Shown here one piece after another: positions 1 to 64,000 of a stretch of 64,000 nucleotides of DNA; within the stretch, counting starts at the first letter, position 1; each line of letters opens with the position of its first letter. This stretch comes from an uncultured Nodularia sp. Lineage in GTDB: Bacteria > Cyanobacteriota > Cyanobacteriia > Cyanobacteriales > Nostocaceae. The notes beneath the pieces were generated by a model. That model saw only the letters and a list, made by a program, of their open reading frames with translations. It ran no database searches and was not told the DNA's origin. The DNA lies in assembly GCA_903911355.1 (NCBI GenBank), contig CAIWDD010000070.1:1-64000 (forward strand), in the 5' to 3' direction. The position numbers and the translations under genes were made by a program.

Positions 1-218
1 AACATTTATGTGGCAATGGTTTCAACGCTTGAAAATTTCCCTACTCTTGACAAAATGTACCTTATTATTCTTGATAAAACCCTTATTTTATTGAGAATCA
101 TCAACGGAGGATTAAGGTTTGGGGGTTTGCGAGCGATCGCTTTGACGAATGTTAAGAAAGATTCGGGTAATGGATAGCCTTGTCAGGGGAGGGGACTGGA
201 TTTTATTGTTTCGGTGCG

Positions 219-271
219 TTCCCCATTCCCCATTCCCTGCTCCCTGCTCCCTGTTCCCTGTTCCCTCTTCC
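219..271. repeat. Short tandem heptamer repeat (STRR-like)
   Basis: About seven and a half degenerate heptamers occur in a row: TTCCCCA twice, TTCCCTG, CTCCCTG twice, TTCCCTG, TTCCCTC. Short tandemly repeated heptamers of this kind are typical of Nostocales intergenic DNA. The complementary version (GGGAACA units) recurs at 52666-52693 in this window. Confidence 0.85.
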
Positions 272-284
272 GGTGTTCCCTAAT

Positions 285-362
285 ATAAAAATTACCTGTT
301 TAATACTTTCCAAACATCCTCTAAGATAAAAATTACCTGTTGAAAACTTATCAAACATCCTC
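285..362. repeat. Imperfect 40-bp tandem repeat
   Basis: The block ATAAAAATTACCTGTT begins at 285 and again at 325, each time followed about 10 bases later by CAAACATCCTCT. The period is 40 bp. The CAAACATCCTCT motif recurs at 19585 and at 29149, so it belongs to a dispersed repeat whose function I do not know. Confidence 0.7.
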
Positions 363-506
363 TCATATTCAAAATTATAGGAGACACAGCACCAGTATGT
401 CTCCTATCCTTCTATTTAATTCCTAGTCACTGTGGAGATGTTTGCATTCTGGAGTATGAAAGAAACCAAAAGACCAGGAAATTAATTCATGATTCTTGAC
501 TCTTAA

Positions 507-779
507 CTAATCAAAACAGTAATGTTTTTTCACGTCGCTGGTGATTTCCCATATACAAGACATACCAGCCGGAAAAGTCACTAAATCACCCTTTCCTATT
601 TTCACCGGTTGTCCACCATCGGGGGTAACAACGACATCACCTAACAAAAAATAACAAGTTTCTTGAGTATCATAAGTCCAGGTAAATTTGGATATTTCTT
701 TCTGCCAAATTGCCCACTGAAACACACCCAACTGGTTGAGGCGTACTTGACTTGGTTGATGCTCAATTTTAATTTCCAT
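507..779 (-). CDS. Small cupin-domain protein
   Basis: This 90-residue protein is a single small cupin barrel. The end of the protein (LGDVVVTPDGG, then IGKGDLVTFPAGMSC) has the pattern of the EutQ/DUF861-type cupins, in which a short sugar- or metal-binding barrel stands alone. The metal-binding histidines of classical cupins are mostly missing, so an enzymatic role is not supported; the substrate is unknown. The start is an ATG at 779. It lies 22 bp downstream of the preceding minus-strand gene (802-1167) and is probably co-transcribed with it. Confidence 0.75.
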   Translation of the reverse strand: MEIKIEHQPSQVRLNQLGVFQWAIWQKEISKFTWTYDTQETCYFLLGDVVVTPDGGQPVKIGKGDLVTFPAGMSCIWEITSDVKKHYCFD

Positions 780-801
780 ACCATGTTTTCTCGGTTAGGA
801 T

Positions 802-1167
802 TTAGCAGTAAGATTGAATGTCCTCTCCACACTCATCTACTAAATAACACAAAGCGCGAAAGCGCAAGCCCACAAATTCATCATACAGTGGATTAAGCTT
901 ACACAGAGGGGGGATGTGGGCTATTTTGCGCCCAAATAGGATAACGTCGCGCTCGAAAGGACACTGAGCCGGAATCATTTTAGCAATAAAGTGAGCAAAG
1001 TCGCGATTTTTAATTTCAATCTTGTCTAGCCTTTTACGTAATGGTTCCAGTAAGTAGAATTTGCGTCGAGTAAATTTATTGTGGCTACCTACATTGTCAC
1101 TTGCTTCCACTTCCACAGCTTTGATAAAAGCAGGTAGAATAATATGCTGATTATTTGTCTTAACCAT
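802..1167 (-). CDS. Mo-dependent nitrogenase C-terminal-like protein
   Basis: The 121-residue protein carries the motif run IPAQCPFERD, then IPPLCKLNPLYDEFVGLRFR and a cysteine-containing ECGEDI tail. I recognise this as the Mo-nitro_C family (Mo-dependent nitrogenase C-terminal domain), found as a stand-alone protein in many cyanobacteria. Four cysteines (in PAQC, PPLC, ALC and DEC) could bind metal. The biochemical role is unknown, and the family name does not prove a part in nitrogen fixation. I chose the ATG at 1167, giving MVKTNN, over an in-frame TTG four codons upstream. It probably forms a two-gene unit with the cupin. Confidence 0.8.
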   Translation of the reverse strand: MVKTNNQHIILPAFIKAVEVEASDNVGSHNKFTRRKFYLLEPLRKRLDKIEIKNRDFAHFIAKMIPAQCPFERDVILFGRKIAHIPPLCKLNPLYDEFVGLRFRALCYLVDECGEDIQSYC

Positions 1168-1922
1168 AGTTCTGACCAAGGTGTTCCTTGTATTGATAAA
1201 CTATTTGCCGATTGGGAATTTTACCATGCCATCTATATCTGGGATTTGTCTTGTGTTGATAAATCAAACGGGGACAATCACAAAGTGAGTAATTTGCATA
1301 GACTTTCCTGGTAAATAGTTCACTCACTTTATATTTAGCTCACTGGATAATGAATAACTGTCCCGTTAAATACAAAATAACAAAGAAAATATAAAAATGC
1401 TATTCCCTTAACTTATACTTATTAGTTCTTGCTCTTGAAAATAGTGATCCCCCAGATTAAATTTAAATTTATGTGTGAGAAACTGCTCAGTACTTGTAAT
1501 TCTACTTTGGTAGTCACAAGCAGGGTGTAACCTTGGTTCCAGCTAGGTTGGATTTGTAGTTATTCCTTGACTTTAATTTATTTTAGTCCCCGGATATCAT
1601 AAAAAATGTCGTATTCGCTACAAAACTACCGTCGGATATTATTTAATATCCCCCGCCATATTCTTTGATAAGTACAAACTAACCTATTGTGCCACTCAGA
1701 CTGACCATAGGTAGAAGCATTTTCATCTCACAAGCACTCTGATGAGTTATTCATATCTTCCTGCTGGGGAGGTTGCTAGCCCGAAGTACGTGAGACCTCG
1801 TAACTAAAATGACTATTGTTAAGTGATATTACAAAATTTGCCAAAATATTGAGAAATTGACTGCAAGCCAAACATGGCTTTAACGTAGAACCTATAGGAG
1901 AGAAGTGGAATAAATATAAAAC
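1168..1922. other. Intergenic region, divergent promoters
   Basis: This 755-bp AT-rich gap separates a minus-strand gene (start 1167) from a plus-strand gene (start 1923), so promoters for both should lie here. I see an inverted repeat AAAGTGAGT / ACTCACTTT (about 1282-1290 and 1322-1330, roughly 31 bases apart) but no coding frame with good codon use. A CTGATGAG octamer near 1738 resembles a hammerhead core but lacks the partner GAAA and stems. Confidence 0.5.
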
Positions 1923-2243
1923 ATGATGGACAAGAGTAATTTTCAAAAATACCGTTTTGTCTGTACCCTGACCTTTGGTGATATCTACGGTCAAATAATT
2001 GTTTGGCTAATTACAATCACTGTCAGTTTAGCATCGGCTTTAGCTTTAATGGGTGCTAAACGTCCTGTATATGCTTTAGCAACTGTAGGTCTCATAGTTT
2101 TGTTGTCCCTACCATTCTTGCTATTTGCATTTGTCACCACGTTATTCAACCATATTGAAGTCACAGCTGTATCTCCAGGAACGAAAACCGAACCAATACC
2201 GGGGAATATTTCTCAGCAAAAACCAGTGGAAGCAACTAGCTGA
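1923..2243 (+). CDS. Small two-helix membrane protein, unknown function
   Basis: This 106-residue protein has a polar N terminus (about 20 residues), then two hydrophobic segments at about residues 25-45 and 50-75, and a polar, proline-rich C-terminal tail. I do not recognise a characterised family. Two ATG codons stand in tandem at 1923 and 1926. The gene converges with cysH, with a palindromic hairpin between them. Confidence 0.6.
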   Translation: MMDKSNFQKYRFVCTLTFGDIYGQIIVWLITITVSLASALALMGAKRPVYALATVGLIVLLSLPFLLFAFVTTLFNHIEVTAVSPGTKTEPIPGNISQQKPVEATS

Positions 2244-2284
2244 TTTCTGCGATTTAAACTCAGTACGACAAAAATCGTTAACAA

Positions 2285-2321
2285 GAGCGATCGCGCTCCG
2301 CGGCCGGCGGAGGCATCGCTC
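2285..2321. repeat. HIP1-containing palindrome between convergent genes
   Basis: An imperfect inverted repeat runs from GAGCGAT (2285-2291) to ATCGCTC (2315-2321), with CTCCGC and GGCGGAG inside. It sits in the 86-bp gap between two convergent stop codons, where it could act as a bidirectional terminator. Similar GC-rich HIP1 palindromes are scattered in Nostoc-type genomes. Confidence 0.6.
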
Positions 2322-2329
2322 ACTTTAAA

Positions 2330-3064
2330 CTACTTTTGCAAATTACCAAGATGCAAACCGCATTCCTTAGCAGTGGATTCTTCCCACCACCAACGCCCTT
2401 CACGTTCATGCTGGTTAGGTAACACAGGTCTAGTGCAGGGTTCACAGCCAATGCTGACAAAACCGCGTTCATGCAACTTATTGTAAGGTACATCTAAAGC
2501 GCGGATATATTCCCACACCTGTGCAGAAGACCAGTTGGCTAAGGGGTTAAACTTAATTAACTGATGGTCTGGAGTCGAAAAAGCAGTATCAACTTCAATC
2601 ACCGGGATATGGTTGCGGGTACTAGGGCTTTGGTCTTTGCGTTGACCTGTAATCCAAGCATCCAGAGTATTGAGTTTCCGGCGTAGGGGTCTGACCTTGC
2701 GAACCCCGCAGCATTCTTTATGACCATCTTGATAGAAACTAAACAATCCCTTCTCTTCTACTAAGGCTTGCACTTCCCCGGCATCAGGAAATTGGACTTC
2801 TAATTTAATATCATAATGTTCTCTGACCTGATTCAATAACTGGTATGTTTCGGGGTGCAAGCGTCCGGTATCGAGAGTAAAAACACGTAAATTTTTAGTA
2901 ACTTTTGATGCGATATCAATGAGGACAACATCCTCAGCACCACTAAAAGAAATGGAGATATTGTTAAAAGTCTCTAAGGCAAATTTAAGAATTTCCCTGG
3001 GTGTCCTTTGACTATATTCTGCTTCTAAGGCAGGAATATCTAAATTAGTTGGGGTAGTTACCAT
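2330..3064 (-). CDS. cysH: Phosphoadenylyl/adenylyl-sulfate reductase CysH
   Basis: The 244-residue protein reduces activated sulfate (PAPS or APS) to sulfite in assimilatory sulfate reduction. The phosphate-binding SFSGAEDV loop is at residues 39-46. The catalytic cysteine is C235 in the C-terminal KECGLH motif. It also has the vicinal pair C118-C119 and a CEPC motif at 207-210; this CC...CxxC arrangement is the [4Fe-4S] ligand set of APS-type reductases, absent from E. coli-type PAPS reductases. The enzyme may therefore use APS directly, though some cluster-bearing enzymes accept both. ATG start at 3064. The upstream methyltransferase is divergent, so no operon is evident. Confidence 0.92.
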
Positions 3065-3259
3065 ATTTTTGTGTTCTTTGCTTCGGCAAACTGAATTTTA
3101 CCAAGTTAAGATGCTGTTCTACCATTCAACCTGGAGAATAGTCGAGTTTTAAATAGGGTATCAAAGCTACATCAAGATTGGATCTTGCCATAGTTACCTT
3201 CCCTGAAGCCATGCCAAAAATAGGATAGAATTGTAAAGAAATATTAAGGACTGATTTCC

Positions 3260-4198
3260 ATGAGTTGGTTGTTTTTTGCCCTGGGACTACTCACCGCACT
3301 ATTAGCGATAGGGATTTTATTATATTTACTCACCCCTCGTCGTTACCAATCATCTAACTCCGTAGCCAATTCTTACGACCAATGGACAGAAGATGGGATT
3401 TTAGAATTTTACTGGGGCGAACACATCCACTTAGGTCATTATGGATCACCACCACAAAAAAAAGATTTTCTTGTGGCTAAATCTGACTTTGTGCATGAAA
3501 TGGTGCATTGGGCTGGTTTAGATAAATTACCCGCGGGTACAACTGTTTTAGATGTTGGCTGTGGCATCGGGGGTAGTAGTCGCATTCTAGCAAAAGATTA
3601 TGGATTTGCGGTAACAGGGATTACCATCAGTCCTCAACAAGTCCAACGGGCCCAGGAGTTAACGGCCAATGGACTGGATGTAAAATTTCAGGTAGATGAT
3701 GCCATGGCGCTTTCCTTCTCTGATGCCAGTTTTGATGTAGTTTGGTCTATTGAAGCCGGTCCGCATATGCCAGATAAAGCCGTTTTTGCCAAAGAATTAA
3801 TGCGGGTGCTCAAGCCGGGTGGAGTGCTGGTTGTGGCTGACTGGAATCAAAGGGACGAACGCCAAAAACCTCTGAATTTTTGGGAAAAACCCGTAATGAA
3901 ACAATTACTAGATCAGTGGTCTCATCCTGCTTTTGCCAGCATTGAAGGTTTTAGTGAACTTTTATCAGAGACGGGATTAGTTCAAGCAGAGGTGAAGACA
4001 GCAGACTGGACACAAGCAACACTTCCTTCTTGGTTAGATTCTATTTGGCAAGGAGTAGCCCGTCCGCTGGGATTAGTGCGTTTTGGGATACCTGGTTTGA
4101 TTAAATCTGTGCGAGAAGTTCCTACACTGCTACTGATGCGACTGGCATTTGGTACAGGTCTGTGCCGCTTTGGAATGTTCCGCGCTGTCCGGAAATAA
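3260..4198 (+). CDS. MPBQ/MSBQ methyltransferase (tocopherol/plastoquinone)
   Basis: The 312-residue protein is a SAM-dependent methyltransferase. One N-terminal membrane helix (residues 1-24) is followed by the class I SAM-binding motif VLDVGCGIGGSSRIL (about 96-110). It closely resembles, from memory, Synechocystis Sll0418, including the SVANSYDQWTEDGILE block and the RLAFGTGLCRFGMF C terminus. That enzyme methylates 2-methyl-6-phytyl- and 2-methyl-6-solanyl-benzoquinol, leading to tocopherol and plastoquinone. It probably acts at a membrane surface. The start is the ATG at 3260, with AAGGA about 10 bases upstream. The gene is monocistronic; it converges on the HEP island, whose last stop is 6 bp away. 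Confidence 0.92.
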   Translation: MSWLFFALGLLTALLAIGILLYLLTPRRYQSSNSVANSYDQWTEDGILEFYWGEHIHLGHYGSPPQKKDFLVAKSDFVHEMVHWAGLDKLPAGTTVLDVGCGIGGSSRILAKDYGFAVTGITISPQQVQRAQELTANGLDVKFQVDDAMALSFSDASFDVVWSIEAGPHMPDKAVFAKELMRVLKPGGVLVVADWNQRDERQKPLNFWEKPVMKQLLDQWSHPAFASIEGFSELLSETGLVQAEVKTADWTQATLPSWLDSIWQGVARPLGLVRFGIPGLIKSVREVPTLLLMRLAFGTGLCRFGMFRAVRK

Positions 4199-4204
4199 TC
4201 TCAC

Positions 4205-5638
4205 TCAAAACTGAGTATTTTGATGCTGATAGTACTTATGGCCTGCCATAGCCATAGCCAAAAATCCCCACATAATCATACCGGAAAGACCCAGCATGGT
4301 ACTATAGCCAACTAGCTGCACACAAAAAGTAATACTAATCGCCCGGGCGGTACTGACAAAACTATCAAACCGAGCCTCAGCATACTGAAACACGCTGAAG
4401 ATTATCAACATAAACCCAGCCAGATAAGGTATTGCACCCACCCAACCCAGGGTAAAAAACATATCTAGAATACCACTGTCAAGGACAAAGACTTCCAATT
4501 CACCGGTCTTTTCGTTGAGTGTCCATGTATTTCCTAATCCGTTACCTAAAACATTAGAAAGAGCTAAGTTTAGATTTCTATCATAGCTTTCTGATCTCTC
4601 GTTAAAGCTAGTATCTTTTTCTAGCTGAGAAAATGTTTCTAACCGATTTGTCACGACATCAGAAATCGGCTCAATATTAGTCAAGGGTATAACACACATG
4701 ATGATGATTAAAATCATGGCCATTAAGCGCATTTGAAGATGCGCCTTGGCGGAACCAAAGATCATCACTATTCCCAACAACCAACCCAACCAACTACTAC
4801 GTACTTGTGTCAGTAGAAGTGACAAATAACCAACGGCTGAGGCCGGTAAAATTAAGCTTCCCGAACTGGTGAATAATAATAGTAGTCCTGTTTGCATAAT
4901 AGAAGCAAAGGGTCCAGGTGAGTGTAAAGTACTCCATACCCTCATACCGAAAGGTTCAGGACTTCCTGCACTTGTATACATTTTCGATTCTATCAGCCAG
5001 TATCTATCCCATTCCGGTGCGACTACAAATTGATAGATAGCATAAATACTTAATAGCAATACAGCCCAGATGAATATACGTTGAATATTCTGGCGGTAGC
5101 TGGGATAGTCTCGCCAGTTGATAAACAAGTGAAAGGCAAATAGAATGGGACTTAGCCAATCTAAAAGACCCCTGAGTACAGGTAGGGGTGAATTATGAAC
5201 CAAACCGATTAAAAGACCATAGAAGACCGCGATAAAAGCCAAAACAAACGGCATAGATCCCTGAGTGGAAGCCCGGGGAGAGTGCCGTAAAAAAGTTGCT
5301 ATAGTCACAAATACAACCAAGTAAGGTGCTAGGAGCATCTGACGGGTGGGGTCCCAGCCAATTCGATAGTCAACTAAACGGGCGGCTAAGGGTGTAAGAA
5401 ACCATATCCACCAAGTAAAACCGATATAAAGAATGGGATGACGTAAGTATAAAAATATGCCTACTGCTAAAGCTGTCACCGGGTAAACTAAGCGCAATAA
5501 AGCAGCCGCACCGGCAAAATAGGAAACTACACTTAGTAGCAAAAAGCCGGAAATAGCTAGCCAACCCTCTAGCGATCGCTCTTGGGGAAAAAAGTGTGAT
5601 TCTGAAAAACTATTGAAATGTATCTGTTTGGAAATCAT
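4205..5638 (-). CDS. Wzy/O-antigen-ligase-family membrane protein (HEP island)
   Basis: The 477-residue protein is almost entirely hydrophobic, with about ten to twelve transmembrane helices and a long polar loop around residues 340-390. This is the architecture of Wzy polymerases and WaaL ligases, which join lipid-linked glycan units at the outer face of the plasma membrane. Its place at the end of the HEP island suggests polymerisation of the heterocyst envelope polysaccharide. I chose the ATG at 5638 (MISKQIHF) over an in-frame TTG three codons upstream. It lies 12 bp after the upstream glycosyltransferase stop and is probably co-transcribed. Polymerase versus ligase cannot be settled from sequence. 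Confidence 0.8.
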   Translation of the reverse strand: MISKQIHFNSFSESHFFPQERSLEGWLAISGFLLLSVVSYFAGAAALLRLVYPVTALAVGIFLYLRHPILYIGFTWWIWFLTPLAARLVDYRIGWDPTRQMLLAPYLVVFVTIATFLRHSPRASTQGSMPFVLAFIAVFYGLLIGLVHNSPLPVLRGLLDWLSPILFAFHLFINWRDYPSYRQNIQRIFIWAVLLLSIYAIYQFVVAPEWDRYWLIESKMYTSAGSPEPFGMRVWSTLHSPGPFASIMQTGLLLLFTSSGSLILPASAVGYLSLLLTQVRSSWLGWLLGIVMIFGSAKAHLQMRLMAMILIIIMCVIPLTNIEPISDVVTNRLETFSQLEKDTSFNERSESYDRNLNLALSNVLGNGLGNTWTLNEKTGELEVFVLDSGILDMFFTLGWVGAIPYLAGFMLIIFSVFQYAEARFDSFVSTARAISITFCVQLVGYSTMLGLSGMIMWGFLAMAMAGHKYYQHQNTQF

Positions 5639-5650
5639 GATCGCCAATAA

Positions 5651-6577
5651 CTAATGACCAATTACGAATTGTCGATGCGCTAACCAACGTCCCCGCCAGG
5701 ACAGCAATAACTTTTGTCCGGCAATTTTACCTTGACTAGGTAAAAGTCGCAGCCATTGGATTAAACCTAAACTATCTCTTGTCCCTACTAATAATGCCCA
5801 CAGCCAAAACACAAAATGATGCGATCGCGGCAGATGTTCTAGTAAGACTAAAGTTTCATTATGAACTAGGTTAATCAAAGCCATTTCATTAAACTTGTGG
5901 CGTTGGTCTTCATCAAAACGTTGGGCTGGATAGTGATCTACCGCCACTTGGGGATCATAAATTATCTTCCAACCAGCCCGCTTTAAAGTCAGAGTAAAGG
6001 CCATTTCAAAGTGTACCTGCGCTCCCGTACCACGCATTCGTTGATCGAATTTTAATTGACCAATTGCTTGGGTACGAAAACTCATATTCACCCCTTTGAG
6101 AACATCAACTTCCCGGGGTGATCCTACTCCTAAATGGTGGTTACCAATTACCCGCCCGAACCACTGCAACTTACCAACTATGGGCTGTTGACCGTCTTCA
6201 ATTTTGTCACCGTAGTGTACCCAATCCCGACCACCGACACCGCCAATAGCAGGATCAGTGATAAAGTGAGCGTTGATTCTTTCCAACCAGTCAGAATGAG
6301 GTGCTGCGTCATCATCAGTAATAGAAACAATATCTCCTATTACCACGTTCAAACCGGCGTTAAGTGCAGCTACCACTCCCGGCTCTGTCACAGGTACAAT
6401 ATGTAATGGTAACCTTTCGGCGTAAAATCCGCCGAGGAATTGCCAAGTTTGGGCGTCCGTATCCCTAACCACCACAATTACTTGATCAACTGGTTTAGTT
6501 TGTACTTGCAGCGCCAAAAGGCAACGTGATAGATCTAGAGGACGGCGATAGGTGGGGACGAGAACCGTATTCCTCAT
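5651..6577 (-). CDS. Glycosyltransferase family 2 (HEP island)
   Basis: The 308-residue protein begins with the GT2 signature VLVPTYRRPLDLSRCL and carries an SITDDDAAP segment near residue 90, the nucleotide-sugar/metal-binding aspartates of GT-A folds. A GGVGGRDWV block follows, as in rhamnosyl/galactosyl transferase relatives. It should add a sugar to the HEP repeat unit on the cytoplasmic face. Its ATG (6577) lies inside the 3' end of the upstream GT4 gene, giving an 83-base same-strand overlap in another frame, so translation is probably coupled. Donor and acceptor are unknown. Confidence 0.88.
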   Translation of the reverse strand: MRNTVLVPTYRRPLDLSRCLLALQVQTKPVDQVIVVVRDTDAQTWQFLGGFYAERLPLHIVPVTEPGVVAALNAGLNVVIGDIVSITDDDAAPHSDWLERINAHFITDPAIGGVGGRDWVHYGDKIEDGQQPIVGKLQWFGRVIGNHHLGVGSPREVDVLKGVNMSFRTQAIGQLKFDQRMRGTGAQVHFEMAFTLTLKRAGWKIIYDPQVAVDHYPAQRFDEDQRHKFNEMALINLVHNETLVLLEHLPRSHHFVFWLWALLVGTRDSLGLIQWLRLLPSQGKIAGQKLLLSWRGRWLAHRQFVIGH

Positions 6578-7703
6578 GATTCATTAACTCCTCAAATAAA
6601 TCTAAATAGGTTTGTGCCATACTGCTCCAACTGTGTTGTTCTGCAACTAAACGCGCGGCTTTACCCATTTTTTGGCATAATGAGCGATCGCTACTGAGTA
6701 ACTGTAATGCTTGTGTTAAAGCTTCTACATCGTCTGAGTTTGACAACACTATTCCCGATTCTGGTGTTACTAAAGCAGCAGCACCAGTGGAACTGGCGGT
6801 AATTACAGGTAAACCAGAAGCCATGGCTTCAATAACCACTAACCCAAAGGGTTCATAACGTGAGGGGAAAACCAAGAAATCGACAGCTTTCATCAGTTCT
6901 GGTACATCAGACCGCTGTCCCAAAAAATGTACGCGCTGACAAAGTCCTAATGATGCTGCTAACTGAAGATAGGGGCTTCCTTCAGTATTTCCCGCTACGA
7001 CTAGATGTAAATCAGGAACTTGGACTAAGGCTTGTAAGACTGTATCTAAGTTCTTGCGCGTCAGTCTGATATCGCCCGCAAACAATGCTAATGGGACATT
7101 TTCAGGTAGTTGCCATTTTTGGCGATCGCTGACTCCTGGGGAAAACTCTTGTAAATCAACGCCGTTTAAAATTACTTTGATAGACTCTGGGGGTACACCT
7201 ATTGCTTGTAAATCATGAGCGACTTGATCAGAAACGGCTACTACTACTTGAGCTTTAAGAAAAGCTGGTTTTTCCCAATGTGCATTTAAAGTTGTGTATA
7301 GCCACTGGTAAGAGTTATATAGGAAATTTCCTGGTTTTTTTTGAGTTCTATTAGAGGTAAATTTCCACCAAGAATTATGGACAAAATGTACTGCGTTGAC
7401 ATCTCCTGGGGGATTAGTAATTGCCCCATTAACCTTTACTATGTCCACTTCTTGGCGATGTTGTTTTAACCATATTGTGCTTTTAGTGGCAAAAATAATG
7501 TTACGGAGAAATTCTGTAGGATAGCCTTTTACAGGAATATCAACCCACTTAATTAGGTGACTTTGCTGTAATTCTAAATCTACTTGACTAGCTAATAATG
7601 TTAATTGATAACCGCGACGAATTGCTTCTTGGGCTACTTCATAATTAACTCTACCCTGACCATCGCCTTTCTGTACGCTATGGGTAACGATACAAATTTT
7701 CAT
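6495..7703 (-). CDS. Glycosyltransferase family 4 (HEP island)
   Basis: The 402-residue protein is a GT-B fold retaining glycosyltransferase. The N-terminal MKICIVTHSVQKGDGQGRV is followed by a second domain with FAGDIRLTRKNLD and the donor-binding FPSRYEPFGLVVIEAMASG motif (EX7E, about residue 290). The C-terminal 30 or so residues are low-complexity, rich in S, R and P, and are encoded in the stretch that overlaps the next gene. It is likely to transfer one sugar of the HEP repeat. ATG start at 7703. Confidence 0.88.
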   Translation of the reverse strand: MKICIVTHSVQKGDGQGRVNYEVAQEAIRRGYQLTLLASQVDLELQQSHLIKWVDIPVKGYPTEFLRNIIFATKSTIWLKQHRQEVDIVKVNGAITNPPGDVNAVHFVHNSWWKFTSNRTQKKPGNFLYNSYQWLYTTLNAHWEKPAFLKAQVVVAVSDQVAHDLQAIGVPPESIKVILNGVDLQEFSPGVSDRQKWQLPENVPLALFAGDIRLTRKNLDTVLQALVQVPDLHLVVAGNTEGSPYLQLAASLGLCQRVHFLGQRSDVPELMKAVDFLVFPSRYEPFGLVVIEAMASGLPVITASSTGAAALVTPESGIVLSNSDDVEALTQALQLLSSDRSLCQKMGKAARLVAEQHSWSSMAQTYLDLFEELMNHEEYGSRPHLSPSSRSITLPFGAASTN

Positions 7704-7812
7704 TTATTACCTTTCAGGATTTGATATGTAATAATAGTTTTGTCCAAACTGGTAATTAATCATTAAAAAAATAGCTTGTGCAATAGCTCTGCTAATTCAA
7801 GTAATTGTCAAT

Positions 7813-8817
7813 TTATCTTGCTGTTCTGAGTAACTGATTGGTGAGAAATTTGGGTGTAAAACTCAGAGTGAAAGCTGCAATAGTGCGGAAATTAAATTTC
7901 TGCTGTTTGAGCGATCGCCAAAGGTGATAACGTGCTGTTTTTGTCTGTTGATTTCGTAGTAAACCAATTCCCAATGTGGTATGGGATTCTAACAGTTTTC
8001 CTTGAAAGTAAGATTTAAATTCCTTTATACGACTATCTTGTATAAAGATTTGGTAACAGAAAATCTCGCTCTTGGCCTTGCGAATTTTTGCCTGTGCATC
8101 TCGATTACCACTCAGTTGAGTTTCAGTTTCGTTATGATCTCGATATAGTGTTAGTCTTTCTGGATGATAGTAAGCACTATGACCTGATATACAGCACAGA
8201 TAGGTTAAATATAAATCCCACATACCCCCAATGTCTGAGTGAATAATATCCCAATCAATCACATGATTGCGAATTAAACAAGCTGCTGCTGTGGGTATGC
8301 TTTTATCTATTAAGCCAATTTTATAGAATGGTTGATGAACTCCAGGGGCGAGTTTATCTCGCTTATAACTGCGTGTATTCAATTCAGTTCTATCATATTG
8401 AATCTTGCCATACCTATCGATAATATATTGGTCACAAAAGGCGATGATTAAATCAGAATTTGCTTCTAAGGGTGGTACAAGCTTTGCTAAAAAGTCCTCC
8501 TTCCACATATCATCATCGTGGAGACTGGCGACATATTTACCGCGCGCCATTTTGAAGCCATGTATCTGATTAGCAATCATCCCCACATTTTGTGTTTGTC
8601 GCCAAAAGCGAATGCGTGGATCTGCAAAAGATTCCACGATGGCTTGGGGATTTTCTGGACTACAGTTATCAGAAACAATAATTTCAATGTTTCTATAAGT
8701 TTGGTTAACAGCACTGGCGATCGCTTCCTTGAGGTACTCTGGTCGATTATAAGTGGGAATAACTATACTGACCAGAGGTTGATTTAATTGTGAGGAAACA
8801 TCATCAATATTATTCAT
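7813..8817 (-). CDS. Glycosyltransferase family 2 (HEP island)
   Basis: The 334-residue protein opens with SIVIPTYNRPEYLKEAIASA, the GT2 signature, and has SLHDDDMW near residue 100, the acidic metal/nucleotide motif. The second half (about residues 220-334) is polar and helical. It should transfer a sugar to the growing HEP unit; specificity cannot be read from sequence. A gap of about 110 bp separates it from the downstream GT4 and about 40 bp from the upstream GT2. ATG start at 8817. Confidence 0.87.
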   Translation of the reverse strand: MNNIDDVSSQLNQPLVSIVIPTYNRPEYLKEAIASAVNQTYRNIEIIVSDNCSPENPQAIVESFADPRIRFWRQTQNVGMIANQIHGFKMARGKYVASLHDDDMWKEDFLAKLVPPLEANSDLIIAFCDQYIIDRYGKIQYDRTELNTRSYKRDKLAPGVHQPFYKIGLIDKSIPTAAACLIRNHVIDWDIIHSDIGGMWDLYLTYLCCISGHSAYYHPERLTLYRDHNETETQLSGNRDAQAKIRKAKSEIFCYQIFIQDSRIKEFKSYFQGKLLESHTTLGIGLLRNQQTKTARYHLWRSLKQQKFNFRTIAAFTLSFTPKFLTNQLLRTAR

Positions 8818-8859
8818 ATGTCCATATTTAGGTTGAGGGATGAGTATACAATTGCGGAT

Positions 8860-9882
8860 TCAACGCAATTTCATTGACGGCTTGAGAACTGAAGCCATAT
8901 AGCGATAAAATTGAGTAATCATGGAGATGAATACATCAAAAATTTTCATTAAATCTAGAAATCTAGATGGTTTTTTAATTTGGTAATCAGGAATATTAAT
9001 CATCCCGATTGATTGCGCGTATTGTCGGCAAGCTTCCCAATCGTATTTCCAAATATCTTCTAACAAAAAGCGTTGAATTCCATACTTATGAAAATAAAGT
9101 AATACTTCAAAATCGTAGTTATAATACTTGTGTTTAATAATTGTATGCATATCAATGCCTCGGTTTTCCCACCCTAAAAACCACTCATCTGGGGTAGTTT
9201 CTAATTTACCCAGACTCAAATAATCAGGGTTGGAAGGATAGCGAGAGCGCCGGCTGAGAGGATTACTAACATCTAAAACATTTTCAATTACACTATATAA
9301 ACGTAATTTCGAGGCATGTGCATCCAAACGCATCACACCATAATGTATGACCTTGATGTCATGAATATGCAATCTCGTAGCATATTCCGGCATGGGAATT
9401 CTCACACTATGAATTTTCTGTGGCTTATGTTCCGCACCGTCATCAACATAACCCAAGGGTGTGAGAATACCAGTACGAATACATTCATGAGTAGTGCGAA
9501 ATAAGTCAGGCTTTTCAAAAAATAAAACCGTTCCTGGTTGGGCCTTGAGCATCCCTTGCCAACTTTGAGTTTCTATAGCATTAGCTGCCATAATTTCATC
9601 CGCATCTAAAGCTAAAATAATTTTATGTTCGGTAATTAAATCCCTGGCCGCTTGAATTAACAATAACTGCCGTTCTGATTCGTTGAATTTATCAGATTTA
9701 TTTTCGATAAGAATAACTTTAGGATATTTTTTACAAATAGCCTGACTGCCATCAGTGGAGTTTTGGTCAGCAATAATAATATAGTCAGCAAATTCACTAG
9801 TAACCGACAAAAAACGATCTAAAATCCATGCTTCATTTTTGACAGGAGTAATAACGACAATTTTCGGAGTTTGGTTTTGCAT
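8860..9882 (-). CDS. Glycosyltransferase family 2-like protein (HEP island)
   Basis: The 340-residue protein has the N-terminal VVITPVKNEAWILDRFL, a family 2 hallmark, then IIIADQNSTDGS and the DxD-type ALDADEIM motif near residue 93. Relatives of this subgroup (long C-terminal region, many aromatic residues) are usually annotated as glycosyltransferases or cell wall biosynthesis proteins. A hydrophobic patch close to the C terminus may associate with the membrane. It lies in the minus-strand run and is likely co-expressed with its neighbours. Confidence 0.83.
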   Translation of the reverse strand: MQNQTPKIVVITPVKNEAWILDRFLSVTSEFADYIIIADQNSTDGSQAICKKYPKVILIENKSDKFNESERQLLLIQAARDLITEHKIILALDADEIMAANAIETQSWQGMLKAQPGTVLFFEKPDLFRTTHECIRTGILTPLGYVDDGAEHKPQKIHSVRIPMPEYATRLHIHDIKVIHYGVMRLDAHASKLRLYSVIENVLDVSNPLSRRSRYPSNPDYLSLGKLETTPDEWFLGWENRGIDMHTIIKHKYYNYDFEVLLYFHKYGIQRFLLEDIWKYDWEACRQYAQSIGMINIPDYQIKKPSRFLDLMKIFDVFISMITQFYRYMASVLKPSMKLR

Positions 9883-9938
9883 TTGTTTATTTCCCAGGTA
9901 AAATAATTCACTGTTAATTTATGTGTCAGCAATTGACA

Positions 9939-11069
9939 TCAATTTCTAGCATTAAAATCGGCAATCGTCTGGTCATAAATTGCAGCTAAATGCTGAAAAT
10001 GAACATCCATCGTAAAATCTTCCTGAAACCAGGCGTTACCCATCTCACCCATCAAGCGGGTTTGAGGATAATTTAATGCCAATTGGTTGATAGCAGCAGC
10101 TAATTGGGGGATGTTGAGAGGTGAAACTAAAATTCCGGTTTTGCTATCTTTAACGTGTTCGGGAATAGCGCCAACAGCACTAGCAATAATTGGTCGATAG
10201 TGACTATAGGCTTCTAAAGTCACCAAACCCGCAGGTTCCGCCCACAGACTGGGAAAAACCACAGCAAAGCACTGTCGATAAAGAGATTCTAATTTTGTGC
10301 TGTCACACCAACCATGCCAGGTAATGCGATCGCTTAAACCCATTTGACGTGCTAATATTTCCATACTCGGCTTACTCCAACCATCCCCAGCAATATCAAG
10401 ATGGATACCTTCGTTAGTTTGCGCCAAAGCTTTAATCAACCATTCTACGCCTTTATCGGGAACAATCCGACCAGCGAACAAAATTCGTTGATTTTGATGT
10501 GTTTCTAAATCTAGAGGTTGGGTCGCCTGTTTGGGTGATTTTACCCCGCATCGTAGTGTAACTACTCGTTCTGGTGCTAAACCACCACTAATAATTTGCT
10601 GACGCACATAATCACTGTTCGCAATTACGGTAATTTGTAGTTTTTTGAGTATTTTTAGGGAATGATTAGCGTTTTTCCAGTCCTGCACAATATTTTGCGG
10701 TCGGCGACTACCACAACCGTCTATCAAATGTCCCCAAGCACATACGAGAGGATTCATAATGCGATCGCAGACTTTGCCACGATCTGCTAAATATTTTGTG
10801 CCACTGGGACAGTAAATAGAATGATTATGTACAGTGAATATGGCTGGACATTCTTCCCGCAAATCCAGCAGCATTGCGGGGTCGTGGATATGCAGTAATT
10901 GCGCTTGCTGCTGATTGAAAGTGTTTAAACAGGAAATTACGCGATCGCTTACCCCACTCATGTGAGAATTGACAACAGAACCTAGATAAGTTTCCATACC
11001 ACCACCCCCTTTAATATCAGCACGGGAACAGTGATAGATCATTTTCTTGTCAAGCAATGTATAACTCAT
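9939..11069 (-). CDS. Glycosyltransferase family 4 (HEP island)
   Basis: The 376-residue protein has a GT-B architecture: an N-terminal acceptor domain (FTVHNHSIYCPSGTKYL), then ILFAGRIVPDKGVEWLIKAL (about residue 195) and the FPSLWAEPAGLVTLEAYSHY donor motif (about residue 272), with the two glutamates seven residues apart. A GGGG segment near the N terminus matches the glycine-rich loop of this family. A cluster of cysteines (SGTK-ADRGKVCD and PLVCAWG) is of the type often seen in this subfamily. ATG start at 11069. Confidence 0.87.
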   Translation of the reverse strand: MSYTLLDKKMIYHCSRADIKGGGGMETYLGSVVNSHMSGVSDRVISCLNTFNQQQAQLLHIHDPAMLLDLREECPAIFTVHNHSIYCPSGTKYLADRGKVCDRIMNPLVCAWGHLIDGCGSRRPQNIVQDWKNANHSLKILKKLQITVIANSDYVRQQIISGGLAPERVVTLRCGVKSPKQATQPLDLETHQNQRILFAGRIVPDKGVEWLIKALAQTNEGIHLDIAGDGWSKPSMEILARQMGLSDRITWHGWCDSTKLESLYRQCFAVVFPSLWAEPAGLVTLEAYSHYRPIIASAVGAIPEHVKDSKTGILVSPLNIPQLAAAINQLALNYPQTRLMGEMGNAWFQEDFTMDVHFQHLAAIYDQTIADFNARN

Positions 11070-11095
11070 ATTTACAGGAATTACTTATAGTAACA

Positions 11096-11959
11096 TCAGT
11101 GTTTATTGCTGCTCAAAATTTCACTCTTAACATTCATCCAAAACTTATGTCTGATATCACTTACGTAATGCCGTAAAGCAATTTTGCTACTAGAAAATTT
11201 ATCATGATATATAAATTGATCCATGACATTCATGACATACTTTTCTGAGCATAGAGGAACGCTATCATGATTATGAATTGTTAAATGGACAATGGTTTGT
11301 TCTGTAAAATAGCTTGGTAGTCCCGATAAATTTGCCAAACGTTTGATGGATAAACTCCAATCTAATTCATGCTTAAATAAAATAAATCCCGCATTGATAG
11401 GATTTATTTTTTCTGTTTCTTCATAAAGGATTCTCCCATCTAGTGAATTGGCACAATCTGGTAAATAATGGCAGACTGGACTATCTGAATTAGCCAACTC
11501 TACTAAATCACTTCCCCCTGGGAAGAATAAAATATCTGAGTCTGTATAGATAGTGGCACCATGAATGGGAATTGACATCAATGCTGATAATTTTTTACCC
11601 ATAGGATGGATTTGGGCATAATCACATACACATTGGGGTAAATCTGGTTTAATAAATTCCTTGATGGGTATGACTTCAACACAGGGATGAATCCGGCGCA
11701 GTAACTGACAACTCAAATCAGTATAGCTACCATCAGAAATCACGGTAAATCTATGAGGGATACCAACATGAGTGATAAATGAGCGAATACTTGCGACTTG
11801 TTCAGGTAAGTCCCGTTCACAAGATAACGCATAGACACTAACAGGAACTTCTTGAGTTATTTTGATGGCAGTTTTAAGGGTTTTAGCTATCTGGGACTTA
11901 TATAAATTACGGTTAATTTTTCCTTGCAACCGCGCAGTATGATAGCCAATATTTACCAT
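11096..11959 (-). CDS. Putative glycosyltransferase with DxD motif (HEP island)
   Basis: The 287-residue protein is less typical than its neighbours. It contains VYALSCERDLPEQV, then RFTVISDGSYTDLS, and a clear DxD motif in IYTDSDILFFPGG (near residue 160), followed by NAGFILFKHELDW. This order matches GT-A enzymes of the GT8/nucleotide-diphospho-sugar-transferase type. The position just downstream of hepA supports a role in HEP assembly. Family assignment is by motif only. Confidence 0.7.
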   Translation of the reverse strand: MVNIGYHTARLQGKINRNLYKSQIAKTLKTAIKITQEVPVSVYALSCERDLPEQVASIRSFITHVGIPHRFTVISDGSYTDLSCQLLRRIHPCVEVIPIKEFIKPDLPQCVCDYAQIHPMGKKLSALMSIPIHGATIYTDSDILFFPGGSDLVELANSDSPVCHYLPDCANSLDGRILYEETEKINPINAGFILFKHELDWSLSIKRLANLSGLPSYFTEQTIVHLTIHNHDSVPLCSEKYVMNVMDQFIYHDKFSSSKIALRHYVSDIRHKFWMNVKSEILSSNKH

Positions 11960-12033
11960 ATTTTAAGAAATCCTCTAGTTCAAGTTTTATTTCAAATTAT
12001 TGTCTCATCTGCTAACATTAAATCCGGATAAAT

Positions 12034-13884
12034 TTATCCATGTTGACCCATTTCATATTGGGTCTTGTGATATTCCCACAACTTCCCTTTAAGTTCTAAT
12101 AATTCCTGGTAATTACCTTGTTCAATAATGCGCCCTTGTTCTAATACTACGACTTTATCAGCTTGGGCGATAGTCGAGAGACGATGAGCGATCGCAATCA
12201 CTGTTTTACCTACAGATAGCTTTTCGAGAGATTCTTGAATCAAGCGTTCAGTCATGGAATCAAGAGCGCTGGTAGCTTCGTCCAAAATCAGAATTTCTGG
12301 GTCTCGCAGCAAAGCCCGGGCGATGGCAATTCGCTGGCGTTGTCCTCCAGATAATCGCACACCCCGATCCCCCAGTTGAGTATTTAACCCTTCAGGCATT
12401 TCTTCAATAAATTCGAGTGCATTGGCTAGTTGAGCAACTTTGCGAATTGCAGCTTCAGTCGCGCCTTCTGTACCGTAAGCAATATTCTTCGCCACGGAAG
12501 TATTGAAAATAAAGGTATCCTGACTGACAACAGCGATTTTCTCTCGTAAAGATTTAATGTCAAATTTGCGGATATCCACCCCATCAATCATCACATTTCC
12601 GGCTGTTGGATCATAAAATCGGGGAATTAAATCAATCAATGTACTTTTACCAGCACCAGTACCACCAACTAACGCCGTAGTTTTACCCTTTTCAATACTC
12701 AGGGTAATATTCTTGAGTACTGATGTATTCGCATCATAGCCAAAATCCACTGAGACTATATCGATTGAATACTCTAGCCCATTAAATGGGAGATAACCAT
12801 TTTGTAAATAGGTTTTATTGTCATTTCTGATCAGCGCCTTAATATTATCTGCTGCTCCTTGGAGTGTGCTAAGATGTGCTCTACTGCCATTAATATCTTG
12901 GATAATTGGTACAACCCGAAAGAGAACAAAGAAAAATGTCAGCAAAGAAGCTACCTGTAGGGTTCCATTGGCAACAAAAGCAGTAAAGGCAAAAACAATC
13001 ATCCCAATAAGAATCGTACTAGCTAGAGCTTCAGCTAGCGGTCGAACAAGGGCCCAGGTTAATACGACTTTAGTGGAAGTGCTAACTACTTTATCGCTAG
13101 CATTATAAAAACGATGGCGCTCAAATTCTTGAGTTGCAAAGGCTTGAACCGTGCGAATTGCGTTAATAAATTCAACAGCTATAGAGGTGAATTTGCCATT
13201 GGCAACGGAAGTACTAAAACTAGTTTCCCTAGCACGGGTATTGAGTGTTGATAATCCAACGCCTACCAAGGTAAACAATAGAAAAGAAATAATTGTCAGC
13301 TGCCATGATAATAAACACATGGAGACAAAATAGACAAAAATTGTTATCCCTCTAGTTATTAAAAATGCCGCTCCACCAAATAATTGTTTTATCCTTTCTA
13401 TTTCAGTGGTAATGGTATTAATTATTTCGCCAGAGCGAGTGTTATTAAAGTAACTTAAAGGTAAAGATTGCAACTGATCAAAAATTTGTTTTCGCAAGCG
13501 GTCAGCTAAAAACAATTGCGACATTTCTACGTATATGTGTGCTAGATAATTGAAACTAGCACGTATCCATGTACTCAATAAAATCAGTAAGGAAATACGA
13601 TATAGTCTCTCAATTGCCGATGCATGAGCAGCTAAAACCCAGGTGTCAAACCAGGAAATTCCAGTTTTAATCGGTTCGGCATCAGGGGTAGTTAAATTTT
13701 GCAAAAATGATAAGAGAAAGCCGATACTAAAACCTTCAAAAGTAGCGGCCATAAATGAAAATAGTAAAGCAAGAATAGCAACTTTACGAAATTTCTTAAA
13801 TTCTCGCAATATTAAATAATTGTTTTGCCAAAATTTACTAGCTTTAAAGCGATCGCCTAAGACTTGAACAGCTTGAATATACAT
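12034..13884 (-). CDS. hepA: HepA, heterocyst envelope polysaccharide ABC exporter
   Basis: The 616-residue half-transporter joins a six-helix membrane domain (about residues 35-330) to an ABC ATPase. Walker A is GGTGAGKST (407-415), the Q-loop glutamine is Q455, the signature is LSGGQRQR (511-518) and Walker B is ILILDEA (531-537), so all catalytic parts are intact. Length and setting, directly after hepC in a run of glycan genes, match HepA of Anabaena, which is needed for the polysaccharide layer that protects heterocysts from oxygen. It probably works as a homodimer, exporting glycan or a glycolipid intermediate. A 158-bp gap with a perfect inverted repeat lies between hepC and this gene. 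Confidence 0.9.
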   Translation of the reverse strand: MYIQAVQVLGDRFKASKFWQNNYLILREFKKFRKVAILALLFSFMAATFEGFSIGFLLSFLQNLTTPDAEPIKTGISWFDTWVLAAHASAIERLYRISLLILLSTWIRASFNYLAHIYVEMSQLFLADRLRKQIFDQLQSLPLSYFNNTRSGEIINTITTEIERIKQLFGGAAFLITRGITIFVYFVSMCLLSWQLTIISFLLFTLVGVGLSTLNTRARETSFSTSVANGKFTSIAVEFINAIRTVQAFATQEFERHRFYNASDKVVSTSTKVVLTWALVRPLAEALASTILIGMIVFAFTAFVANGTLQVASLLTFFFVLFRVVPIIQDINGSRAHLSTLQGAADNIKALIRNDNKTYLQNGYLPFNGLEYSIDIVSVDFGYDANTSVLKNITLSIEKGKTTALVGGTGAGKSTLIDLIPRFYDPTAGNVMIDGVDIRKFDIKSLREKIAVVSQDTFIFNTSVAKNIAYGTEGATEAAIRKVAQLANALEFIEEMPEGLNTQLGDRGVRLSGGQRQRIAIARALLRDPEILILDEATSALDSMTERLIQESLEKLSVGKTVIAIAHRLSTIAQADKVVVLEQGRIIEQGNYQELLELKGKLWEYHKTQYEMGQHG

Positions 13885-13981
13885 GATTCTTTTACAAACA
13901 TAATGTGATCAATTGGAACAGTCATAGAGACGCTCAACAACCCTTTAATTTGAGTAAGACAAAAAATTGCTTATCTTTGTC

Positions 13982-14017
13982 TAAGGTGCGTCAGACAAAG
14001 CGCCATAACGCACCTTA
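13982..14017. repeat. Perfect inverted repeat in the hepC-hepA gap
   Basis: TAAGGTGCGT (13982-13991) and ACGCACCTTA (14008-14017) are exact reverse complements with a 16-base loop. This hairpin is of a kind scattered through Nostoc-type genomes. Lying 98 bp before the hepA start, it would be in the hepC-hepA transcript or near a separate hepA promoter and could influence expression. Confidence 0.75.
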
Positions 14018-14042
14018 TGGACTGAATGCATTTAGCAGAAAA

Positions 14043-14774
14043 TCACAGTGTTGGGTTATCCAAATGCAAGAGATTAGATTGTTCCCATGAATCCGTCATG
14101 TCTGATAATTGATTCATCTGCTCTTGTCCCGCCACAGTTAGGGCACTTTCTAACGTAAAATTACGAGATATCATCAAAGTCGTTTCACCGCGCAGCACAT
14201 TCCACAACTGGGGTAGATGGTCTAGATCGTATTTACGCATCCAACGCCCTAAAGGTGTGAGATTCTCCTTTGTGGTTGTACAAAACTTGAGGGCACGAAA
14301 GATTTTACCTCGTTTTCCCACCTGCCACTCACTGGTGAAAATTGCCCCTGGTGACTCCACCTGTAAAATAACAAATAATACCAGCATAACTGGACTCATG
14401 ACTAGTAGCAAAAACAAAGCGGTAATCCAGTCAATGAGTTGTTGCCAACGGCTAACTTGTTTATTGTTAGAGGGTAGGCGAAGAAATATGGGCTTACCAG
14501 CTTCCTCGCAGGCTTCAACCCACAGTGTCAGATAATCCTTGCCAACACTGGGATCTATACTGACCAAATTTACCGGAGAATGTTTTAAGCAATTGACTAA
14601 TAATTGCTCATCATGCAAGGAAGGTAAGTAAAGGTGTTTAGTTTTTCCGGGGGATTTAACTAACAACTGACCACGCCGCCATTGGAGTGTACAGTATGAA
14701 AAGCGATGATCGTGGTGTTGCTCGGCTGGATGAGAGGAATTGCCGAGGGTAGGAGGAATTAATGAAATTGTCAT
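14043..14774 (-). CDS. hepC: HepC, sugar-phosphate transferase-like protein
   Basis: The 243-residue protein has a poorly conserved N-terminal domain (1-100), one membrane-inserted hydrophobic segment (about 115-138) and a C-terminal bacterial sugar transferase (PHPT) domain with QVGKRGKIFRALKF and LPQLWNVLRGE. PHPTs move a sugar phosphate from a nucleotide sugar to undecaprenyl phosphate, the first step of repeat-unit assembly. Position next to hepA matches hepC of Anabaena, which is required for the HEP layer. The usual catalytic DE pair before LPQL is D185-H186 here, and the terminal GPRP block is ISRN, so the protein is divergent and activity is uncertain. ATG at 14774. Confidence 0.87.
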   Translation of the reverse strand: MTISLIPPTLGNSSHPAEQHHDHRFSYCTLQWRRGQLLVKSPGKTKHLYLPSLHDEQLLVNCLKHSPVNLVSIDPSVGKDYLTLWVEACEEAGKPIFLRLPSNNKQVSRWQQLIDWITALFLLLVMSPVMLVLFVILQVESPGAIFTSEWQVGKRGKIFRALKFCTTTKENLTPLGRWMRKYDLDHLPQLWNVLRGETTLMISRNFTLESALTVAGQEQMNQLSDMTDSWEQSNLLHLDNPTL

Positions 14775-15753
14775 ATGTCTTTGGATCTATACAATAGTGA
14801 ATCGCTGAGTTAATATTGAAGGCTATGAATGCCAAAGACTCAAACCGAATTTTGTTTTGCCCTAAAAATAGGTAATTGTGTGCCGAAATATGCTTTTTAA
14901 GTTGCACTCCAGATAACTCTAGATTTTGGGGAATTATGCTGGTTAAAAAATGTAAAAACCAGAAGGATACTTAGGAAATAAGTAGCAGTAAACATACTGC
15001 ACAAAAGGGAAATTAAGGGGATTATCTGCTCAACATGGATAATCGAAAAGTGCTTCAATAAAATTCCCTCATCCCTTAAGTGCGCCATAAATTCATATCT
15101 ACAATTAGTTGCGACTACCTATTTTTTTTCTCAATCTCACAAAACCAGTTGAACCTTGACTTTTAGTTGTTGCGTTGGGGCTTTAATGTCTAGGATATAA
15201 GACCTTTGAGACCTGACTATATGCGGGAGTAAATTCTTTATTTAGTCTTTAAATAGCCACTGCTTTTTATGGTTAATTATAAAGCTACTATAAATATAGT
15301 TCTTTTGAATTAATAGTAGTATCCTGGAAATTTGATATTAGTCATATCCGAGAAAGAATGTAGAGAGTTTCCATGGAATATCTCTATAATGGTTATAGGA
15401 TAGGCATATTTAAATTCTGCATATGTCTATTGAGAAAATCCAGCAATGGCGGCTACTGGATTTGAGAAAATTACAGACATCTTTATTGGGGTGAGGTAAA
15501 CTCTTAGCGGTCAGGATACCTACCCCATAATAATATTACTATTCAGATTTGTGCCTCATCTATCTACAAACTGCTGTATCTAAAAAAAAGATATGTGCGA
15601 TCGCCCAAGCGCTGTTTCTTGGATGGAGGGCTTTTGTCACTTCCCAGACCAAACACTGGGTTAGCGCAGTTGACCTGAGCGATCGCACATAATATAAAAC
15701 CTTTCAATTGGTAAAGCACACTGATACAAGTAAACGCTTCCTCTGTTGCTCAC
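14775..15753. other. Long hepC upstream region
   Basis: This 979-bp gap separates the wzc-like gene from hepC, both on the minus strand. It is unusually long for a same-strand island and is the natural place for the hepC(-hepA) promoter and regulatory sites. Short frames here have no support. The only strong structure is the inverted repeat at 15592-15691. I could not identify a confident NtcA or DevH-type site by eye. Confidence 0.55.
15592..15691. repeat. 13-bp perfect inverted repeat enclosing a HIP1 pair
   Basis: TATGTGCGATCGC (15592-15604) and GCGATCGCACATA (15679-15691) are exact reverse complements around 74 bases, which themselves contain partly matching AGCGC pieces. It starts about 60 bp beyond the wzc-like stop, so on the minus strand it could form a long hairpin that ends that transcript. 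It could also be a small non-autonomous element. Confidence 0.7.
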
Positions 15754-17997
15754 CTATTTTTCCAACGCTTGTTGTAGCGTTAATTGAGACGACTTAGACG
15801 GCTGGGGATACTGTACATAGGTACTGTCAGAGTTTGAGACTCCACTAGCCACAACCCCGATGAGGTTTAACTTACTCAACATACCTGTAGCTTGTGCTAT
15901 TTGGCTGCGAGTTACTTTACTCATACTTGCTGCCAGTACCACACTACGACAAGATGAAGCTGTCAGCATGGCATCCACCAAACCGAGAACTGGCGGTGCA
16001 TCTATGAGAACCAAATCATAATTTTCCTCAAATTCCCCCATTAATTCTTTCATGCGTGGTGAACTCAGAAGATTTGCGGGGTCAATAGGTATAGGCCCGG
16101 CTGTTAAAATATCAATGTAAGCCGAATCTAAAGCAGGAATACCATTACGGTTGGGAATAGCCGCATGACTAGCCAAGAGGGTAGATAGTCCTTGCTCATT
16201 GGGAAGATTGAGCTGTTCGTGGAGACTAGGATCTCTTAAATTAGCATCAATGAGTAGTACCCGTTTGTGTAAACGAGCGGCACTCATAGCTAAACCCAAC
16301 GCCAAAGCTGACTTACTCTCATCTGGTAAAGGCGAGGTAACCATCAGGGACTTCAAGTTGGGAACAGAATTTAAAAGTTCAATATTTTTCAAAATTAAAT
16401 CCAGCGATTCCCAGCGCGGTGCTGATTGCAACACCTGAATAGTCCAGGGGGCAAGAACTTCTGGTTTCCCAAAAGGTAACTTAATAATTGATTCTCTGCT
16501 TTTGGTAGTTGGTAGTTTGGGAGTAGTTCCTAACAAAGGTAAGGAAACCTGTTTTTCCAGTTCAGCAGTGGTATGAACAGCATCATCAGATGCTTCTCGA
16601 ATAAAAGTAGTCATACCTCCTAACATCAAGCCAACTACTGCACCCAACAACAGATTCTGCTGGAGATGGGGCCCCATATAAATACCTAACTGCGGTTCTT
16701 CCACAACTTCCCAGTTAAAGCCCCCTTTGGCAAGTTCTTGGCGCAATTTCTGTTCTGCTCGCAATAGCTCCTCTAACCTTTCACGGCTAAATTGTAGCTG
16801 TGGCATAATCCGATTGTAATAAGCCAACAAAGGCGGAAAGCGTTTGATTTCAAAACGCAATTCATTTTCTTTTTCCGCCAAGGTTTGATCGCGGGCGCTT
16901 AAAGCAACTATAGTTGTTTGGGTCTCCACTAGCTGAGTAGCCAGATTCAGGTCAATTTCGCCAAATTGTCCTTGTTCTAAAAGAGGTACTTGGGAGGAAA
17001 ATACACCATTAGACTGTACGCCTAAAGTTCTGCTAACCTCTTGTTGCAATAATTGCTTCTGGCTTTCAAGTTGTTCTTGAAGCTTTTGTACACCGGGAGT
17101 TGCATCGGTAAAGCGCAACCGCTCTTGAGCTAGTGCTAGTTCGGTTTTTTGAATTTCGTTAAGTAAGCCTTGGTAACGGGTAGACTGACTCAGACGAGAA
17201 GCAACCAGAGCATTTTGTGGAGAACGCCTGAGTTGTTCTTGCAAAGTTTTTTGGCGTGCTATGGCCTCTTGATACTGAGAACGGGTAGTACGACGCTCTT
17301 GTTGAATAGCATTTAAAGAGTCTTCTAGGGTTTTAGCTTGTGACTCAGGATCGATTAAATTTTGGTTTCTGCGGAATCTTTGTAGATTAGTCTCCGAGGC
17401 GTTCACTTCCTCGCTGGCTTTCTTTAACTGTTCCCGAATAACTTGTAAACCTTTTTGTAACCGCGCATCCTGTTGCTGTTTATTATATTCCACATAAACT
17501 TGCCTAATTGCCGCCAGAACTTTTTGTGTCTGTTCGGGATCGTTCGCACTATACTCTACTTGGAAAATTTTTGTAGCCAAATCATCTTCTTTATTCCTGA
17601 TTTGATGAAGAACTAAAGATTCTTTAATTTCGTTGACATTGATATGAGGATAGTCAGATTTAAGTTTTTCAACTGCTTGTTGAATCAGTCCTGAACTTTG
17701 CATGAGATTCAGCTGGGTTGCTGTATCTATCTTAATGTCAGGCTCGATAAATTGAGTGTCTACTCCGGCTTCTTCTCGCCTACCTTGATAATTAGGTTCT
17801 ACAAGCAGCTGCATGGAGCTTTTATAAGTAGGTTTTGTCCTTGAAGTTACTACAGCCGCCATGGCAATTGAACTCAGAAATACTGCTAAAAACCAAGGAA
17901 ACCTCCGAATTAATATCTTAAATAGCTGTCCGTAGCTTGGTTCTACACTAGAGTTACTAATGTGATTTATACCGGGACTAAGACTAGGTTGATTCAT
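15754..17997 (-). CDS. Wzc-like polysaccharide co-polymerase / tyrosine-kinase-like protein
   Basis: The 747-residue protein has a Wzz-type chain-length domain with a first membrane helix at about 34-51, a long coiled-coil region (about 170-440) and a second helix before about residue 470. A BY-kinase-like cytoplasmic domain follows. In Wzc proteins this kinase cycles phosphorylation of C-terminal tyrosines to control export. Here the P-loop is SPLPDESKS (555-563), where two glycines of the usual P-G-E-G-K-S are lost, and Walker A' is LLIDANLR with N for the second D. Walker B (LVLIDAPP) is intact. The tail has only two clustered tyrosines. It may be a weak or inactive kinase that still regulates chain length. 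ATG at 17997. Confidence 0.85.
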   Translation of the reverse strand: MNQPSLSPGINHISNSSVEPSYGQLFKILIRRFPWFLAVFLSSIAMAAVVTSRTKPTYKSSMQLLVEPNYQGRREEAGVDTQFIEPDIKIDTATQLNLMQSSGLIQQAVEKLKSDYPHINVNEIKESLVLHQIRNKEDDLATKIFQVEYSANDPEQTQKVLAAIRQVYVEYNKQQQDARLQKGLQVIREQLKKASEEVNASETNLQRFRRNQNLIDPESQAKTLEDSLNAIQQERRTTRSQYQEAIARQKTLQEQLRRSPQNALVASRLSQSTRYQGLLNEIQKTELALAQERLRFTDATPGVQKLQEQLESQKQLLQQEVSRTLGVQSNGVFSSQVPLLEQGQFGEIDLNLATQLVETQTTIVALSARDQTLAEKENELRFEIKRFPPLLAYYNRIMPQLQFSRERLEELLRAEQKLRQELAKGGFNWEVVEEPQLGIYMGPHLQQNLLLGAVVGLMLGGMTTFIREASDDAVHTTAELEKQVSLPLLGTTPKLPTTKSRESIIKLPFGKPEVLAPWTIQVLQSAPRWESLDLILKNIELLNSVPNLKSLMVTSPLPDESKSALALGLAMSAARLHKRVLLIDANLRDPSLHEQLNLPNEQGLSTLLASHAAIPNRNGIPALDSAYIDILTAGPIPIDPANLLSSPRMKELMGEFEENYDLVLIDAPPVLGLVDAMLTASSCRSVVLAASMSKVTRSQIAQATGMLSKLNLIGVVASGVSNSDSTYVQYPQPSKSSQLTLQQALEK

Positions 17998-18246
17998 GTT
18001 TATTACCCTTATCTGCTATACGTTATACGTAGCGTAAATCCCTTTAGGGATATAGTGATACTAATTTTAAATTCTCCCTGATTCTAAACTTTCAGGCTAA
18101 CTATGACAAGATATTTTATGGTGAGTACATAAGCTTTACCTAATCTTTAATTTAGAAAAATTTAGAAGTTAAAACTCCCTGTCTATTTCTAGATGTGTGA
18201 TTTTTTGTTCCTGGTTGATAATGTGTATAGAATGCGTCAAAAATTA

Positions 18247-19335
18247 TCAATTCACACCGCATGTTTGTTCAATAAGCTGCTCAACCTTGTTAAAAAATAC
18301 TGGTTCCGAAAAATTATTCACTGCATGCTTACGAATACTTTCATAATCCCAAATGATTCGTCCGGACTCTAGTAATGCAGATTGTATGGACTCGGGTGTT
18401 TGTCTCTTAAACAATACCCCTGTTTTTCCGTGTATCTGTGTATCTAAAACTCCACCTGCCCCGTAGGCAATCACTGGTGTCCCACTAGCATTTGCCTCAA
18501 CTGGAACTAATCCATAATCTTCTAAAGCCGCAACTATTACAGACTTGGCCTGAGAAAATAATTCTTTCCGTTGAGAATCACTCACGTGTCCTAAAAATTT
18601 AATATTATCTAAAGCTTTGGCTTTTAGACGTTCTTGTTCAGGTCCATCGCCTGAAATTAATAATTGCCAACCTAGCCAATTAAATGCTTCGATGATTATA
18701 TCTAGCCGCTTATAGCTGATCATCCTCGCCGAGGCTAAATAATATTCATCTTTTGTATCTGAAAACAAGAAATTATTTGTATCAATGGGATAGTTAATGG
18801 CAATTGCTTGTTTGTTATAAATTTTTTCAATACGACGGGCAACTATACTAGAGTTAGCAATGTAAAGGTCAGGTTCCTGAGCATATTTCAAGTCCAGATT
18901 TCTCATTAGTTGAAAAATTTGCTCAATTAATGGCGCAAAATATCGGTAGTCCCCATATTCCCTTAAATAAGTTTCCGTATCCCACAGGAAACGGGTAACA
19001 TTATGACAAAAACAAATATGTTTTGCATCTGGACGTTTGCGTACTGCTTTGGCAAAGCTCGTACTGCTACTAATAATCAAATCATAATCTTGTAAATCCA
19101 AAGCCCGAAAGGCGGGAAAATATAAAGGAGCCATCAATCTAAAATACTTGACTGCACCGGGAATTTTTTGCAAAAAAGTAGTTTTGACTATACGCTCACC
19201 CATATCAATAGTTTTTTGCGGATTGTACAAAGAGGTAAAAACATCCGCTTCGGGATAGCGCTTACAAAGTAACTCAAATACACGCTCTGCCCCACCGCGC
19301 TGGGTTAAGTAATCATGAACTAGAGCAATTTTCAT
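18247..19335 (-). CDS. Glycosyltransferase family 4 (HEP island)
   Basis: The 362-residue protein starts MKIALVHDYLTQRGGAERV, the exact N-terminal pattern of the WbaZ/mannosyltransferase-like GT4 group, and has YYLASARMISYKRLDIIIEA in place of the second-domain start. The late VAALEDYGLVPVEANASGTP block holds the two donor-binding glutamates. The reading frame is open for another 50 codons upstream, but those residues do not fit the family, so I placed the start at the ATG at 19335. It probably adds an early sugar to the HEP unit. About 250 bp separate it from the downstream wzc-like gene. Confidence 0.87.
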   Translation of the reverse strand: MKIALVHDYLTQRGGAERVFELLCKRYPEADVFTSLYNPQKTIDMGERIVKTTFLQKIPGAVKYFRLMAPLYFPAFRALDLQDYDLIISSSTSFAKAVRKRPDAKHICFCHNVTRFLWDTETYLREYGDYRYFAPLIEQIFQLMRNLDLKYAQEPDLYIANSSIVARRIEKIYNKQAIAINYPIDTNNFLFSDTKDEYYLASARMISYKRLDIIIEAFNWLGWQLLISGDGPEQERLKAKALDNIKFLGHVSDSQRKELFSQAKSVIVAALEDYGLVPVEANASGTPVIAYGAGGVLDTQIHGKTGVLFKRQTPESIQSALLESGRIIWDYESIRKHAVNNFSEPVFFNKVEQLIEQTCGVN

Positions 19336-19643
19336 AGTTATGTCTAGATTTATTCTTAAGTGTGTTGTAAAAGTTTCTAGGTAGTTGCTCTTAACAACTT
19401 GAGTGTTGAGAATTATCGAAAAAATGGGTTTAAAACCCCGTTGTTCTACAATGCCTATTCTTATATCTTTCACCTCTAAATACAAATCTAGACAAGGTGA
19501 AAAGGTCTGCCCTCATGATCAATGTTGCTTGGACTACAGTCCTCACCACAAACTGAGTTTATGTGTTGGTGGAAGATTCCCTCAAACATCCTCTGAGTTT
19601 TTGAGGGATTTTCTTCACTGCACTGATACAGAAGGTATTGTTG
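19336..19643. other. Intergenic gap within the HEP island
   Basis: This 308-bp stretch lies between two minus-strand genes. It contains the hairpin at 19579-19607, probably ending the upstream transcript, and leaves room for a promoter for the GT4 gene. I see no supported coding sequence on either strand. Confidence 0.5.
19579..19607 (-). terminator. Putative terminator after the SAF oxidoreductase gene
   Basis: CCCTCAAA (19579-19586) pairs with TTTGAGGG (19600-19607) around a 13-base loop. It begins 37 bp past the oxidoreductase stop. On the minus strand the stem is followed by AATCTT rather than a strong U-tract, so termination is plausible but not certain. The loop contains the dispersed CATCCTCTGAG motif. 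Confidence 0.5.
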
Positions 19644-20957
19644 TTACCCAACCATTGCGAGAACTCTTTCTGATGCAAAATAAGCGTTTTGTTCGGCGCG
19701 CAGTTGGTCGCAAAGTCTACCTTGAGGTAAGTCTACATCATCATAGGTGAGGACTTGATCCTGGCAAATGTCTCGTTTGAGGCGACAGCCTTCGGCTAAA
19801 CCGATGGGTAGCAATTTCTGCTCTTGAACAATGGCAGAATTCTCACATTGGCCGTAGGTCATATAGTAGCCGATACCATCTAAGGTTTCGCCAGCTTTGA
19901 GGTTAATTTTGGCAGTGGTGATCACATCCACCACTGGGCCGGCCAGGGGAGATAAGACAGTATCCTGGAACAGGACAGCACGCGCTACAGACAATGGAAC
20001 TTCAAAATGGCAGAGGTGATAGGGAGTGTAGAAGCTATATAAAGGACCTTCACCTAATTTGTACAAATCTAGATAGTGACGTTGTTTGGGGTCTTCGTGA
20101 GTAGCAAATACAAAGACGCCGGGGCTGGGTTGAGCGCCAACTACATAATCAACAATGCCACCAAGTTCTTTTAGTTGTTCAACATCGTACATTTTGGTCA
20201 TTTGATCAACATGACCGCTGAAGTTGTAACCTAGCATTCCGCGTTGGGCTACTTTCATTCCTGTAGCGTTAGCAACGATGGCTTGCTCGAAGGATATTTT
20301 GGTTCCATCGGCAAAGCTGGTCACCATGTGGGCTTTTTGACCCCAACGTTTAGCAAATCCTTCTTGGGTTGTAGGATTGCGATAGGGGTCTTGAAGTCCT
20401 TTAATATTACCGCACAATAACGGAGTCAGACCAATACTTTTGACAAATCGGTAGAGATTCATTTCTACCCCTGGTTGATCTCCATCACAGGCGCTGAGAA
20501 TGACTCCGGCTTTGTCGGCGTACACCTTCAGGATGGGGCCGATAGTAGCGTCAAGTTCGGCGTTCATCATAATCACATGTTTACGATGGGCGATCGCTTG
20601 CATCACAATGTGAGCACCAAATTCGACAGCGCCAGTAACTTCGATAATGGCATCAATTCCCTCAGCTTGGCAGAGTAATTCAGCATCTTCGGTAACTGCA
20701 TATTTATGCTGTGCGATCGCCGCTTCTAATTCAGTGACACTGGTAACAACTTGAATATTTTCTCGTCCTGCTTCTGTATAAGCTCTTTTAGCAGCATCAA
20801 CCTGACGGCTAAAAACCGCCACCAACTCCATTCCCGGAACTGAATTAATAATTTGATTCGCAATCCCTCGACCCATAAAACCAGCACCAATCATCCCCAC
20901 TTTCACTGGATTTCCAGCTGCGGCGCGGGCTTCTAAGGCACGATCAATAATAATCAT
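19644..20957 (-). CDS. NAD(P)-dependent oxidoreductase with SAF domain
   Basis: The 437-residue protein has an N-terminal Rossmann fold (VKVGMIGAGFMGRGIANQI, residues 18-36), resembling homoserine dehydrogenases. A central region follows with CDGDQPGVEMNLYRF, and the C terminus is of the SAF type. It belongs, by recognition, to the predicted homoserine-dehydrogenase-like group found in sugar-modification clusters. In Anabaena a homologous gene sits in the HEP island. Here it could oxidise or reduce a sugar nucleotide or a branched-chain precursor for CDP-sugar branching; the substrate is unknown. ATG at 20957. Confidence 0.8.
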   Translation of the reverse strand: MIIIDRALEARAAAGNPVKVGMIGAGFMGRGIANQIINSVPGMELVAVFSRQVDAAKRAYTEAGRENIQVVTSVTELEAAIAQHKYAVTEDAELLCQAEGIDAIIEVTGAVEFGAHIVMQAIAHRKHVIMMNAELDATIGPILKVYADKAGVILSACDGDQPGVEMNLYRFVKSIGLTPLLCGNIKGLQDPYRNPTTQEGFAKRWGQKAHMVTSFADGTKISFEQAIVANATGMKVAQRGMLGYNFSGHVDQMTKMYDVEQLKELGGIVDYVVGAQPSPGVFVFATHEDPKQRHYLDLYKLGEGPLYSFYTPYHLCHFEVPLSVARAVLFQDTVLSPLAGPVVDVITTAKINLKAGETLDGIGYYMTYGQCENSAIVQEQKLLPIGLAEGCRLKRDICQDQVLTYDDVDLPQGRLCDQLRAEQNAYFASERVLAMVG

Positions 20958-21125
20958 TAGTTCAACTCCTCTGTGTTAAATAGAACTATTTATGTAGTCC
21001 GGTGATCTATCCCATGGAACTTCCTAGGTCAAACCATTTGAAATTAACGCCCTTGATACTTGTTTGGTTGTGTTCCTGGGAGCCTTAGTGGTTCATTCCT
21101 TGACCACGTATAATGCATGGCACAA

Positions 21126-21674
21126 CTAGGCACTACCAACAGGCATCATTTCTAGTAATGTCCAATTTAAATCCTTGTCGGAAATGTCAGTAACTTCTAA
21201 AGGCCATTCAATATTAAAAAATGGGTCATTATAGCGTAATCCCCGTTCATAACCTGGTGTATAAAACTCACCCACTTGATAGACAACCTCAGCCTCATCT
21301 GTGAGAGTTTGATAACCGTGAGCAAACATTTCTGGTACGTACAAAGCCCGGTGATTTTCGGCGCTTAATTCCACGCCTATATGTGATAAGAAAGTCGGCG
21401 ATTCAGGACGCATATCAATAATTACGTCATAGATTACCCCTTGAGTACAACGCACTAATTTCGTTTCCGCAGCTGGGGAAACTTGATAATGCATTCCCCT
21501 GACAGTCCCTTTTTTATGGTTAAAAGATATATTACATTGGGCAACGGTAGGTTTTAAACCATGTGCCATAAATTCCTGAGCACAGAAACCACGGGCGAAA
21601 AATCCGCGATGATCCGGCTTTTTTTCCACATCAACAATGAATGCGTCTTTGAGTGCAGTTGGAGTAAAATTCAT
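21126..21674 (-). CDS. rfbC: dTDP-4-dehydrorhamnose 3,5-epimerase family (RfbC)
   Basis: The 182-residue protein is a cupin-fold sugar-nucleotide epimerase. The DHRGFFARGF block, GTVRGMHYQ (catalytic-region histidine in RGMHYQ), CTQGVIYDVIIDMRPES and the VPEMFAHGYQTL motif (tyrosine and histidine region) are all present. Length is normal for the family. RfbC converts dTDP-4-keto-6-deoxyglucose to the rhamnose series. In this island the nearby enzymes make CDP-sugars, so it may act on a CDP-4-keto-6-deoxy sugar instead. It is in the middle of the CDP-sugar gene block. ATG at 21674. Confidence 0.87.
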   Translation of the reverse strand: MNFTPTALKDAFIVDVEKKPDHRGFFARGFCAQEFMAHGLKPTVAQCNISFNHKKGTVRGMHYQVSPAAETKLVRCTQGVIYDVIIDMRPESPTFLSHIGVELSAENHRALYVPEMFAHGYQTLTDEAEVVYQVGEFYTPGYERGLRYNDPFFNIEWPLEVTDISDKDLNWTLLEMMPVGSA

Positions 21675-21710
21675 AGAAAATTATCAGCGTTTAATCAGAT
21701 TAAGATATGA

Positions 21711-22577
21711 CTAATTTAATTGTGTTGTTACTGGTACTTTCTCTACTGTCTCTTCATCAAATTCTCTGTCTAAATTTGGTCTGGGATACGTATTATCCCA
21801 GTAATGAGTACACAGTTCTGGACGTTTAGCGGGGTCGGAAGTATAGACAAAAAATAGCGTTGACCGTTCTTCGCTGCGGAGAGTGCCATGATGTAAAATT
21901 CGTCTTGTATCAGCAATAATGACAGTGCCTGCTGGACCTGGACAAGACTTCCAAGCGGCTTTAGGGACAATTTTATTGAGCGTTTGATCATCAATTCCAC
22001 CTAAATTCTTAATTTTGCCTTGAATTCGATAAGCTTGTGATCTGGAAATTGAAGATATTGGTATGTATTCAAAAGGACCATGTTTTTCTTCCACATCATT
22101 TAAATAGACAATAATTTTGATAACTCGGCGGTCTTCTATATCTTTATGCCATAGCAATGTCTGGAACTGCTCTATATTGGCAAAGTCTTTGCGTAAATGT
22201 ACACCATGATAGGCAACCGGAAGACCGATATAATTTTCCACAATATTGAGTAGCCTTTGTTCCTTACCCCAGTTATAAAATGATGGTATATCCGTAACTA
22301 TGTAAATTTCTGGCGGATTTTGAGTTGAACTGCTGTAGTTAGTTGTCCCCATACTGGGTAATAAATTGTAAGCAGAACTCAGCAGTTTTGAGGTGGAATT
22401 TAATCCTAATTCAGTGAGGTTTGTAATGTGAATTCCCTCACGTTTAATAGAGTCCAGAATTAGGCGATCGCCTGCTGCTAGCACAGGCATTTTTTTTCTA
22501 TTTTGCCAACATGAGGCTCTGTAATTTAACTCGGATTTGAGAGAAAATAACTTATCTTCAAGAGTCTTAAACATCAT
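21711..22577 (-). CDS. Putative Fe(II)/2-oxoglutarate-dependent oxygenase
   Basis: The 288-residue protein has the HxD metal motif in LLWHKDIEDRR (H144, D146) and a distal histidine in ILHHGTLRSEERSTLFF (H229/H230), followed by a probable 2-oxoglutarate-binding arginine (R238). This HxD...H...R order fits the phytanoyl-CoA dioxygenase superfamily. Such an enzyme would hydroxylate or otherwise oxidise a sugar or lipid during HEP synthesis; the substrate is unknown. It lies between rfbG and rfbC with gaps of about 130 and 36 bp. The start is one of two tandem ATG codons (22577 or 22574). Confidence 0.72.
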   Translation of the reverse strand: MMFKTLEDKLFSLKSELNYRASCWQNRKKMPVLAAGDRLILDSIKREGIHITNLTELGLNSTSKLLSSAYNLLPSMGTTNYSSSTQNPPEIYIVTDIPSFYNWGKEQRLLNIVENYIGLPVAYHGVHLRKDFANIEQFQTLLWHKDIEDRRVIKIIVYLNDVEEKHGPFEYIPISSISRSQAYRIQGKIKNLGGIDDQTLNKIVPKAAWKSCPGPAGTVIIADTRRILHHGTLRSEERSTLFFVYTSDPAKRPELCTHYWDNTYPRPNLDREFDEETVEKVPVTTQLN

Positions 22578-22703
22578 TTACTTATCCTTACATAGTTTGG
22601 TTTTTTTTTCACGCCAACTTACTTATATGACTAAGTTTGGGATGGTGTATGTCAGTTGTTTTTAATTTCTGGATTTAGCTACTTGAGTCACATTTTCCCC
22701 AGA

Positions 22704-23810
22704 TTAAACTCCTAACAGGGAAAATTCTCGTTGCTGAAAATCTGCAAGTTGCATAAACTGCTGAATCTGAGATTGGCTTTTTTGCTGCATATCATTATCT
22801 TGTTGCCAGGCTTTAGTCCAATCCACAATCCAAGCTAAAGCCGTTGGTAAATCTAATTGTGGTTCCCAATTAATTTGAGTCCGGGCTTTAGAACAATCCA
22901 AGGTTAAAAAATTAGCCTCATGGGGTTGAACTCCACCGTCCTGAATCCAATGAGCATCGTCACCCCAAAACTGCTGTAGCTGATTAACTACCCAAGCTAC
23001 AGTTTTCACTCCTGATTCATTTGGTCCAAAATTCCAGCCCCCACAATATACTGAACCGTGAGTAAATAGTTTTTCAGCTAGCATTAAATAACCGTTTAGG
23101 GGTTCCAGAACGTGTTGCCAAGGGCGCACTGCTTGGGGGTTTCTAATGACAACTTCTTTCCCGGAAAGCCAAGCATTGAGGATATCGGGAACTAGCCGAT
23201 CCTTAGCCCAATCTCCTCCACCAATGACATTTCCGGCTCGCACACTGGCGATCGCTACCCCATGTTGGGGGTAATCAGCCGGATTAAAAAAAGATTGACG
23301 ATAAGCCGTAGTGACTAATTCAGCGCATCCTTTACTACTGCTATAAGGGTCATATCCTCCCATAGGATCTGTTTCCCGGTAACCCCAAACCCATTCCCGA
23401 TTTTCATAACACTTATCAGAGGTGACTGAAACTACTGCTCTGACACTGGGCACATTCCTGACTGCTTCCAATACATTGACTGTTCCCATAATATTCACCG
23501 CATAGGTGTCTACTGGGTTGTAGTAAGATTCCCGCACCAAAGCCTGAGCTGCCATATGGATGACAATATCTGGCTGGTAGGTTTGCATAACTTGCTGGAG
23601 AAAATCTAAATTTCTGATGTCTCCTACCACCGATGTCATTCCACCAGCAACATTAGCTAACTCAAACAGATTCAAGGCTGTGGGCGGAGTTAAAGCATAA
23701 CCACAGACCTCAGCCCCTAACATTTGTAACCACAGAGATAACCAACTACCTTTAAAGCCTGTATGTCCCGTGACAAAAACTTTTTTTCCCGCCCAGAAAT
23801 TTGATTCCAT
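22704..23810 (-). CDS. rfbG: CDP-glucose 4,6-dehydratase (RfbG)
   Basis: The 368-residue protein is an extended short-chain dehydrogenase. The NAD-binding VFVTGHTGFKGSWLSLWLQ is at about residues 11-29. The catalytic YxxxK region is YDPYSSSKGCAELV, and SVTSDKCYENREW precedes it. It turns CDP-glucose into CDP-4-keto-6-deoxyglucose, the branch point for 3,6-dideoxyhexoses and other CDP sugars. The start is the ATG at 23810: AGGAGA lies about 9 bases upstream, and the frame's earlier ATG lacks such a site. It follows rfbF by 45 bp and is likely in the same operon. Confidence 0.92.
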   Translation of the reverse strand: MESNFWAGKKVFVTGHTGFKGSWLSLWLQMLGAEVCGYALTPPTALNLFELANVAGGMTSVVGDIRNLDFLQQVMQTYQPDIVIHMAAQALVRESYYNPVDTYAVNIMGTVNVLEAVRNVPSVRAVVSVTSDKCYENREWVWGYRETDPMGGYDPYSSSKGCAELVTTAYRQSFFNPADYPQHGVAIASVRAGNVIGGGDWAKDRLVPDILNAWLSGKEVVIRNPQAVRPWQHVLEPLNGYLMLAEKLFTHGSVYCGGWNFGPNESGVKTVAWVVNQLQQFWGDDAHWIQDGGVQPHEANFLTLDCSKARTQINWEPQLDLPTALAWIVDWTKAWQQDNDMQQKSQSQIQQFMQLADFQQREFSLLGV

Positions 23811-23855
23811 TTGATCAATTCTCCTCATACAATACTGCGTAAATAAATCACCTAA

Positions 23856-24629
23856 TTACCACACTTTCCACGGAGCTTCACCACTTTTCCATAGCTCCTC
23901 TAGGTGGTTTTTGTCGCGTAATGTATCCATGGGTTGCCAAAAACCATTATGTTTAAAAGCAGATAGCTGATTCATCTGTGCGAGTTTTTCTAATGGTTCT
24001 TTCTCCCAAACCGTAGAGTCATCAGCAATCAAGTTAATTACTTCTGGTTCTAAAACAAAGTAACCGCCATTAATCCATGCGCCATCACCTTCAGGTTTTT
24101 CCTGAAAGCTGTTGATTCTAGTTTGCTCTTGTCCTAAGGAAATAGCACCAAAGCGTCCTGCGGGTTGAACTGCGCTGAGTGTCGCTAGGCTTTTTTGTTC
24201 TTGATGAAACTTAATTAACTCTGTGATATTTATGTTACAGACACCATCACCATAGGTAAAGCAAAATGTACTGTTACCAATATGCTCACTAATGCGTTTT
24301 AATCGTCCACCGGTCATAGTGTAATCCCCCGTATTAACTAAGGTGACGCGCCAGGGTTCAGCATAACCAGAATGTACATTCATTTGGTTGAATCGCATAT
24401 CGAAGGTAACATCTGACATATGTAAAAAGTAATTAGCAAAATACTCTTTAATGATGTAACCTTTGTAGCCACAACAAATAATAAATTCATTAATACCGTG
24501 GGCGGAGTAAATCTTCATAATGTGCCAAAGAATTGGTTTACCACCAATTTCCACCATTGGCTTTGGTCTGATACTAGTTTCTTCACTGAGGCGTGTACCC
24601 AGTCCTCCAGCCAGAATTACCGCTTTCAT
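23856..24629 (-). CDS. rfbF: Glucose-1-phosphate cytidylyltransferase (RfbF)
   Basis: The 257-residue protein begins MKAVILAGGLGTRLSEETSI, the nucleotidyltransferase signature, followed by RPKPMVEIGGKPILWHIMK. It contains FTYGDGVCNINI (metal-binding aspartate) and FQEKPEGDGAWINGGYFVL. It joins CTP and glucose-1-phosphate to make CDP-glucose, substrate of the next gene's dehydratase. Length matches the family. It is the first gene of the HEP island in transcription order; its promoter should lie in the 323-bp gap to the right. ATG at 24629. Confidence 0.93.
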   Translation of the reverse strand: MKAVILAGGLGTRLSEETSIRPKPMVEIGGKPILWHIMKIYSAHGINEFIICCGYKGYIIKEYFANYFLHMSDVTFDMRFNQMNVHSGYAEPWRVTLVNTGDYTMTGGRLKRISEHIGNSTFCFTYGDGVCNINITELIKFHQEQKSLATLSAVQPAGRFGAISLGQEQTRINSFQEKPEGDGAWINGGYFVLEPEVINLIADDSTVWEKEPLEKLAQMNQLSAFKHNGFWQPMDTLRDKNHLEELWKSGEAPWKVW

Positions 24630-24952
24630 ATAATTACCTTGTTGACGATTTTATCGCTTGTTGACTTTTCAAGTTTTCAGCATTAACAAGATGCACGCGA
24701 ATTTATCAGAAAAAAATGCTGGGATAATGTCTTTATTTCTCTAAATAATATAACTATTTTTTTAAGTAAATTAATAAAGATTCGATGAATACTTTGATGG
24801 AAAATATAAAAAATATAAATAATTAAATATTATAAAAATAGCTAAACATGACAAGCTCTAACTTATCATGTTTATGTTGTCCAAAGAGTAAAAATATTTA
24901 GGAGTAAAATAGTTATTGAGTGAATAGTATAACTGCTAAGTTACAGGTGTAA
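24630..24952. other. HEP island upstream region
   Basis: This AT-rich gap holds the terminator of the kinase operon (24843-24874) and, left of that, about 210 bp that should carry the rfbF promoter. Much of it is A/T-rich (for example 24770-24840). I could not call a specific regulator site. Confidence 0.5.
24843..24874 (-). terminator. Intrinsic terminator of the TerY-P operon
   Basis: TAAACATGACAAG (24843-24855) pairs with CTTATCATGTTTA (24862-24874), 13 bp with one mismatch and a 6-base loop. On the minus strand it is followed by GCTATTTTTATA, a U-rich run. It lies 79 bp after the kinase stop, so it should end that transcript and insulate it from the HEP island. Confidence 0.75.
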
Positions 24953-27106
24953 TTACCACATAGCAGAATTTTTTAATAAAGCAGTACATTGGCTTTCTAT
25001 AATTACACAAATACTGCTCATGGCTTGCTGGTAGCTGTGTGTATCCTCTTGTTCCAAGGATAGTTTGGCAGCGGTTTGTAAGTCTTCAATAGCCTTGAGG
25101 TTATTTCGATCAGAGTCTTGCCCAGCATACTGTGTAAGTTCATAGCGAATCATCCCTCGTTTGAGATAGACTTTCGCCAAGTTACCATTGATTTTTAGGG
25201 CTTGGTTGAAGTCAGCGATTACCTGTTGATATTCGGGAATAAAGTTGCTGCTAAATTGTGCCATTCTATAGCGGATTTCCCCCCGATGAAAATAAGCTTC
25301 TGCTTTCGATGCATTCAGTCGAATCGCCTGGGTAAAATCAAGAATCGCTTTTTGATAATCTTGCACAGATTGACCGCTATATCTAGCCATTTCCGAACGG
25401 ACAATACCCCTTTTAATATAGGCTTCTATTTCTTGATCGTTCAGCGATAAAGCTTGACTAAAATCAGCGATCGCTAGGTTATATTCGCGATCAGGATCGT
25501 GGCTATATTCAGCCAGCATATAACGAACATTGCCTCGGTGGATAAAAGCTTTAACTTCTTGAGGGTTAATCTGCAAAGCTTGATTATAGTCTGTCAGAGC
25601 GCCTTCATAATCCCTCAATTCATAGCGGGCATTACCTCTGTGAACATAAGCACTAGCATTTGTTGCTGCCTGTTCTATAGCTTCGCTAAAGTGTTGTACT
25701 GCTTTGTGATAATCTTTTGCTTGGTAAGCAGCATGACCCTGTTGATAGTAATCGGCGAAAGTCAGAGTATCTGGCTGGGGTTGAGGACGAGTTATCAAAG
25801 TTTGTTGAGTGTAGGCATTTTGAGAAACATAAGGACGAGTAAATTTAATTGCTACGTCTAAATACCCCAACACACCAAAACCCACTAAACACAAAATAGC
25901 GGGATAAAACTTTGTGTTTTTTTGACGTTGATAAACAGAATACTTAGGTAACTGCCAATGATTTATTTGGGATTGCGGCCTTACTGGTTGTGGAGAACGT
26001 GGACGCTGGGCGTAACGCCTTTTAGGTACAAATCGTGGGCGCAGATGTTCGTGATTTTCTACTGCTCTAAGTGATGGAAATGGATCACGTCCACCTAAGC
26101 GCAAAGCACGTTTACACCAAGGACAACTATCTAAATGGTGATTATAGCGATGCTGGGGATTAGCAGTACAAGTAATCAGGCTATCTTCTGCTTCAGCTAA
26201 GACTGATAACCAAGTTTGGGCGTTGGGGCGCAGATGAGGGTGATCGTGACCATCTTCAAAACAACGTAAAAACAATTCTTGCAACTTGGGATGCAGCATT
26301 TCCCAAGGGGGTGCGATGGGGGTAGGGAGATAAGGTACTTGACGCTTTTGACTATAAGTGAAATGTCCCGCAGCAATCCGGGCTTCGTAGGGTGGTGGCT
26401 CAGAAACACCTTGAAAGATTCCCGAAAAGGGGTGAGTACCTTCCATTAAAAGTTGAAAAATCAACACCGCCAGCCCAAAGGAATCATGGGTGACTTTGCG
26501 ATCGTGTTGAGCAAAAATTTTATTCTGTAGTTCTGGTGGGGTAAACTCTGGTTTACCTACAGGACAGCGATAAACAACATTCTGATCAGGATCGTACACT
26601 TGGAACGAGTCAGTATCAACCAAGGTCACCAGCGCTGTATCGCTAACGAGAATATTTGACTCATTGACGTCACCAACGCAATATCCACTATTATGCAAAG
26701 CTGCAAAAGCCGCTGCCAAATTACGAGCAGTGCGTAGCAGATACTGATAATTGAATAAGGGACAGTGTTCGCGACGAGTTCTGGGATTGTAAAAGTCGAT
26801 AATGGGGCGCATCCCACGAATGCGAGGCATCAAAAAGCCGATGATGCGATTGTCTTGATCTTTTGACCGTAATAAATCCAGCGGCCAAGCAATGGAAATA
26901 TGCCCCAAGCTAGCTGTAGGGTTTTCTGGAGGGTTGGCCAGCATCGCCTGGAGTTTGTTGGCGTGGGCAACTGTTGGTTTGTGATAAACTTTAGCGACTA
27001 AATCACCACAGGAGGGTACTGTATAGATACAAGCTTCACCGCCACGCCCCAAACTCACGCTGAGGTTGATAATTTCTTGTTTGGGAAAACAACGTAAGAC
27101 CTGCAT
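24953..27106 (-). CDS. Protein kinase with zinc finger and TPR repeats (TerY-P triad)
   Basis: The 717-residue protein has an N-terminal kinase-like domain: a glycine loop SLGRGGEACIY (about 18-28), lysine in LVAKVY (K39), catalytic-loop D146 and N151 in VGDVNESNILV, and D164/D166 in VDTDSF replacing the canonical DFG. The histidine of HRD is absent, yet essential D, N and K are present, so it may be active. A treble-clef/zinc-ribbon-like HLDSCPWCKRAL (C328, C331) follows, then one membrane helix at about 401-420, then about six TPRs (450-700), four with loop insertions of about ten residues. Such kinases occur with a VWA and a PP2C gene, as here. It is the last gene of a three-gene operon (gap 75 bp). 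Confidence 0.85.
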   Translation of the reverse strand: MQVLRCFPKQEIINLSVSLGRGGEACIYTVPSCGDLVAKVYHKPTVAHANKLQAMLANPPENPTASLGHISIAWPLDLLRSKDQDNRIIGFLMPRIRGMRPIIDFYNPRTRREHCPLFNYQYLLRTARNLAAAFAALHNSGYCVGDVNESNILVSDTALVTLVDTDSFQVYDPDQNVVYRCPVGKPEFTPPELQNKIFAQHDRKVTHDSFGLAVLIFQLLMEGTHPFSGIFQGVSEPPPYEARIAAGHFTYSQKRQVPYLPTPIAPPWEMLHPKLQELFLRCFEDGHDHPHLRPNAQTWLSVLAEAEDSLITCTANPQHRYNHHLDSCPWCKRALRLGGRDPFPSLRAVENHEHLRPRFVPKRRYAQRPRSPQPVRPQSQINHWQLPKYSVYQRQKNTKFYPAILCLVGFGVLGYLDVAIKFTRPYVSQNAYTQQTLITRPQPQPDTLTFADYYQQGHAAYQAKDYHKAVQHFSEAIEQAATNASAYVHRGNARYELRDYEGALTDYNQALQINPQEVKAFIHRGNVRYMLAEYSHDPDREYNLAIADFSQALSLNDQEIEAYIKRGIVRSEMARYSGQSVQDYQKAILDFTQAIRLNASKAEAYFHRGEIRYRMAQFSSNFIPEYQQVIADFNQALKINGNLAKVYLKRGMIRYELTQYAGQDSDRNNLKAIEDLQTAAKLSLEQEDTHSYQQAMSSICVIIESQCTALLKNSAMW

Positions 27107-27181
27107 GATAAAATTACTATGAATGGGGTTATATAAAATACAAATCTCGCAAAATCACCACAACGTTGCTCAGATAAAAGA

Positions 27182-27988
27182 TCATTGAGCACTCCTAAGA
27201 CCTGCTAAAATCAGGGTCAGGTCATCATCAGTACGTTGGGTAATCCGTTCAGAACCTAAAAACCTCACCAACTGTTCCTTGGCTGTTGTCTGATCTTCGG
27301 CATTCTCCACAAAGTCGAATAAGGGAAAAAAGAAGGGTTTATGAGGTTCACCCACCAGCATATTTAAGGCCAGCATTTGTAGTCCATCGGTAAGGACGCC
27401 AATATTAACTATGTTTTCACGCCATAATCTGATTTGCGCTGTATCTAAGGCATGAGGGGAAGTTAAAAAAGTCGTCTCGTTGATGTATTCTCCATGATCA
27501 GGTCTTGTTAGTGCCATTAAGTTACCCATGCGATCCTTGGCCACTGCTAAACCATCACCAATTTGTACCACTGCGACCAGATCCGGGGTAGCAACCATAA
27601 TAATTAAGGTAGTTGCTAAATCTTGAGGCTGTTTGCTGCCAGATCTTGCTGCATCCTCTACCGCTTTTTTGGCTGCTAGTAAGGCTTCATTCAATAGCGA
27701 TCGCACAATTGCATCATCTGCAAGGGAATCTCTAGTAATTTCTTTGATAGCAAGGGTTTCTATTGCTTTTTCTACAGCTACCATTGCTCCCACTTTTCCC
27801 TGGCTGGCAGAACCTGCACCATCAGCAGCCGCAGTGAGCAACACATTACCTGGTAGTAGCTGCCAGTGGTGAGCATCTTGACACAGCTGCTTATTTCTGA
27901 TGTGGCTTGTACCGCATACAGATGCAGCCACTACTTGCCAATGAGATATCTGTTTCAATGTTGTATTCATAGATTTTTTTTCAGGCAT
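27182..27988 (-). CDS. PP2C-family protein phosphatase (TerY-P triad)
   Basis: The 268-residue protein is a PP2C-type serine/threonine phosphatase. Metal-site motifs are visible: an NKQLCQDAHHW start (aspartate in the first motif), AAADGAGSASQGKVGA, VVQIGDGLAVA and LTDGLQ, ending with RTDDDLTLIL. All four metal-ligand aspartate positions appear kept. It should reverse phosphorylation by the kinase two genes away or on the VWA partner. It sits 51 bp after the VWA gene and 75 bp before the kinase gene. Start is ATG at 27988; an internal ATG at 27970 is also possible. Confidence 0.88.
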   Translation of the reverse strand: MPEKKSMNTTLKQISHWQVVAASVCGTSHIRNKQLCQDAHHWQLLPGNVLLTAAADGAGSASQGKVGAMVAVEKAIETLAIKEITRDSLADDAIVRSLLNEALLAAKKAVEDAARSGSKQPQDLATTLIIMVATPDLVAVVQIGDGLAVAKDRMGNLMALTRPDHGEYINETTFLTSPHALDTAQIRLWRENIVNIGVLTDGLQMLALNMLVGEPHKPFFFPLFDFVENAEDQTTAKEQLVRFLGSERITQRTDDDLTLILAGLRSAQ

Positions 27989-28039
27989 AGCTCGTGTGAA
28001 TGTAAGCTACGATACCTACGGTAAGCTACGCTAACCCGA

Positions 28040-28741
28040 TTAAAGAGTACCCCAGCCAATGGGTGGTAGTGCTACCTGTTCATCTACCTGAGAATGGGAA
28101 ACTGCTGACATACTGGCCGACAACCAAACAAACATCTCAATAAAGTTAAGTCCTTTGAGTTTGAGCGGTGTTCGCACTGCTAATTGATTTAAGCGCATCA
28201 TGTTAGCGTTTTCTACACCTACTGTGAAGAATGCAACTCGTTTATTAGCTTCATCTCCTTGTAGGCGTTGCGCTGCTTGCTCTATGAGATGGTCTAATTC
28301 ACCCTGTGGTTCTCCATCTGTAATCATGAACACCCAAGGACGATAATAAGCAATGCCATTGGCACGATACAAAGATTTACGATCTTCCACCATGTCCAAT
28401 GCTTTATGAATTCCCGCCCCCATAGTCGTTAGTCCCTGGGCTGTCAAAATGGGCGGGTTAAATTGATCGGCTGTGACAAAATCCTGGACTATATTCACAT
28501 TAGTATCAAAAGTGATGATTGCCACTTCAACCCTTCTAGATGCTAAGGAATTTTTCAGCAATTCATCCTTCAAACTCAGCAAGCCCTGATTTAAAGCTTC
28601 TATAGGATCTCCTTGCATTGATCCTGATGTATCTAGCAATAGCACACAAGGACAACGTGGTTCAGGATTTTCAGCAAATTCGACTATTTCATCGAGTTGT
28701 AAGCTTTCATGCATAACGGTTTTTGTTATGTTGTACGTCAC
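28040..28741 (-). CDS. terY: VWA-domain protein, TerY-like
   Basis: The 233-residue protein is a single von Willebrand A domain with a complete MIDAS: DTSGSMQG near residue 37, a threonine in GLTTMGAG and the aspartate in ITDGEPQG. TerY proteins of tellurite/phage-stress clusters have this form and occur with PP2C and kinase genes as the TerY-P triad. Metal-dependent binding to partner proteins is the expected role. I keep the GTG start at 28741 because AAAGGAG lies 9 bases upstream; an internal ATG at 28714 is less favoured. It is first in the operon. Confidence 0.87.
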   Translation of the reverse strand: MTYNITKTVMHESLQLDEIVEFAENPEPRCPCVLLLDTSGSMQGDPIEALNQGLLSLKDELLKNSLASRRVEVAIITFDTNVNIVQDFVTADQFNPPILTAQGLTTMGAGIHKALDMVEDRKSLYRANGIAYYRPWVFMITDGEPQGELDHLIEQAAQRLQGDEANKRVAFFTVGVENANMMRLNQLAVRTPLKLKGLNFIEMFVWLSASMSAVSHSQVDEQVALPPIGWGTL

Positions 28742-29852
28742 TGCTTTATTCTCCTTTTTTCAAAGTATATACTTTAGTTTCCGGAGGCTATAAGAGTAAA
28801 CATAAATGTTTAGCCCTAATTAGTGCAATCTTTATGAAACAGATAGTTTTGACAAAGTTATCTACATATATTATTTTTGGTTAAGATACTGTTAATTATT
28901 CTGCGTATACAGGGTTGTTTTGTGAATTTAATTCCTTTCTGTCACCGCAAAAAATACGGTTCATTACATATTCATTTAGAACACAATATTATATACCAAG
29001 TCATTTTTTATATCGACAGCATGATTATTTTGAGCATAAATTTGACTAGTAAGAGCATAGTAATTTATAGTAAACTTCAGTTATTTCATCTTATTTAAAT
29101 GGTTAGGGATGGGTCAAATAATATTCGATACACTAATCATGAATTGACAAACATCCTCTGAGATAAATATTAAATTTGACCAAACTAAGCATCATGAGAT
29201 TCCTATTTTTAAGTTATTTAAAACACTCCGCAATCTGATTAATTTTGATAATTTTAGAGGACTACATCCTCATGGTTTATGAAGATACTGATGTGCATTA
29301 GATTTACCCCTTGACCAATGACCGATAAATGTGGGTAAATTTTCATTGCTAGATACTTAGATAGGCGTTAAAAATTCTCCTGACCACAAGGGAACACAGA
29401 AGAGGTTTTCTGGCTACTTTACCTTTCCTGAAATAGTTTGGTGTTTTTCAAGTGATTATACTTAGAATATAACTGCTACAAGTTTAGTACACAGAACCCT
29501 AGATAAGAGTAAAAATAAAATCTCATCCTACGCATAAATTCCTGTAGACAGGTAATGCTAGGATATTCCTGAGCCTGTTACCTAAAATATTTAGGATCAG
29601 GGATTAATAATAATTAATAACATAAATCCTATTTGTAAAAGCGTAACGGCTGCTACTATAACCATACAAAAAGTTAATAAAATTTTGTGTCTACCCAGAG
29701 GCTCAACATTTGTAGTAAATACAGCATATTTCGCTACATAATAATGGCTGGATATACCACTTACATCAACATTAAAAGTCAGCTATAATAGCTACATAAA
29801 GACTGACGGAAATAAACCGGAAATAAACCAGAAATAAAATATAGATGATTAA
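28742..29852. other. 1.1-kb intergenic region
   Basis: The left part should hold the promoter of the TerY-P operon and the right part the 3' end of the permease transcript. It is AT-rich with frequent stops. The CAAACATCCTCTGAGATAAA motif at 29149 matches the repeat at 311. Three tandem 11-mers (GGAAATAAACC, GGAAATAAACC, AGAAATAAAAT) run from 29808 to 29840. I see no supported gene; a 73-codon plus frame at 28877 is A/T composition noise. Confidence 0.5.
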
Positions 29853-31001
29853 TTATTCTTCTGCTGGTAAAATTTCATCGATTGTTGGTTCCATGCTGCT
29901 ATTTTGAGTTACTTTATTAGGATCATGATCTGAGATAGAAGATGGCGAAATGATGACTAACTCACTTTCTTGTCCGAGACTATTTCCCCATTCATCTAGA
30001 ACATCTTTAATCAATACTTCTTGCAACCAAATCTTAGCAACCACAGTCAAAGGTAATGCTAAAAATAATCCTAAAAAACCAAAGAAAGTAACGAAAAATA
30101 GTTGGGAAATTAATGTCACAGCAGGTAGTAGGGAAACGCGATGTGCCATGACAGTGGGAGTCACAAAGTTGGCATCAATCTGTTGAATCACCAAATAGAG
30201 AACCAACACTAGCAGAGGTTTCCAGGGATTATCTAACAAGGCGATCGCCATTGCTGGTATTAGACTCAATGTAGGACCTAAATTAGGAATTAAATTGAGA
30301 AATCCTGCTAAAACTCCTAAAGCTAGAGCGGCCTTTACCCCCAAAAAATATAAGCCAATCACACTTGATATTCCCACCACACTCATAGCAATAAAAGCAC
30401 CTGTTATCCATCCCTCCAATGAAAGTTCACATTGATCCAAAATCCCATCTATTCTTGAGCGATAAAATGAAGGGAATAGGCGAATAAATAATCGGCGATA
30501 GGCTTGAGGTTCGGCTAATAACATCCCCGTTAGTACTAGGAGTAATAACATCTTAACTAGGACTTCTAGGGAGCCAGAAACAAAAGCAAAAGAGTTACCC
30601 AATAACTGATTGAGAAAGGGTTGTGCTTGTGCAATCAAGTGACTGAGATTAGGGAGGTAGGGAACTAGTGGAGTGGGAACGAGGGTTTCTAGTTCCTTTA
30701 GCCAACTATTAAAAAGAGCAAAACCTTGAGGAACCCGATAAGTGAGTTCTTGAAACTGCTGCACAAAAGGGGGAACAATCAGCCAGAAAAAACATACTAC
30801 ACCGGCCAAGAAAATACACACCGATAGGAGAACAGCGAAGCCACGTTTCAAGCCTAAGCTTTGAAGACGTTTGGCTAGCCGATTTAAGGTAGTGGCCAAA
30901 ACCACTGCAGCAAATATCAGCAACAGCACTTGCCGAATTTGCCATAAGATATACAAACAAAGAACTATAGCGATTAAGCCAATCCATTGCCCAAGGTTCA
31001 C
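29853..31001 (-). CDS. AI-2E/PerM-family membrane transporter
   Basis: The 382-residue protein belongs to the AI-2 exporter-like (PerM, UPF0118) family. About eight membrane segments are visible. The central helices include GVLAGFLNLIPNLGPTLSLI, the proline/glycine-rich signature of the family, followed by IQQIDANFVTPTVMAHRVSL. The C-terminal tail (about 40 residues) is acidic and soluble. The substrate is unknown: members export AI-2 or other small compounds, or transport sodium and protons. It uses a GTG start at 31001 and lies 52 bp after a small membrane protein gene on the same strand. Confidence 0.87.
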   Translation of the reverse strand: MNLGQWIGLIAIVLCLYILWQIRQVLLLIFAAVVLATTLNRLAKRLQSLGLKRGFAVLLSVCIFLAGVVCFFWLIVPPFVQQFQELTYRVPQGFALFNSWLKELETLVPTPLVPYLPNLSHLIAQAQPFLNQLLGNSFAFVSGSLEVLVKMLLLLVLTGMLLAEPQAYRRLFIRLFPSFYRSRIDGILDQCELSLEGWITGAFIAMSVVGISSVIGLYFLGVKAALALGVLAGFLNLIPNLGPTLSLIPAMAIALLDNPWKPLLVLVLYLVIQQIDANFVTPTVMAHRVSLLPAVTLISQLFFVTFFGFLGLFLALPLTVVAKIWLQEVLIKDVLDEWGNSLGQESELVIISPSSISDHDPNKVTQNSSMEPTIDEILPAEE

Positions 31002-31053
31002 AGGCCTGCCCCAGATGTATCATTGTTACCTTAGCTGATTTTACCAATTTCTA

Positions 31054-31248
31054 CTAATTTTGTTTCAGTACTGACTGGAATCTCCAAAATAAAGCGATCG
31101 CGAGCATCAGATTCGGTAACAGAACTATAATCAGGGCATTAGCATTTGTTGCGGCTATGGATAAATGCGGTCCGGCGTATTTAATCAATAGGGACAGCAA
31201 ACCGGAAAGCACCAGCAATTTAGCTACAAATCCTAAATTATTTTTCAT
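31054..31248 (-). CDS. Small two-helix membrane protein
   Basis: The 64-residue protein has two hydrophobic segments (about residues 5-24 and 35-57) and a basic C terminus. I chose the ATG at 31248 (MKNNLGFV) over an upstream in-frame ATG, since small relatives I recall in cyanobacteria begin this way; this is not certain. It directly precedes the permease gene on the same strand and may be a partner. No function known. Confidence 0.6.
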   Translation of the reverse strand: MKNNLGFVAKLLVLSGLLSLLIKYAGPHLSIAATNANALIIVLLPNLMLAIALFWRFQSVLKQN

Positions 31249-31533
31249 AATAGTACGGCAATACACATTTCTCTGTGGGGTATACCCGATATTAGGTGAC
31301 TGGGTTTAGTTTCTAGAATAAACCTATATGGACACAAATCTTGAGATCAATACTGCCAAAATTGTTGCTGTGTGAAATTTTTTGTTGCTAATAGTAGTTC
31401 AGCACCTGGGTTAGGCATCTCTATATGTATTTGTATGTTTTGACATGAGGCAAATTCTATTAGGAACTGATACAGCACTGTGCAGGTGAGTTTACTACAT
31501 CAAAAGATAACTGACTAAGGAGGGTGTATCTAA

Positions 31534-33477
31534 ATGCCTGTAGAAACTAATAATAATTACAAAAGACCAGATAAAGCACCAAAACCTAGGCAATTGGGCG
31601 GGAGTTTGCTGATTCTATTGACTTTTTTATTGCTGCTTAACTTGGTTGTTCCCAGTTTGTTTGGGCAGCGACAAGCTCAAGTTCCCTACAGTGAGTTTAT
31701 CGCGCAGGTGCAAAATAATCAAGTGGAGCAGGCGGTTGTGGGTAGCGATCGCATTGAATATACCATGAAAACCCAAACTGCCGGAGGTGAAACTGTAAAA
31801 CAGGTATTCACCACCACGCCAGTAGCCATCGATTTAGATTTACCCAAAATTCTGCGGGAGCATGATGTCGAATTTACAGCACCACCACCATCCCAAAATG
31901 CCTGGATTGGTACTTTACTCAGTTGGATTGCACCCCCATTAATTTTCTTTGGGATTTGGGCTTTTGTCATCGGTCGTCAAGGTAGCGGTCCGGCTGCATT
32001 GACAGTAGGTAAAAGCAAAGCCCGCATCTATTCCGAAGGCATCACAGGTGTACAATTTAGTGATGTTGCCGGTGTAGATGAAGCTAAGGCAGAACTAGAA
32101 GAAATCATTGATTTTCTCAAAAATGCCGGTAAATACACCAGACTGGGGGCAAAAATTCCTAAAGGCGTATTGTTGGTGGGACCTCCAGGAACGGGTAAAA
32201 CCATGCTAGCTAAAGCCGTCGCGGGTGAAGCTGGTGTCCCGTTTTTCAGTATTTCTGGCTCAGAATTTATTGAATTATTTGTGGGCGTGGGTGCTGCCCG
32301 GGTGCGTGACTTGTTCGACCAAGCCAAACAGCAAGCCCCTTGTATTGTGTTTATTGACGAATTAGACGCACTGGGTAAGTCTCGTGGAAGTGCTGGGCCG
32401 ATTATGGGCGGTAATGATGAGCGTGAACAAACTCTCAACCAGCTACTGAGTGAAATGGATGGTTTTGACGCTAACACAGGGGTGATTATCATTGCAGCGA
32501 CCAACCGTCCCGAAGTCATTGACCCCGCATTAAGTCGTCCAGGTCGATTTGACCGTCAAGTTGTGGTTGACCGTCCTGATAAAAGCGGTCGTGAAGCTAT
32601 TCTGAATGTCCATGCGAGAAATGTGAAATTAGCTGATGATGTTGATTTATCAACTATTGCGGGTCGAACTCCTGGTTTTGCAGGAGCAGATTTAGCTAAC
32701 CTAGTCAATGAAGCTGCACTGTTAGCCGCCCGACAAAATCGCCCAGCAGTATTAATGGTAGATTTTAATGAAGCTATTGAGCGGTTGGTGGCTGGTTTAG
32801 AAAAACGTTCTCGTGTGCTGAATGAACTGGAGAAAACCACAGTAGCCTATCACGAAGTTGGTCACGCCATCATCGGTGCGTTAATGCCTGGTGCTGGTAA
32901 GGTGGAAAAAATCTCTGTTGTACCCCGTGGTGTGGGTGCTTTGGGTTACACAATTCAGATGCCCGAAGAAGACCGCTTCTTGATGATAGAAGATGAAATT
33001 CGCGGACGCATTGCTACTTTGTTGGGCGGACGCTCTGCTGAGGAAATTGTTTTTGGTAAGGTTTCCACTGGTGCTGCTGATGATATCCAGAAAGCTACTG
33101 ATTTGGCAGAACGAGCTATTACTATCTATGGGATGAGCGAGAAGTTGGGTACTGTGGCTTTTGAGAAGATTCAACAGCAGTTCCTGGAAGGTTACCCTAA
33201 TCCCCGCCGTAGTATTAGTCCCAAGGTGGCTGAAGAAATTGACCGGGAAGTGAAGGTGACTCTAGATAATGCTCATCACATCGCTTTGAGTATTTTGCAC
33301 TATAACCGCAAGTTGCTAGAGGAGACTGCACAGGCATTATTGGACAAGGAAATTCTGGAAGGTCTTCAATTGCGTGAGTTCCTTAACCAAGTTGAAGCAC
33401 CAGATGAATTGGATGAGTGGTTACGAACCGGTAAGTTATTGGCAGACAGACCATTGATGCAATCACTTCTGGTTTAA
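31534..33477 (+). CDS. ftsH: ATP-dependent zinc metalloprotease FtsH
   Basis: The 647-residue protein has two N-terminal membrane helices (about 24-43 and 126-146), a AAA+ domain with Walker A GPPGTGKT (216-223), Walker B IVFIDELD (271-278) and a second region of homology around [18 protein letters not shown] (324-341). It ends with an M41 protease whose zinc site is HEVGH (440-444). It degrades damaged membrane proteins; cyanobacteria carry several FtsH paralogs, some needed for photosystem II repair. Which paralog this is cannot be told here. AAGGAGG about 13 bases upstream supports the ATG at 31534. A terminator follows. Confidence 0.96.
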
Positions 33478-33498
33478 TGATCTTAGCGTGAATTGTTT

Positions 33499-33536
33499 AG
33501 CGATCGCCCTATTTCTAGAGCGATCGCTTTCTTTAT
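33499..33536 (+). terminator. Terminator after ftsH
   Basis: AGCGATCGC (33499-33507) and GCGATCGCT (33520-33528) form a 9-bp stem built from two HIP1 sites, followed by TTTCTTTAT. It lies 22 bp after the ftsH stop. Confidence 0.75.
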
Positions 33537-33559
33537 ACTGTTGCTGACCACGCGAGAAA

Positions 33560-33751
33560 TTATCTCACTTCACCAAAGGCATGTTCTACCTCTGCCATAT
33601 TGCCATATTCCCTTTCTGCCATTTGTTGGAGGATGTTGATTATTTCTTGACTGGCGTTTTTCTGTCTGGCATGGTTGACTAAATCCTGTTTATTGGCTGG
33701 AAAATCTATGCCGCTGAGACTTCTAGAAATATCAACTGCAGATACTGCCAT
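33560..33751 (-). CDS. DUF2795-family small protein
   Basis: The 63-residue protein has the SLSGIDFPANKQDLVNHARQ and ILQQMAEREYGNMAEVEHAF pattern of DUF2795, a small helical family common in cyanobacteria and actinobacteria. The function is unknown. ATG start at 33751. It stands alone between convergent ftsH and the WD40 gene. Confidence 0.85.
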   Translation of the reverse strand: MAVSAVDISRSLSGIDFPANKQDLVNHARQKNASQEIINILQQMAEREYGNMAEVEHAFGEVR

Positions 33752-33899
33752 AACTTCACCTCTGTTAGTGGGTTGTATCTAGGCTATTGGCTATGGCTAT
33801 CTGTCATTCTCTACCTAGGGTTGTATCTTAAGTCTGAAATTCGTTGTAATTGCATATACATCCAAATTTGATTCATAAACCCATCAAATGCCTCTCCAA

Positions 33900-35690
33900 T
33901 CAGCTTCTCTGCCAAATTTTAATTGTTTGATCAAAACTCCCAGAAACTAACATCTCACCCGAATCTGTGAAGGCTAGGGATGTAACTGTATGGGTATGGC
34001 CATTAAAAGTAGCTAGCAATTGACCTGTTTCTCGATGCCACAATTTGATGCTTTGATCTGCACTACCACTGGCGATAAGTCCATCAGGACTCAGAGCAAC
34101 AGCATACACTTTATCTCTATGACCCTTGAGGGTACGAATTAATTTCCCTGTTTCCAATTGCCAAATTTTAATTGTTTGATCCCAACTACCACTGACTAGT
34201 AGTTTACCATCGGCACTGATAGTCATGGCAGAGACGATGTGAGAATGACCCGTGAGGCTGTATTGGGGTGGTGAATCTTTGAGAGTTTTCCACCCGCTGG
34301 GTTGTGAAGTCCGCCAAACTTTGATTTTGCGGTAGCTACCTGTAGCCAATATTTGCCCATCTTGACTGAAAACTAGGGAATGAGCAGCTGTATCATCTAA
34401 AGATAAGGCGATCGCTACCTGACGTTGGGTTAAATCCCAAAATAAGACTTTTCTATCATCCCCAGCCGTTGCTAACATCAGTCCATCTGGTGTAAACGCA
34501 ACGCACCGCACCATACCATTATGCTTGTGCAGAATATCGATTAAATCTAATGCGCCTACGTGCCAAATCTTCACCGTGGAATCAGCACCACCAGTAACTA
34601 AAGTTTGTCCATCTGAACTAAAGGCTAGAGAATTTACTATATCTACCCGTCCAGACACCACCCAAGGATACTCTGATAATGTCTGGATTAATTCACCCTT
34701 ACTTAAATCCCATAGCTTTGTTTCCCCATAACTACCACTTGCTAATATGGGGGAGGTTGTGCCATTGTTACACCTGGAATTAAAAGCTATACAATTAATT
34801 CCTCTAGTGTGGCCTTTCAATGTTTGCCAACATTCCCAATCACCAATTATTGCCTTTTGCGGGTGTTCTGCTGGCAAAGTTTGCACTGTTTCTACTATTA
34901 TCTGTTGTTCAACTAATGGCTGTGTGGGTTTTTTGATATTTCCTTGGGTAACTAATGATTCTAAGTACCAACTCAAACCCCCCGCATACAAGAAATGACC
35001 GGGAGTAACATACAGTTTTGGCTCCGGAAATTGAATTTGGCTCGTTGGTAAAAAACCCGCAATGATAGAATGTTTTTGGTAACAATTCATATCAGTAAAC
35101 GGATGTAATAAACAGAGAAAAACTAATACTTGATAATTCTTTAAATCATCCTGAGTAACTGACCACCTCACTTTATTTTTCTTAATACTATTAACACTTT
35201 CTCCATCAGCTGCGTGAACTTGAATACTAACATGAGGATTATTAGCCAACAGGTAGGCAAATTTGCTCTCTCCGCGCAAATTCCCCTCATCATCTAACAC
35301 CATGTTTTCCAAGGTCTCCTGTGGGATTTTTTTGACTAACTTACCCAGACATTCAGCCATCACTAACCCCACAATTTGCTCTCGGAAAAGATACTCTTGT
35401 GCTTGCTTCTGGAAGTATTCGGGAAAAGTCATTCCCCAGTCATCCGGGTCGGGATATTCCGGTGGTGTTGGTGGTGGATTTTTGGCGACAATTTCCGCTT
35501 GCTGACAGGAAAATTCGGTTATCTTCAGCAATTCCTCACAAGAGAATACTATTCTCTCACGGTGAGATGCTTTAACTTGACTTTCCAGCAAGGATAAATC
35601 ATAAGTTTTAGGTTTTTTCACACGTTGAAGGAAGTCAGCTTGTTGAGCTTTGAGTAAGCTAATCCAATCCATCTGCATTGGGTGTGACAC
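33900..35690 (-). CDS. WD40-repeat protein with novel N-terminal domain
   Basis: The 596-residue protein has a long N-terminal region (about 1-275) that I do not recognise, rich in charged residues and with a proline-rich segment near residue 72. A C-terminal beta-propeller of about seven WD40 repeats follows, each with a GH...D/W pattern, for example SADGKLLVSGSWDQTIKIW. WD40 propellers in Nostocales are often coupled to signalling or to DNA-independent scaffolds; this one sits between ftsH and the ter genes and is divergent from terB. A GTG start at 35690 is assumed; ATG codons lie five and seven codons in. Confidence 0.72.
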   Translation of the reverse strand: MSHPMQMDWISLLKAQQADFLQRVKKPKTYDLSLLESQVKASHRERIVFSCEELLKITEFSCQQAEIVAKNPPPTPPEYPDPDDWGMTFPEYFQKQAQEYLFREQIVGLVMAECLGKLVKKIPQETLENMVLDDEGNLRGESKFAYLLANNPHVSIQVHAADGESVNSIKKNKVRWSVTQDDLKNYQVLVFLCLLHPFTDMNCYQKHSIIAGFLPTSQIQFPEPKLYVTPGHFLYAGGLSWYLESLVTQGNIKKPTQPLVEQQIIVETVQTLPAEHPQKAIIGDWECWQTLKGHTRGINCIAFNSRCNNGTTSPILASGSYGETKLWDLSKGELIQTLSEYPWVVSGRVDIVNSLAFSSDGQTLVTGGADSTVKIWHVGALDLIDILHKHNGMVRCVAFTPDGLMLATAGDDRKVLFWDLTQRQVAIALSLDDTAAHSLVFSQDGQILATGSYRKIKVWRTSQPSGWKTLKDSPPQYSLTGHSHIVSAMTISADGKLLVSGSWDQTIKIWQLETGKLIRTLKGHRDKVYAVALSPDGLIASGSADQSIKLWHRETGQLLATFNGHTHTVTSLAFTDSGEMLVSGSFDQTIKIWQRS

Positions 35691-36158
35691 AATAATATTG
35701 CATACTTAGGGTAAGCTATACCGACCTAATTACTCAAGAGCAATCTGGAATTTATGAGTTACGATGCTGATCAATTTCTCATGATCAATGATTTGCATCC
35801 CAGAAATAGTTTTGGTAACAGATGTAAGTATAGTGGCTTCAGTATAAATAACAGTATTTTTTGTTACTCTTAATAACTATGTATAATAGATCATAGAGCG
35901 CGAGTAGCAATCTTGGGGTTTAGCCCCTATGTGACGATATTATCATCTTTTGATTAAATATCTATCTTTAGATAGATGATTATATTTATACAATACTCAT
36001 AGTTGTCAAAATTAATTCGGTTTATTATGATACATTTCATCGAAAACTTTCAATTCGGATGATTACCTCCGATAGATGAACTGAAAGTATTTACATCTGT
36101 TGCTATGCAATGCAGCAGATATCCTCTTAGGAGCATCAAGTAAAACTGGAGTACTGTC
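35691..36158. other. Divergent promoter region of the WD40 and ter genes
   Basis: This 468-bp gap lies between two divergent genes. It contains a CTGTTGC / GCAGCAG hairpin near 36096 that would be in the terB leader, and GGGGTTTAGCCCC near 35916. I see no gene. Promoters for both directions must be in it. Confidence 0.5.
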
Positions 36159-36602
36159 GTGACTTTTTTAAATTGGGTAAAAGAACAACAAAAAAATCTA
36201 CATGATTCTATTGTGCGGTTTAAAAACAAAGAATTCATGGATGCTATTGTTGCGGGATGCGCTTTAGTAGCAGCAGCAGATGGACATATTCATTCTAGCG
36301 AAAAACAAAAAATGGCGGGTTTTATTGCTAGAAGTGAGGAACTGCGTGTATTTGAGATGAATGATGTCATTGAGAGATTCAACTATTTTGTGAGTGGTTT
36401 TGAGTTTGACTCACATATTGGTAAAGAACAAGCACTAAAAGCTATTAGTAAGCTCAAGAATAATTCCGATGCTGCAAAATTATTGATTATAGTATGTTGT
36501 AGCATCGGTTCGGCTGATAATAATTTCGAGGAATCCGAGAAGCAAGTTGTGCGAGAAATATGTTCAAACTTATCTTTGAATCCCTTAGAGTTTCAATTAT
36601 AA
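36159..36602 (+). CDS. terB: TerB-family tellurite-resistance protein
   Basis: The 147-residue protein is an all-helical TerB domain. It has the paired acidic motifs of the family, AAADGHIHSSEKQKM (about residues 38-52) and GSADNNFEESEKQVV (about 115-129), which form a metal-binding centre. TerB proteins link Ter complexes to the membrane and to proteases. It begins with GTG at 36159; a GGAG lies about 8 bases upstream. It is the first gene of a plus-strand run of ter genes and is 109 bp before the first TerD gene. Confidence 0.85.
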   Translation: MTFLNWVKEQQKNLHDSIVRFKNKEFMDAIVAGCALVAAADGHIHSSEKQKMAGFIARSEELRVFEMNDVIERFNYFVSGFEFDSHIGKEQALKAISKLKNNSDAAKLLIIVCCSIGSADNNFEESEKQVVREICSNLSLNPLEFQL

Positions 36603-36711
36603 ACTTATTTGCACAACGTATGCAGCTAACCGAGTTAAGTATATTGTCTCATCACCAATATACATAATATTACCACTACATATTACCTGAATTATCAAGG
36701 AGTCTTGAATA

Positions 36712-37287
36712 ATGACAATTAATCTGGCTAAAGGACAACGTATTTCTCTTGAGAAAGTTTCACCGGGTCTGTCTCAAGTTTTTGTTGGTCTTGGATGGGA
36801 TGTAAAGTCTACTGATACCGGCACAGATTTTGATTTAGATGCCTCAGCTTTTCTGCTCAATTCTGATAATAAGCTCATATCTGAAGCCCATTTTATATTT
36901 TATAACAATCCTAAAAGTCCTGATGCTGATAAAGCAGTACAACATCTAGGAGATAACCTCACAGGTATAGGTGAAGGAGATGATGAGACAATCAAAGTTT
37001 CTTTGAATCAAGTACCTGATGAAGTTGAAAAAATTGCGATCGCAGTGACTATTCATGATGCAGAAAAACGCAATCAAAATTTTGGTCAAGTACAAAATGC
37101 CTATGTACGTATTGTTAATGAGCAGACACAAGAAGAAGCTGTCCGCTATGAACTTACAGAAGATTATTCCATCGAGACAGCATTGATCATGGCTGAACTT
37201 TATCGTCAAGATGGTGAGTGGCGTCTAAATGCAGTGGGATCCGGTTATCAAGGTGGTTTACAGGTGCTCCTTGATCGCTACAACTAA
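36712..37287 (+). CDS. terD: TerD-family calcium-binding stress protein (first copy)
   Basis: The 191-residue protein opens with MTINLAKGQRISLEKVSPG, the TerD start, and has the Ca2+-binding acidic loop DFDLDASAFLL (about residues 41-51), then HTIFYNN-like and DNLTGIGEGDDE segments (about 81-92) and AVGSGYQGGLQVLL at the C terminus. TerD proteins bind calcium through such loops and act in tellurite, phage and oxidative-stress tolerance. AAGGAG lies about 12 bases before the ATG. It is close to the second TerD copy and surely arose with it by duplication. Confidence 0.92.
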   Translation: MTINLAKGQRISLEKVSPGLSQVFVGLGWDVKSTDTGTDFDLDASAFLLNSDNKLISEAHFIFYNNPKSPDADKAVQHLGDNLTGIGEGDDETIKVSLNQVPDEVEKIAIAVTIHDAEKRNQNFGQVQNAYVRIVNEQTQEEAVRYELTEDYSIETALIMAELYRQDGEWRLNAVGSGYQGGLQVLLDRYN

Positions 37288-37436
37288 GTAATTCTCCAGA
37301 AGGCTAAAACCATTTTACGGGGGGAAAATTCACCATTTTCATTTACCCCAGTAAGATGATTAGCCATACCAATTCTATGAGAAGTTAGGCACTGTACTTT
37401 ATTCGTTCAAAGTTGAATTTTAGGAGACCAAAAAAA

Positions 37437-38012
37437 ATGGCGGTTACGTTAACAAAAGGACAACGCATTTCACTAGAAAAAGTTGCGCCGGGACTTACTG
37501 AGGTATTTGTTGGTTTGGGATGGGATGTGAAACCAACGGACACCGGCTATGACTTTGACCTAGACGCATCAGCTTTTCTACTCAGTAGTAACGAAAAGTT
37601 GATATCTGACAACCACTTTATTTTTTACAATAACCTGACCAGTCCAGATCCAAGCAAGTCAGTAGAACACACAGGGGATAATCTGACAGGTGCTGGTGAT
37701 GGTGATGATGAAGTCATCAAGATTAGTCTGCAAAAGGTTCCTGCTGATATTCAGAAAATTGTGATTACGGTAACTATTCATGAAGCCGGAAAACGAGGTC
37801 AAAACTTTGGTCAGGTTCAAAATGCTTTTGTTCGTATCGTTAATGCTCAGACTAACCAAGAAGTAGTTAGATACGACTTAGTTGAGGATTACTCTGTTGA
37901 AACTGCATTAATTATGGCTGAAATCTATCGTAAAGATGGAGAGTGGCGTTTAAATGCAGTTGGCTCTGGTTATCAAGGTGGCTTACAAGCATTATTAGAT
38001 CGTTATAGCTAG
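37437..38012 (+). CDS. terD: TerD-family calcium-binding stress protein (second copy)
   Basis: The 191-residue protein matches the first copy along its whole length: KGQRISLEKVAPGL, DFDLDASAFLL, DNLTGAGDGDDE and VGSGYQGGLQALL. The Ca2+-binding acidic residues are kept. I chose the ATG at 37437 because it gives exactly the length of the first copy and has AGGAG 10 bases upstream; the frame is open 8 codons further. It is followed by a third TerD gene 10 bp on and is clearly co-transcribed with it. Confidence 0.92.
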   Translation: MAVTLTKGQRISLEKVAPGLTEVFVGLGWDVKPTDTGYDFDLDASAFLLSSNEKLISDNHFIFYNNLTSPDPSKSVEHTGDNLTGAGDGDDEVIKISLQKVPADIQKIVITVTIHEAGKRGQNFGQVQNAFVRIVNAQTNQEVVRYDLVEDYSVETALIMAEIYRKDGEWRLNAVGSGYQGGLQALLDRYS

Positions 38013-38022
38013 GAGATTAGAT

Positions 38023-38625
38023 ATGGGAATTAATTTACAAAAAGGACAGAGAATTTCTCTGTCTAAGGAAGCTCCCACCCTCACCAAGTTGATGTGTGGA
38101 CTAGGCTGGGATGTAGCAAAAACATCCGGCGGTGGGTTTTTTAGTAACTTTGCAGGTGGTGCTCAGTATGATTTGGATGCTTCTGTAATTTGCCTAGATG
38201 CCAATGGTAAGTTAACCAGTAAAGAAAATATTGTCTACTTTGGGAATCTTCAGCATTCGTCAAAAGCCATCATTCATACAGGGGATAACTTAACTGGCGC
38301 AGGTGATGGGGACGATGAGGTGATTATTGTTGACTTACCTAGGATACCAATCCAGATTGCTAAATTGGTTTTCGTAATCAATATTTATGAATGCGTTCGC
38401 CGTAAACAGGACTTTAGCCAAGTTGAAAATGCTTTTGTGCGTTTAGTCAATGCAGATAATAACAAAGAACTGGCTAGATACAACCTCTCAGGTAAAGATT
38501 ATCAGGGGAGGACAGGAATGATATTGGCGGAAGTATATCGACACGATAATGAATGGAAAATGGCAGCTGTGGGCAATGGTATCACTGTCAACGGTTTAGC
38601 AGACATCATCAGGTCTTACTGTTGA
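38023..38625 (+). CDS. TerD-family protein (third, divergent copy)
   Basis: The 200-residue protein keeps the QKGQRISLSK start and the acidic loops (QYDLDASVICLD, then DNLTGAGDGDDE) but has an insertion near residue 30, a GGGFFSNFAGG glycine-rich stretch, and a shifted C terminus (GNGITVNGLADII). This resembles TerE/TerZ-type variants. AGGAG lies 6 bases before the ATG. It lies 10 bp after the second TerD copy and 20 bp before the TerA-like gene. Confidence 0.88.
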   Translation: MGINLQKGQRISLSKEAPTLTKLMCGLGWDVAKTSGGGFFSNFAGGAQYDLDASVICLDANGKLTSKENIVYFGNLQHSSKAIIHTGDNLTGAGDGDDEVIIVDLPRIPIQIAKLVFVINIYECVRRKQDFSQVENAFVRLVNADNNKELARYNLSGKDYQGRTGMILAEVYRHDNEWKMAAVGNGITVNGLADIIRSYC

Positions 38626-38645
38626 ATATCTAGGATTATACAATC

Positions 38646-39254
38646 ATGGCTATTACTCTGAAAAAAAGTGGTGATTCCCACAAAATAGACCTAAGTAAGA
38701 CAGGTGTATCTAACCAGTTAACGGTTCATGTGAACCTAAATTGGAATCAAAAATCTACTCAAAACCCTGGTCTCCTTAGCACGTTGTTTAGTACTAATAG
38801 TCCCCCTGACTTGGACTTGGGATGTATGTATGAGACGGTAGATGGTCAGAAAGGAGTCATTCAACCTTTAGGGGGAAATTTTGGTAAAAAAGATTCCCCT
38901 CCTTATATCTTTCTAGATAAAGATGACCGCACCGGAGTAGCCGCAGATGGTGAAAATATGTTTATTTACAGACCCGACACCATCAAAAGAGTAATGTTTT
39001 TCGCTTTCATTTATGAAGGTGCTCGTGATTTTAGCTCTGTGGGTGGGCGAATGTTCTTCAAAATTAGCAATGGGGAACAGATTTATTTGGAACTCAATAA
39101 CCCAGATGTGAATAAACCTTTTTGCGCGGCGGCTGTGATTAGTAATATTGGCTCTCAAATAGTAATTTTGAAAGCAGAAAAGTACTTTAGCGGTCATGAA
39201 TCAGCAGATAAAAACTACGGATTTGGCTTTAATTGGGTAGCTGGTTCTAAGTAA
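38646..39254 (+). CDS. TerA-like protein
   Basis: The 202-residue protein has the segment VHVNLNWNQKS (about residues 28-38), then DLDLGCMYET and QPLGGNFG, and DKDDRTGVAADGENMF. This fits TerA, a divergent TerD-fold member with a single calcium-binding loop. It probably assembles with the TerD proteins. It is separated from the metzincin gene by a single base, so translation is coupled. Confidence 0.75.
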   Translation: MAITLKKSGDSHKIDLSKTGVSNQLTVHVNLNWNQKSTQNPGLLSTLFSTNSPPDLDLGCMYETVDGQKGVIQPLGGNFGKKDSPPYIFLDKDDRTGVAADGENMFIYRPDTIKRVMFFAFIYEGARDFSSVGGRMFFKISNGEQIYLELNNPDVNKPFCAAAVISNIGSQIVILKAEKYFSGHESADKNYGFGFNWVAGSK

Positions 39255-39255
39255 A

Positions 39256-39963
39256 ATGTCTCTTTATGAACGTCTAAATCTGAGGAAGACAAATCCTCAG
39301 ATGAAAGTTCCGATTTGGGAACGAATTAACCTTGATAGACCTGCAAAGCTTCGCTGTCAAGGTTGTCGTTCTCGTGTTCAAACAAGTTGGCTAGTGTGTC
39401 CCTATTGTGGATGGTTAATAGCTAAAGACAATCGCGATCTTCGCCATTGTATTTTTGTTGATATTTCCAGAGTGATTCTTGACATTAAGGACAATAGCGC
39501 AATACTAGCAGTTATGACAGATACTCTTGCTAAGGTCTTTAGTGCTTTTAGGAGTGTCAATGTGTTTTTGACCTCAGAACCTCCTGATCCAACACAGTGG
39601 GGGGATAATTTCACCCATATCCATGTATTAGCTGACCAGCAACCAGTTGACTATCTGGGAATTGCTAGTTTTACTCATCAGCAAGTTACTACTATTGCTC
39701 TTGTTCGTTTAGACAAAATACTTCATGCTTCCCATGAAGCAAGTCTAAATTTGGCTCAATTATCTAACTTGATTGCTAATACTATTACCCATGAAATTGG
39801 TCATACATTGGGATTAGATCACTCTCAATTACCCACAGATGTAATGCATGATGGACTAGAACATAGGATTCACAGCTTGATACCTCCATCATTTCATGCT
39901 GAACAAATTATCTTGATGAATAACGCCATTAGAAAATATAAAAATCTGGAAACATCAGCTTAA
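39256..39963 (+). CDS. Zinc-ribbon metzincin-like metalloprotease
   Basis: The 235-residue protein joins an N-terminal zinc ribbon (C34, C37, C48, C51 in RCQGC...VCPYC) to a protease domain with HEIGHTLGLDH (179-189), the long metzincin zinc motif, and a Met-turn in TDVMHDG (Met197). I see no signal peptide, so it is probably cytoplasmic. Its coupling to the TerA-like gene (one-base gap) suggests it cleaves or processes Ter-linked proteins. Archaemetzincin- or matrixin-like are both possible. Confidence 0.82.
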   Translation: MSLYERLNLRKTNPQMKVPIWERINLDRPAKLRCQGCRSRVQTSWLVCPYCGWLIAKDNRDLRHCIFVDISRVILDIKDNSAILAVMTDTLAKVFSAFRSVNVFLTSEPPDPTQWGDNFTHIHVLADQQPVDYLGIASFTHQQVTTIALVRLDKILHASHEASLNLAQLSNLIANTITHEIGHTLGLDHSQLPTDVMHDGLEHRIHSLIPPSFHAEQIILMNNAIRKYKNLETSA

Positions 39964-40021
39964 TTTGTCTTACGAAAGTTCATAAAACGTATTTTCTTTC
40001 TACTAGATAAGGTGAAAAAAT

Positions 40022-40168
40022 ATGCAATCATTTGCAGGCTCTATAATTTTTCTATTTGGTTTATTTCTTTTCTGTGGGAATATTACTGGATTTTTTAAAA
40101 CCTTCCCTTTTGCGGGATTTATAACTATGACACTAGGAGGCGCATTGATTAAAGAAAATGAAGAATGA
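40022..40168 (+). CDS. 48-residue membrane protein in the ter cluster
   Basis: A short frame begins MQSFAGSIIFLFGLFLFCG and ends KENEE. It has one to two hydrophobic segments (about residues 4-22 and 28-42). AAGGTGA lies about 8 bases before the ATG, and no other strand offers a better frame. It is placed between the metzincin and Ca2+-ATPase genes on the same strand, which makes it a possible small regulator of the pump. I do not recognise a family. Confidence 0.6.
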   Translation: MQSFAGSIIFLFGLFLFCGNITGFFKTFPFAGFITMTLGGALIKENEE

Positions 40169-40246
40169 TCAGTAAGTATACAGGAACATATCAACTTACA
40201 TCTACCACTATCCACATTATTAAATCATACCACTTTAAATTATTCC

Positions 40247-43198
40247 ATGGACAGAACCGCTACTGATCACCTCAACAAAGTTGAATTACCATATCAAGGA
40301 TTAACTTTAGCAGAGATTAATTTCAATCGCCAAACATATGGTGTCAATGTTCTTACACCCCCGGAACGAGAGCCACTGTGGAGACTATTTTTAGAAAAAT
40401 TTGAAGATCCAGTAATTAGGATTCTGATGATTGCGGGTGCATTGGCAATTACTGTTGGGATTTTTGAAGGTGAATACGCGGAAGGTTTAGGCATTGTGAT
40501 TGCTATTTTATTGGCAACCACTCTTGCCTTTATTAATGAATATAAAGCCAATCAAGAATTTGACATTCTCAATCAAGTGTATGACGAAGTTGCTATCAAA
40601 GTTATCCGTGATGGTAACTTTAGTACCGTACCGCGTAAAGATTTAGTTGTCGGAGATATTATCTATCTAGAACAAGGGGAAGAAGTCCCGGCTGATGCAG
40701 AAGTTCTAGAACAAATTTCTCTAGAAATTGACCAGTCAAAAATTACTGGTGAGGCGGAACCAGTTAGAAAAATAACTCAAGCTGAGGCTAAAAATCACAG
40801 TATTGAAGAGGGAACCTATCCTGCTTACAAAATTTATCGCAGTACCATAGTTGAGCAAGGAAATGGTTATTTTAAAGTCACTGCCGTTGGTGATCATACA
40901 GAAATTGGGAAAGTGGCAACAGTAGTTGCAAGTGTTGACAACGAACAAGACACGCCGCTAAATCATCAACTAGAAAAACTAAGTAAACTGATCGGTGTAG
41001 TTGGTCTGGGCTTTGCTGTTGTTACTTTTGTATCGTTGCTAGTGCGCGGCTTTGTAACTGGAGAATTAAGCCTGAGTTCTCAACAGTGGTATGTTGTAGG
41101 ACTATTAATTATTAGTGTACTAGTGGTACTAAGCCGTATATGGCTACCTGTAGTTTACGACGGATTGGAGTTAGCTGGTACTGAATTTGAACAACCAAAG
41201 TGGTTAGAAAATAATAATCTCATTGATTGGCTGAAAACTTTTGGTATCGGACTGGTCATTTTCTCACTTGGGCTTACTTTAGGCTATGCTCTGGGATTAA
41301 TTCCTGAGTCTGTGAATAACTGGATACCAGGTAATGTTGCCAAGGCATTGCTACATTATTTCATGGTAGCTGTAACAATTATTGTGGTGGCCGTACCGGA
41401 AGGCTTGGCGATGAGCGTCACCCTTAGCCTTGCCTATAGTATGCGAAAAATGGCTGCTGCAAATAATTTGGTGCGTCGGATGCATGCTTGTGAAACTATT
41501 GGTTCGGCTACGGTGATTTGCTCTGATAAGACTGGTACCCTCACCCAAAATCAAATGCGGGTATATGAAGTTAATTTTCCCAGTTTGAATTCTCAATTAG
41601 TTCCACCCCAGGAAAATATGCAAGCATTAATAGCGGAGGCGATCGCTGCTAATTGCACTGCTAATTTAGAGAGAAAACCTTTAGAGGCTCCTCGTGTGAT
41701 TGGCAATGCTACAGAAGGAGCTTTACTCTTATGGCTAGATAATCAGGAAGTTGATTACATAGCTTACAATCGCAAGTTTCAGGTTAAATCCCGTATGCCT
41801 TTTTGTGGGCAGAAAAAATATATGGGTACAATGGGCACATCATCTGTAACTGGGGAAGATGTGCTTTATGTCAAGGGAGCGCCAGAGGTAATTTTAAATC
41901 GCTGTCGGCAGATTTTGACGGATCAAGGTATAGAGACCCTTGATTATCCAGAAAAGATAACTGATGCAATTAGAGAATATCAAAAGCGTGGGATGCGGGC
42001 GCTAGGCCTGGCTTACTGCAAGGCCTCACAGTATTCCCATGAGACGGATTTGGATGATATGGCTCAAGGGATGATATGGCTGGGGTTTGTAGCAATTTTA
42101 GACCCCTTGCGTCCAGAAGTATCTGATGCCATCCAAGCCTGTTTATATGCAGGTATAAATGTTAAAGTCGTTACAGGTGATAGCTCGGAGACCGCTAAAG
42201 AGATTGGGCGTCAAATAGGACTTTGGCAAGAAGATGATGACTGTAATAATGGTTATGTACATCTGACAGGCCAACAGTTTGCCGAACTAAGTGATCAGCA
42301 AGCCAGCCTTGCAGTGCAGGAATTAAAGATACTTTCTAGGGCGCGACCACTGGATAAACTGCGCCTAGTGAAACTATTACAGGAAAATGGTCAGGTGGTA
42401 GCCGTTACCGGTGATGGAACAAACGATGCAGCTGCTCTTAAGCAAGCTCAAGTAGGTTTAGCGATGGGTAGCGGGACTGCGATCGCTAAAGAAGCAAGCG
42501 ACATTATTCTCCTGGATGACTCTTTCCGCAGTATTGTCAATGCAGTTGTTTGGGGGCGTTCACTTTATCAGAATATCCAACGGTTCATTCTGTTTCAATT
42601 AACCATTAACGTTGTCGCCTTGGGAATTGCTTTAGTTGGGCCATTTATTGGCGTAGCCCTACCTCTAACTGTCACTCAAATGCTCTGGGTGAATTTGATT
42701 ATGGATACTTTTGCGGCTTTGGCTTTGGCCACAGAACCACCTAATGGGATTGTGATGAAGCAAGCTCCTCGTAATCCAGAAGCCTTTATTGTCAGCACTG
42801 CAATGGCAAAGAGTATTTTAGCTACGGGTTTAGCTTTTTTAATTTTTTCCATTGGTTTCTTATATCACATCCGGGAAGATGGAAATATTACTGCTTATGA
42901 GCTTTCTCTGTTCTTCGCTGTGTTTGTCATGTTACAATTCTGGAATTTGTTTAATGCTCGATGCTTGGGATTAACTCAGTCTGCCTTTACAGGGTTGTCT
43001 AGGAATAAAGCATTTGTGGCGATCGCTATCACTATTTTTGTGGGACAGATATTGATTATTCAGTTTGGTGGTAGCATCTTTAGAACAATACCTTTGTCTT
43101 TCATGGACTGGGTGCGTGTAGTTTTGGGCACATCGATAGTGCTTGTGATTGGTGAACTTTGGCGTTTAATGAGTTCGCTACATTCTAAGCTGAGGTAG
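40247..43198 (+). CDS. P-type Ca2+-ATPase (PMCA-like) with an extra membrane insertion
   Basis: The 983-residue protein is a P2-type pump. The actuator motif ITGEAEPV is at 166-173, the PEGLA motif of the fourth core membrane helix is at 384-388, and the phosphorylated aspartate D427 lies in SDKTGTLT. The hinge GDGTNDAAALKQAQVG is present further on. About 95 residues (272-366) lie between the third and fourth core helices, far more than usual, with two extra hydrophobic segments (about 281-303 and 329-352). It should move calcium out of the cytoplasm or into a compartment. It is the last gene in the ter cluster, 78 bp after the small membrane protein. Confidence 0.92.
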   Translation: MDRTATDHLNKVELPYQGLTLAEINFNRQTYGVNVLTPPEREPLWRLFLEKFEDPVIRILMIAGALAITVGIFEGEYAEGLGIVIAILLATTLAFINEYKANQEFDILNQVYDEVAIKVIRDGNFSTVPRKDLVVGDIIYLEQGEEVPADAEVLEQISLEIDQSKITGEAEPVRKITQAEAKNHSIEEGTYPAYKIYRSTIVEQGNGYFKVTAVGDHTEIGKVATVVASVDNEQDTPLNHQLEKLSKLIGVVGLGFAVVTFVSLLVRGFVTGELSLSSQQWYVVGLLIISVLVVLSRIWLPVVYDGLELAGTEFEQPKWLENNNLIDWLKTFGIGLVIFSLGLTLGYALGLIPESVNNWIPGNVAKALLHYFMVAVTIIVVAVPEGLAMSVTLSLAYSMRKMAAANNLVRRMHACETIGSATVICSDKTGTLTQNQMRVYEVNFPSLNSQLVPPQENMQALIAEAIAANCTANLERKPLEAPRVIGNATEGALLLWLDNQEVDYIAYNRKFQVKSRMPFCGQKKYMGTMGTSSVTGEDVLYVKGAPEVILNRCRQILTDQGIETLDYPEKITDAIREYQKRGMRALGLAYCKASQYSHETDLDDMAQGMIWLGFVAILDPLRPEVSDAIQACLYAGINVKVVTGDSSETAKEIGRQIGLWQEDDDCNNGYVHLTGQQFAELSDQQASLAVQELKILSRARPLDKLRLVKLLQENGQVVAVTGDGTNDAAALKQAQVGLAMGSGTAIAKEASDIILLDDSFRSIVNAVVWGRSLYQNIQRFILFQLTINVVALGIALVGPFIGVALPLTVTQMLWVNLIMDTFAALALATEPPNGIVMKQAPRNPEAFIVSTAMAKSILATGLAFLIFSIGFLYHIREDGNITAYELSLFFAVFVMLQFWNLFNARCLGLTQSAFTGLSRNKAFVAIAITIFVGQILIIQFGGSIFRTIPLSFMDWVRVVLGTSIVLVIGELWRLMSSLHSKLR

Positions 43199-43229
43199 TG
43201 AATTTATAATCCCTTAATATGACCAATGC

Positions 43230-43430
43230 ATCTTACATTTTTCTCGCAGGCCTAAAAAGCGTCTTACCTGGATGGCGATCGCCTCTACAAACATGGTGAA
43301 AAACCCAATGGATGGAAACCTTCAGATCAAAGGGTAAAACGCGGATTGATTGTACAAAACTTCTGCTGGGATACTGGTAAACGCTGAAGTTTAGAATCCC
43401 CTGTGTTTCAACCAGGGGAGATGTCAACTC
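43230..43430 (+). pseudogene. Relic of an IS200/IS605-type TnpB element
   Basis: A 39-codon frame at 43271-43387 reads ...YKHGEKPNGWKPSDQRVKRGL..., which I recognise as the part of cyanobacterial TnpB proteins just before the C-terminal zinc finger. The frame ends in TGA and has no start, so the gene is broken. TCCCCTG (43397-43403) and CAGGGGA (43413-43419) then form a hairpin near ATGTCAA, like the right end of such elements. The piece is about 200 bp long, the rest of the element being lost. Confidence 0.65.
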
Positions 43431-43508
43431 AGTTTATCGAAGTATAACATCCCAAAAAAAAGCCTTTTGAATTTGGACTTTCGCGCCGCGGTAGTATTAC
43501 TTTTTAGC

Positions 43509-44372
43509 TCAACCATGAGACTGGTCATAAATTGTTTGAGGAGGAGTTCTTAAATTCCAAACAATTCCCAGCCATGATAATAGGGTGAGAATGTAATGAG
43601 TAATATCTACTTCCCACCAATAGAAACCTTGACGTTCTGATGCAGGATAATAATGATGATTATTATGCCAACCTTCACCTAAAGTAATTAAAGCTAAAAA
43701 CAGATTATTGCGACTATTATCCGAGGTATTAAAACGACGGTAACCAACGATATGGGCGAGAGAATTAATTGTAAAAGTTGAGTGATAAACCAGGATAGTA
43801 CTTAAACAGAACCCCCAGATAAGCATCTGCAAACCAGATGTTTGTAGCCCAGGAAGATAAATCTGAAACAATATACCTATGACAGTTACAGCGATTGCTA
43901 GCAAGATAGGCACCACCATATGAAACCGGTTTAAATACTGTAACTCTGGATATTTGGCAAAATCTCGGATTTTGCGTTCATCAGTCTGAGAATATTGAGG
44001 GCAGACTACCCAACCAATATGTGACCACCAGCCACCATGAACAACGGGGGAATGAATATCTTGTTCTGTATCTGCATAGTTGTGGTGATGACGATGATGT
44101 GCAGCCCACCATAATGGGCCTAACTGCGCCGAAGCATTACCTAAAACCGCCAGAATAAACTGAAAAAAACGTGTTGTTTGATAAGTACGGTGTGAAAAAT
44201 AACGGTGGTATCCAGCGGTGATGCCAAACATCCGCACAAACCATAATAATAAACAAGTAATTAAAGCAGTCCAGCTAAAACCTACCCAAAAAATCAATAA
44301 TCCACCAATATGAACTGACATAAAAGGAATATTACCTAGAAAATCTATTTGAAGTTCTTGTTTTGATAACAT
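43509..44372 (-). CDS. Acyl desaturase (delta-9 type)
   Basis: The 287-residue protein is a membrane fatty-acid desaturase with three histidine boxes: HRYFSH, HRHHH and HNNHH (the last in EGWHNNHHYYP). About four membrane segments lie around them. The boxes bind two irons that insert a double bond in acyl-lipids or acyl-CoA. The overall sequence looks like the stearoyl-type delta-9 (DesC) group; regiospecificity and the acyl carrier cannot be told. ATG at 44372. It is monocistronic, between the TnpB relic and the pnt terminator. Confidence 0.9.
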   Translation of the reverse strand: MLSKQELQIDFLGNIPFMSVHIGGLLIFWVGFSWTALITCLLLWFVRMFGITAGYHRYFSHRTYQTTRFFQFILAVLGNASAQLGPLWWAAHHRHHHNYADTEQDIHSPVVHGGWWSHIGWVVCPQYSQTDERKIRDFAKYPELQYLNRFHMVVPILLAIAVTVIGILFQIYLPGLQTSGLQMLIWGFCLSTILVYHSTFTINSLAHIVGYRRFNTSDNSRNNLFLALITLGEGWHNNHHYYPASERQGFYWWEVDITHYILTLLSWLGIVWNLRTPPQTIYDQSHG

Positions 44373-44495
44373 ATAAATATACTTACTCGGGCATTTTTGC
44401 TCATCGAGACCTAGTTCAATTTCAAAATTTTACCTTTTGATTAGCTTCTATCATTAGGCATATTATATTGATCTGTCGTGAGATAATCTTCGCAG

Positions 44496-44535
44496 AAAAA
44501 ACTTGCTCCAGGAAAATCATACCTCCCAGAGCAAG
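44496..44535 (-). terminator. Intrinsic terminator of the pnt operon
   Basis: CTTGCTC (44502-44508) and GAGCAAG (44529-44535) form a 7-bp stem, and on the minus strand six U residues follow directly (44496-44501 reversed). It lies about 112 bp past the pntB stop, after the first of two 91-bp repeats. Confidence 0.8.
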
Positions 44536-44555
44536 CTCACCCTTGAAATTAGTCC

Positions 44556-44737
44556 TTAAAGCTGCTTTACCTCGGAAACCAACTTAGAAACCATATCCTT
44601 GGCGCTACCAAAAAGCATGGTAGTTTTTTCTTTGTAGAATAATTCATTAAAGCTGCTTTACCTCGGAAACCAACTTAGAAACCATATCCTTGGCGCTACC
44701 AAAAAGCATGGTAGTTTTTTCTTTGTAGAATAATTCA
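44556..44737. repeat. Perfect 91-bp tandem duplication at the pntB 3' end
   Basis: Bases 44556-44646 and 44647-44737 are identical by direct reading, with three further matching bases at the right. The right copy encodes the last 29 residues and stop of pntB. The left copy lies beyond the stop, so it repeats the same coding sequence inside the 3' untranslated region. 91 is not a multiple of three, so a fusion through the repeat would be out of frame. Confidence 0.95.
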
Positions 44738-46056
44738 TTATCTACGCCGGCAAAACCCGTACTCATGCCGCGCTTAATCACAATTGTCTGCTTTGCCCGA
44801 TCTACCTCCAAAATCGGCATACCATAAATGGGGCTATTGGTATCGCTGCGGGCTGCTGGATTGACCACATCATTAGCACCAATCACTAAAGCCACATCCG
44901 CCCCTTCCAATTGGGGATTGATATCATCCATGTCATACAACTGGGTATAAGGCACATTGGCTTCTGCGAGTAACACATTCATATGCCCCGGCATTCTACC
45001 GGCGACGGGGTGAATAGCATACTTAACATCAACGCCCATGCGTTCTAATTGATCTGCTAATTCCCTTACAGTATGCTGTGCTTGGGCAACAGCCATACCA
45101 TAACCGGGGACAATCACCACGTTACGGGCATAACCCAACATCATTGCTCCTTCTTCGGGGTCAATGCTACGAACTGTTTGATTGGTTGTAGCACCTGTAG
45201 CACCGCCACCACTAGGAGCGGACGCTTCCCCACCAAAGGCACCAAACAGCACGTTAAATAATGAACGATTCATCGCTTTACACATAATCTGGGTGAGGAT
45301 TAACCCAGAAGCCCCCACCAGTGCGCCAGCGATAATCAACATATTGTTCATGACCACAAACCCCGCGGCTGCGGCTGCTATCCCAGAGAGGGAGTTTAAT
45401 AGGGAAATGACTACAGGCATATCGCCCCCACCAATGGGGAGGACGAACATAACACCCAATACTAAAGAAACTCCTACCACGGCGAAGAATATGGGTAGGC
45501 TGTCAGGTGTGATGATTAAATAGACACTACCTACTAAGTAAGCAGCCAGTAGGGCGAGGTTAAATGGTTGCTGGAAAGGTAATTTAATCGGTGACCCACT
45601 GATTAAACCTTGCAATTTGGCGAAGGCGATAAAACTACCCGTTAAGGTGACACCACCGATTAATACATCCAGTAAAATGGAAATGTTTACATCTAGAGGT
45701 ATGGGTTGGGCATTGCCAATTAACCGCCAGAACTCGGCAACGGCGATGAGTGCGGAAGCAGCACCACCTAAACCATTGAGTAAACCCACCATTTGGGGCA
45801 TTTCCGTCATTTGGACTTTGTAAGCAGCGATCGTGCCAACTCCTGCACCAATAGCCAAGCCTACTAAAATCATTTCATAGTTGAGTACCTGCTGATCTAA
45901 GAGTGTGGCCACAATGGCCAGCAGCATCCCCACAGCGGAGATCACGTTACCGTTACGTGCTGTAGCTGGGGAACCCAGTTTCTTTAAACCCAGGATAAAT
46001 AATGATGCAGCGACCAAGTACGTCAGCTGAATCCCAGTTGGTAGAAAATCGCTCAC
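44647..46056 (-). CDS. pntB: NAD(P) transhydrogenase subunit beta
   Basis: The 469-residue protein has about nine membrane helices (residues 1-260) and a C-terminal NADP-binding domain. The latter holds VVIVPGYGMAVAQAQHTV and the DVALVIGANDVVNPAA segment with the NADP-loop residues. With the two alpha chains it couples proton movement to hydride transfer from NADH to NADP. The stop lies in the right copy of a 91-bp tandem duplication. Its start overlaps the alpha-2 stop by 4 bases, so translation is coupled. ATG at 46056. Confidence 0.95.
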   Translation of the reverse strand: MSDFLPTGIQLTYLVAASLFILGLKKLGSPATARNGNVISAVGMLLAIVATLLDQQVLNYEMILVGLAIGAGVGTIAAYKVQMTEMPQMVGLLNGLGGAASALIAVAEFWRLIGNAQPIPLDVNISILLDVLIGGVTLTGSFIAFAKLQGLISGSPIKLPFQQPFNLALLAAYLVGSVYLIITPDSLPIFFAVVGVSLVLGVMFVLPIGGGDMPVVISLLNSLSGIAAAAAGFVVMNNMLIIAGALVGASGLILTQIMCKAMNRSLFNVLFGAFGGEASAPSGGGATGATTNQTVRSIDPEEGAMMLGYARNVVIVPGYGMAVAQAQHTVRELADQLERMGVDVKYAIHPVAGRMPGHMNVLLAEANVPYTQLYDMDDINPQLEGADVALVIGANDVVNPAARSDTNSPIYGMPILEVDRAKQTIVIKRGMSTGFAGVDNELFYKEKTTMLFGSAKDMVSKLVSEVKQL

Positions 46057-46346
46057 GCCTTAACTTCCTTTTTCTTGAACATTTGCAACATCCGATCTGT
46101 GACGAGAAAACCACCGACAACGTTAACTGTCGCTAGTACCACAGCAATTAAACCGAGAATTACTGATATACTGGTATCTTTAGCACCAGCAGCTACAATT
46201 GCCCCTAATACAGCAATACCAGAAATGGCATTGGAGCCTGACATTAAGGGGGTGTGTAAAGTCGGTGGGATTTTGTTGATCACCTCAAAGCCAATAAAGG
46301 ATGCCAAAACAAATACAAATAAAGCAGCGAGTAATGCTTCGGTCAT
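46053..46346 (-). CDS. pntA2: NAD(P) transhydrogenase alpha subunit, membrane part
   Basis: The 97-residue protein has three membrane helices, starting MTEALLAALFVFVLASFIGF. It is the membrane part of the alpha chain, which is split from the NAD-binding domain in cyanobacteria. An in-frame GTG nine codons upstream is less likely because AGGAG lies about 10 bases before the ATG at 46346. It overlaps pntB by 4 bases and follows the soluble alpha subunit by 61 bp. Confidence 0.92.
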   Translation of the reverse strand: MTEALLAALFVFVLASFIGFEVINKIPPTLHTPLMSGSNAISGIAVLGAIVAAGAKDTSISVILGLIAVVLATVNVVGGFLVTDRMLQMFKKKEVKA

Positions 46347-46407
46347 GAACTGAAATCTCCTGTTTGTAACCACAGATGCACACAGATAGGTTTTGAGGGG
46401 CGGTTAG

Positions 46408-47574
46408 TTAAGTGCCGATTTGAGGACTCAAAGCTTTTAGCGCATCCTGCACTCTTTGATTGCGAATTTCCCCGCCGTGGGTAATGCAAGCCGCATCAAT
46501 GATGTCGTCAGCAAAATCTACTTGTAGAGTTTTATCTTTGATTAATAATTGCAGCAAGGATGTTAAGTTCTTAGAATACAGCTGGCTAGCGTGAACTGGC
46601 ATTGATGAGGGTAAGTTGATGGGGCCAATAATCGTCACGCCATTCCAGAGAATATCTTTACCTGCTTGGGTGCAAGCACAGTTACCCCCTTGTTCGGCTG
46701 CTAGATCTACAATTACTGAACCCGGTTTCATTTGTGCGACCATTTCCTCTGTTACTAGTCTTGGTGCTTTTCTACCCGGTACTTGGGCAGTGGTAATCAC
46801 GACATCGGCATTTTTCACGTGTTCCGCCACAACTTCCTGGGTACGTTGTTTACTAGCTTCGGAAATTTCTTTGGCATATCCTCCCGCTGCAGTTGTTTCT
46901 TCTTCCAGTTTGACTTCGACGAATTTCGCCCCCAGACTTTGCACTTCTTCTTTGACTGCGGGACGAATATCAAAGGCTTCTACTACCGCACCTAAGCGTC
47001 TGGCTGTGGCGATCGCTTGCAATCCCGCTACACCAGCCCCCATAATAAATACTTTAGCTGGGGCGATAGTGCCGGCGGCTGTGGTCAGCATCGGGAAATA
47101 TTTAGGTAATGCAGCAGCGGCAATTAATACTGCTTTATATCCTGCTAGTGAAGCTTGGGAAGACAAAGCATCCATACTTTGAGCTCTGGTTGTACGGGGG
47201 ATCATCTCCATACTCAAAGCTGTAATGTGCCGATTTGCCAGTTCCTGTACTACCGCGGGATTTCCCAAAGGATTAAGGAAACTGATTAACACAGATCCAT
47301 GTCGCAGTAATTCTATTTCCGATCTGCCATTTTCTCGCTCTTTTGGAGGGCTAACTTTGAGTACAATATCTGCTTCACTCCATAATTTAGCTGGATCATT
47401 TATAACTGTTGCTCCTGCTGCTTCGTAGGCAGAATCGCTAAAAAAAGAGCCTTCTCCCGCACCTTTTTCTACACATACTTCCAAACCTTGTTTCACTAAC
47501 CGGGTAACGGTGTCGGGATTTAATGCCACACGTCGTTCACAAACTTCAATTTCTTTAGCAACTGCTATTTTCAT
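46408..47574 (-). CDS. pntA1: NAD(P) transhydrogenase alpha subunit, NAD-binding part
   Basis: The 388-residue protein is the soluble NAD(H)-binding chain of the alanine dehydrogenase/PntA family: MKIAVAKEIEVCERRVALNP, then the NAD fold VFIMGAGVAGLQAIATARRLGA (about residues 175-196) and PGRKAPRLVTEEMV. Length is normal for the split form. It is the first gene of the pnt operon. ATG at 47574. Confidence 0.94.
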   Translation of the reverse strand: MKIAVAKEIEVCERRVALNPDTVTRLVKQGLEVCVEKGAGEGSFFSDSAYEAAGATVINDPAKLWSEADIVLKVSPPKERENGRSEIELLRHGSVLISFLNPLGNPAVVQELANRHITALSMEMIPRTTRAQSMDALSSQASLAGYKAVLIAAAALPKYFPMLTTAAGTIAPAKVFIMGAGVAGLQAIATARRLGAVVEAFDIRPAVKEEVQSLGAKFVEVKLEEETTAAGGYAKEISEASKQRTQEVVAEHVKNADVVITTAQVPGRKAPRLVTEEMVAQMKPGSVIVDLAAEQGGNCACTQAGKDILWNGVTIIGPINLPSSMPVHASQLYSKNLTSLLQLLIKDKTLQVDFADDIIDAACITHGGEIRNQRVQDALKALSPQIGT

Positions 47575-48232
47575 GAAATCTCCTGGAGATAAATACCTCT
47601 TTTTTGGGTGTCACTGTCTGAGATGGCTTTTCCTGGTAGATAAACCCTTAAATACTTTTGCTTTTCTGTGTTCTAGCCTCACTTCGCCCCTTGCAGATTT
47701 GACACTTGCCGATAGTCACAAATAGATTCACATATTACAAATCCTAAATTGATTACTAATTTTGCATCTTTCTCTTTAGTTTGTTTTAGGCATTGCAAAA
47801 TTTTAGTATTCTTTCTTTACATATTTTTTCTAGCGTTATTTTTTAATGATTGCTGCTTTGAATCAAGCTCATTTTCCTAACTCTATCCCTTGATTGGCCA
47901 ATGCACCCAGCACTGCGCTCCGCGCAATCGCTGAATAGATAGATCAGTTTTTATCACAAAACCTTGGAATTAGATGTATTTAGACATATTTAGCAACAAA
48001 ATTCACTTCTACTTAGTCTAAATTATAACGATTGAGTCGTGAACATCATCGGAGAACAAAAGTTGATTTTAATACTTAACATTTTGAGTAAAACTTAAGC
48101 CTTCAAGAGTGATGGCACTTTTTGCTTCAATTTAACGTCAATTACTAGGGTGTCAGTAGTAAAGTTGAGTTAAGAAGACTCAAGACTTAGTTTATATCAC
48201 TAACCTGTTTTCTGGTGGAGGAAGCCTAGACT
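47575..48232. other. Intergenic region between pntA1 and the DUF2808 gene
   Basis: This 658-bp gap separates divergent genes and should hold promoters for both. A partial HIP1-type palindrome (CTGCGCTCCGCGCAATCGC) lies near 47913. I see no coding frame or structured RNA. Confidence 0.5.
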
Positions 48233-48784
48233 ATGCAAAATTTACAATTTCCCGGTTCTGATCGTCAACTGCTTGTGAGGCTTGTTTCGGCTGTAGCCGT
48301 CACTAGCTCTTTGTTGACTGGGTTTCCAGTCATAACTGGAGCTCAAGGCTTACCGGGACTGACCCTATTTGGCGGCGTTAAAAGTGAAAATCAGCTTCCC
48401 TTTAGATTAGACTTTGGCGGACAAGCTAATAGCTGGGAGCGATTCAGACTGCGAATACCAGCCAAAAAAATGAACTTAGCCGCAGCTCAGTTTGTGGTTA
48501 GCTACCCAAATTATTACGAAGGAAGTTTCGACCCGAACAAAGTGGAGGTCAAAGTCAAAGGTCAAAAAGTTCCTCTAGATGAAGTCAAATGGAACAAAGA
48601 AGCTCGCCGTATAGAAATTTTCCCCCAAAAGCCCGTAGCAGCCGGAGGAGAAGTTGAGTTAGTGCTGTCAGATGTCAAAACACCGAGTTTTGGCGGGATG
48701 TATTATTTTAACTGTCAGATTCTATCTCCTGGGGATTTACCGTTAGAGCGTTATGTGGGAACCTGGGTTTTGAGTATCTCTTAA
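48233..48784 (+). CDS. Exported DUF2808 protein
   Basis: The 183-residue protein has an N-terminal hydrophobic segment (about residues 15-37) of signal-peptide type ending in ITGAQG, then a beta-rich DUF2808 domain: FRLRIPAKKMNLAAAQF, IEIFPQKPVAAGGEVELVLS and GGMYYFNCQI. The family is specific to cyanobacteria and is commonly found just upstream of rpmH, as here. Function unknown, probably periplasmic. ATG at 48233, with GTGGAGGA about 10 bases upstream. Confidence 0.87.
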   Translation: MQNLQFPGSDRQLLVRLVSAVAVTSSLLTGFPVITGAQGLPGLTLFGGVKSENQLPFRLDFGGQANSWERFRLRIPAKKMNLAAAQFVVSYPNYYEGSFDPNKVEVKVKGQKVPLDEVKWNKEARRIEIFPQKPVAAGGEVELVLSDVKTPSFGGMYYFNCQILSPGDLPLERYVGTWVLSIS

Positions 48785-48981
48785 GCAACCATTTTTACTA
48801 AGGGCGGGTATGCCTACGCCACGGAAGATATCACAGATTTGCTTAATTATCAACGATGGTCTTCATCAACCCGCCTGATTAATTGTTGAGGACATTTAAA
48901 AAAAATATCATTTTTAGTTCTGGAAGTGATATAGTAATGGATTGTAACTTTTTATAAAAATCGCCTAAATAGGAGAACGGG

Positions 48982-49116
48982 ATGAAGAGGACCCTGGGCG
49001 GCACTTGCCGTAAAAGAAAAAGAACTTCTGGTTTTCGGGCTAGGATGCAGACACCAACCGGAAGAAACGTGATCCGGTCCAGAAGAAAAAGGGGACGTCA
49101 TCGTCTGAGCGTTTAG
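48982..49116 (+). CDS. rpmH: Ribosomal protein bL34
   Basis: The 44-residue basic protein ([20 protein letters not shown]..., ending [11 protein letters not shown]) is ribosomal protein L34, which lies in the large subunit. It is too short for most ORF scans. The start has AGGAG about 10 bases upstream. It is followed 21 bp later by rnpA, the near-universal rpmH-rnpA pair. Confidence 0.97.
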
Positions 49117-49137
49117 GAAATTTCAAGAAGACCAGAT

Positions 49138-49542
49138 GTGGCTTTGCCCAAAGCAAATCGATTAAAATCTCGAAAAGATTTCCAAGCAGTTTTCCGGGAA
49201 GGAATTCGTCGTCACAGTTCTCATTTCACATTGAGAGCTTTAAAACCTTCAGGGTTGAAAAAGCCTTCCTTGGATACTGTAATCAGTGAGCAGCCACTAT
49301 CGAGCACAAAATTTGGCGTTTCCATTAGCACAAAAGTCAGCAAAAAAGCAGTAATTCGTAACCGGATCAAACGCCAGATTACAGCTGCGCTGCATGAGCT
49401 ATTGCCAAAATTGTTTCCAGGTTGGCGGCTAGTCATTGTTGTCAAACCAACAGCAGCAGAATCTCAGTGCGTAAGCCGGCAATTTCTGCAAGAATTAAAA
49501 GAGTTGTTGGTAAAAGCTGAGGTGTTTGATGGGCATTCGTGA
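49138..49542 (+). CDS. rnpA: Ribonuclease P protein component
   Basis: The 134-residue basic protein has the RnpA core: LKSRKDFQAVFREG at the N terminus and the RNR motif in SKKAVIRNRIKRQI (about residues 70-83). It assists the catalytic RNA in trimming tRNA 5' ends. The start codon is GTG (49138), since the nearby ATG is out of frame. It overlaps the next gene's ATG by 14 bases. Confidence 0.95.
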   Translation: MALPKANRLKSRKDFQAVFREGIRRHSSHFTLRALKPSGLKKPSLDTVISEQPLSSTKFGVSISTKVSKKAVIRNRIKRQITAALHELLPKLFPGWRLVIVVKPTAAESQCVSRQFLQELKELLVKAEVFDGHS

Positions 49543-49921
49543 AGAAGTTTATTATGAGGGAGGCCCCCACATCGGGGACTTAATCCTCAACGTGTTGATT
49601 GGACTAACTGTCGTCGGGCTACCATTGACTGTGGGAGCCATTGTCAGAGCATTATGGCTACGTTTCCGCATCACTGATCGCCGGATTTCCGTAACGGGAG
49701 GTTGGAGAGGAGGCGATCGCACGGATATCATCTATTCAGAGATTGTGAAAATTGTCAAAGTTCCCCGCGGCATTGGCTTTTGGGGAGATATGGTATTAAC
49801 CCTCAGAAATGGTAGTCGCCTAGAAATGCGGGCTGTTCCCAATTTCCGCCAGACTTATGACTACATCAACGAAAGAGTTAAAGCTAAAAATCCCCTATAT
49901 AGCGGTGCCGCTAACAAGTAA
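49529..49921 (+). CDS. PH-domain membrane-linked protein
   Basis: The 130-residue protein has a short N-terminal soluble stretch, one or two hydrophobic segments (about residues 13-42) and a bacterial PH domain with RITDRRISVTGGWRGGDRTD and RLEMRAVPNFRQTYDYI. This gene is conserved between rnpA and yidC in cyanobacteria. I chose the ATG at 49529, as a TTG lies just before. Translation is coupled to rnpA through the overlap. Confidence 0.85.
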   Translation: MGIREEVYYEGGPHIGDLILNVLIGLTVVGLPLTVGAIVRALWLRFRITDRRISVTGGWRGGDRTDIIYSEIVKIVKVPRGIGFWGDMVLTLRNGSRLEMRAVPNFRQTYDYINERVKAKNPLYSGAANK

Positions 49922-49931
49922 TAGGGAGTAA

Positions 49932-49957
49932 TAGAGACGCGACGAATCGCGTCTCTA
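49932..49957. repeat. Perfect 11-bp hairpin after the PH gene
   Basis: TAGAGACGCGA (49932-49942) and TCGCGTCTCTA (49947-49957) pair exactly around CGAA. It lies 10 bp past the PH gene stop. This is a well known type of dispersed hairpin in Nostoc-type genomes and could also end transcription, though no U-tract follows. Confidence 0.75.
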
Positions 49958-50022
49958 CAAAATAGCAGGGACTAGCGAAGGTAACATTTACTTTAATCTA
50001 GTAAGCTATAAATATAAAAAAT

Positions 50023-50107
50023 AGAGCGGGATGGCATTCCGTTCTTAGAGCCAAGAGCCTCCTGCGCAACAGCCGGATTCTCTGGGCAGCCTGCACAAAA
50101 GTGTAGG
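50023..50107 (+). ncRNA. Possible structured leader or small RNA before yidC
   Basis: AGAGCGGGATGGCATTCCGTTCT (50023-50045) folds into a 10-bp stem (two G-U pairs) with a 3-base loop. CCTGCAC (50090-50096) and GTGTAGG (50101-50107) form a second stem of 7 bp with an AAAA loop. The 44 bases between are GC-rich and unlike the AT-rich flanks. It lies about 50 bp before yidC. I do not recognise a named RNA family; it may be an unannotated leader or ncRNA. The strand is assumed from yidC. Confidence 0.35.
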
Positions 50108-50158
50108 AGTATGTCACATTCAGATTAGTTTACAGTAACTCAGGTTGAATTCAGAATA

Positions 50159-51301
50159 ATGGATTTTGGTATCGGGTTTCTCTCAAACAACGTGATGCTG
50201 CCAATCATAGATTTTTTCTATGGGATTGTGCCTAGCTATGGATTGGCGATCGTTGCCTTGACATTGATAATCCGCTTCGCGCTCTATCCCCTGAGTGCTG
50301 GTTCAATTCGTAATATGCGGAAAATGCGAATTGTGCAACCTCTGATGCAGAAGCGGATGGCAGAAATTAAAGAGCGCTATAAGGACGACCAGCAAAAGCA
50401 GCAAGAGGAAATGGTCAATGTCCAAAAAGAATTTGGTAACCCATTAGCAGGATGTCTGCCCCTATTGCTGCAAATGCCAGTATTATTAGCGCTGTTTGCC
50501 ACATTGCGGGGTTCACCTTTTGCTGGTGCAAACTACAGCGTTAACCTGCAAATTTTTCCGGCTGAACAAATCGAACGAATTCAACCCCAGGCCTTTGCTA
50601 CCGCTCCCCAAAACATCTACATTGCTGATGGAGAGCACGTTCGTGTCACTGCTATTCTACCCGGAGGTAACAAATTAGCCGTAGGAGAAAAAACTAAGAT
50701 CCAATATCAAACTCTTGATGGGAAACCATTTCAGTCGCTTTTAGCAGAACACCCAGAAAATAACCTCATTCCTCAATGGAAAGTCATGAAAGGGGAAGAG
50801 AGGGTTAAAATAGATGCCCAGGGCAATATAGAAGCCTTGGAACCAGGAGACGTGACCATTCAAGGCTCAATTCCTGGGCTAGCAGCAGAAAAAGGATTTT
50901 TGTTTATAGAAGCTTTGGGTAGAGTTGGTGCTATAGATCCTGATGGTAAAGTCCACTGGGATATTGTCTCGATGATCATATTTTTCGGCATCAGCCTTTA
51001 TGTCAGCCAAATGATTTCCGGGCAGAATTCTGGTGGTGGTAACCCGCAACAAGATACAGTTAACAAAATCACACCAGTTATATTTTCTGGAATGTTTTTG
51101 TTCTTCCCCCTACCAGCTGGGGTATTAATGTATATGGTGATTGGTAATATTTTCCAAACTGCCCAAACTTATATTCTCTCCCGTGAACCTCTACCGGAGG
51201 GACTACAACAAATTGTAGCCACCCAAGAGAAAGAAGCCGCAGCAGAACAGAGAAGTTTACCATTTGAGCCCAAAAGTTCTAAGAAAAAGACTACAGGTTG
51301 A
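50159..51301 (+). CDS. yidC: Membrane protein insertase YidC/Oxa1
   Basis: The 380-residue protein has the YidC core: membrane helices at about residues 20-50, a cytoplasmic helical hairpin with [13 protein letters not shown], then [20 protein letters not shown], and two C-terminal helices (about 275-350), the last with [16 protein letters not shown]. It inserts membrane proteins, including thylakoid proteins. Between the second and third helices lies a large soluble insert (about residues 140-265), which is typical of cyanobacterial YidC. TGA overlaps the ATG of the next gene. ATG at 50159. Confidence 0.95.
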
Positions 51302-51822
51302 TGATGCTTGACAGTGGGATGCACAGAGGGCAGCAGTGGTTAAAAACCCTGCTGCGACTAACAGGAACACCTGCGGATATTCAAGGGAATTTAGAAACTG
51401 ACCCCTCTCAATTTCTAAATTCCCCAGAAGTAGATAGCTACTGGTTGACTATTGATGAAACTAACCTGACCCAGAAACAAATCCAAGTTTTAATTGGCGC
51501 TAACGGTTCAGTGCTAGATGCGATTCAGTATTTAGCCAACTCGGTGCTAAACCTCAACCAGCCCCCAGGGTCACAAGCCTCTTATACCATTGATCTGAAT
51601 GGGTACCGCCTCAAAAGACAAGGGGAAATTCGCGCTTTGGCAGAAGCAGCAGCGGAAGAAGTACGCGCTTCTGGTAGGGAAGTAGAAATAAAGTCTCTCA
51701 GTGCTGCTGAAAGGCGGCAAATCCATTCTTTCTTCCAAGAATTTGCAGATTTGCAAACTTTTAGCCGCGGACGAGAGCCGCACCGTCATTTGGTGGTCTG
51801 TCCAGCGCCGACAGTTGAATAA
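51301..51822 (+). CDS. Jag/KhpB RNA-binding protein (KH-R3H)
   Basis: The 173-residue protein has a KH-like domain with IGANGSVLDAIQYLANSVL (about residues 63-81) and a C-terminal R3H motif, REPHRHLVVCPAP. Jag/KhpB proteins bind RNA and affect cell division in other bacteria. The start is ATG at 51301, overlapping the yidC stop by one base; a TTG upstream is less likely. The 3' end merges with a palindrome. Confidence 0.9.
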   Translation: MMLDSGMHRGQQWLKTLLRLTGTPADIQGNLETDPSQFLNSPEVDSYWLTIDETNLTQKQIQVLIGANGSVLDAIQYLANSVLNLNQPPGSQASYTIDLNGYRLKRQGEIRALAEAAAEEVRASGREVEIKSLSAAERRQIHSFFQEFADLQTFSRGREPHRHLVVCPAPTVE

Positions 51823-51840
51823 TCCGGTTTAAACCGGATT
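51821..51840 (+). terminator. Palindromic terminator overlapping the jag stop
   Basis: AATCCGGTTTAAACCGGATT is a perfect 20-bp palindrome that begins within the jag stop codon. No U-tract follows, only ATATCATAAA, so its effect as a terminator is uncertain; it may be a repeat. Confidence 0.5.
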
Positions 51841-51923
51841 ATATCATAAAAACCTTGTAAATACAAAATTTCTCTTCTGTTCAAAAGCTAAAACAGAGTT
51901 ATGAGAAATTTGGGTTAAAAACC

Positions 51924-51940
51924 CCGTCCTTCTGGGACGG
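51924..51940. repeat. Short hairpin before the DUF177 gene
   Basis: CCGTCC (51924-51929) pairs with GGACGG (51935-51940), with AACCCC before it. This resembles the end hairpins of cyanobacterial IS200/IS605 elements and may be a footprint of one; it may also be a terminator for leftward or rightward transcripts. No U-tract adjoins it. Confidence 0.4.
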
Positions 51941-51995
51941 CTTTATGGTTTTTGTCACAGCAAAATATAACTGTTCGTGATTATATCGAAATCCT

Positions 51996-52502
51996 ATGGA
52001 CGCAATTTTTATTCCCCAACTTACCAAAGCCCCGGAGCGGAGAGAGGAAATCGAAGTTAAAGAGTTTCTCCCTGGTCTGGAAAGCTTAACACCTGTTCGT
52101 GGTCGCTTGCGGATAGAGCATCATGGCAATTACCTAGAAGTATCTGGAAAAGCGGAAACAATTGTTACTTGTACTTGTAACCGCTGTTTGCAGCAATATA
52201 ACCATCGTTTAATAGTGAATACCAAAGAAGTTATTTGGTTAGATGAAGCCGCTAATCAAATACAGGATATACCTTTAGAGAGGGAAGTAGTGATGGAAGA
52301 TTTGCTAGAAACCCTCTCACCTGATGGTTATTTTTATCCGAGTGAGTGGTTATATGAGCAGATGTGCTTGGAATTGCCTCAGCGCCAACTTTGTAACCTC
52401 AATTGTCCGGGTATTTTGACTGGTAAGGTTGATAGTTCAGATAAACCCGTTGATAGTCGTTGGGCTTCTTTGGAAGCGTTAAAAAAGCAACTTCCGGGGT
52501 GA
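51996..52502 (+). CDS. YceD/DUF177 family protein
   Basis: The 168-residue protein has CTCNRCLQQYNHRL (about residues 61-74) and a second cysteine pair in CNLNCPG (about 138-144), a metal-binding layout of the DUF177 family. In other bacteria this family sits beside rpmF and is linked to rRNA accumulation. Here it is in the rnpA-yidC cluster, as is usual in cyanobacteria. ATG at 51996; an intrinsic terminator follows. Confidence 0.87.
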   Translation: MDAIFIPQLTKAPERREEIEVKEFLPGLESLTPVRGRLRIEHHGNYLEVSGKAETIVTCTCNRCLQQYNHRLIVNTKEVIWLDEAANQIQDIPLEREVVMEDLLETLSPDGYFYPSEWLYEQMCLELPQRQLCNLNCPGILTGKVDSSDKPVDSRWASLEALKKQLPG

Positions 52503-52585
52503 GTAAATGTTTTAAGTTGTAGTGCTTGTGATCAGCCTGAAAAAGGATTTATTAGTTTAACCTAACTTAAGACATTGATCAATAC

Positions 52586-52612
52586 ACCCGGTTTCTCAGA
52601 GCCGGGTTTTTT
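52586..52612 (+). terminator. Intrinsic terminator after the DUF177 gene
   Basis: ACCCGG (52586-52591) and CCGGGT (52602-52607) form a 6-bp stem with a 10-base loop, directly followed by six T residues. It lies 84 bp past the DUF177 stop. Confidence 0.8.
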
Positions 52613-52638
52613 AAATAAAAATAGCACTACGCATACAC

Positions 52639-52718
52639 GTTAGGACATCATAATTGTGGTTTTAAGGGAACAGGGAACAGGGAACAGGGAATGGGAAGGA
52701 TTGGGGAAATGTCCTAAC
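52639..52718. repeat. Heptamer repeat inside a 10-bp inverted repeat
   Basis: GTTAGGACAT (52639-52648) and ATGTCCTAAC (52709-52718) are exact reverse complements. Between them, at 52666-52693, are three GGGAACA units and GGGAATG. The heptamers are complementary to those at 219-271. The arrangement looks like a small mobile or MITE-like element. Confidence 0.75.
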
Positions 52719-52757
52719 ACTTGTGGTTACTGCTATATTTTTAAGTTTTGAGAAAAT

Positions 52758-54281
52758 ATGAACTTTCGTGAAGAATTTAAATTGTTGCTACGCGCCCGCT
52801 ACCCTTTGATTTATATCCCCACTTATGAAGAGGAACGGGTAGAAGCCGCAATCCGGGAAGAAGCCACAAACCAAGGAAATCGTCCTGTATACACCTGGGA
52901 TTTTGTGGATGGCTACCAGGGAAACCCCAATGATACAGGGTTTGGCAAGCGTAACCCGTTGCAAGCTTTGGAATTTGTGGAAAAGTTGCCAGCTTCTGCC
53001 CCTGCTGTCTTGATTTTACGTGATTATCATCGATTTTTAGATGATGTGGCCATCGCCCGCAAACTTCGCAACTTAGCTAAACTCCTCAAGTCCCAACCGA
53101 AAAATCTGGTATTGCTGTCGCCGCGGGTTGCTATTCCTGACGATTTAACCGAAGTTCTCACGGTGGTGGAGTTTCCTTTACCCGCAGCGCCGGAAATTAA
53201 AGCTGAGGTGGAAAGGTTAGTACAAAGCACCGGTAATAATTCCCTATCGGTGAAAGTTATCGATGACTTGGTGCGTTCCTGTCAAGGTCTGTCCATGGAA
53301 CGGATACGGCGGGTTTTGGCTCGAGCCATCGCATCCCATGGAGAATTACAACCAGAGGATGTAGACTTAGTTTTAGAGGAAAAGCGCCAAACTATCCGCC
53401 AAACCCAAATCCTGGACTTTTACCCAGCCACTGAGCAAATTTCTGATATAGGGGGACTAGATAACCTCAAAGATTGGTTACTGCGTCGGGGAGGCTCGTT
53501 TACTGATAAGGCGCGACAGTACGGATTACCCCACCCCCGTGGTTTAATGTTGTTAGGTATTCAAGGAACAGGTAAATCTTTAACAGCAAAAGCGATCGCT
53601 CATCACTGGCATTTACCCCTACTACGTTTAGATGTAGGACGCTTATTTGGTGGTTTAGTGGGTGAGTCAGAATCCCGCACACGCCAAATGATTCAGGTAG
53701 CGGAAGCCCTCGCCCCCTGTGTATTGTGGATTGATGAAATTGATAAAGCTTTTTCCGGACTGGGTGGTAAAGGTGATGCAGGTACTACTAGCCGTGTGTT
53801 TGGTACTTTTATTACCTGGTTAGCTGAAAAGACCTCACCTGTATTTGTTGTTTCCACTGCTAACGACATCCAGTCCCTACCAGCAGAAATGTTGCGCAAG
53901 GGGCGATTTGATGAAATTTTCTTTGTGGGTCTACCTACTCAAGACGAGAGAAAAGCAATTTTTAACGTTCATTTATCCCGACTGCGTCCCCATAACTTGA
54001 AAGGTTATGATATTGACAGACTAGCTTATGAAACACCGGATTTTTCAGGAGCCGAAATTCAGCAAACTTTGATTGAAGCAATGCACATTGGATTTAGTCA
54101 AAACCGCGATTTCACTACTGATGATATTCTCGAAGCTGCGAGCCAGATTATACCCCTAGCGCGAACAGCTGTTGAGCAAATTCAACAATTACAAGAATGG
54201 GCTGCATCTGGGAGAGCTCGTTTGGCCTCGAAACACAATCCTTTGAGTGATACTTTGTCTTCGAGACGCTACCGCGAATAG
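52758..54281 (+). CDS. ycf46: AAA ATPase of the Ycf46 type
   Basis: The 507-residue protein has a C-terminal AAA module. Walker A is GIQGTGKSL (about residues 267-275), Walker B is [11 protein letters not shown] and the second region of homology is [13 protein letters not shown]. The N-terminal half (1-240) has the fold of the Ycf46 family, found in cyanobacteria and red-algal plastids. Synechocystis Slr0374 has been linked to control of CO2 uptake. ATG at 52758. It follows the DUF177 gene after a terminator, so a separate promoter is likely. Confidence 0.92.
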
Positions 54282-54319
54282 TAAGCCAGGTTCACGCATT
54301 CGGCGGCAGCTATGATAAT

Positions 54320-54360
54320 TAGTCAATAGTCGGTATTTAATCTTAAATGACTATTGACTA
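54320..54360. repeat. 11-bp inverted repeat after ycf46
   Basis: TAGTCAATAGT (54320-54330) and ACTATTGACTA (54350-54360) are exact reverse complements, with an inner ATTTAA / TTAAAT pair, so a long hairpin forms. It starts 38 bp past the ycf46 stop and ends just before the next gene. It could end ycf46 transcription or be a dispersed repeat. Confidence 0.7.
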
Positions 54361-54387
54361 TTGATTACTGGTGATGAGGTGATAAGG

Positions 54388-54846
54388 ATGCTTTCTAATT
54401 TACTTAAGTTGATACTCGGCTTTGTCATGGCGATCGCTATTTTAATCGGTAGCGGTGTTACCGTTGCATTTTATTTCATTAATCGAAATTTAATCCCCCC
54501 GCCTAAACCTATTTTTGCAAATGACGGTACGTCTTTACCACAGGAAGCTCCTCAAACAACTGAGGTAAATATTATATCCACCCCCGAACCAACTCCTACG
54601 GAAACTCCCCCGGAGACTCCCACGGAAACATTACCACCGGGAGCTTACCGAGGCCGTGTGATCTGGACTGAAGGCTTAAGTGTGCGAGCTGAACCAACGT
54701 TGGATGCTCCCCGTGTAGCTGGGGTGGGGGTGAATGAAGAACTGATTATCTTGGAAGAAAGCCAGGATAAAAGATGGCAAAAAATTCGCACTCAAAGCCA
54801 ACAGGAAGGTTGGGTAAGAATAGGTAATACGGAAAAAATTGATTAA
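54388..54846 (+). CDS. Membrane-anchored SH3-like domain protein
   Basis: The 152-residue protein has one N-terminal membrane helix (MLSNLLKLILGFVMAIAILIG, about residues 1-28), a proline/threonine-rich linker (about 45-85) and a C-terminal bacterial SH3 domain with WTEGLSVRAEPTLDAPRVAG and EGWVRIGNT. Such domains bind peptidoglycan or wall peptides in the periplasm. I chose the ATG at 54388 (GAGG about 9 bases upstream) over an earlier TTG or GTG. It converges with sbcC. Confidence 0.82.
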   Translation: MLSNLLKLILGFVMAIAILIGSGVTVAFYFINRNLIPPPKPIFANDGTSLPQEAPQTTEVNIISTPEPTPTETPPETPTETLPPGAYRGRVIWTEGLSVRAEPTLDAPRVAGVGVNEELIILEESQDKRWQKIRTQSQQEGWVRIGNTEKID

Positions 54847-54942
54847 TTTATCATGAAAATGCTGAAAACCGTGGCAGAAACAGCAAAGTAGTTGCGTTTC
54901 TCGTACTTTAGGCACAGGGGTGTGGGCGGAACTTTTTCAGAG

Positions 54943-57900
54943 TTAAATTGATAAGCTTACCTGGGAACCTTGCTGAGTTTTATTCACCTCAATGCGGGCT
55001 TGAAAAGCTTCTTTAAGATGGGGCATATGGGTAACTGTGAGGATACAGGCAAAATCAGAGGCGATCGTATTAATGGAGGCAATTAGGCGATCGCATCCTT
55101 CGGCATCCTGTGTACCAAAGCCTTCATCTATAATTAATAATTGCAACGCTGCACCAGCCCTCTGTGCCAGTAATTTCGCTAGGGCTAAACGGATAGCAAA
55201 GTTAATTCTAAACGCTTCGCCACCGGAGTAAGTCTCATAGGCTCTTGTTCCCCTGGAATCAGCTATTAAAATATCTAAGGTATCAATCAGCTTGGCGTTT
55301 TTCTTCTTAGCGTTACTACTCCGCCCAGCTTTTTGAGTAATAAATTGTACGTGCAATTGATTAGCACTCAACCGCGATAACAGTTGATTTGTCTCAGCTT
55401 CCAGTTGAGGTAAGACGTTCTCAATCATCATTGCTTGGATACCATTTTTACCAAATGCTTGCGCCAATTCCTGATAAACTCGTTGTTGCTGCTTACAAGT
55501 TTGTAATTCCTGCTGCTGTTCCTCATACTGAGTTTGCAGGTTTTCCAATTGTAACATCACCTGTTCTAAACGCCCCAGATGTGATATGTAATCATCAAGT
55601 TCTTGTCGGCGTGTGTGAATTTTCTGCTCTAAAGCATTGATTTGCTCCGTGGGATTGGCTGATTGCTCTAACTGTTCGGTAATATTTGCAATTTGGCTCA
55701 GGAGTTTTTCCCGTTCTTGCAATCTTTCCCTCCTAGAAGCGTCTAAATCCTGCCATCGTTGCTGGAGTTGGGGATACTGCTGCTGGGCTGATAAAAGTTG
55801 CTGATAACGCAATTGCCAACCTTGAGCTTGGCGTAAAGCTTGGCGCAGGCTGTTATGTTGCTCTGAACTGTAACCGATTTCGGCAATCTGACGCTCAAGT
55901 TGAGAAATTTGTTTCGCACAGTCAGAATCAGTTTTATCCTGCTGGATTTTAGTTTGTAATTGGGCAATATTCCCTTGTAATTCTGGTTTGCGGGCGGCTA
56001 TTTGCGCCTGTCGCTTGGCTGCGTCTTTAATTTGCCCTTGTTTAATTTCTGCCCACCGCCACCGCTCTACTTCACTGCGAGCCAGAGCGTGGTCTTGCTC
56101 ATTATAATTCAGTTGTTGTAAATATTCATCTAATTGCCGGAGTTCCGCCTGTTGATCTGGGGCGTAATCACCCACTTCCAGCGATCGCTCTAAAACCTGC
56201 TTCTTAGTAGCTAATTCTTGTAATTCTTGCTCAGTGTCCTTAATAGATTGCAGTTGTGCAGCTAACTGACCTCTTTGTTCTCGTAGATTATCATAAGGGG
56301 ACAATTTATGATTTATTTCCCGATATTCCTGTCTCAGTAGTTGAATTTCTCGATCTGATACTGCCTTTTGTTCCCGGAATACCCACAACTGGTCCTCAGT
56401 ATCCTTGTAGTCATCTTTAGTTTTATCGACGACACGATTCCAGTGATGTTCATCTAAAGGACGCTCACACAAGGGACAAATTGCATCAGGGGTGCGGAGC
56501 ATTTGCAATTTTTGCTCCAACTCCCCCAATAATCTTTCATATTCACGTTCTTGAGCTTGCAGACGTTCCATAAAGTGCCGTCTTTCCTGCCCTTTTTCCT
56601 GTACTCGTTGCAGGTAAACTTTATCTTTCTCCATTTGCGAAATCTGGGTTTCTAACTCTCTGGCCGCTTGTTGTAGTTGCTGTTGACGTTGTGAGGAGCT
56701 TTTTAGTTGGTTTTCTCTAGCTTGTAACTGTTCCAGACGTGCTACAACCCCAGCATGAACTTTATCCAGTTGACTTTGCAGGTTTTGCCGTTGTTGTAAC
56801 AAAGGAGAAACTTGCATTTGCAGTTGATCCAATTGAGTTAAACGCCGACGGGCGGATATCAGTTGTGCTAAAGCAGCTTCTACTTCAGCAGATTTATGAA
56901 GAGTTTCCTGAATTTCTCGCTCTTGGGGTTCTAAGGCTACTAATTGTCCTTCAACTTGTTGTAGTTCCCTTTCTAGTTCGTGAATTTGGCTAGTTAATTG
57001 CTGTTGCTTTTGTTGCAGCAGTGCCGTTGCACGGGTGTATTCTTGAAACTTAGTTGCTAAGGCTTCTTCTTGCAACTCCAGATTTTGATAGTGCCTAAAG
57101 CCGTTATGTATTTCAGGTTCCTGATTTAATATTGCTTCTAAATCTGACAGTTGAATTTGAATTGCTGATTGTTCCTGTTGCAGGCGATCGCTATCTTGAG
57201 TTAAATTTTGCTGTTGTTGGCTATAAAAATTAAGTTGTTGCTCCCAATTTTGGCGCTGATGCTGGATAACTTGCAAACTTTGTAATTGAATATTCTCTAA
57301 TGACTGGAATTGTTGCAGTTGATTCAGTTCAGTTTCCAATTTTGCTTTTTGGGCTGCGGTTACTTCCCGTTTTTGCAGCTGAATTTGACTCGACTCCAGA
57401 GTACGCTCTAACTCCTCAGCCCTAGCCTTAAACTGGCGAGATGCATCTTTTGCTCTTTCTTCGAGTTGATCATATTGATTTAGTTTTAATAACTCTGCTA
57501 AAATTTCCTTGCGTTCGTTGGGACGCTTGATCATAAATTCATCAGCACGACCTTGACGCAGGTAGGCAGAATTAATAAAAGTATCATAATCAAGCTTGAT
57601 GTGTTGTAAAATCAAGTCCTGGGTTGCTCTGACACCTTTACCAGTTAGGGCGCGAAACCCAGAAGTTGTTTCAATTTGAAATTCAAGGACACCACTAGCA
57701 CCCCTAACTCTTGTGCGAATCACCCGATATTTTTGCTGGTTACATTGAAAAATATAATCCACCCGAACTTCTTTCGCCCCTGAATGAATCACATCATCTT
57801 CAACACCAGCGCGGCTTTCACCCCAAATTGCCCATGTGATCGCCTCTAACAGAGAAGACTTACCTGCACCATTAGAACCACAAATACAAGCCGTATGCAA

Positions 57901-57969
57901 ACCGCTAAAATCTAAAGTTGCATCACGGTAACTGAGAAAGTTTTTGAGGATAAGTTGTACTGGAATCAT
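54943..57969 (-). CDS. sbcC: SbcC-like ATPase/nuclease subunit
   Basis: The 1008-residue protein is an SMC-like ATPase. Walker A GSNGAGKSSLLEA is near residue 33. Long coiled coils (about 170-480 and 530-830) flank a zinc hook CPLC near residue 496. The C terminus has the ABC signature YSGGEAFRIN and Walker B LLIIDEGFG. With SbcD it opens hairpins and processes double-strand ends. No sbcD gene is in the window. ATG at 57969. Confidence 0.92.
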   Translation of the reverse strand: MIPVQLILKNFLSYRDATLDFSGLHTACICGSNGAGKSSLLEAITWAIWGESRAGVEDDVIHSGAKEVRVDYIFQCNQQKYRVIRTRVRGASGVLEFQIETTSGFRALTGKGVRATQDLILQHIKLDYDTFINSAYLRQGRADEFMIKRPNERKEILAELLKLNQYDQLEERAKDASRQFKARAEELERTLESSQIQLQKREVTAAQKAKLETELNQLQQFQSLENIQLQSLQVIQHQRQNWEQQLNFYSQQQQNLTQDSDRLQQEQSAIQIQLSDLEAILNQEPEIHNGFRHYQNLELQEEALATKFQEYTRATALLQQKQQQLTSQIHELERELQQVEGQLVALEPQEREIQETLHKSAEVEAALAQLISARRRLTQLDQLQMQVSPLLQQRQNLQSQLDKVHAGVVARLEQLQARENQLKSSSQRQQQLQQAARELETQISQMEKDKVYLQRVQEKGQERRHFMERLQAQEREYERLLGELEQKLQMLRTPDAICPLCERPLDEHHWNRVVDKTKDDYKDTEDQLWVFREQKAVSDREIQLLRQEYREINHKLSPYDNLREQRGQLAAQLQSIKDTEQELQELATKKQVLERSLEVGDYAPDQQAELRQLDEYLQQLNYNEQDHALARSEVERWRWAEIKQGQIKDAAKRQAQIAARKPELQGNIAQLQTKIQQDKTDSDCAKQISQLERQIAEIGYSSEQHNSLRQALRQAQGWQLRYQQLLSAQQQYPQLQQRWQDLDASRRERLQEREKLLSQIANITEQLEQSANPTEQINALEQKIHTRRQELDDYISHLGRLEQVMLQLENLQTQYEEQQQELQTCKQQQRVYQELAQAFGKNGIQAMMIENVLPQLEAETNQLLSRLSANQLHVQFITQKAGRSSNAKKKNAKLIDTLDILIADSRGTRAYETYSGGEAFRINFAIRLALAKLLAQRAGAALQLLIIDEGFGTQDAEGCDRLIASINTIASDFACILTVTHMPHLKEAFQARIEVNKTQQGSQVSLSI

Positions 57970-58559
57970 TGAGGCTACAGCACCACATCTAAGTGTTTTC
58001 CTATTTGGCAGTACAGATGCACTATTTGATAGTTTAGCTATGTGCTTCTTACTATTGTAGTATTTAAGTCCGTAATTTTACTAAACTTAACAATATGATG
58101 ACGCAATTTTTCATATTAGGCAAATTATTTTGCTCATTTTACCTAAAAAAATCATCCTGCTTGTGGGAGTTGTATTCATATGGTTGTAACCTTTTCCTTT
58201 ACCACATCTTAATCAATCTTTTTTATCTGGTGATCAAGAATATCAGATGCATATTTACAAGCATTTCATCTGCGCTATACAAGGAGGGACTTTCCTCGCC
58301 ACTGCACAAGATTGATCATATGGGGATCTGTATTCTATTTACTTGAAGAGTGCTGCAATTGGTGAGATATCTATTGCCATAGCATCATTTTTACCTCTCC
58401 GTAGTATCAAAAGTGCTAGCTGCAACAATATTAAAAACTTCTGGCTTAACTTTTTTTTGTCTGAATATATAACTATAGTCACATGAAAACACAACCAGAA
58501 ACAATCATAATCAATAGCCCGTCAGATCATAGAGCACAGACATTAAGCACAAGCATATT
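57970..58559. other. Intergenic region, sbcC to exported protein
   Basis: This 590-bp gap separates divergent genes and should hold promoters for both. It is AT-rich. An 83-codon plus frame at 58095 has no Shine-Dalgarno site, a composition dominated by F, L and I, and no family I know, so I do not call it. Confidence 0.5.
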
Positions 58560-59243
58560 ATGAATACTCTTCACCAATGGAAATATCACACCGCTGCACT
58601 CGTAGCAATGGCAATTACTAGTACTGTTACTCCCATGATGGCCTTTACTCCTGCTAATGCCCAGTATACTATTGGGCAAACCAGAACGGTAACAATTCCA
58701 GGTAACGCTAACGTGAGTCTTCCTGTCACACACGAAAAAGAAAGAGTTGTTGTGGTTCGTGGGGAAACGTTGAACCTGACATTGAAAATATCAAATGACA
58801 TCATCGATAATCGGAGAAATATCTTAATTCCCAGAAACACTGAAGTTGTAGGACAGCTAGAACCCGTATATTTCGATAACACAAGCAGAAACAATGACAA
58901 TGTTAGGGGTGTGAGGTTCGTGGCCAGGGAGTTAGTCTTTACTGATGGCCGTCCTAAGCAATTAATTAATGCTTCCTCTCAGATAATTACCAGAACTGAA
59001 ACAATTAGTAAAAATGATAGCAGTAAAGTATTAACAGATGCTGCTATTGGGGCTGGTGCCGCTACTGCAATTTCACTAATTACAGGAAACCGCAGAGTTG
59101 AAGTTTTAGAACCTCTCGGAGGTGCTGCTGCTGGTGCTTTAGCTAGTGTATTACTACGGAAACAACAAGTTGAAGCATTCGTTTTAAGACCCGAACAAGA
59201 TTTGACTCTGCGACTTAATTCCAATTTAGTCATAAACCTGTAA
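58560..59243 (+). CDS. Exported protein related to the neighbouring SLH protein
   Basis: The 227-residue protein has a signal peptide (about residues 1-34, with AFTPANA at the likely cleavage site). Its C-terminal part matches the neighbour at 59545-60786: VARELVFTDGRP, INASSQIITRTETI, GAGAATAISLITG and the final D-L-T-L-R-L-N-S block. It lacks the SLH domains. The function is unknown; it may bind at the outer envelope. ATG at 58560. Confidence 0.8.
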   Translation: MNTLHQWKYHTAALVAMAITSTVTPMMAFTPANAQYTIGQTRTVTIPGNANVSLPVTHEKERVVVVRGETLNLTLKISNDIIDNRRNILIPRNTEVVGQLEPVYFDNTSRNNDNVRGVRFVARELVFTDGRPKQLINASSQIITRTETISKNDSSKVLTDAAIGAGAATAISLITGNRRVEVLEPLGGAAAGALASVLLRKQQVEAFVLRPEQDLTLRLNSNLVINL

Positions 59244-59544
59244 TAAGATTGACCTTATTTCATCTGTGAGTTTAATTATTTACCATGAGCGATGGCCATT
59301 GCAAATATATATGTCAGGCGATCGCTTCATTTTTAGCTGCTATATTTAGCGATGATTAAATAATAACATAAGTTATGCAAACAGCATAATAAATACTATC
59401 TCATATTATCTTATATCCACTACTACAAAGAACAAATGATAGTTAATAGTCTCAGGATTCAAAATCAACAGTTGAGGAACTTTTAATCACGCAAATTGTC
59501 TGACTACCTAGGAGAAAAACTGAAATTTAGAACATTAAAAAGCA
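59244..59544. other. Gap between the paralogous exported proteins
   Basis: This 301-bp AT-rich stretch has one HIP1 site near 59318. It should contain the promoter of the SLH protein gene. No coding frame or clear terminator was seen. Confidence 0.5.
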
Positions 59545-60786
59545 ATGTTGAATTTAAATCCTTGGCAATCTGCAACCCCACCACTTTTAGCCGTAAGCTT
59601 CATATTAAGCACTGTAGCACCCTTAATCACAACCACACCATCATTAGCTCAAACGAGATTTTCCGATGTTCCATCTAACTATTGGGCGGCACAGTTCATC
59701 CAAGAGTTGTCTAGGCGAGGTGTAATTGCTGGGTTTCCTGATGGTAGGTTTCGCCCCGAAGAAGCAGTAACCCGCGCTCAATTTGCCGCGATGATTAACA
59801 ATGCGTTCCTAAAAGCACCACAACGACAAGCAATGAATTTTGTGGATGTTCCTAGTAATTTTTGGGCATCTAATGCCATTCGACAAGCCTATACCATCGG
59901 TTTCTTAACAGGGTATCCCGGTAATCGCTTCGAGCCTAACCAGAAGATCCCGCGCCAACAGGTTTTGGTGGCTTTGGCCAACGGGTTAAATTATTCTCCG
60001 AGTATTAATACTCAAACTACTTTGCAAATTTTCAACGACAGCTTTAATATTGCTGACTGGGCGCGTAGTCCCATCGCTGCAGCTACTGAGCGGCGAATTG
60101 TGGTGAACTATCCTAACGTTCAGTTGCTGAATCCAACTGCAACCGCCACCCGCGCACAGGTGGCAGCTTTTATCTATCAGGCGTTGGTTAGTTCTAATCA
60201 AGCCTCCGCAATTATTTCTCCCTATATTGTCGCTGTTGAGCCTACCACCCCGACACGGATATCTGTGACTATTCCCCAAGGGACTGTGATTCCTGTGAAG
60301 TATGCTCAGGGGCAAAAAATTCTCGTCACCAAAGATGAAACAGCACCTTTGACTCTGACAGTATATCAAAATGTAATTACCCGGCAAGGAACTGTAATCA
60401 TTCCGGCTGGTAGTCAAGTTTTGGGTAAACTCCAACCTGCTCAAGGCGGTTCTCAATTCGTGGCGGAGAAGTTAGTTTTGACCACAGGTGAAGAGTATAA
60501 AATTAACGCTTCTTCAGAAGTAATTACTAAAACTGAAACTATTAGAAAGGGTATTAACACCAGTACAATTATCCGTAATAGTGTTTTAGGTGCTGGTGCG
60601 GCGGCGGCGGTGTCTGCGGTCACAGGGGATGGCGCTATCGCTACAGAAGAAGTGCTAGGTGGTGCGGCTATCGGCGGTTTGATTGGCCTATTCTTTGGCA
60701 GAAATAGCGTTGAGTTAATCTCGATCGTCCCAGATACGGATTTACAAATAACAATCAATCAAAACTTTCCGGTTTCGGTGAGATAA
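59545..60786 (+). CDS. SLH-domain envelope protein
   Basis: The 413-residue protein has a signal peptide (about 1-36, ending SLAQ), two good SLH domains (FSDVPSNYWAAQFIQELSRR at about 39-58, and FVDVPSNFWASNAIRQAYTI at about 102-121) and a third weaker one before about residue 225. The C-terminal domain (about 240-413) matches the 227-residue neighbour. SLH domains bind wall polymers. ATG at 59545. It abuts the convergent histidine kinase gene with no spacer. Confidence 0.87.
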   Translation: MLNLNPWQSATPPLLAVSFILSTVAPLITTTPSLAQTRFSDVPSNYWAAQFIQELSRRGVIAGFPDGRFRPEEAVTRAQFAAMINNAFLKAPQRQAMNFVDVPSNFWASNAIRQAYTIGFLTGYPGNRFEPNQKIPRQQVLVALANGLNYSPSINTQTTLQIFNDSFNIADWARSPIAAATERRIVVNYPNVQLLNPTATATRAQVAAFIYQALVSSNQASAIISPYIVAVEPTTPTRISVTIPQGTVIPVKYAQGQKILVTKDETAPLTLTVYQNVITRQGTVIIPAGSQVLGKLQPAQGGSQFVAEKLVLTTGEEYKINASSEVITKTETIRKGINTSTIIRNSVLGAGAAAAVSAVTGDGAIATEEVLGGAAIGGLIGLFFGRNSVELISIVPDTDLQITINQNFPVSVR

Positions 60787-62127
60787 TCATTGGCGATTAG
60801 TGATTGGTAACCAAATTATAAATGTAGTGCCCGGTGTATGGGGTGAAACCATAGTCGAGTTAATTGCAGGGCTGAAAATTTCCATTTCGCCCTCCATTTG
60901 TTCTATTAATTGTTTGGCGATCGCTAGTCCCAAACCACTACCAGGAATTTCACTTTGGGCTTGCACTCCCCGATAATGGCGTTCTCCCAAATGGGCTAGG
61001 TCTTGTGGTGGAATTCCTGCGCCGGTATTACTAATAGCAATTCCCTGAAAATTAGGTTTTTCTTGCCCTAATTGAATGACTATTTTGCCACCATGAGGAG
61101 TGTATTTTAGAGCATTATCAATAATATTGCTGAATACTTCTGGTAATGCTTTGACGTTAGCCTTTACCGGGGGCAAGTGGGCGGGAATTTCGGTTATGAG
61201 TTCTAGATGACGCTCCTGTGCTATTGCTTGAGCTGATACCAATAATGGTGTTAATAAATCAACTACAAAGCAATCAATGTTTTTCTCTCCTATTCCTGGC
61301 AATAAGAGTACCGGTTTGGGTTGTTTTTCGACAGTTGCTTCCACAAATACTTCGTTTTCAGGCAATGACAAGGGCGCGAAATTCCCCTCTGTCCAATCAA
61401 TTACTTGCTCGAACTGTCGCAGTAATTCTTCGAGGCGATCGCTTTCCCTGACAATATTAGTTCCTACGTCTCGGTTGGGATCACCTGGACGCAGGCGTTT
61501 TAATAGCAGTTTGCCGAAGGTGCGTAATGCGGTCAATGGGTTACGAAACTGGTGTAGTAGGTTATCAAGCAAATCTCGCTGCTGTGCTTGCAGAATTTGT
61601 TGTTGATGTAGCTGATGCTGTAACCAGGCTCGACGTTGGTCTAGGAAACAAGCGATGGCTATGGTTTGCACGATTTTTTCAATTTCCCTTTGTTCCTGTT
61701 GATTCCAGTCCCTATCTTCTCTACCTGTAATCAATAGACCCATCATCACACCTTGATGAATCAGAGGTAGGACAATTTGGTGTTCACTGAGTCGAGATTC
61801 CTCGTGTAAATCTGCTTTTTGTGTATCTGCTTTTCTTGTCTCGTCTAATGAAATCCTTGATACCGTACCCTCTGCCAATAACTTACCCTGTTGGTCATCT
61901 CTGACCAAAACATCCCCAAGTCTTGCCCCAGTTATTTCTTTCCCTCGAGGTAATACTGCTGTCTCCGGGTAAACCACCACAGGAATGAGTTTCGCTTTAC
62001 CAGCAGGAGCATCTACCAGTTCTTCTGTTAGATAAACAACACTTAATGATGCTCCCAGCCCTTGGGCTAGCAGTGCTATTTGCTCTCGGCATAGAGCAAC
62101 AAAATCTGAACTGGCAGACATTAACAT
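60787..62127 (-). CDS. GAF-domain sensor histidine kinase
   Basis: The 446-residue protein has an N-terminal GAF-like domain (about 1-160), a coiled linker, the phospho-acceptor motif LLHQFRNPLTALRTFGKLLL with H192, and an HATPase domain (NIIDNALKYTPHGG, SNTGAGIP and GSGLGLAIAKQL). No membrane segment is visible, so it is a soluble kinase. The signal and partner regulator are unknown; no response regulator gene lies nearby. ATG at 62127. Its stop abuts that of the SLH gene. Confidence 0.9.
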   Translation of the reverse strand: MLMSASSDFVALCREQIALLAQGLGASLSVVYLTEELVDAPAGKAKLIPVVVYPETAVLPRGKEITGARLGDVLVRDDQQGKLLAEGTVSRISLDETRKADTQKADLHEESRLSEHQIVLPLIHQGVMMGLLITGREDRDWNQQEQREIEKIVQTIAIACFLDQRRAWLQHQLHQQQILQAQQRDLLDNLLHQFRNPLTALRTFGKLLLKRLRPGDPNRDVGTNIVRESDRLEELLRQFEQVIDWTEGNFAPLSLPENEVFVEATVEKQPKPVLLLPGIGEKNIDCFVVDLLTPLLVSAQAIAQERHLELITEIPAHLPPVKANVKALPEVFSNIIDNALKYTPHGGKIVIQLGQEKPNFQGIAISNTGAGIPPQDLAHLGERHYRGVQAQSEIPGSGLGLAIAKQLIEQMEGEMEIFSPAINSTMVSPHTPGTTFIIWLPITNRQ

Positions 62128-62392
62128 TTTTTTAGCTTTTGCTCAGGATTACAGAATTTCAGGGAAGATAGAAAAGGATTACTTTATTTTTTATCCCTCT
62201 TTAAATAAAGCTTAACTAAATCTTTTGGGTGATGGTATGCACCAGGGAATTATATGCTTTACAAATTTCATGTTTTACTTCTGTGTATCGAAACTTTAAA
62301 AACTCTTGATATTTTAAACTAGAAATTATATAATTGCCACTGATTTTGTAGCTATAACTACAATCTATGGCTTGAAAGAGGAGGAAAATACT

Positions 62393-62710
62393 TTGGCTAG
62401 AAGACGGAAGCGGAAAAGTCGTCGTCGCCAAGAAGGACGACGGATTCTAGAACACGTGCCTCAATATAGCATTGAAAGTGGCGAAGAAAAACCTGTCACA
62501 GCAGCAAGAAAATTTATTCAAGCTGAAGGCATTGCCCCACCCGCATTGCTACTTGTCAAGCGAAATGAGCATACCACAGACCGTTATTTCTGGGCAGAGA
62601 AGGGGCTGTTTGGTGCTCAATACGTAGAAGAAAACCATTTCTTATTTCCCAGCCTGCGGTCATTAGAATCTCCGACAGGTGTGGAGCCAGCGGCTGTGGC
62701 TAGCCGCTGA
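62393..62710 (+). CDS. DUF3155 protein
   Basis: The 105-residue protein starts with a very basic MARRRKRKSRRRQEGRR and continues with AARKFIQAEGIAPPALLLVK and RYFWAEKGLFGAQYVEENHF, a cyanobacterial family (DUF3155). Function is unknown, though the basic head suggests nucleic-acid binding. I chose the TTG at 62393 because GAGGAGG lies about 9 bases upstream and the family starts this way; the frame opens seven codons earlier at another TTG. A hairpin overlaps its 3' end. Confidence 0.85.
   Translation: MARRRKRKSRRRQEGRRILEHVPQYSIESGEEKPVTAARKFIQAEGIAPPALLLVKRNEHTTDRYFWAEKGLFGAQYVEENHFLFPSLRSLESPTGVEPAAVASR
62689..62708 (+). terminator. Hairpin overlapping the DUF3155 stop
   Basis: AGCGGCT (62689-62695) pairs with AGCCGCT (62702-62708) around a 6-base loop. 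The stem includes the first base of the stop codon. No U-tract follows, so its role in termination is uncertain. Confidence 0.45.
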
Positions 62711-63085
62711 ATTCTTCATGGTTCTCTTTAGATTTGGAATGTGGGTTCCGTCAATCATTTAACTGGTAAAGTGGTTCAGTTTATGAAAAATTTTCGTTTT
62801 TTTTTAGTTTCTGACTAAGTTGCTAGTACATCGATATGGAGTCCAGTTAATTCGACTGTATGGAGAAATTAACTTCGGCTCAAACATTGGTTTGTATAGG
62901 TTTGTTTCTATTCAAATGCTCTACAGGAGAGTGAGATAGAGCAAAACACATCCCCTGAGACTTGAGTCGCCTTCTCCCTGCAATGGATTGCCCAAGAGGC
63001 TATGTAACCCGATATAATCCTTTCCCTGCGATCCAATTTCGTAGGGAAGACTTATATCCCGGTTAGCTTTTCCTACTTGCTGTGA
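62711..63085. other. Gap between convergent genes
   Basis: I see no gene in this 375-bp stretch between the DUF3155 and assembly-factor genes, which converge. It includes T-rich runs near 62800 that could help terminate the first transcript. No clear hairpin with a U-tract was found for the second. Confidence 0.5.
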
Positions 63086-63643
63086 TCAATCAGCGGATTC
63101 TAATTGTAAAGCCCTCTGGAACTCCATTAGTTCATCTCGATGGGCAATTATAGTGAGTTTACTGATAAACCCTAGTTTATCCTGGTTTGCTTCTTCTATG
63201 TGCAAGGATACCTTCTCAATTCTTCCAGCTTTTTGCCAATAAAATACACCGCTTAAAGGTGACAATAGTAGCAATCCCAGAAACCAATTGCCAAAGTTCG
63301 GCAAAAGTAGCGACAAAACCAATGCTAGACAAGCCATACCAGCAGATGCTAACAGTGTTAAAAACAGGGCTAAAAATAAGCTGGGTTGAACAAAACCTTC
63401 GAAAATCACTTGGTTCTTTTCTCTGTCTATCGCGGATACTTGGTAAGAACGCTGGCGAAAATATTCCTTAACTTTCGGCATTAAAGCAGCTTCGTCTTGT
63501 TCAGATACGAGTTCTGCTTTCGTTGTGCGGTCTTTGGTTGAGGCCCGAATAAAGAAAAATAGACCGACTGATAACAACAAAGTGAGCAAGAGCGTAGATG
63601 GCACAATTGCATTATTCATAACTAAAATTATTATTGTTTTCAT
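63086..63643 (-). CDS. Probable cytochrome b6f assembly protein (CCB2/CCB4-like)
   Basis: The 185-residue protein has one N-terminal membrane helix (about 12-33, LFFFIRAST after it) and two more at about 87-130. The pattern RASTKDRTTKAELVSEQDE and QVIFEGFVQPSLFLALFL fits the cyanobacterial proteins annotated as cofactor assembly of complex C subunit B, related to the CCB2/CCB4 factors that attach heme c' to cytochrome b6. The assignment is by recall. ATG at 63643; an internal ATG at 63619 would remove eight residues. Confidence 0.72.
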   Translation of the reverse strand: MKTIIILVMNNAIVPSTLLLTLLLSVGLFFFIRASTKDRTTKAELVSEQDEAALMPKVKEYFRQRSYQVSAIDREKNQVIFEGFVQPSLFLALFLTLLASAGMACLALVLSLLLPNFGNWFLGLLLLSPLSGVFYWQKAGRIEKVSLHIEEANQDKLGFISKLTIIAHRDELMEFQRALQLESAD

Positions 63644-63672
63644 AGGATGAGACTGAATTTATGAGCAAATAT

Positions 63673-64000
63673 TCATGAATTTTTCCTCCCCTTTATGTAA
63701 TCTTGCCAAAGATTGGCCAACTTTTGCGAGTGTTCTTGCCATTGTGGAGAAACTTCGTACATCCTTCTGGGCCTTCCTCGCCCGTCGAGTTTCTGCCAAT
63801 ACCCAGTAATAGCCTTTTCGTCTTCGAGAAATTTGATCGCACTATAAAGTACGGTATCCGAAAGTCGATAGTCTGGGTATTCAGTTTCTAGTCGCTGGAT
63901 CAATTCAGTGCCATAGGAGTCATGTTGTATTAAAACGTACAGAATGTAACAAACTGCTAGTTCCTGACAGAGATAAGCTGGCGGAGGATCCTCAAAGAAT
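63673..64000 (-). CDS. PadR-family transcriptional regulator (5' end cut by window)
   Basis: The visible 108 residues read from the window edge: CYILYVLIQHDSYGTELIQR, then SDTVLYSAIKFLEDEKAITGYW, and DGRGRPRRMYEVSPQW. This is the winged-helix of PadR regulators, with the wing GRGRPRR. The gene begins beyond 64000, so the N terminus is missing. Its target is unknown; it is on the same strand as the probable cytochrome b6f assembly gene, 29 bp upstream of it. Confidence 0.85.
   Translation of the reverse strand, partial: FFEDPPPAYLCQELAVCYILYVLIQHDSYGTELIQRLETEYPDYRLSDTVLYSAIKFLEDEKAITGYWQKLDGRGRPRRMYEVSPQWQEHSQKLANLWQDYIKGRKNS

Follow-up and report, generated by a model that had tools for sequence, protein, structure and literature searches.

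Classic tellurite-resistance (ter) operons are laid out as terZABCDEF, and the role of Ter proteins outside tellurite selection is still an open question. The archaemetzincins, a family of zinc proteases that also matters for what follows, carry a cysteine pattern after the active site. The residues of the two Ca2+ sites of TerD are enumerated in part of a published account (PMC8779313), and two other papers consider that TerD may sense nucleotide derivatives (PMC7159879, PMC7824862). One case in the table of a survey, a TerD-trypsin fusion of Pseudomonas syringae, links TerD to a protease (PMC2605481). A full-text search, with a 2012 Ter survey outside its scope, returned no paper in which TerD, a metzincin, TerB and a P-type ATPase occur together.

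Exactly these genes stand side by side in the DNA investigated here, a stretch of 64,000 nt from an uncultured Nodularia sp. (the window). An earlier note, made from the letters alone, had named TerB, three TerD, a TerA-like protein, a metzincin, a 48-residue membrane protein and a Ca2+ pump; open reading frames and domain matches confirm this gene content, with all eight genes on the plus strand:

36159..36602, plus strand: TerB, 147 aa, GTG start; PF05099 E 7e-20, solved TerB 2jxu E 1e-32
36712..37287, plus strand: TerD copy 1, 191 aa; PF02342 E 4e-81
37437..38012, plus strand: TerD copy 2, 191 aa from ATG 37437; PF02342 E 1e-82
38023..38625, plus strand: TerD copy 3, 200 aa, loop-insertion form; PF02342 E 9e-74
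38646..39254, plus strand: TerA-like protein, 202 aa; no Pfam or NCBIfam match
39256..39963, plus strand: metzincin with duplicated N-terminal motif, CxxC...CxxC ribbon, HExxHxxGxxH and Met
40022..40168, plus strand: hydrophobic 48-aa protein, membrane-type by eye; one good homologue
40247..43198, plus strand: PMCA-type (IIB) Ca2+-transporting P-type ATPase, 983 aa; TIGR01517 681 bits

TerD copy 2 probably starts at ATG 37437 and not at TTG 37413 of the listed ORF, because the alignment of its homologues to the longer ORF begins at residue 9. The intergenic gaps along the run are, in order, 109, 125, 10, 20, 1, 58 and 78 bp. Judged by these lengths, tight packing is confined to the stretch TerD2-TerD3-TerA-metzincin, so that the short gaps previously claimed hold for the core (10, 20 and 1 bp), but not for the 109, 125, 58 and 78 bp elsewhere. 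Terminator-like sites on the plus strand are absent from the gaps of the run (both sites found sit within the pump gene), and promoter-like sites are not enriched (20, compared to a shuffle mean of 23.2). TerC, which belongs to the same operon in Ter systems, is not found in the window; the only TerC match of the genome lies on contig C32, the window being on C70. The absence noted earlier is thus correct for the window, but as an argument against a classic ter operon it is weak, since the genome has TerC elsewhere. Upstream of the run, a vWA / PP2C / kinase triad is located at 24953-28741, i.e. 10.5-14.3 kb from the metzincin.

As in Ter systems, the three TerD copies match PF02342 with E-values of 9e-74 or better and TerB matches both PF05099 and structure 2jxu; for TerD copy 3, the solved TerD structures 3ibz (E 1.5e-49) and 2kxt (E 5.9e-48) were retrieved. 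Checking the listed site positions (PMC8779313), we found all ten kept in each of the three TerD copies, which bears out the earlier claim of retained Ca2+-binding residues and predicts that both Ca2+ sites are present. The TerA-like protein is harder to place. By profile it could not be assigned to the TerD family (hhalign probability versus TerD only 1.5%), and in solved structures its profile hit nothing beyond a nanobody and carbonic anhydrase, the latter at E 0.004 in weak pieces. The best Foldseek match of its low-confidence AF2 model (pLDDT 61) is 9a6r_B, SCP2 (E 1.5e-4), which we take to be a TerD-family protein; the TerD profile itself retrieved 2kxt, 3ibz, 2qz7, 2qng and a weak unrelated match, the SCP2 entry not being among them. 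Perhaps the TerA-like protein is a member of the TerD superfamily.

The metzincin is recognized by its motifs and its predicted fold, while its Pfam/NCBIfam matches are weak: Matrixin scores 3e-5, barely above its cut-off, the archaemetzincin model 1e-6, far below the cut-off of that model, and the double zinc ribbon 0.0017, likewise below the cut-off. The zinc-site motif HEIGHTLGLDH is invariant in alignment A1 (which takes in 14 of the 17 metzincin matches of the order sample described below) and invariant or at least 90% conserved in alignment A2. M197, 8 residues past the third His, is invariant in both and is the candidate Met-turn residue by its sequence position; in the AF2 model (pLDDT 77) the surrounding residues 194-201 are modelled at pLDDT <50. 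This model aligns to archaemetzincin 3lmc with Z 11.3 and rmsd 3.0 over 140 residues (VIA-align), with Z 11.3 also for 2x7m and about 11 for adamalysins, which suggests a metzincin fold. By eye, neither a signal peptide nor a pro-segment is visible, and the protein is predicted to be an active zinc protease of the cytosol.

We searched contigs for relatives of this metzincin using two peptide patterns as seeds, a scan that misses relatives lacking them, and obtained 53 loci. Twenty-seven were counted as intact, omitting the non-cyanobacterial loci L058-L076 and the fused or broken metzincins L046, L051, L052 and L054-L057; among these last seven, TerD is present only at L052. In 26 of the 27 intact loci, TerD or TerF with its TerD domain lies 0-802 bp upstream of the metzincin on the same strand. 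The exception, L028, is a 4.9-kb contig in which a TerA fragment, its final 63 residues, is all that lies upstream of the metzincin. The order sample agrees: 20 genomes matched the metzincin, three of which (G007, G013, G063; E 7e-5 to 6e-4) were omitted, and TerD is present in all of the remaining 17, including those with partial metzincin matches (G048, G061, G108). Between TerD2, TerD3, TerA and metzincin, the spacing of 10, 20-21 and 1 bp is repeated in L024, L026, L027 and L030, and TerA precedes the metzincin in the absence of a pump in L035 and G048. Among Nostoc strains, Nostoc mirabile CHAB5784 is one that shares the gene order of the window. Around the metzincin in the 53 loci (up to 10 kb, which falls short of the distance of the triad), vWA and PP2C remained unmatched and weak kinase matches (23-29%) were seen in four.

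The 48-residue protein, proposed earlier as a part of the system, does not share this conservation. Its ORF looks coding, as differences from the L027 homologue are distributed 10/6/19 over the codon positions, yet this homologue (79%) is the only good one. Within the 145 family genomes, a good match was found in 1/145, the genome of the window itself; the other genomes gave seven matches with E-values of 0.02-0.1, of which three contain no internal stop. Conserved membership is thereby rejected, and the protein is a rare passenger, accessory to the run.

The ATPase is assigned to the PMCA-type Ca2+-ATPases (TIGR01517, 681 bits versus a cut-off of 507), with plant ACA8 (8qmp) and PMCA1 (6a69) as its best solved relatives, and from this family match it is predicted to export Ca2+. 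Within the family, all six full-length pumps in the 145 genomes follow a metzincin on the same strand at a distance of about 60-280 bp (Fisher p 2.6e-7, ignoring kinship). Two further cases were omitted from the six, a broken remnant (G206) and a partial match without any metzincin match (G154; residues 4-593, 55%); one of the six (G235) is located on a plasmid. Nevertheless, no pump adjoins the metzincin in 19 of the 27 intact loci. Where it is present, the gap between metzincin and pump amounts to 149-428 bp in seven of eight intact loci (28 bp in L048), which leaves room for a possible separate pump promoter; in L028 the pump is split in two pieces. In the order sample only 3 of 36 pump places have a TerD gene less than 5 kb away (30 had a readable locus, the flanks of the other 6 being judged via TerD positions alone). 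Since the pump is missing from 19/27 intact loci and only 3/36 order places are near TerD, the pump is an addition and not a part of the core.

We give roughly even chances to the reading that the run is a cyanobacterial stress module of Ter type which has its own dedicated metzincin in the cytosol and has recruited a Ca2+ pump, and whose genes would act and be transcribed together. The joint module proposed earlier is upheld by the TerD-metzincin linkage (26/27) and the metzincin-linked family pumps (6/6), but weakened by the many loci lacking a pump; likewise, the suggested synteny check shows the ter-metzincin order to recur, but the pump to be close to TerD at few order places.

The strongest alternative, though somewhat unlikely, is that the ter-metzincin block is a genuine module and the pump a mere neighbour that chance has fixed in one lineage and in several more. 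The pumpless loci, the 33/36 order pump places not within 5 kb of TerD, and the wider and more variable gap before the pump all fit this explanation. However, the pump tree argues against it: 14 of 40 rows are linked (i.e. the pump neighbours TerD, the metzincin or a TerA-like gene) and fall in three separate places, where starred branches require three changes; in 0 of 500 shuffles was the number of linkage changes as low as observed, and in the main linked group 11 of 11 rows are linked (duplicates G179, G251 and G235, identical to L026, L030 and L046, were omitted; the split L028 pump, L113 and L114 were unused). In addition, genomes with a pump tend to have TerD as well, also where the two are not linked. 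Among 148 order genomes, TerD is present in 34/35 with and 54/113 without a pump (p 1.5e-8, ignoring kinship; pump absences are a first look with at most 5 candidates scored per genome), and by genus in 23/23 compared to 26/58, while the control ATPase KdpB shows no co-occurrence (TerD in 38/72 KdpB genomes, p 0.13). In G025, the sole pump genome without TerD, the pump is immediately followed by a TerA-like gene. Finally, metzincin and pump adjoin on a plasmid of Calothrix NIES-4101: there a 1686-aa ORF with DUF3854 ends, in frame, in the ribbon and protease part, and the pump follows; no TerD match was found within the 20.6 kb read there. Because linked pumps fall at three separate places of the tree, the Ca2+-Ter link has support beyond one genome, and the pump seems to have joined the Ter-metzincin core more than once. 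In the metzincin tree (without L041, and with only L006-L009 of the order-sample metzincins) all 11 pump-linked rows fall in one starred half together with 6 unlinked ones, which is compatible with a single pump gain followed by losses.

Quite unlikely, in our estimate, is a Ter conflict or anti-invader module, in which a nucleotide-like signal is sensed by TerD/TerB, the metzincin acts as effector and the pump helps to keep the ion balance of the membrane. It would match a published view of Ter systems, as given in part of PMC7824862, the presence in related loci of TerF, which combines TerD with vWA (PF10138; one member scanned), and the patchy distribution of the metzincin, which is missing from the sole other genome of the same genus in the family sample. 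Against it, PADLOC gave no match for the 6 of 8 run proteins scanned (TerD copies 2 and 3 left out), and one scan of IMG/VR viral contigs yielded 24 pattern matches, none confirmed as metzincin relatives. Eight proteins in all were given to this defence library, and the only matches were weak kinase ones, for the kinase of the upstream triad. The reading of the metzincin as a phage or plasmid gene was rejected as well, with no confirmed IMG/VR relative and a single match, that of Calothrix NIES-4101, among 72,556 plasmid records. Very unlikely is a metal-tolerance island with Ter proteins handling another divalent ion (such as Mn2+) that the ATPase exports, for although the ion does not follow from the family alone, the best matches are PMCA-type Ca2+ pumps, well above cut-off, and the PEGL and WVNLIMD stretches are kept.

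Returning to the stress module with metzincin and recruited pump, a shared calcium-related stress function of Ter proteins, metzincin and pump is plausible from their linkage in relatives. The stable core would be TerD plus the dedicated metzincin, extended in the window by TerB, a third TerD, the TerA-like protein and the putative Ca2+-exporting pump. Under stress, cytosolic Ca2+ might rise as a signal and load the TerD proteins, which could then assemble at the membrane with TerB, TerA and the TerC encoded elsewhere. The duplicated N-terminal motif and the zinc ribbon may bring the metzincin to this assembly, where it would cleave a target, and the pump would terminate the Ca2+ signal and reset the system. 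That Ca2+-loaded TerDs recruit and activate the ribbon-bearing metzincin in stress, with a dedicated PMCA-type pump setting and ending the signal, is a tentative proposal and, in this full form, unlikely. If true, it would be a bacterial counterpart of calpain and the plasma-membrane Ca2+ pump, by logic and not by descent. The cluster bears on the role of Ter proteins in the absence of tellurite selection: TerD genes that accompany one protease (26/27) and repeatedly a Ca2+ pump suggest that Ca2+ binding by TerD is connected with Ca2+ homeostasis, which can be tested, and that a cytosolic protease is a possible output.

Compared with tellurite-resistance ter operons, the run likewise holds TerB, TerD and a TerA-like protein, and TerF is found in related loci, but it has no TerC inside and adds a metzincin, which a Ca2+ pump joins in some lineages. 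With archaemetzincins (M54) and matrixins/adamalysins (M10/M12), the metzincin shares the predicted fold, HExxHxxGxxH and the later Met; unlike them, it has an N-terminal zinc ribbon and a duplicated short motif, but, by eye, neither signal nor pro-segment, and it lacks the archaemetzincin cysteine pattern past the active site. The pump has the family score and core motifs in common with PMCA-type Ca2+-ATPases such as plant ACA8 and PMCA1, but is a bacterial gene within a ter cluster. The TerD-trypsin fusion tabulated for P. syringae (PMC2605481) similarly couples a protease to TerD, there as a serine protease within a single fused protein, here as a separate metzincin gene.

ORF calling and family profiles place eight genes on one strand of the window, with the gene content that an earlier note on this DNA had claimed:

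36159-43198, + strand, the run, in order: TerB, three TerD, TerA-like gene, metzincin, 48-aa hydrophobic protein, PMCA-type Ca2+-ATPase
39256-39963, + strand, the metzincin of this run
40247-43198, + strand, its Ca2+-ATPase (the pump)

The gaps along the run are 109, 125, 10, 20, 1, 58 and 78 bp. All three TerD matches of the source genome (3.97 Mb, 136 contigs) lie within it. The absence of TerC, also claimed, holds for the window; the genome has one TerC match on another contig. A WD40-repeat protein (33900-35690, - strand), in which about 280 residues precede the repeats, lies between FtsH (31534-33477) and the run. The domain scan also found three genes (24953-28741), separated from terB by about 7.4 kb and by other genes, which we take to resemble a TerY-type phosphorylation triad:

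28040-28741, - strand, vWA protein
27182-27988, - strand, PP2C phosphatase
24953-27106, - strand, kinase-TPR protein (kinase score below the Pfam cut-off)

TerD and the ribbon-bearing metzincin form the stable unit, to which the Ca2+ pump has been added repeatedly. A scan guided by profiles and covering a genome collection of 84,980 species returned 53 loci, 27 of them with an intact metzincin (plasmid record excluded) and all of these cyanobacterial by title. TerD or TerF lies 0-802 bp upstream of the metzincin on the same strand in 26 of the 27, with TerA in between in five; the exception, L028, is a 4.9-kb contig that carries just the final 63 residues of TerA upstream of the metzincin. Two TerDs plus the metzincin are the commonest form, and the gaps along TerD2-TerD3-TerA-metzincin (10, 20-21 and 1 bp) are repeated in L024, L026, L027 and L030. 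A TerF-like protein (TerD plus vWA, PF10138, in the one protein scanned) separates TerD from the metzincin in L034, L037, L038 and L039, and one follows the pump in L024 and L026; in L036, L052, L054 and L055 TerB is found on the opposite strand, beyond the metzincin or what is left of it. Among seven loci with fused or broken metzincins TerD is retained in only one (L052), so loss of the one tends to go with loss of the other. In Nostoc linckia z4 (L035, 8753-10000) the ORF immediately ahead of the metzincin (415 aa) contains both a TerD and a TerA match in one frame, possibly a TerD-TerA fusion. Near and downstream of the metzincin in three loci without a pump (L032, L033, L053), a small protein recurs that by eye has CxxC pairs, a membrane-type stretch and a LysM-like C-terminus.

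The window's metzincin (235 aa) consists, from N to C terminus, of two copies of a short motif, a CxxC...CxxC ribbon and the metzincin domain, in which HEIGHTLGLDH is followed 8 residues later by a methionine. In an alignment of 14 sequences including the window's, all four cysteines, the residues of the zinc site and the methionine are invariant; in a second alignment, of 27 sequences with one ribbon-less Brocadia protein among them, they are either invariant or conserved in 90% or more. A search with the pattern [YWF][DEQ]R[LI][NDG][LF], derived from inspection of the same family, finds the short motif in 27 of the family's 30 members in the loci set, a total that counts the window's own protein, one piece of 158 aa and the protein from Brocadia; 21 have two copies, and the other 514 ORFs of the set have none. 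The AF2 model (pLDDT 77) matches archaemetzincins with Z 11.3 and adamalysins with Z about 11; its low-confidence parts are the Met loop (194-201, pLDDT <50) and the first 30 residues (51-56). No signal peptide was seen by eye. On a Candidatus Brocadia contig (L058, 613-1242) a relative without the ribbon (38% over 160 residues) lies near an ORF that by eye resembles a primase/replicative helicase, and the window's ter genes have no match at this locus.

The proposed joint module of ter genes and pump stands in part: a pump is the next gene behind the metzincin, 28-428 bp on and on the same strand, in 8 of the 27 intact loci, and is not adjacent in 19. The L028 pump is split in two pieces. In a sample of 145 genomes from the family to which the window belongs, 14 have the metzincin and six have a full-length pump match, all six pumps lying about 60-280 bp behind a metzincin (Fisher 2.6e-7, uncorrected for kinship); a further genome (G154) has a partial pump match and no metzincin match. 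One of the six (G235) is the plasmid case, L046 (Calothrix sp. NIES-4101 plasmid3, 5546-13535), which also has the pump behind the metzincin: a 1686-aa ORF carrying DUF3854 ends, in frame, with the ribbon and protease part, the pump then follows, and TerD has no match in the stretch read. A broken pump remnant, ~92% identical to the window's, was seen in a different genus of the same family (L114, G206). TerA occurs in 4 of the 145 genomes, each time between TerD3 and metzincin at a pump-bearing locus; in L035 and G048, both outside this sample, TerA stands ahead of a metzincin that no pump accompanies.

Of the 148 genomes in the order sample, 35 have the pump, at 36 places, three of these within 5 kb of TerD (window, G134, G068); G068 has TerD-TerD-pump (L087), the metzincin not being beside the pump. 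In G025 (L104, 4552-5118) a TerA-like gene lies directly behind a PMCA-type pump, and a TerD profile search of this genome gave no match. TerD is present in 34 of 35 pump genomes versus 54 of 113 others (p 1.5e-8), and in 23 of 23 pump genera versus 26 of 58 others (p 6e-7), counts in which genomes are not independent and pump absence is judged from at most five scored candidates per genome. For KdpB, a P-type ATPase used as a control, TerD is present in 38 of 72 genomes (p 0.13), so no such tie is seen. On the pump tree, 14 of 40 rows are linked (pump beside TerD, TerA-like gene or metzincin), at three places: a group of 11, a Xenococcus/G068 pair and G025. Three changes are required, as low as in 0 of 500 shuffles; they are forced by starred branches, which deserve less trust because this was a quick tree. 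The pump label also needs three changes on the metzincin tree, which can be explained as one gain plus losses.

The 48-aa protein is accessory. It resembles one ORF that occupies this position in Nostoc mirabile (L027, 79%), and the differences between the two (17 silent and 10 changed codons of 47) look like those of coding sequence; good matches were found in 0 of 144 other family genomes. The TerA-like protein has no family match in Pfam or NCBIfam and no detectable relation to TerD by profile comparison; its low-confidence model (pLDDT 61) matches SCP2 (9a6r_B, E 1.5e-4), presumably a TerD-family protein. TerB matches a solved TerB structure. The claim that the TerDs keep their acidic Ca2+-binding loops agrees with our residue check, in which all ten Ca2+-site positions of Klebsiella TerD, as listed in PMC8779313, are kept in each of the three.

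Because of the repeated pump recruitment and the kept Ca2+ sites, our best guess is that the module handles Ca2+. We infer that a rise in Ca2+ would lead to TerD assembly, which would recruit the protease, and that the pump would then reset the system. In the literature covered by our search, outside which a 2012 Ter survey falls, we did not find ter genes described together with a ribbon-bearing metzincin and a Ca2+ pump. Each component by itself belongs to a known kind: Ter system, metzincin or PMCA-type pump.
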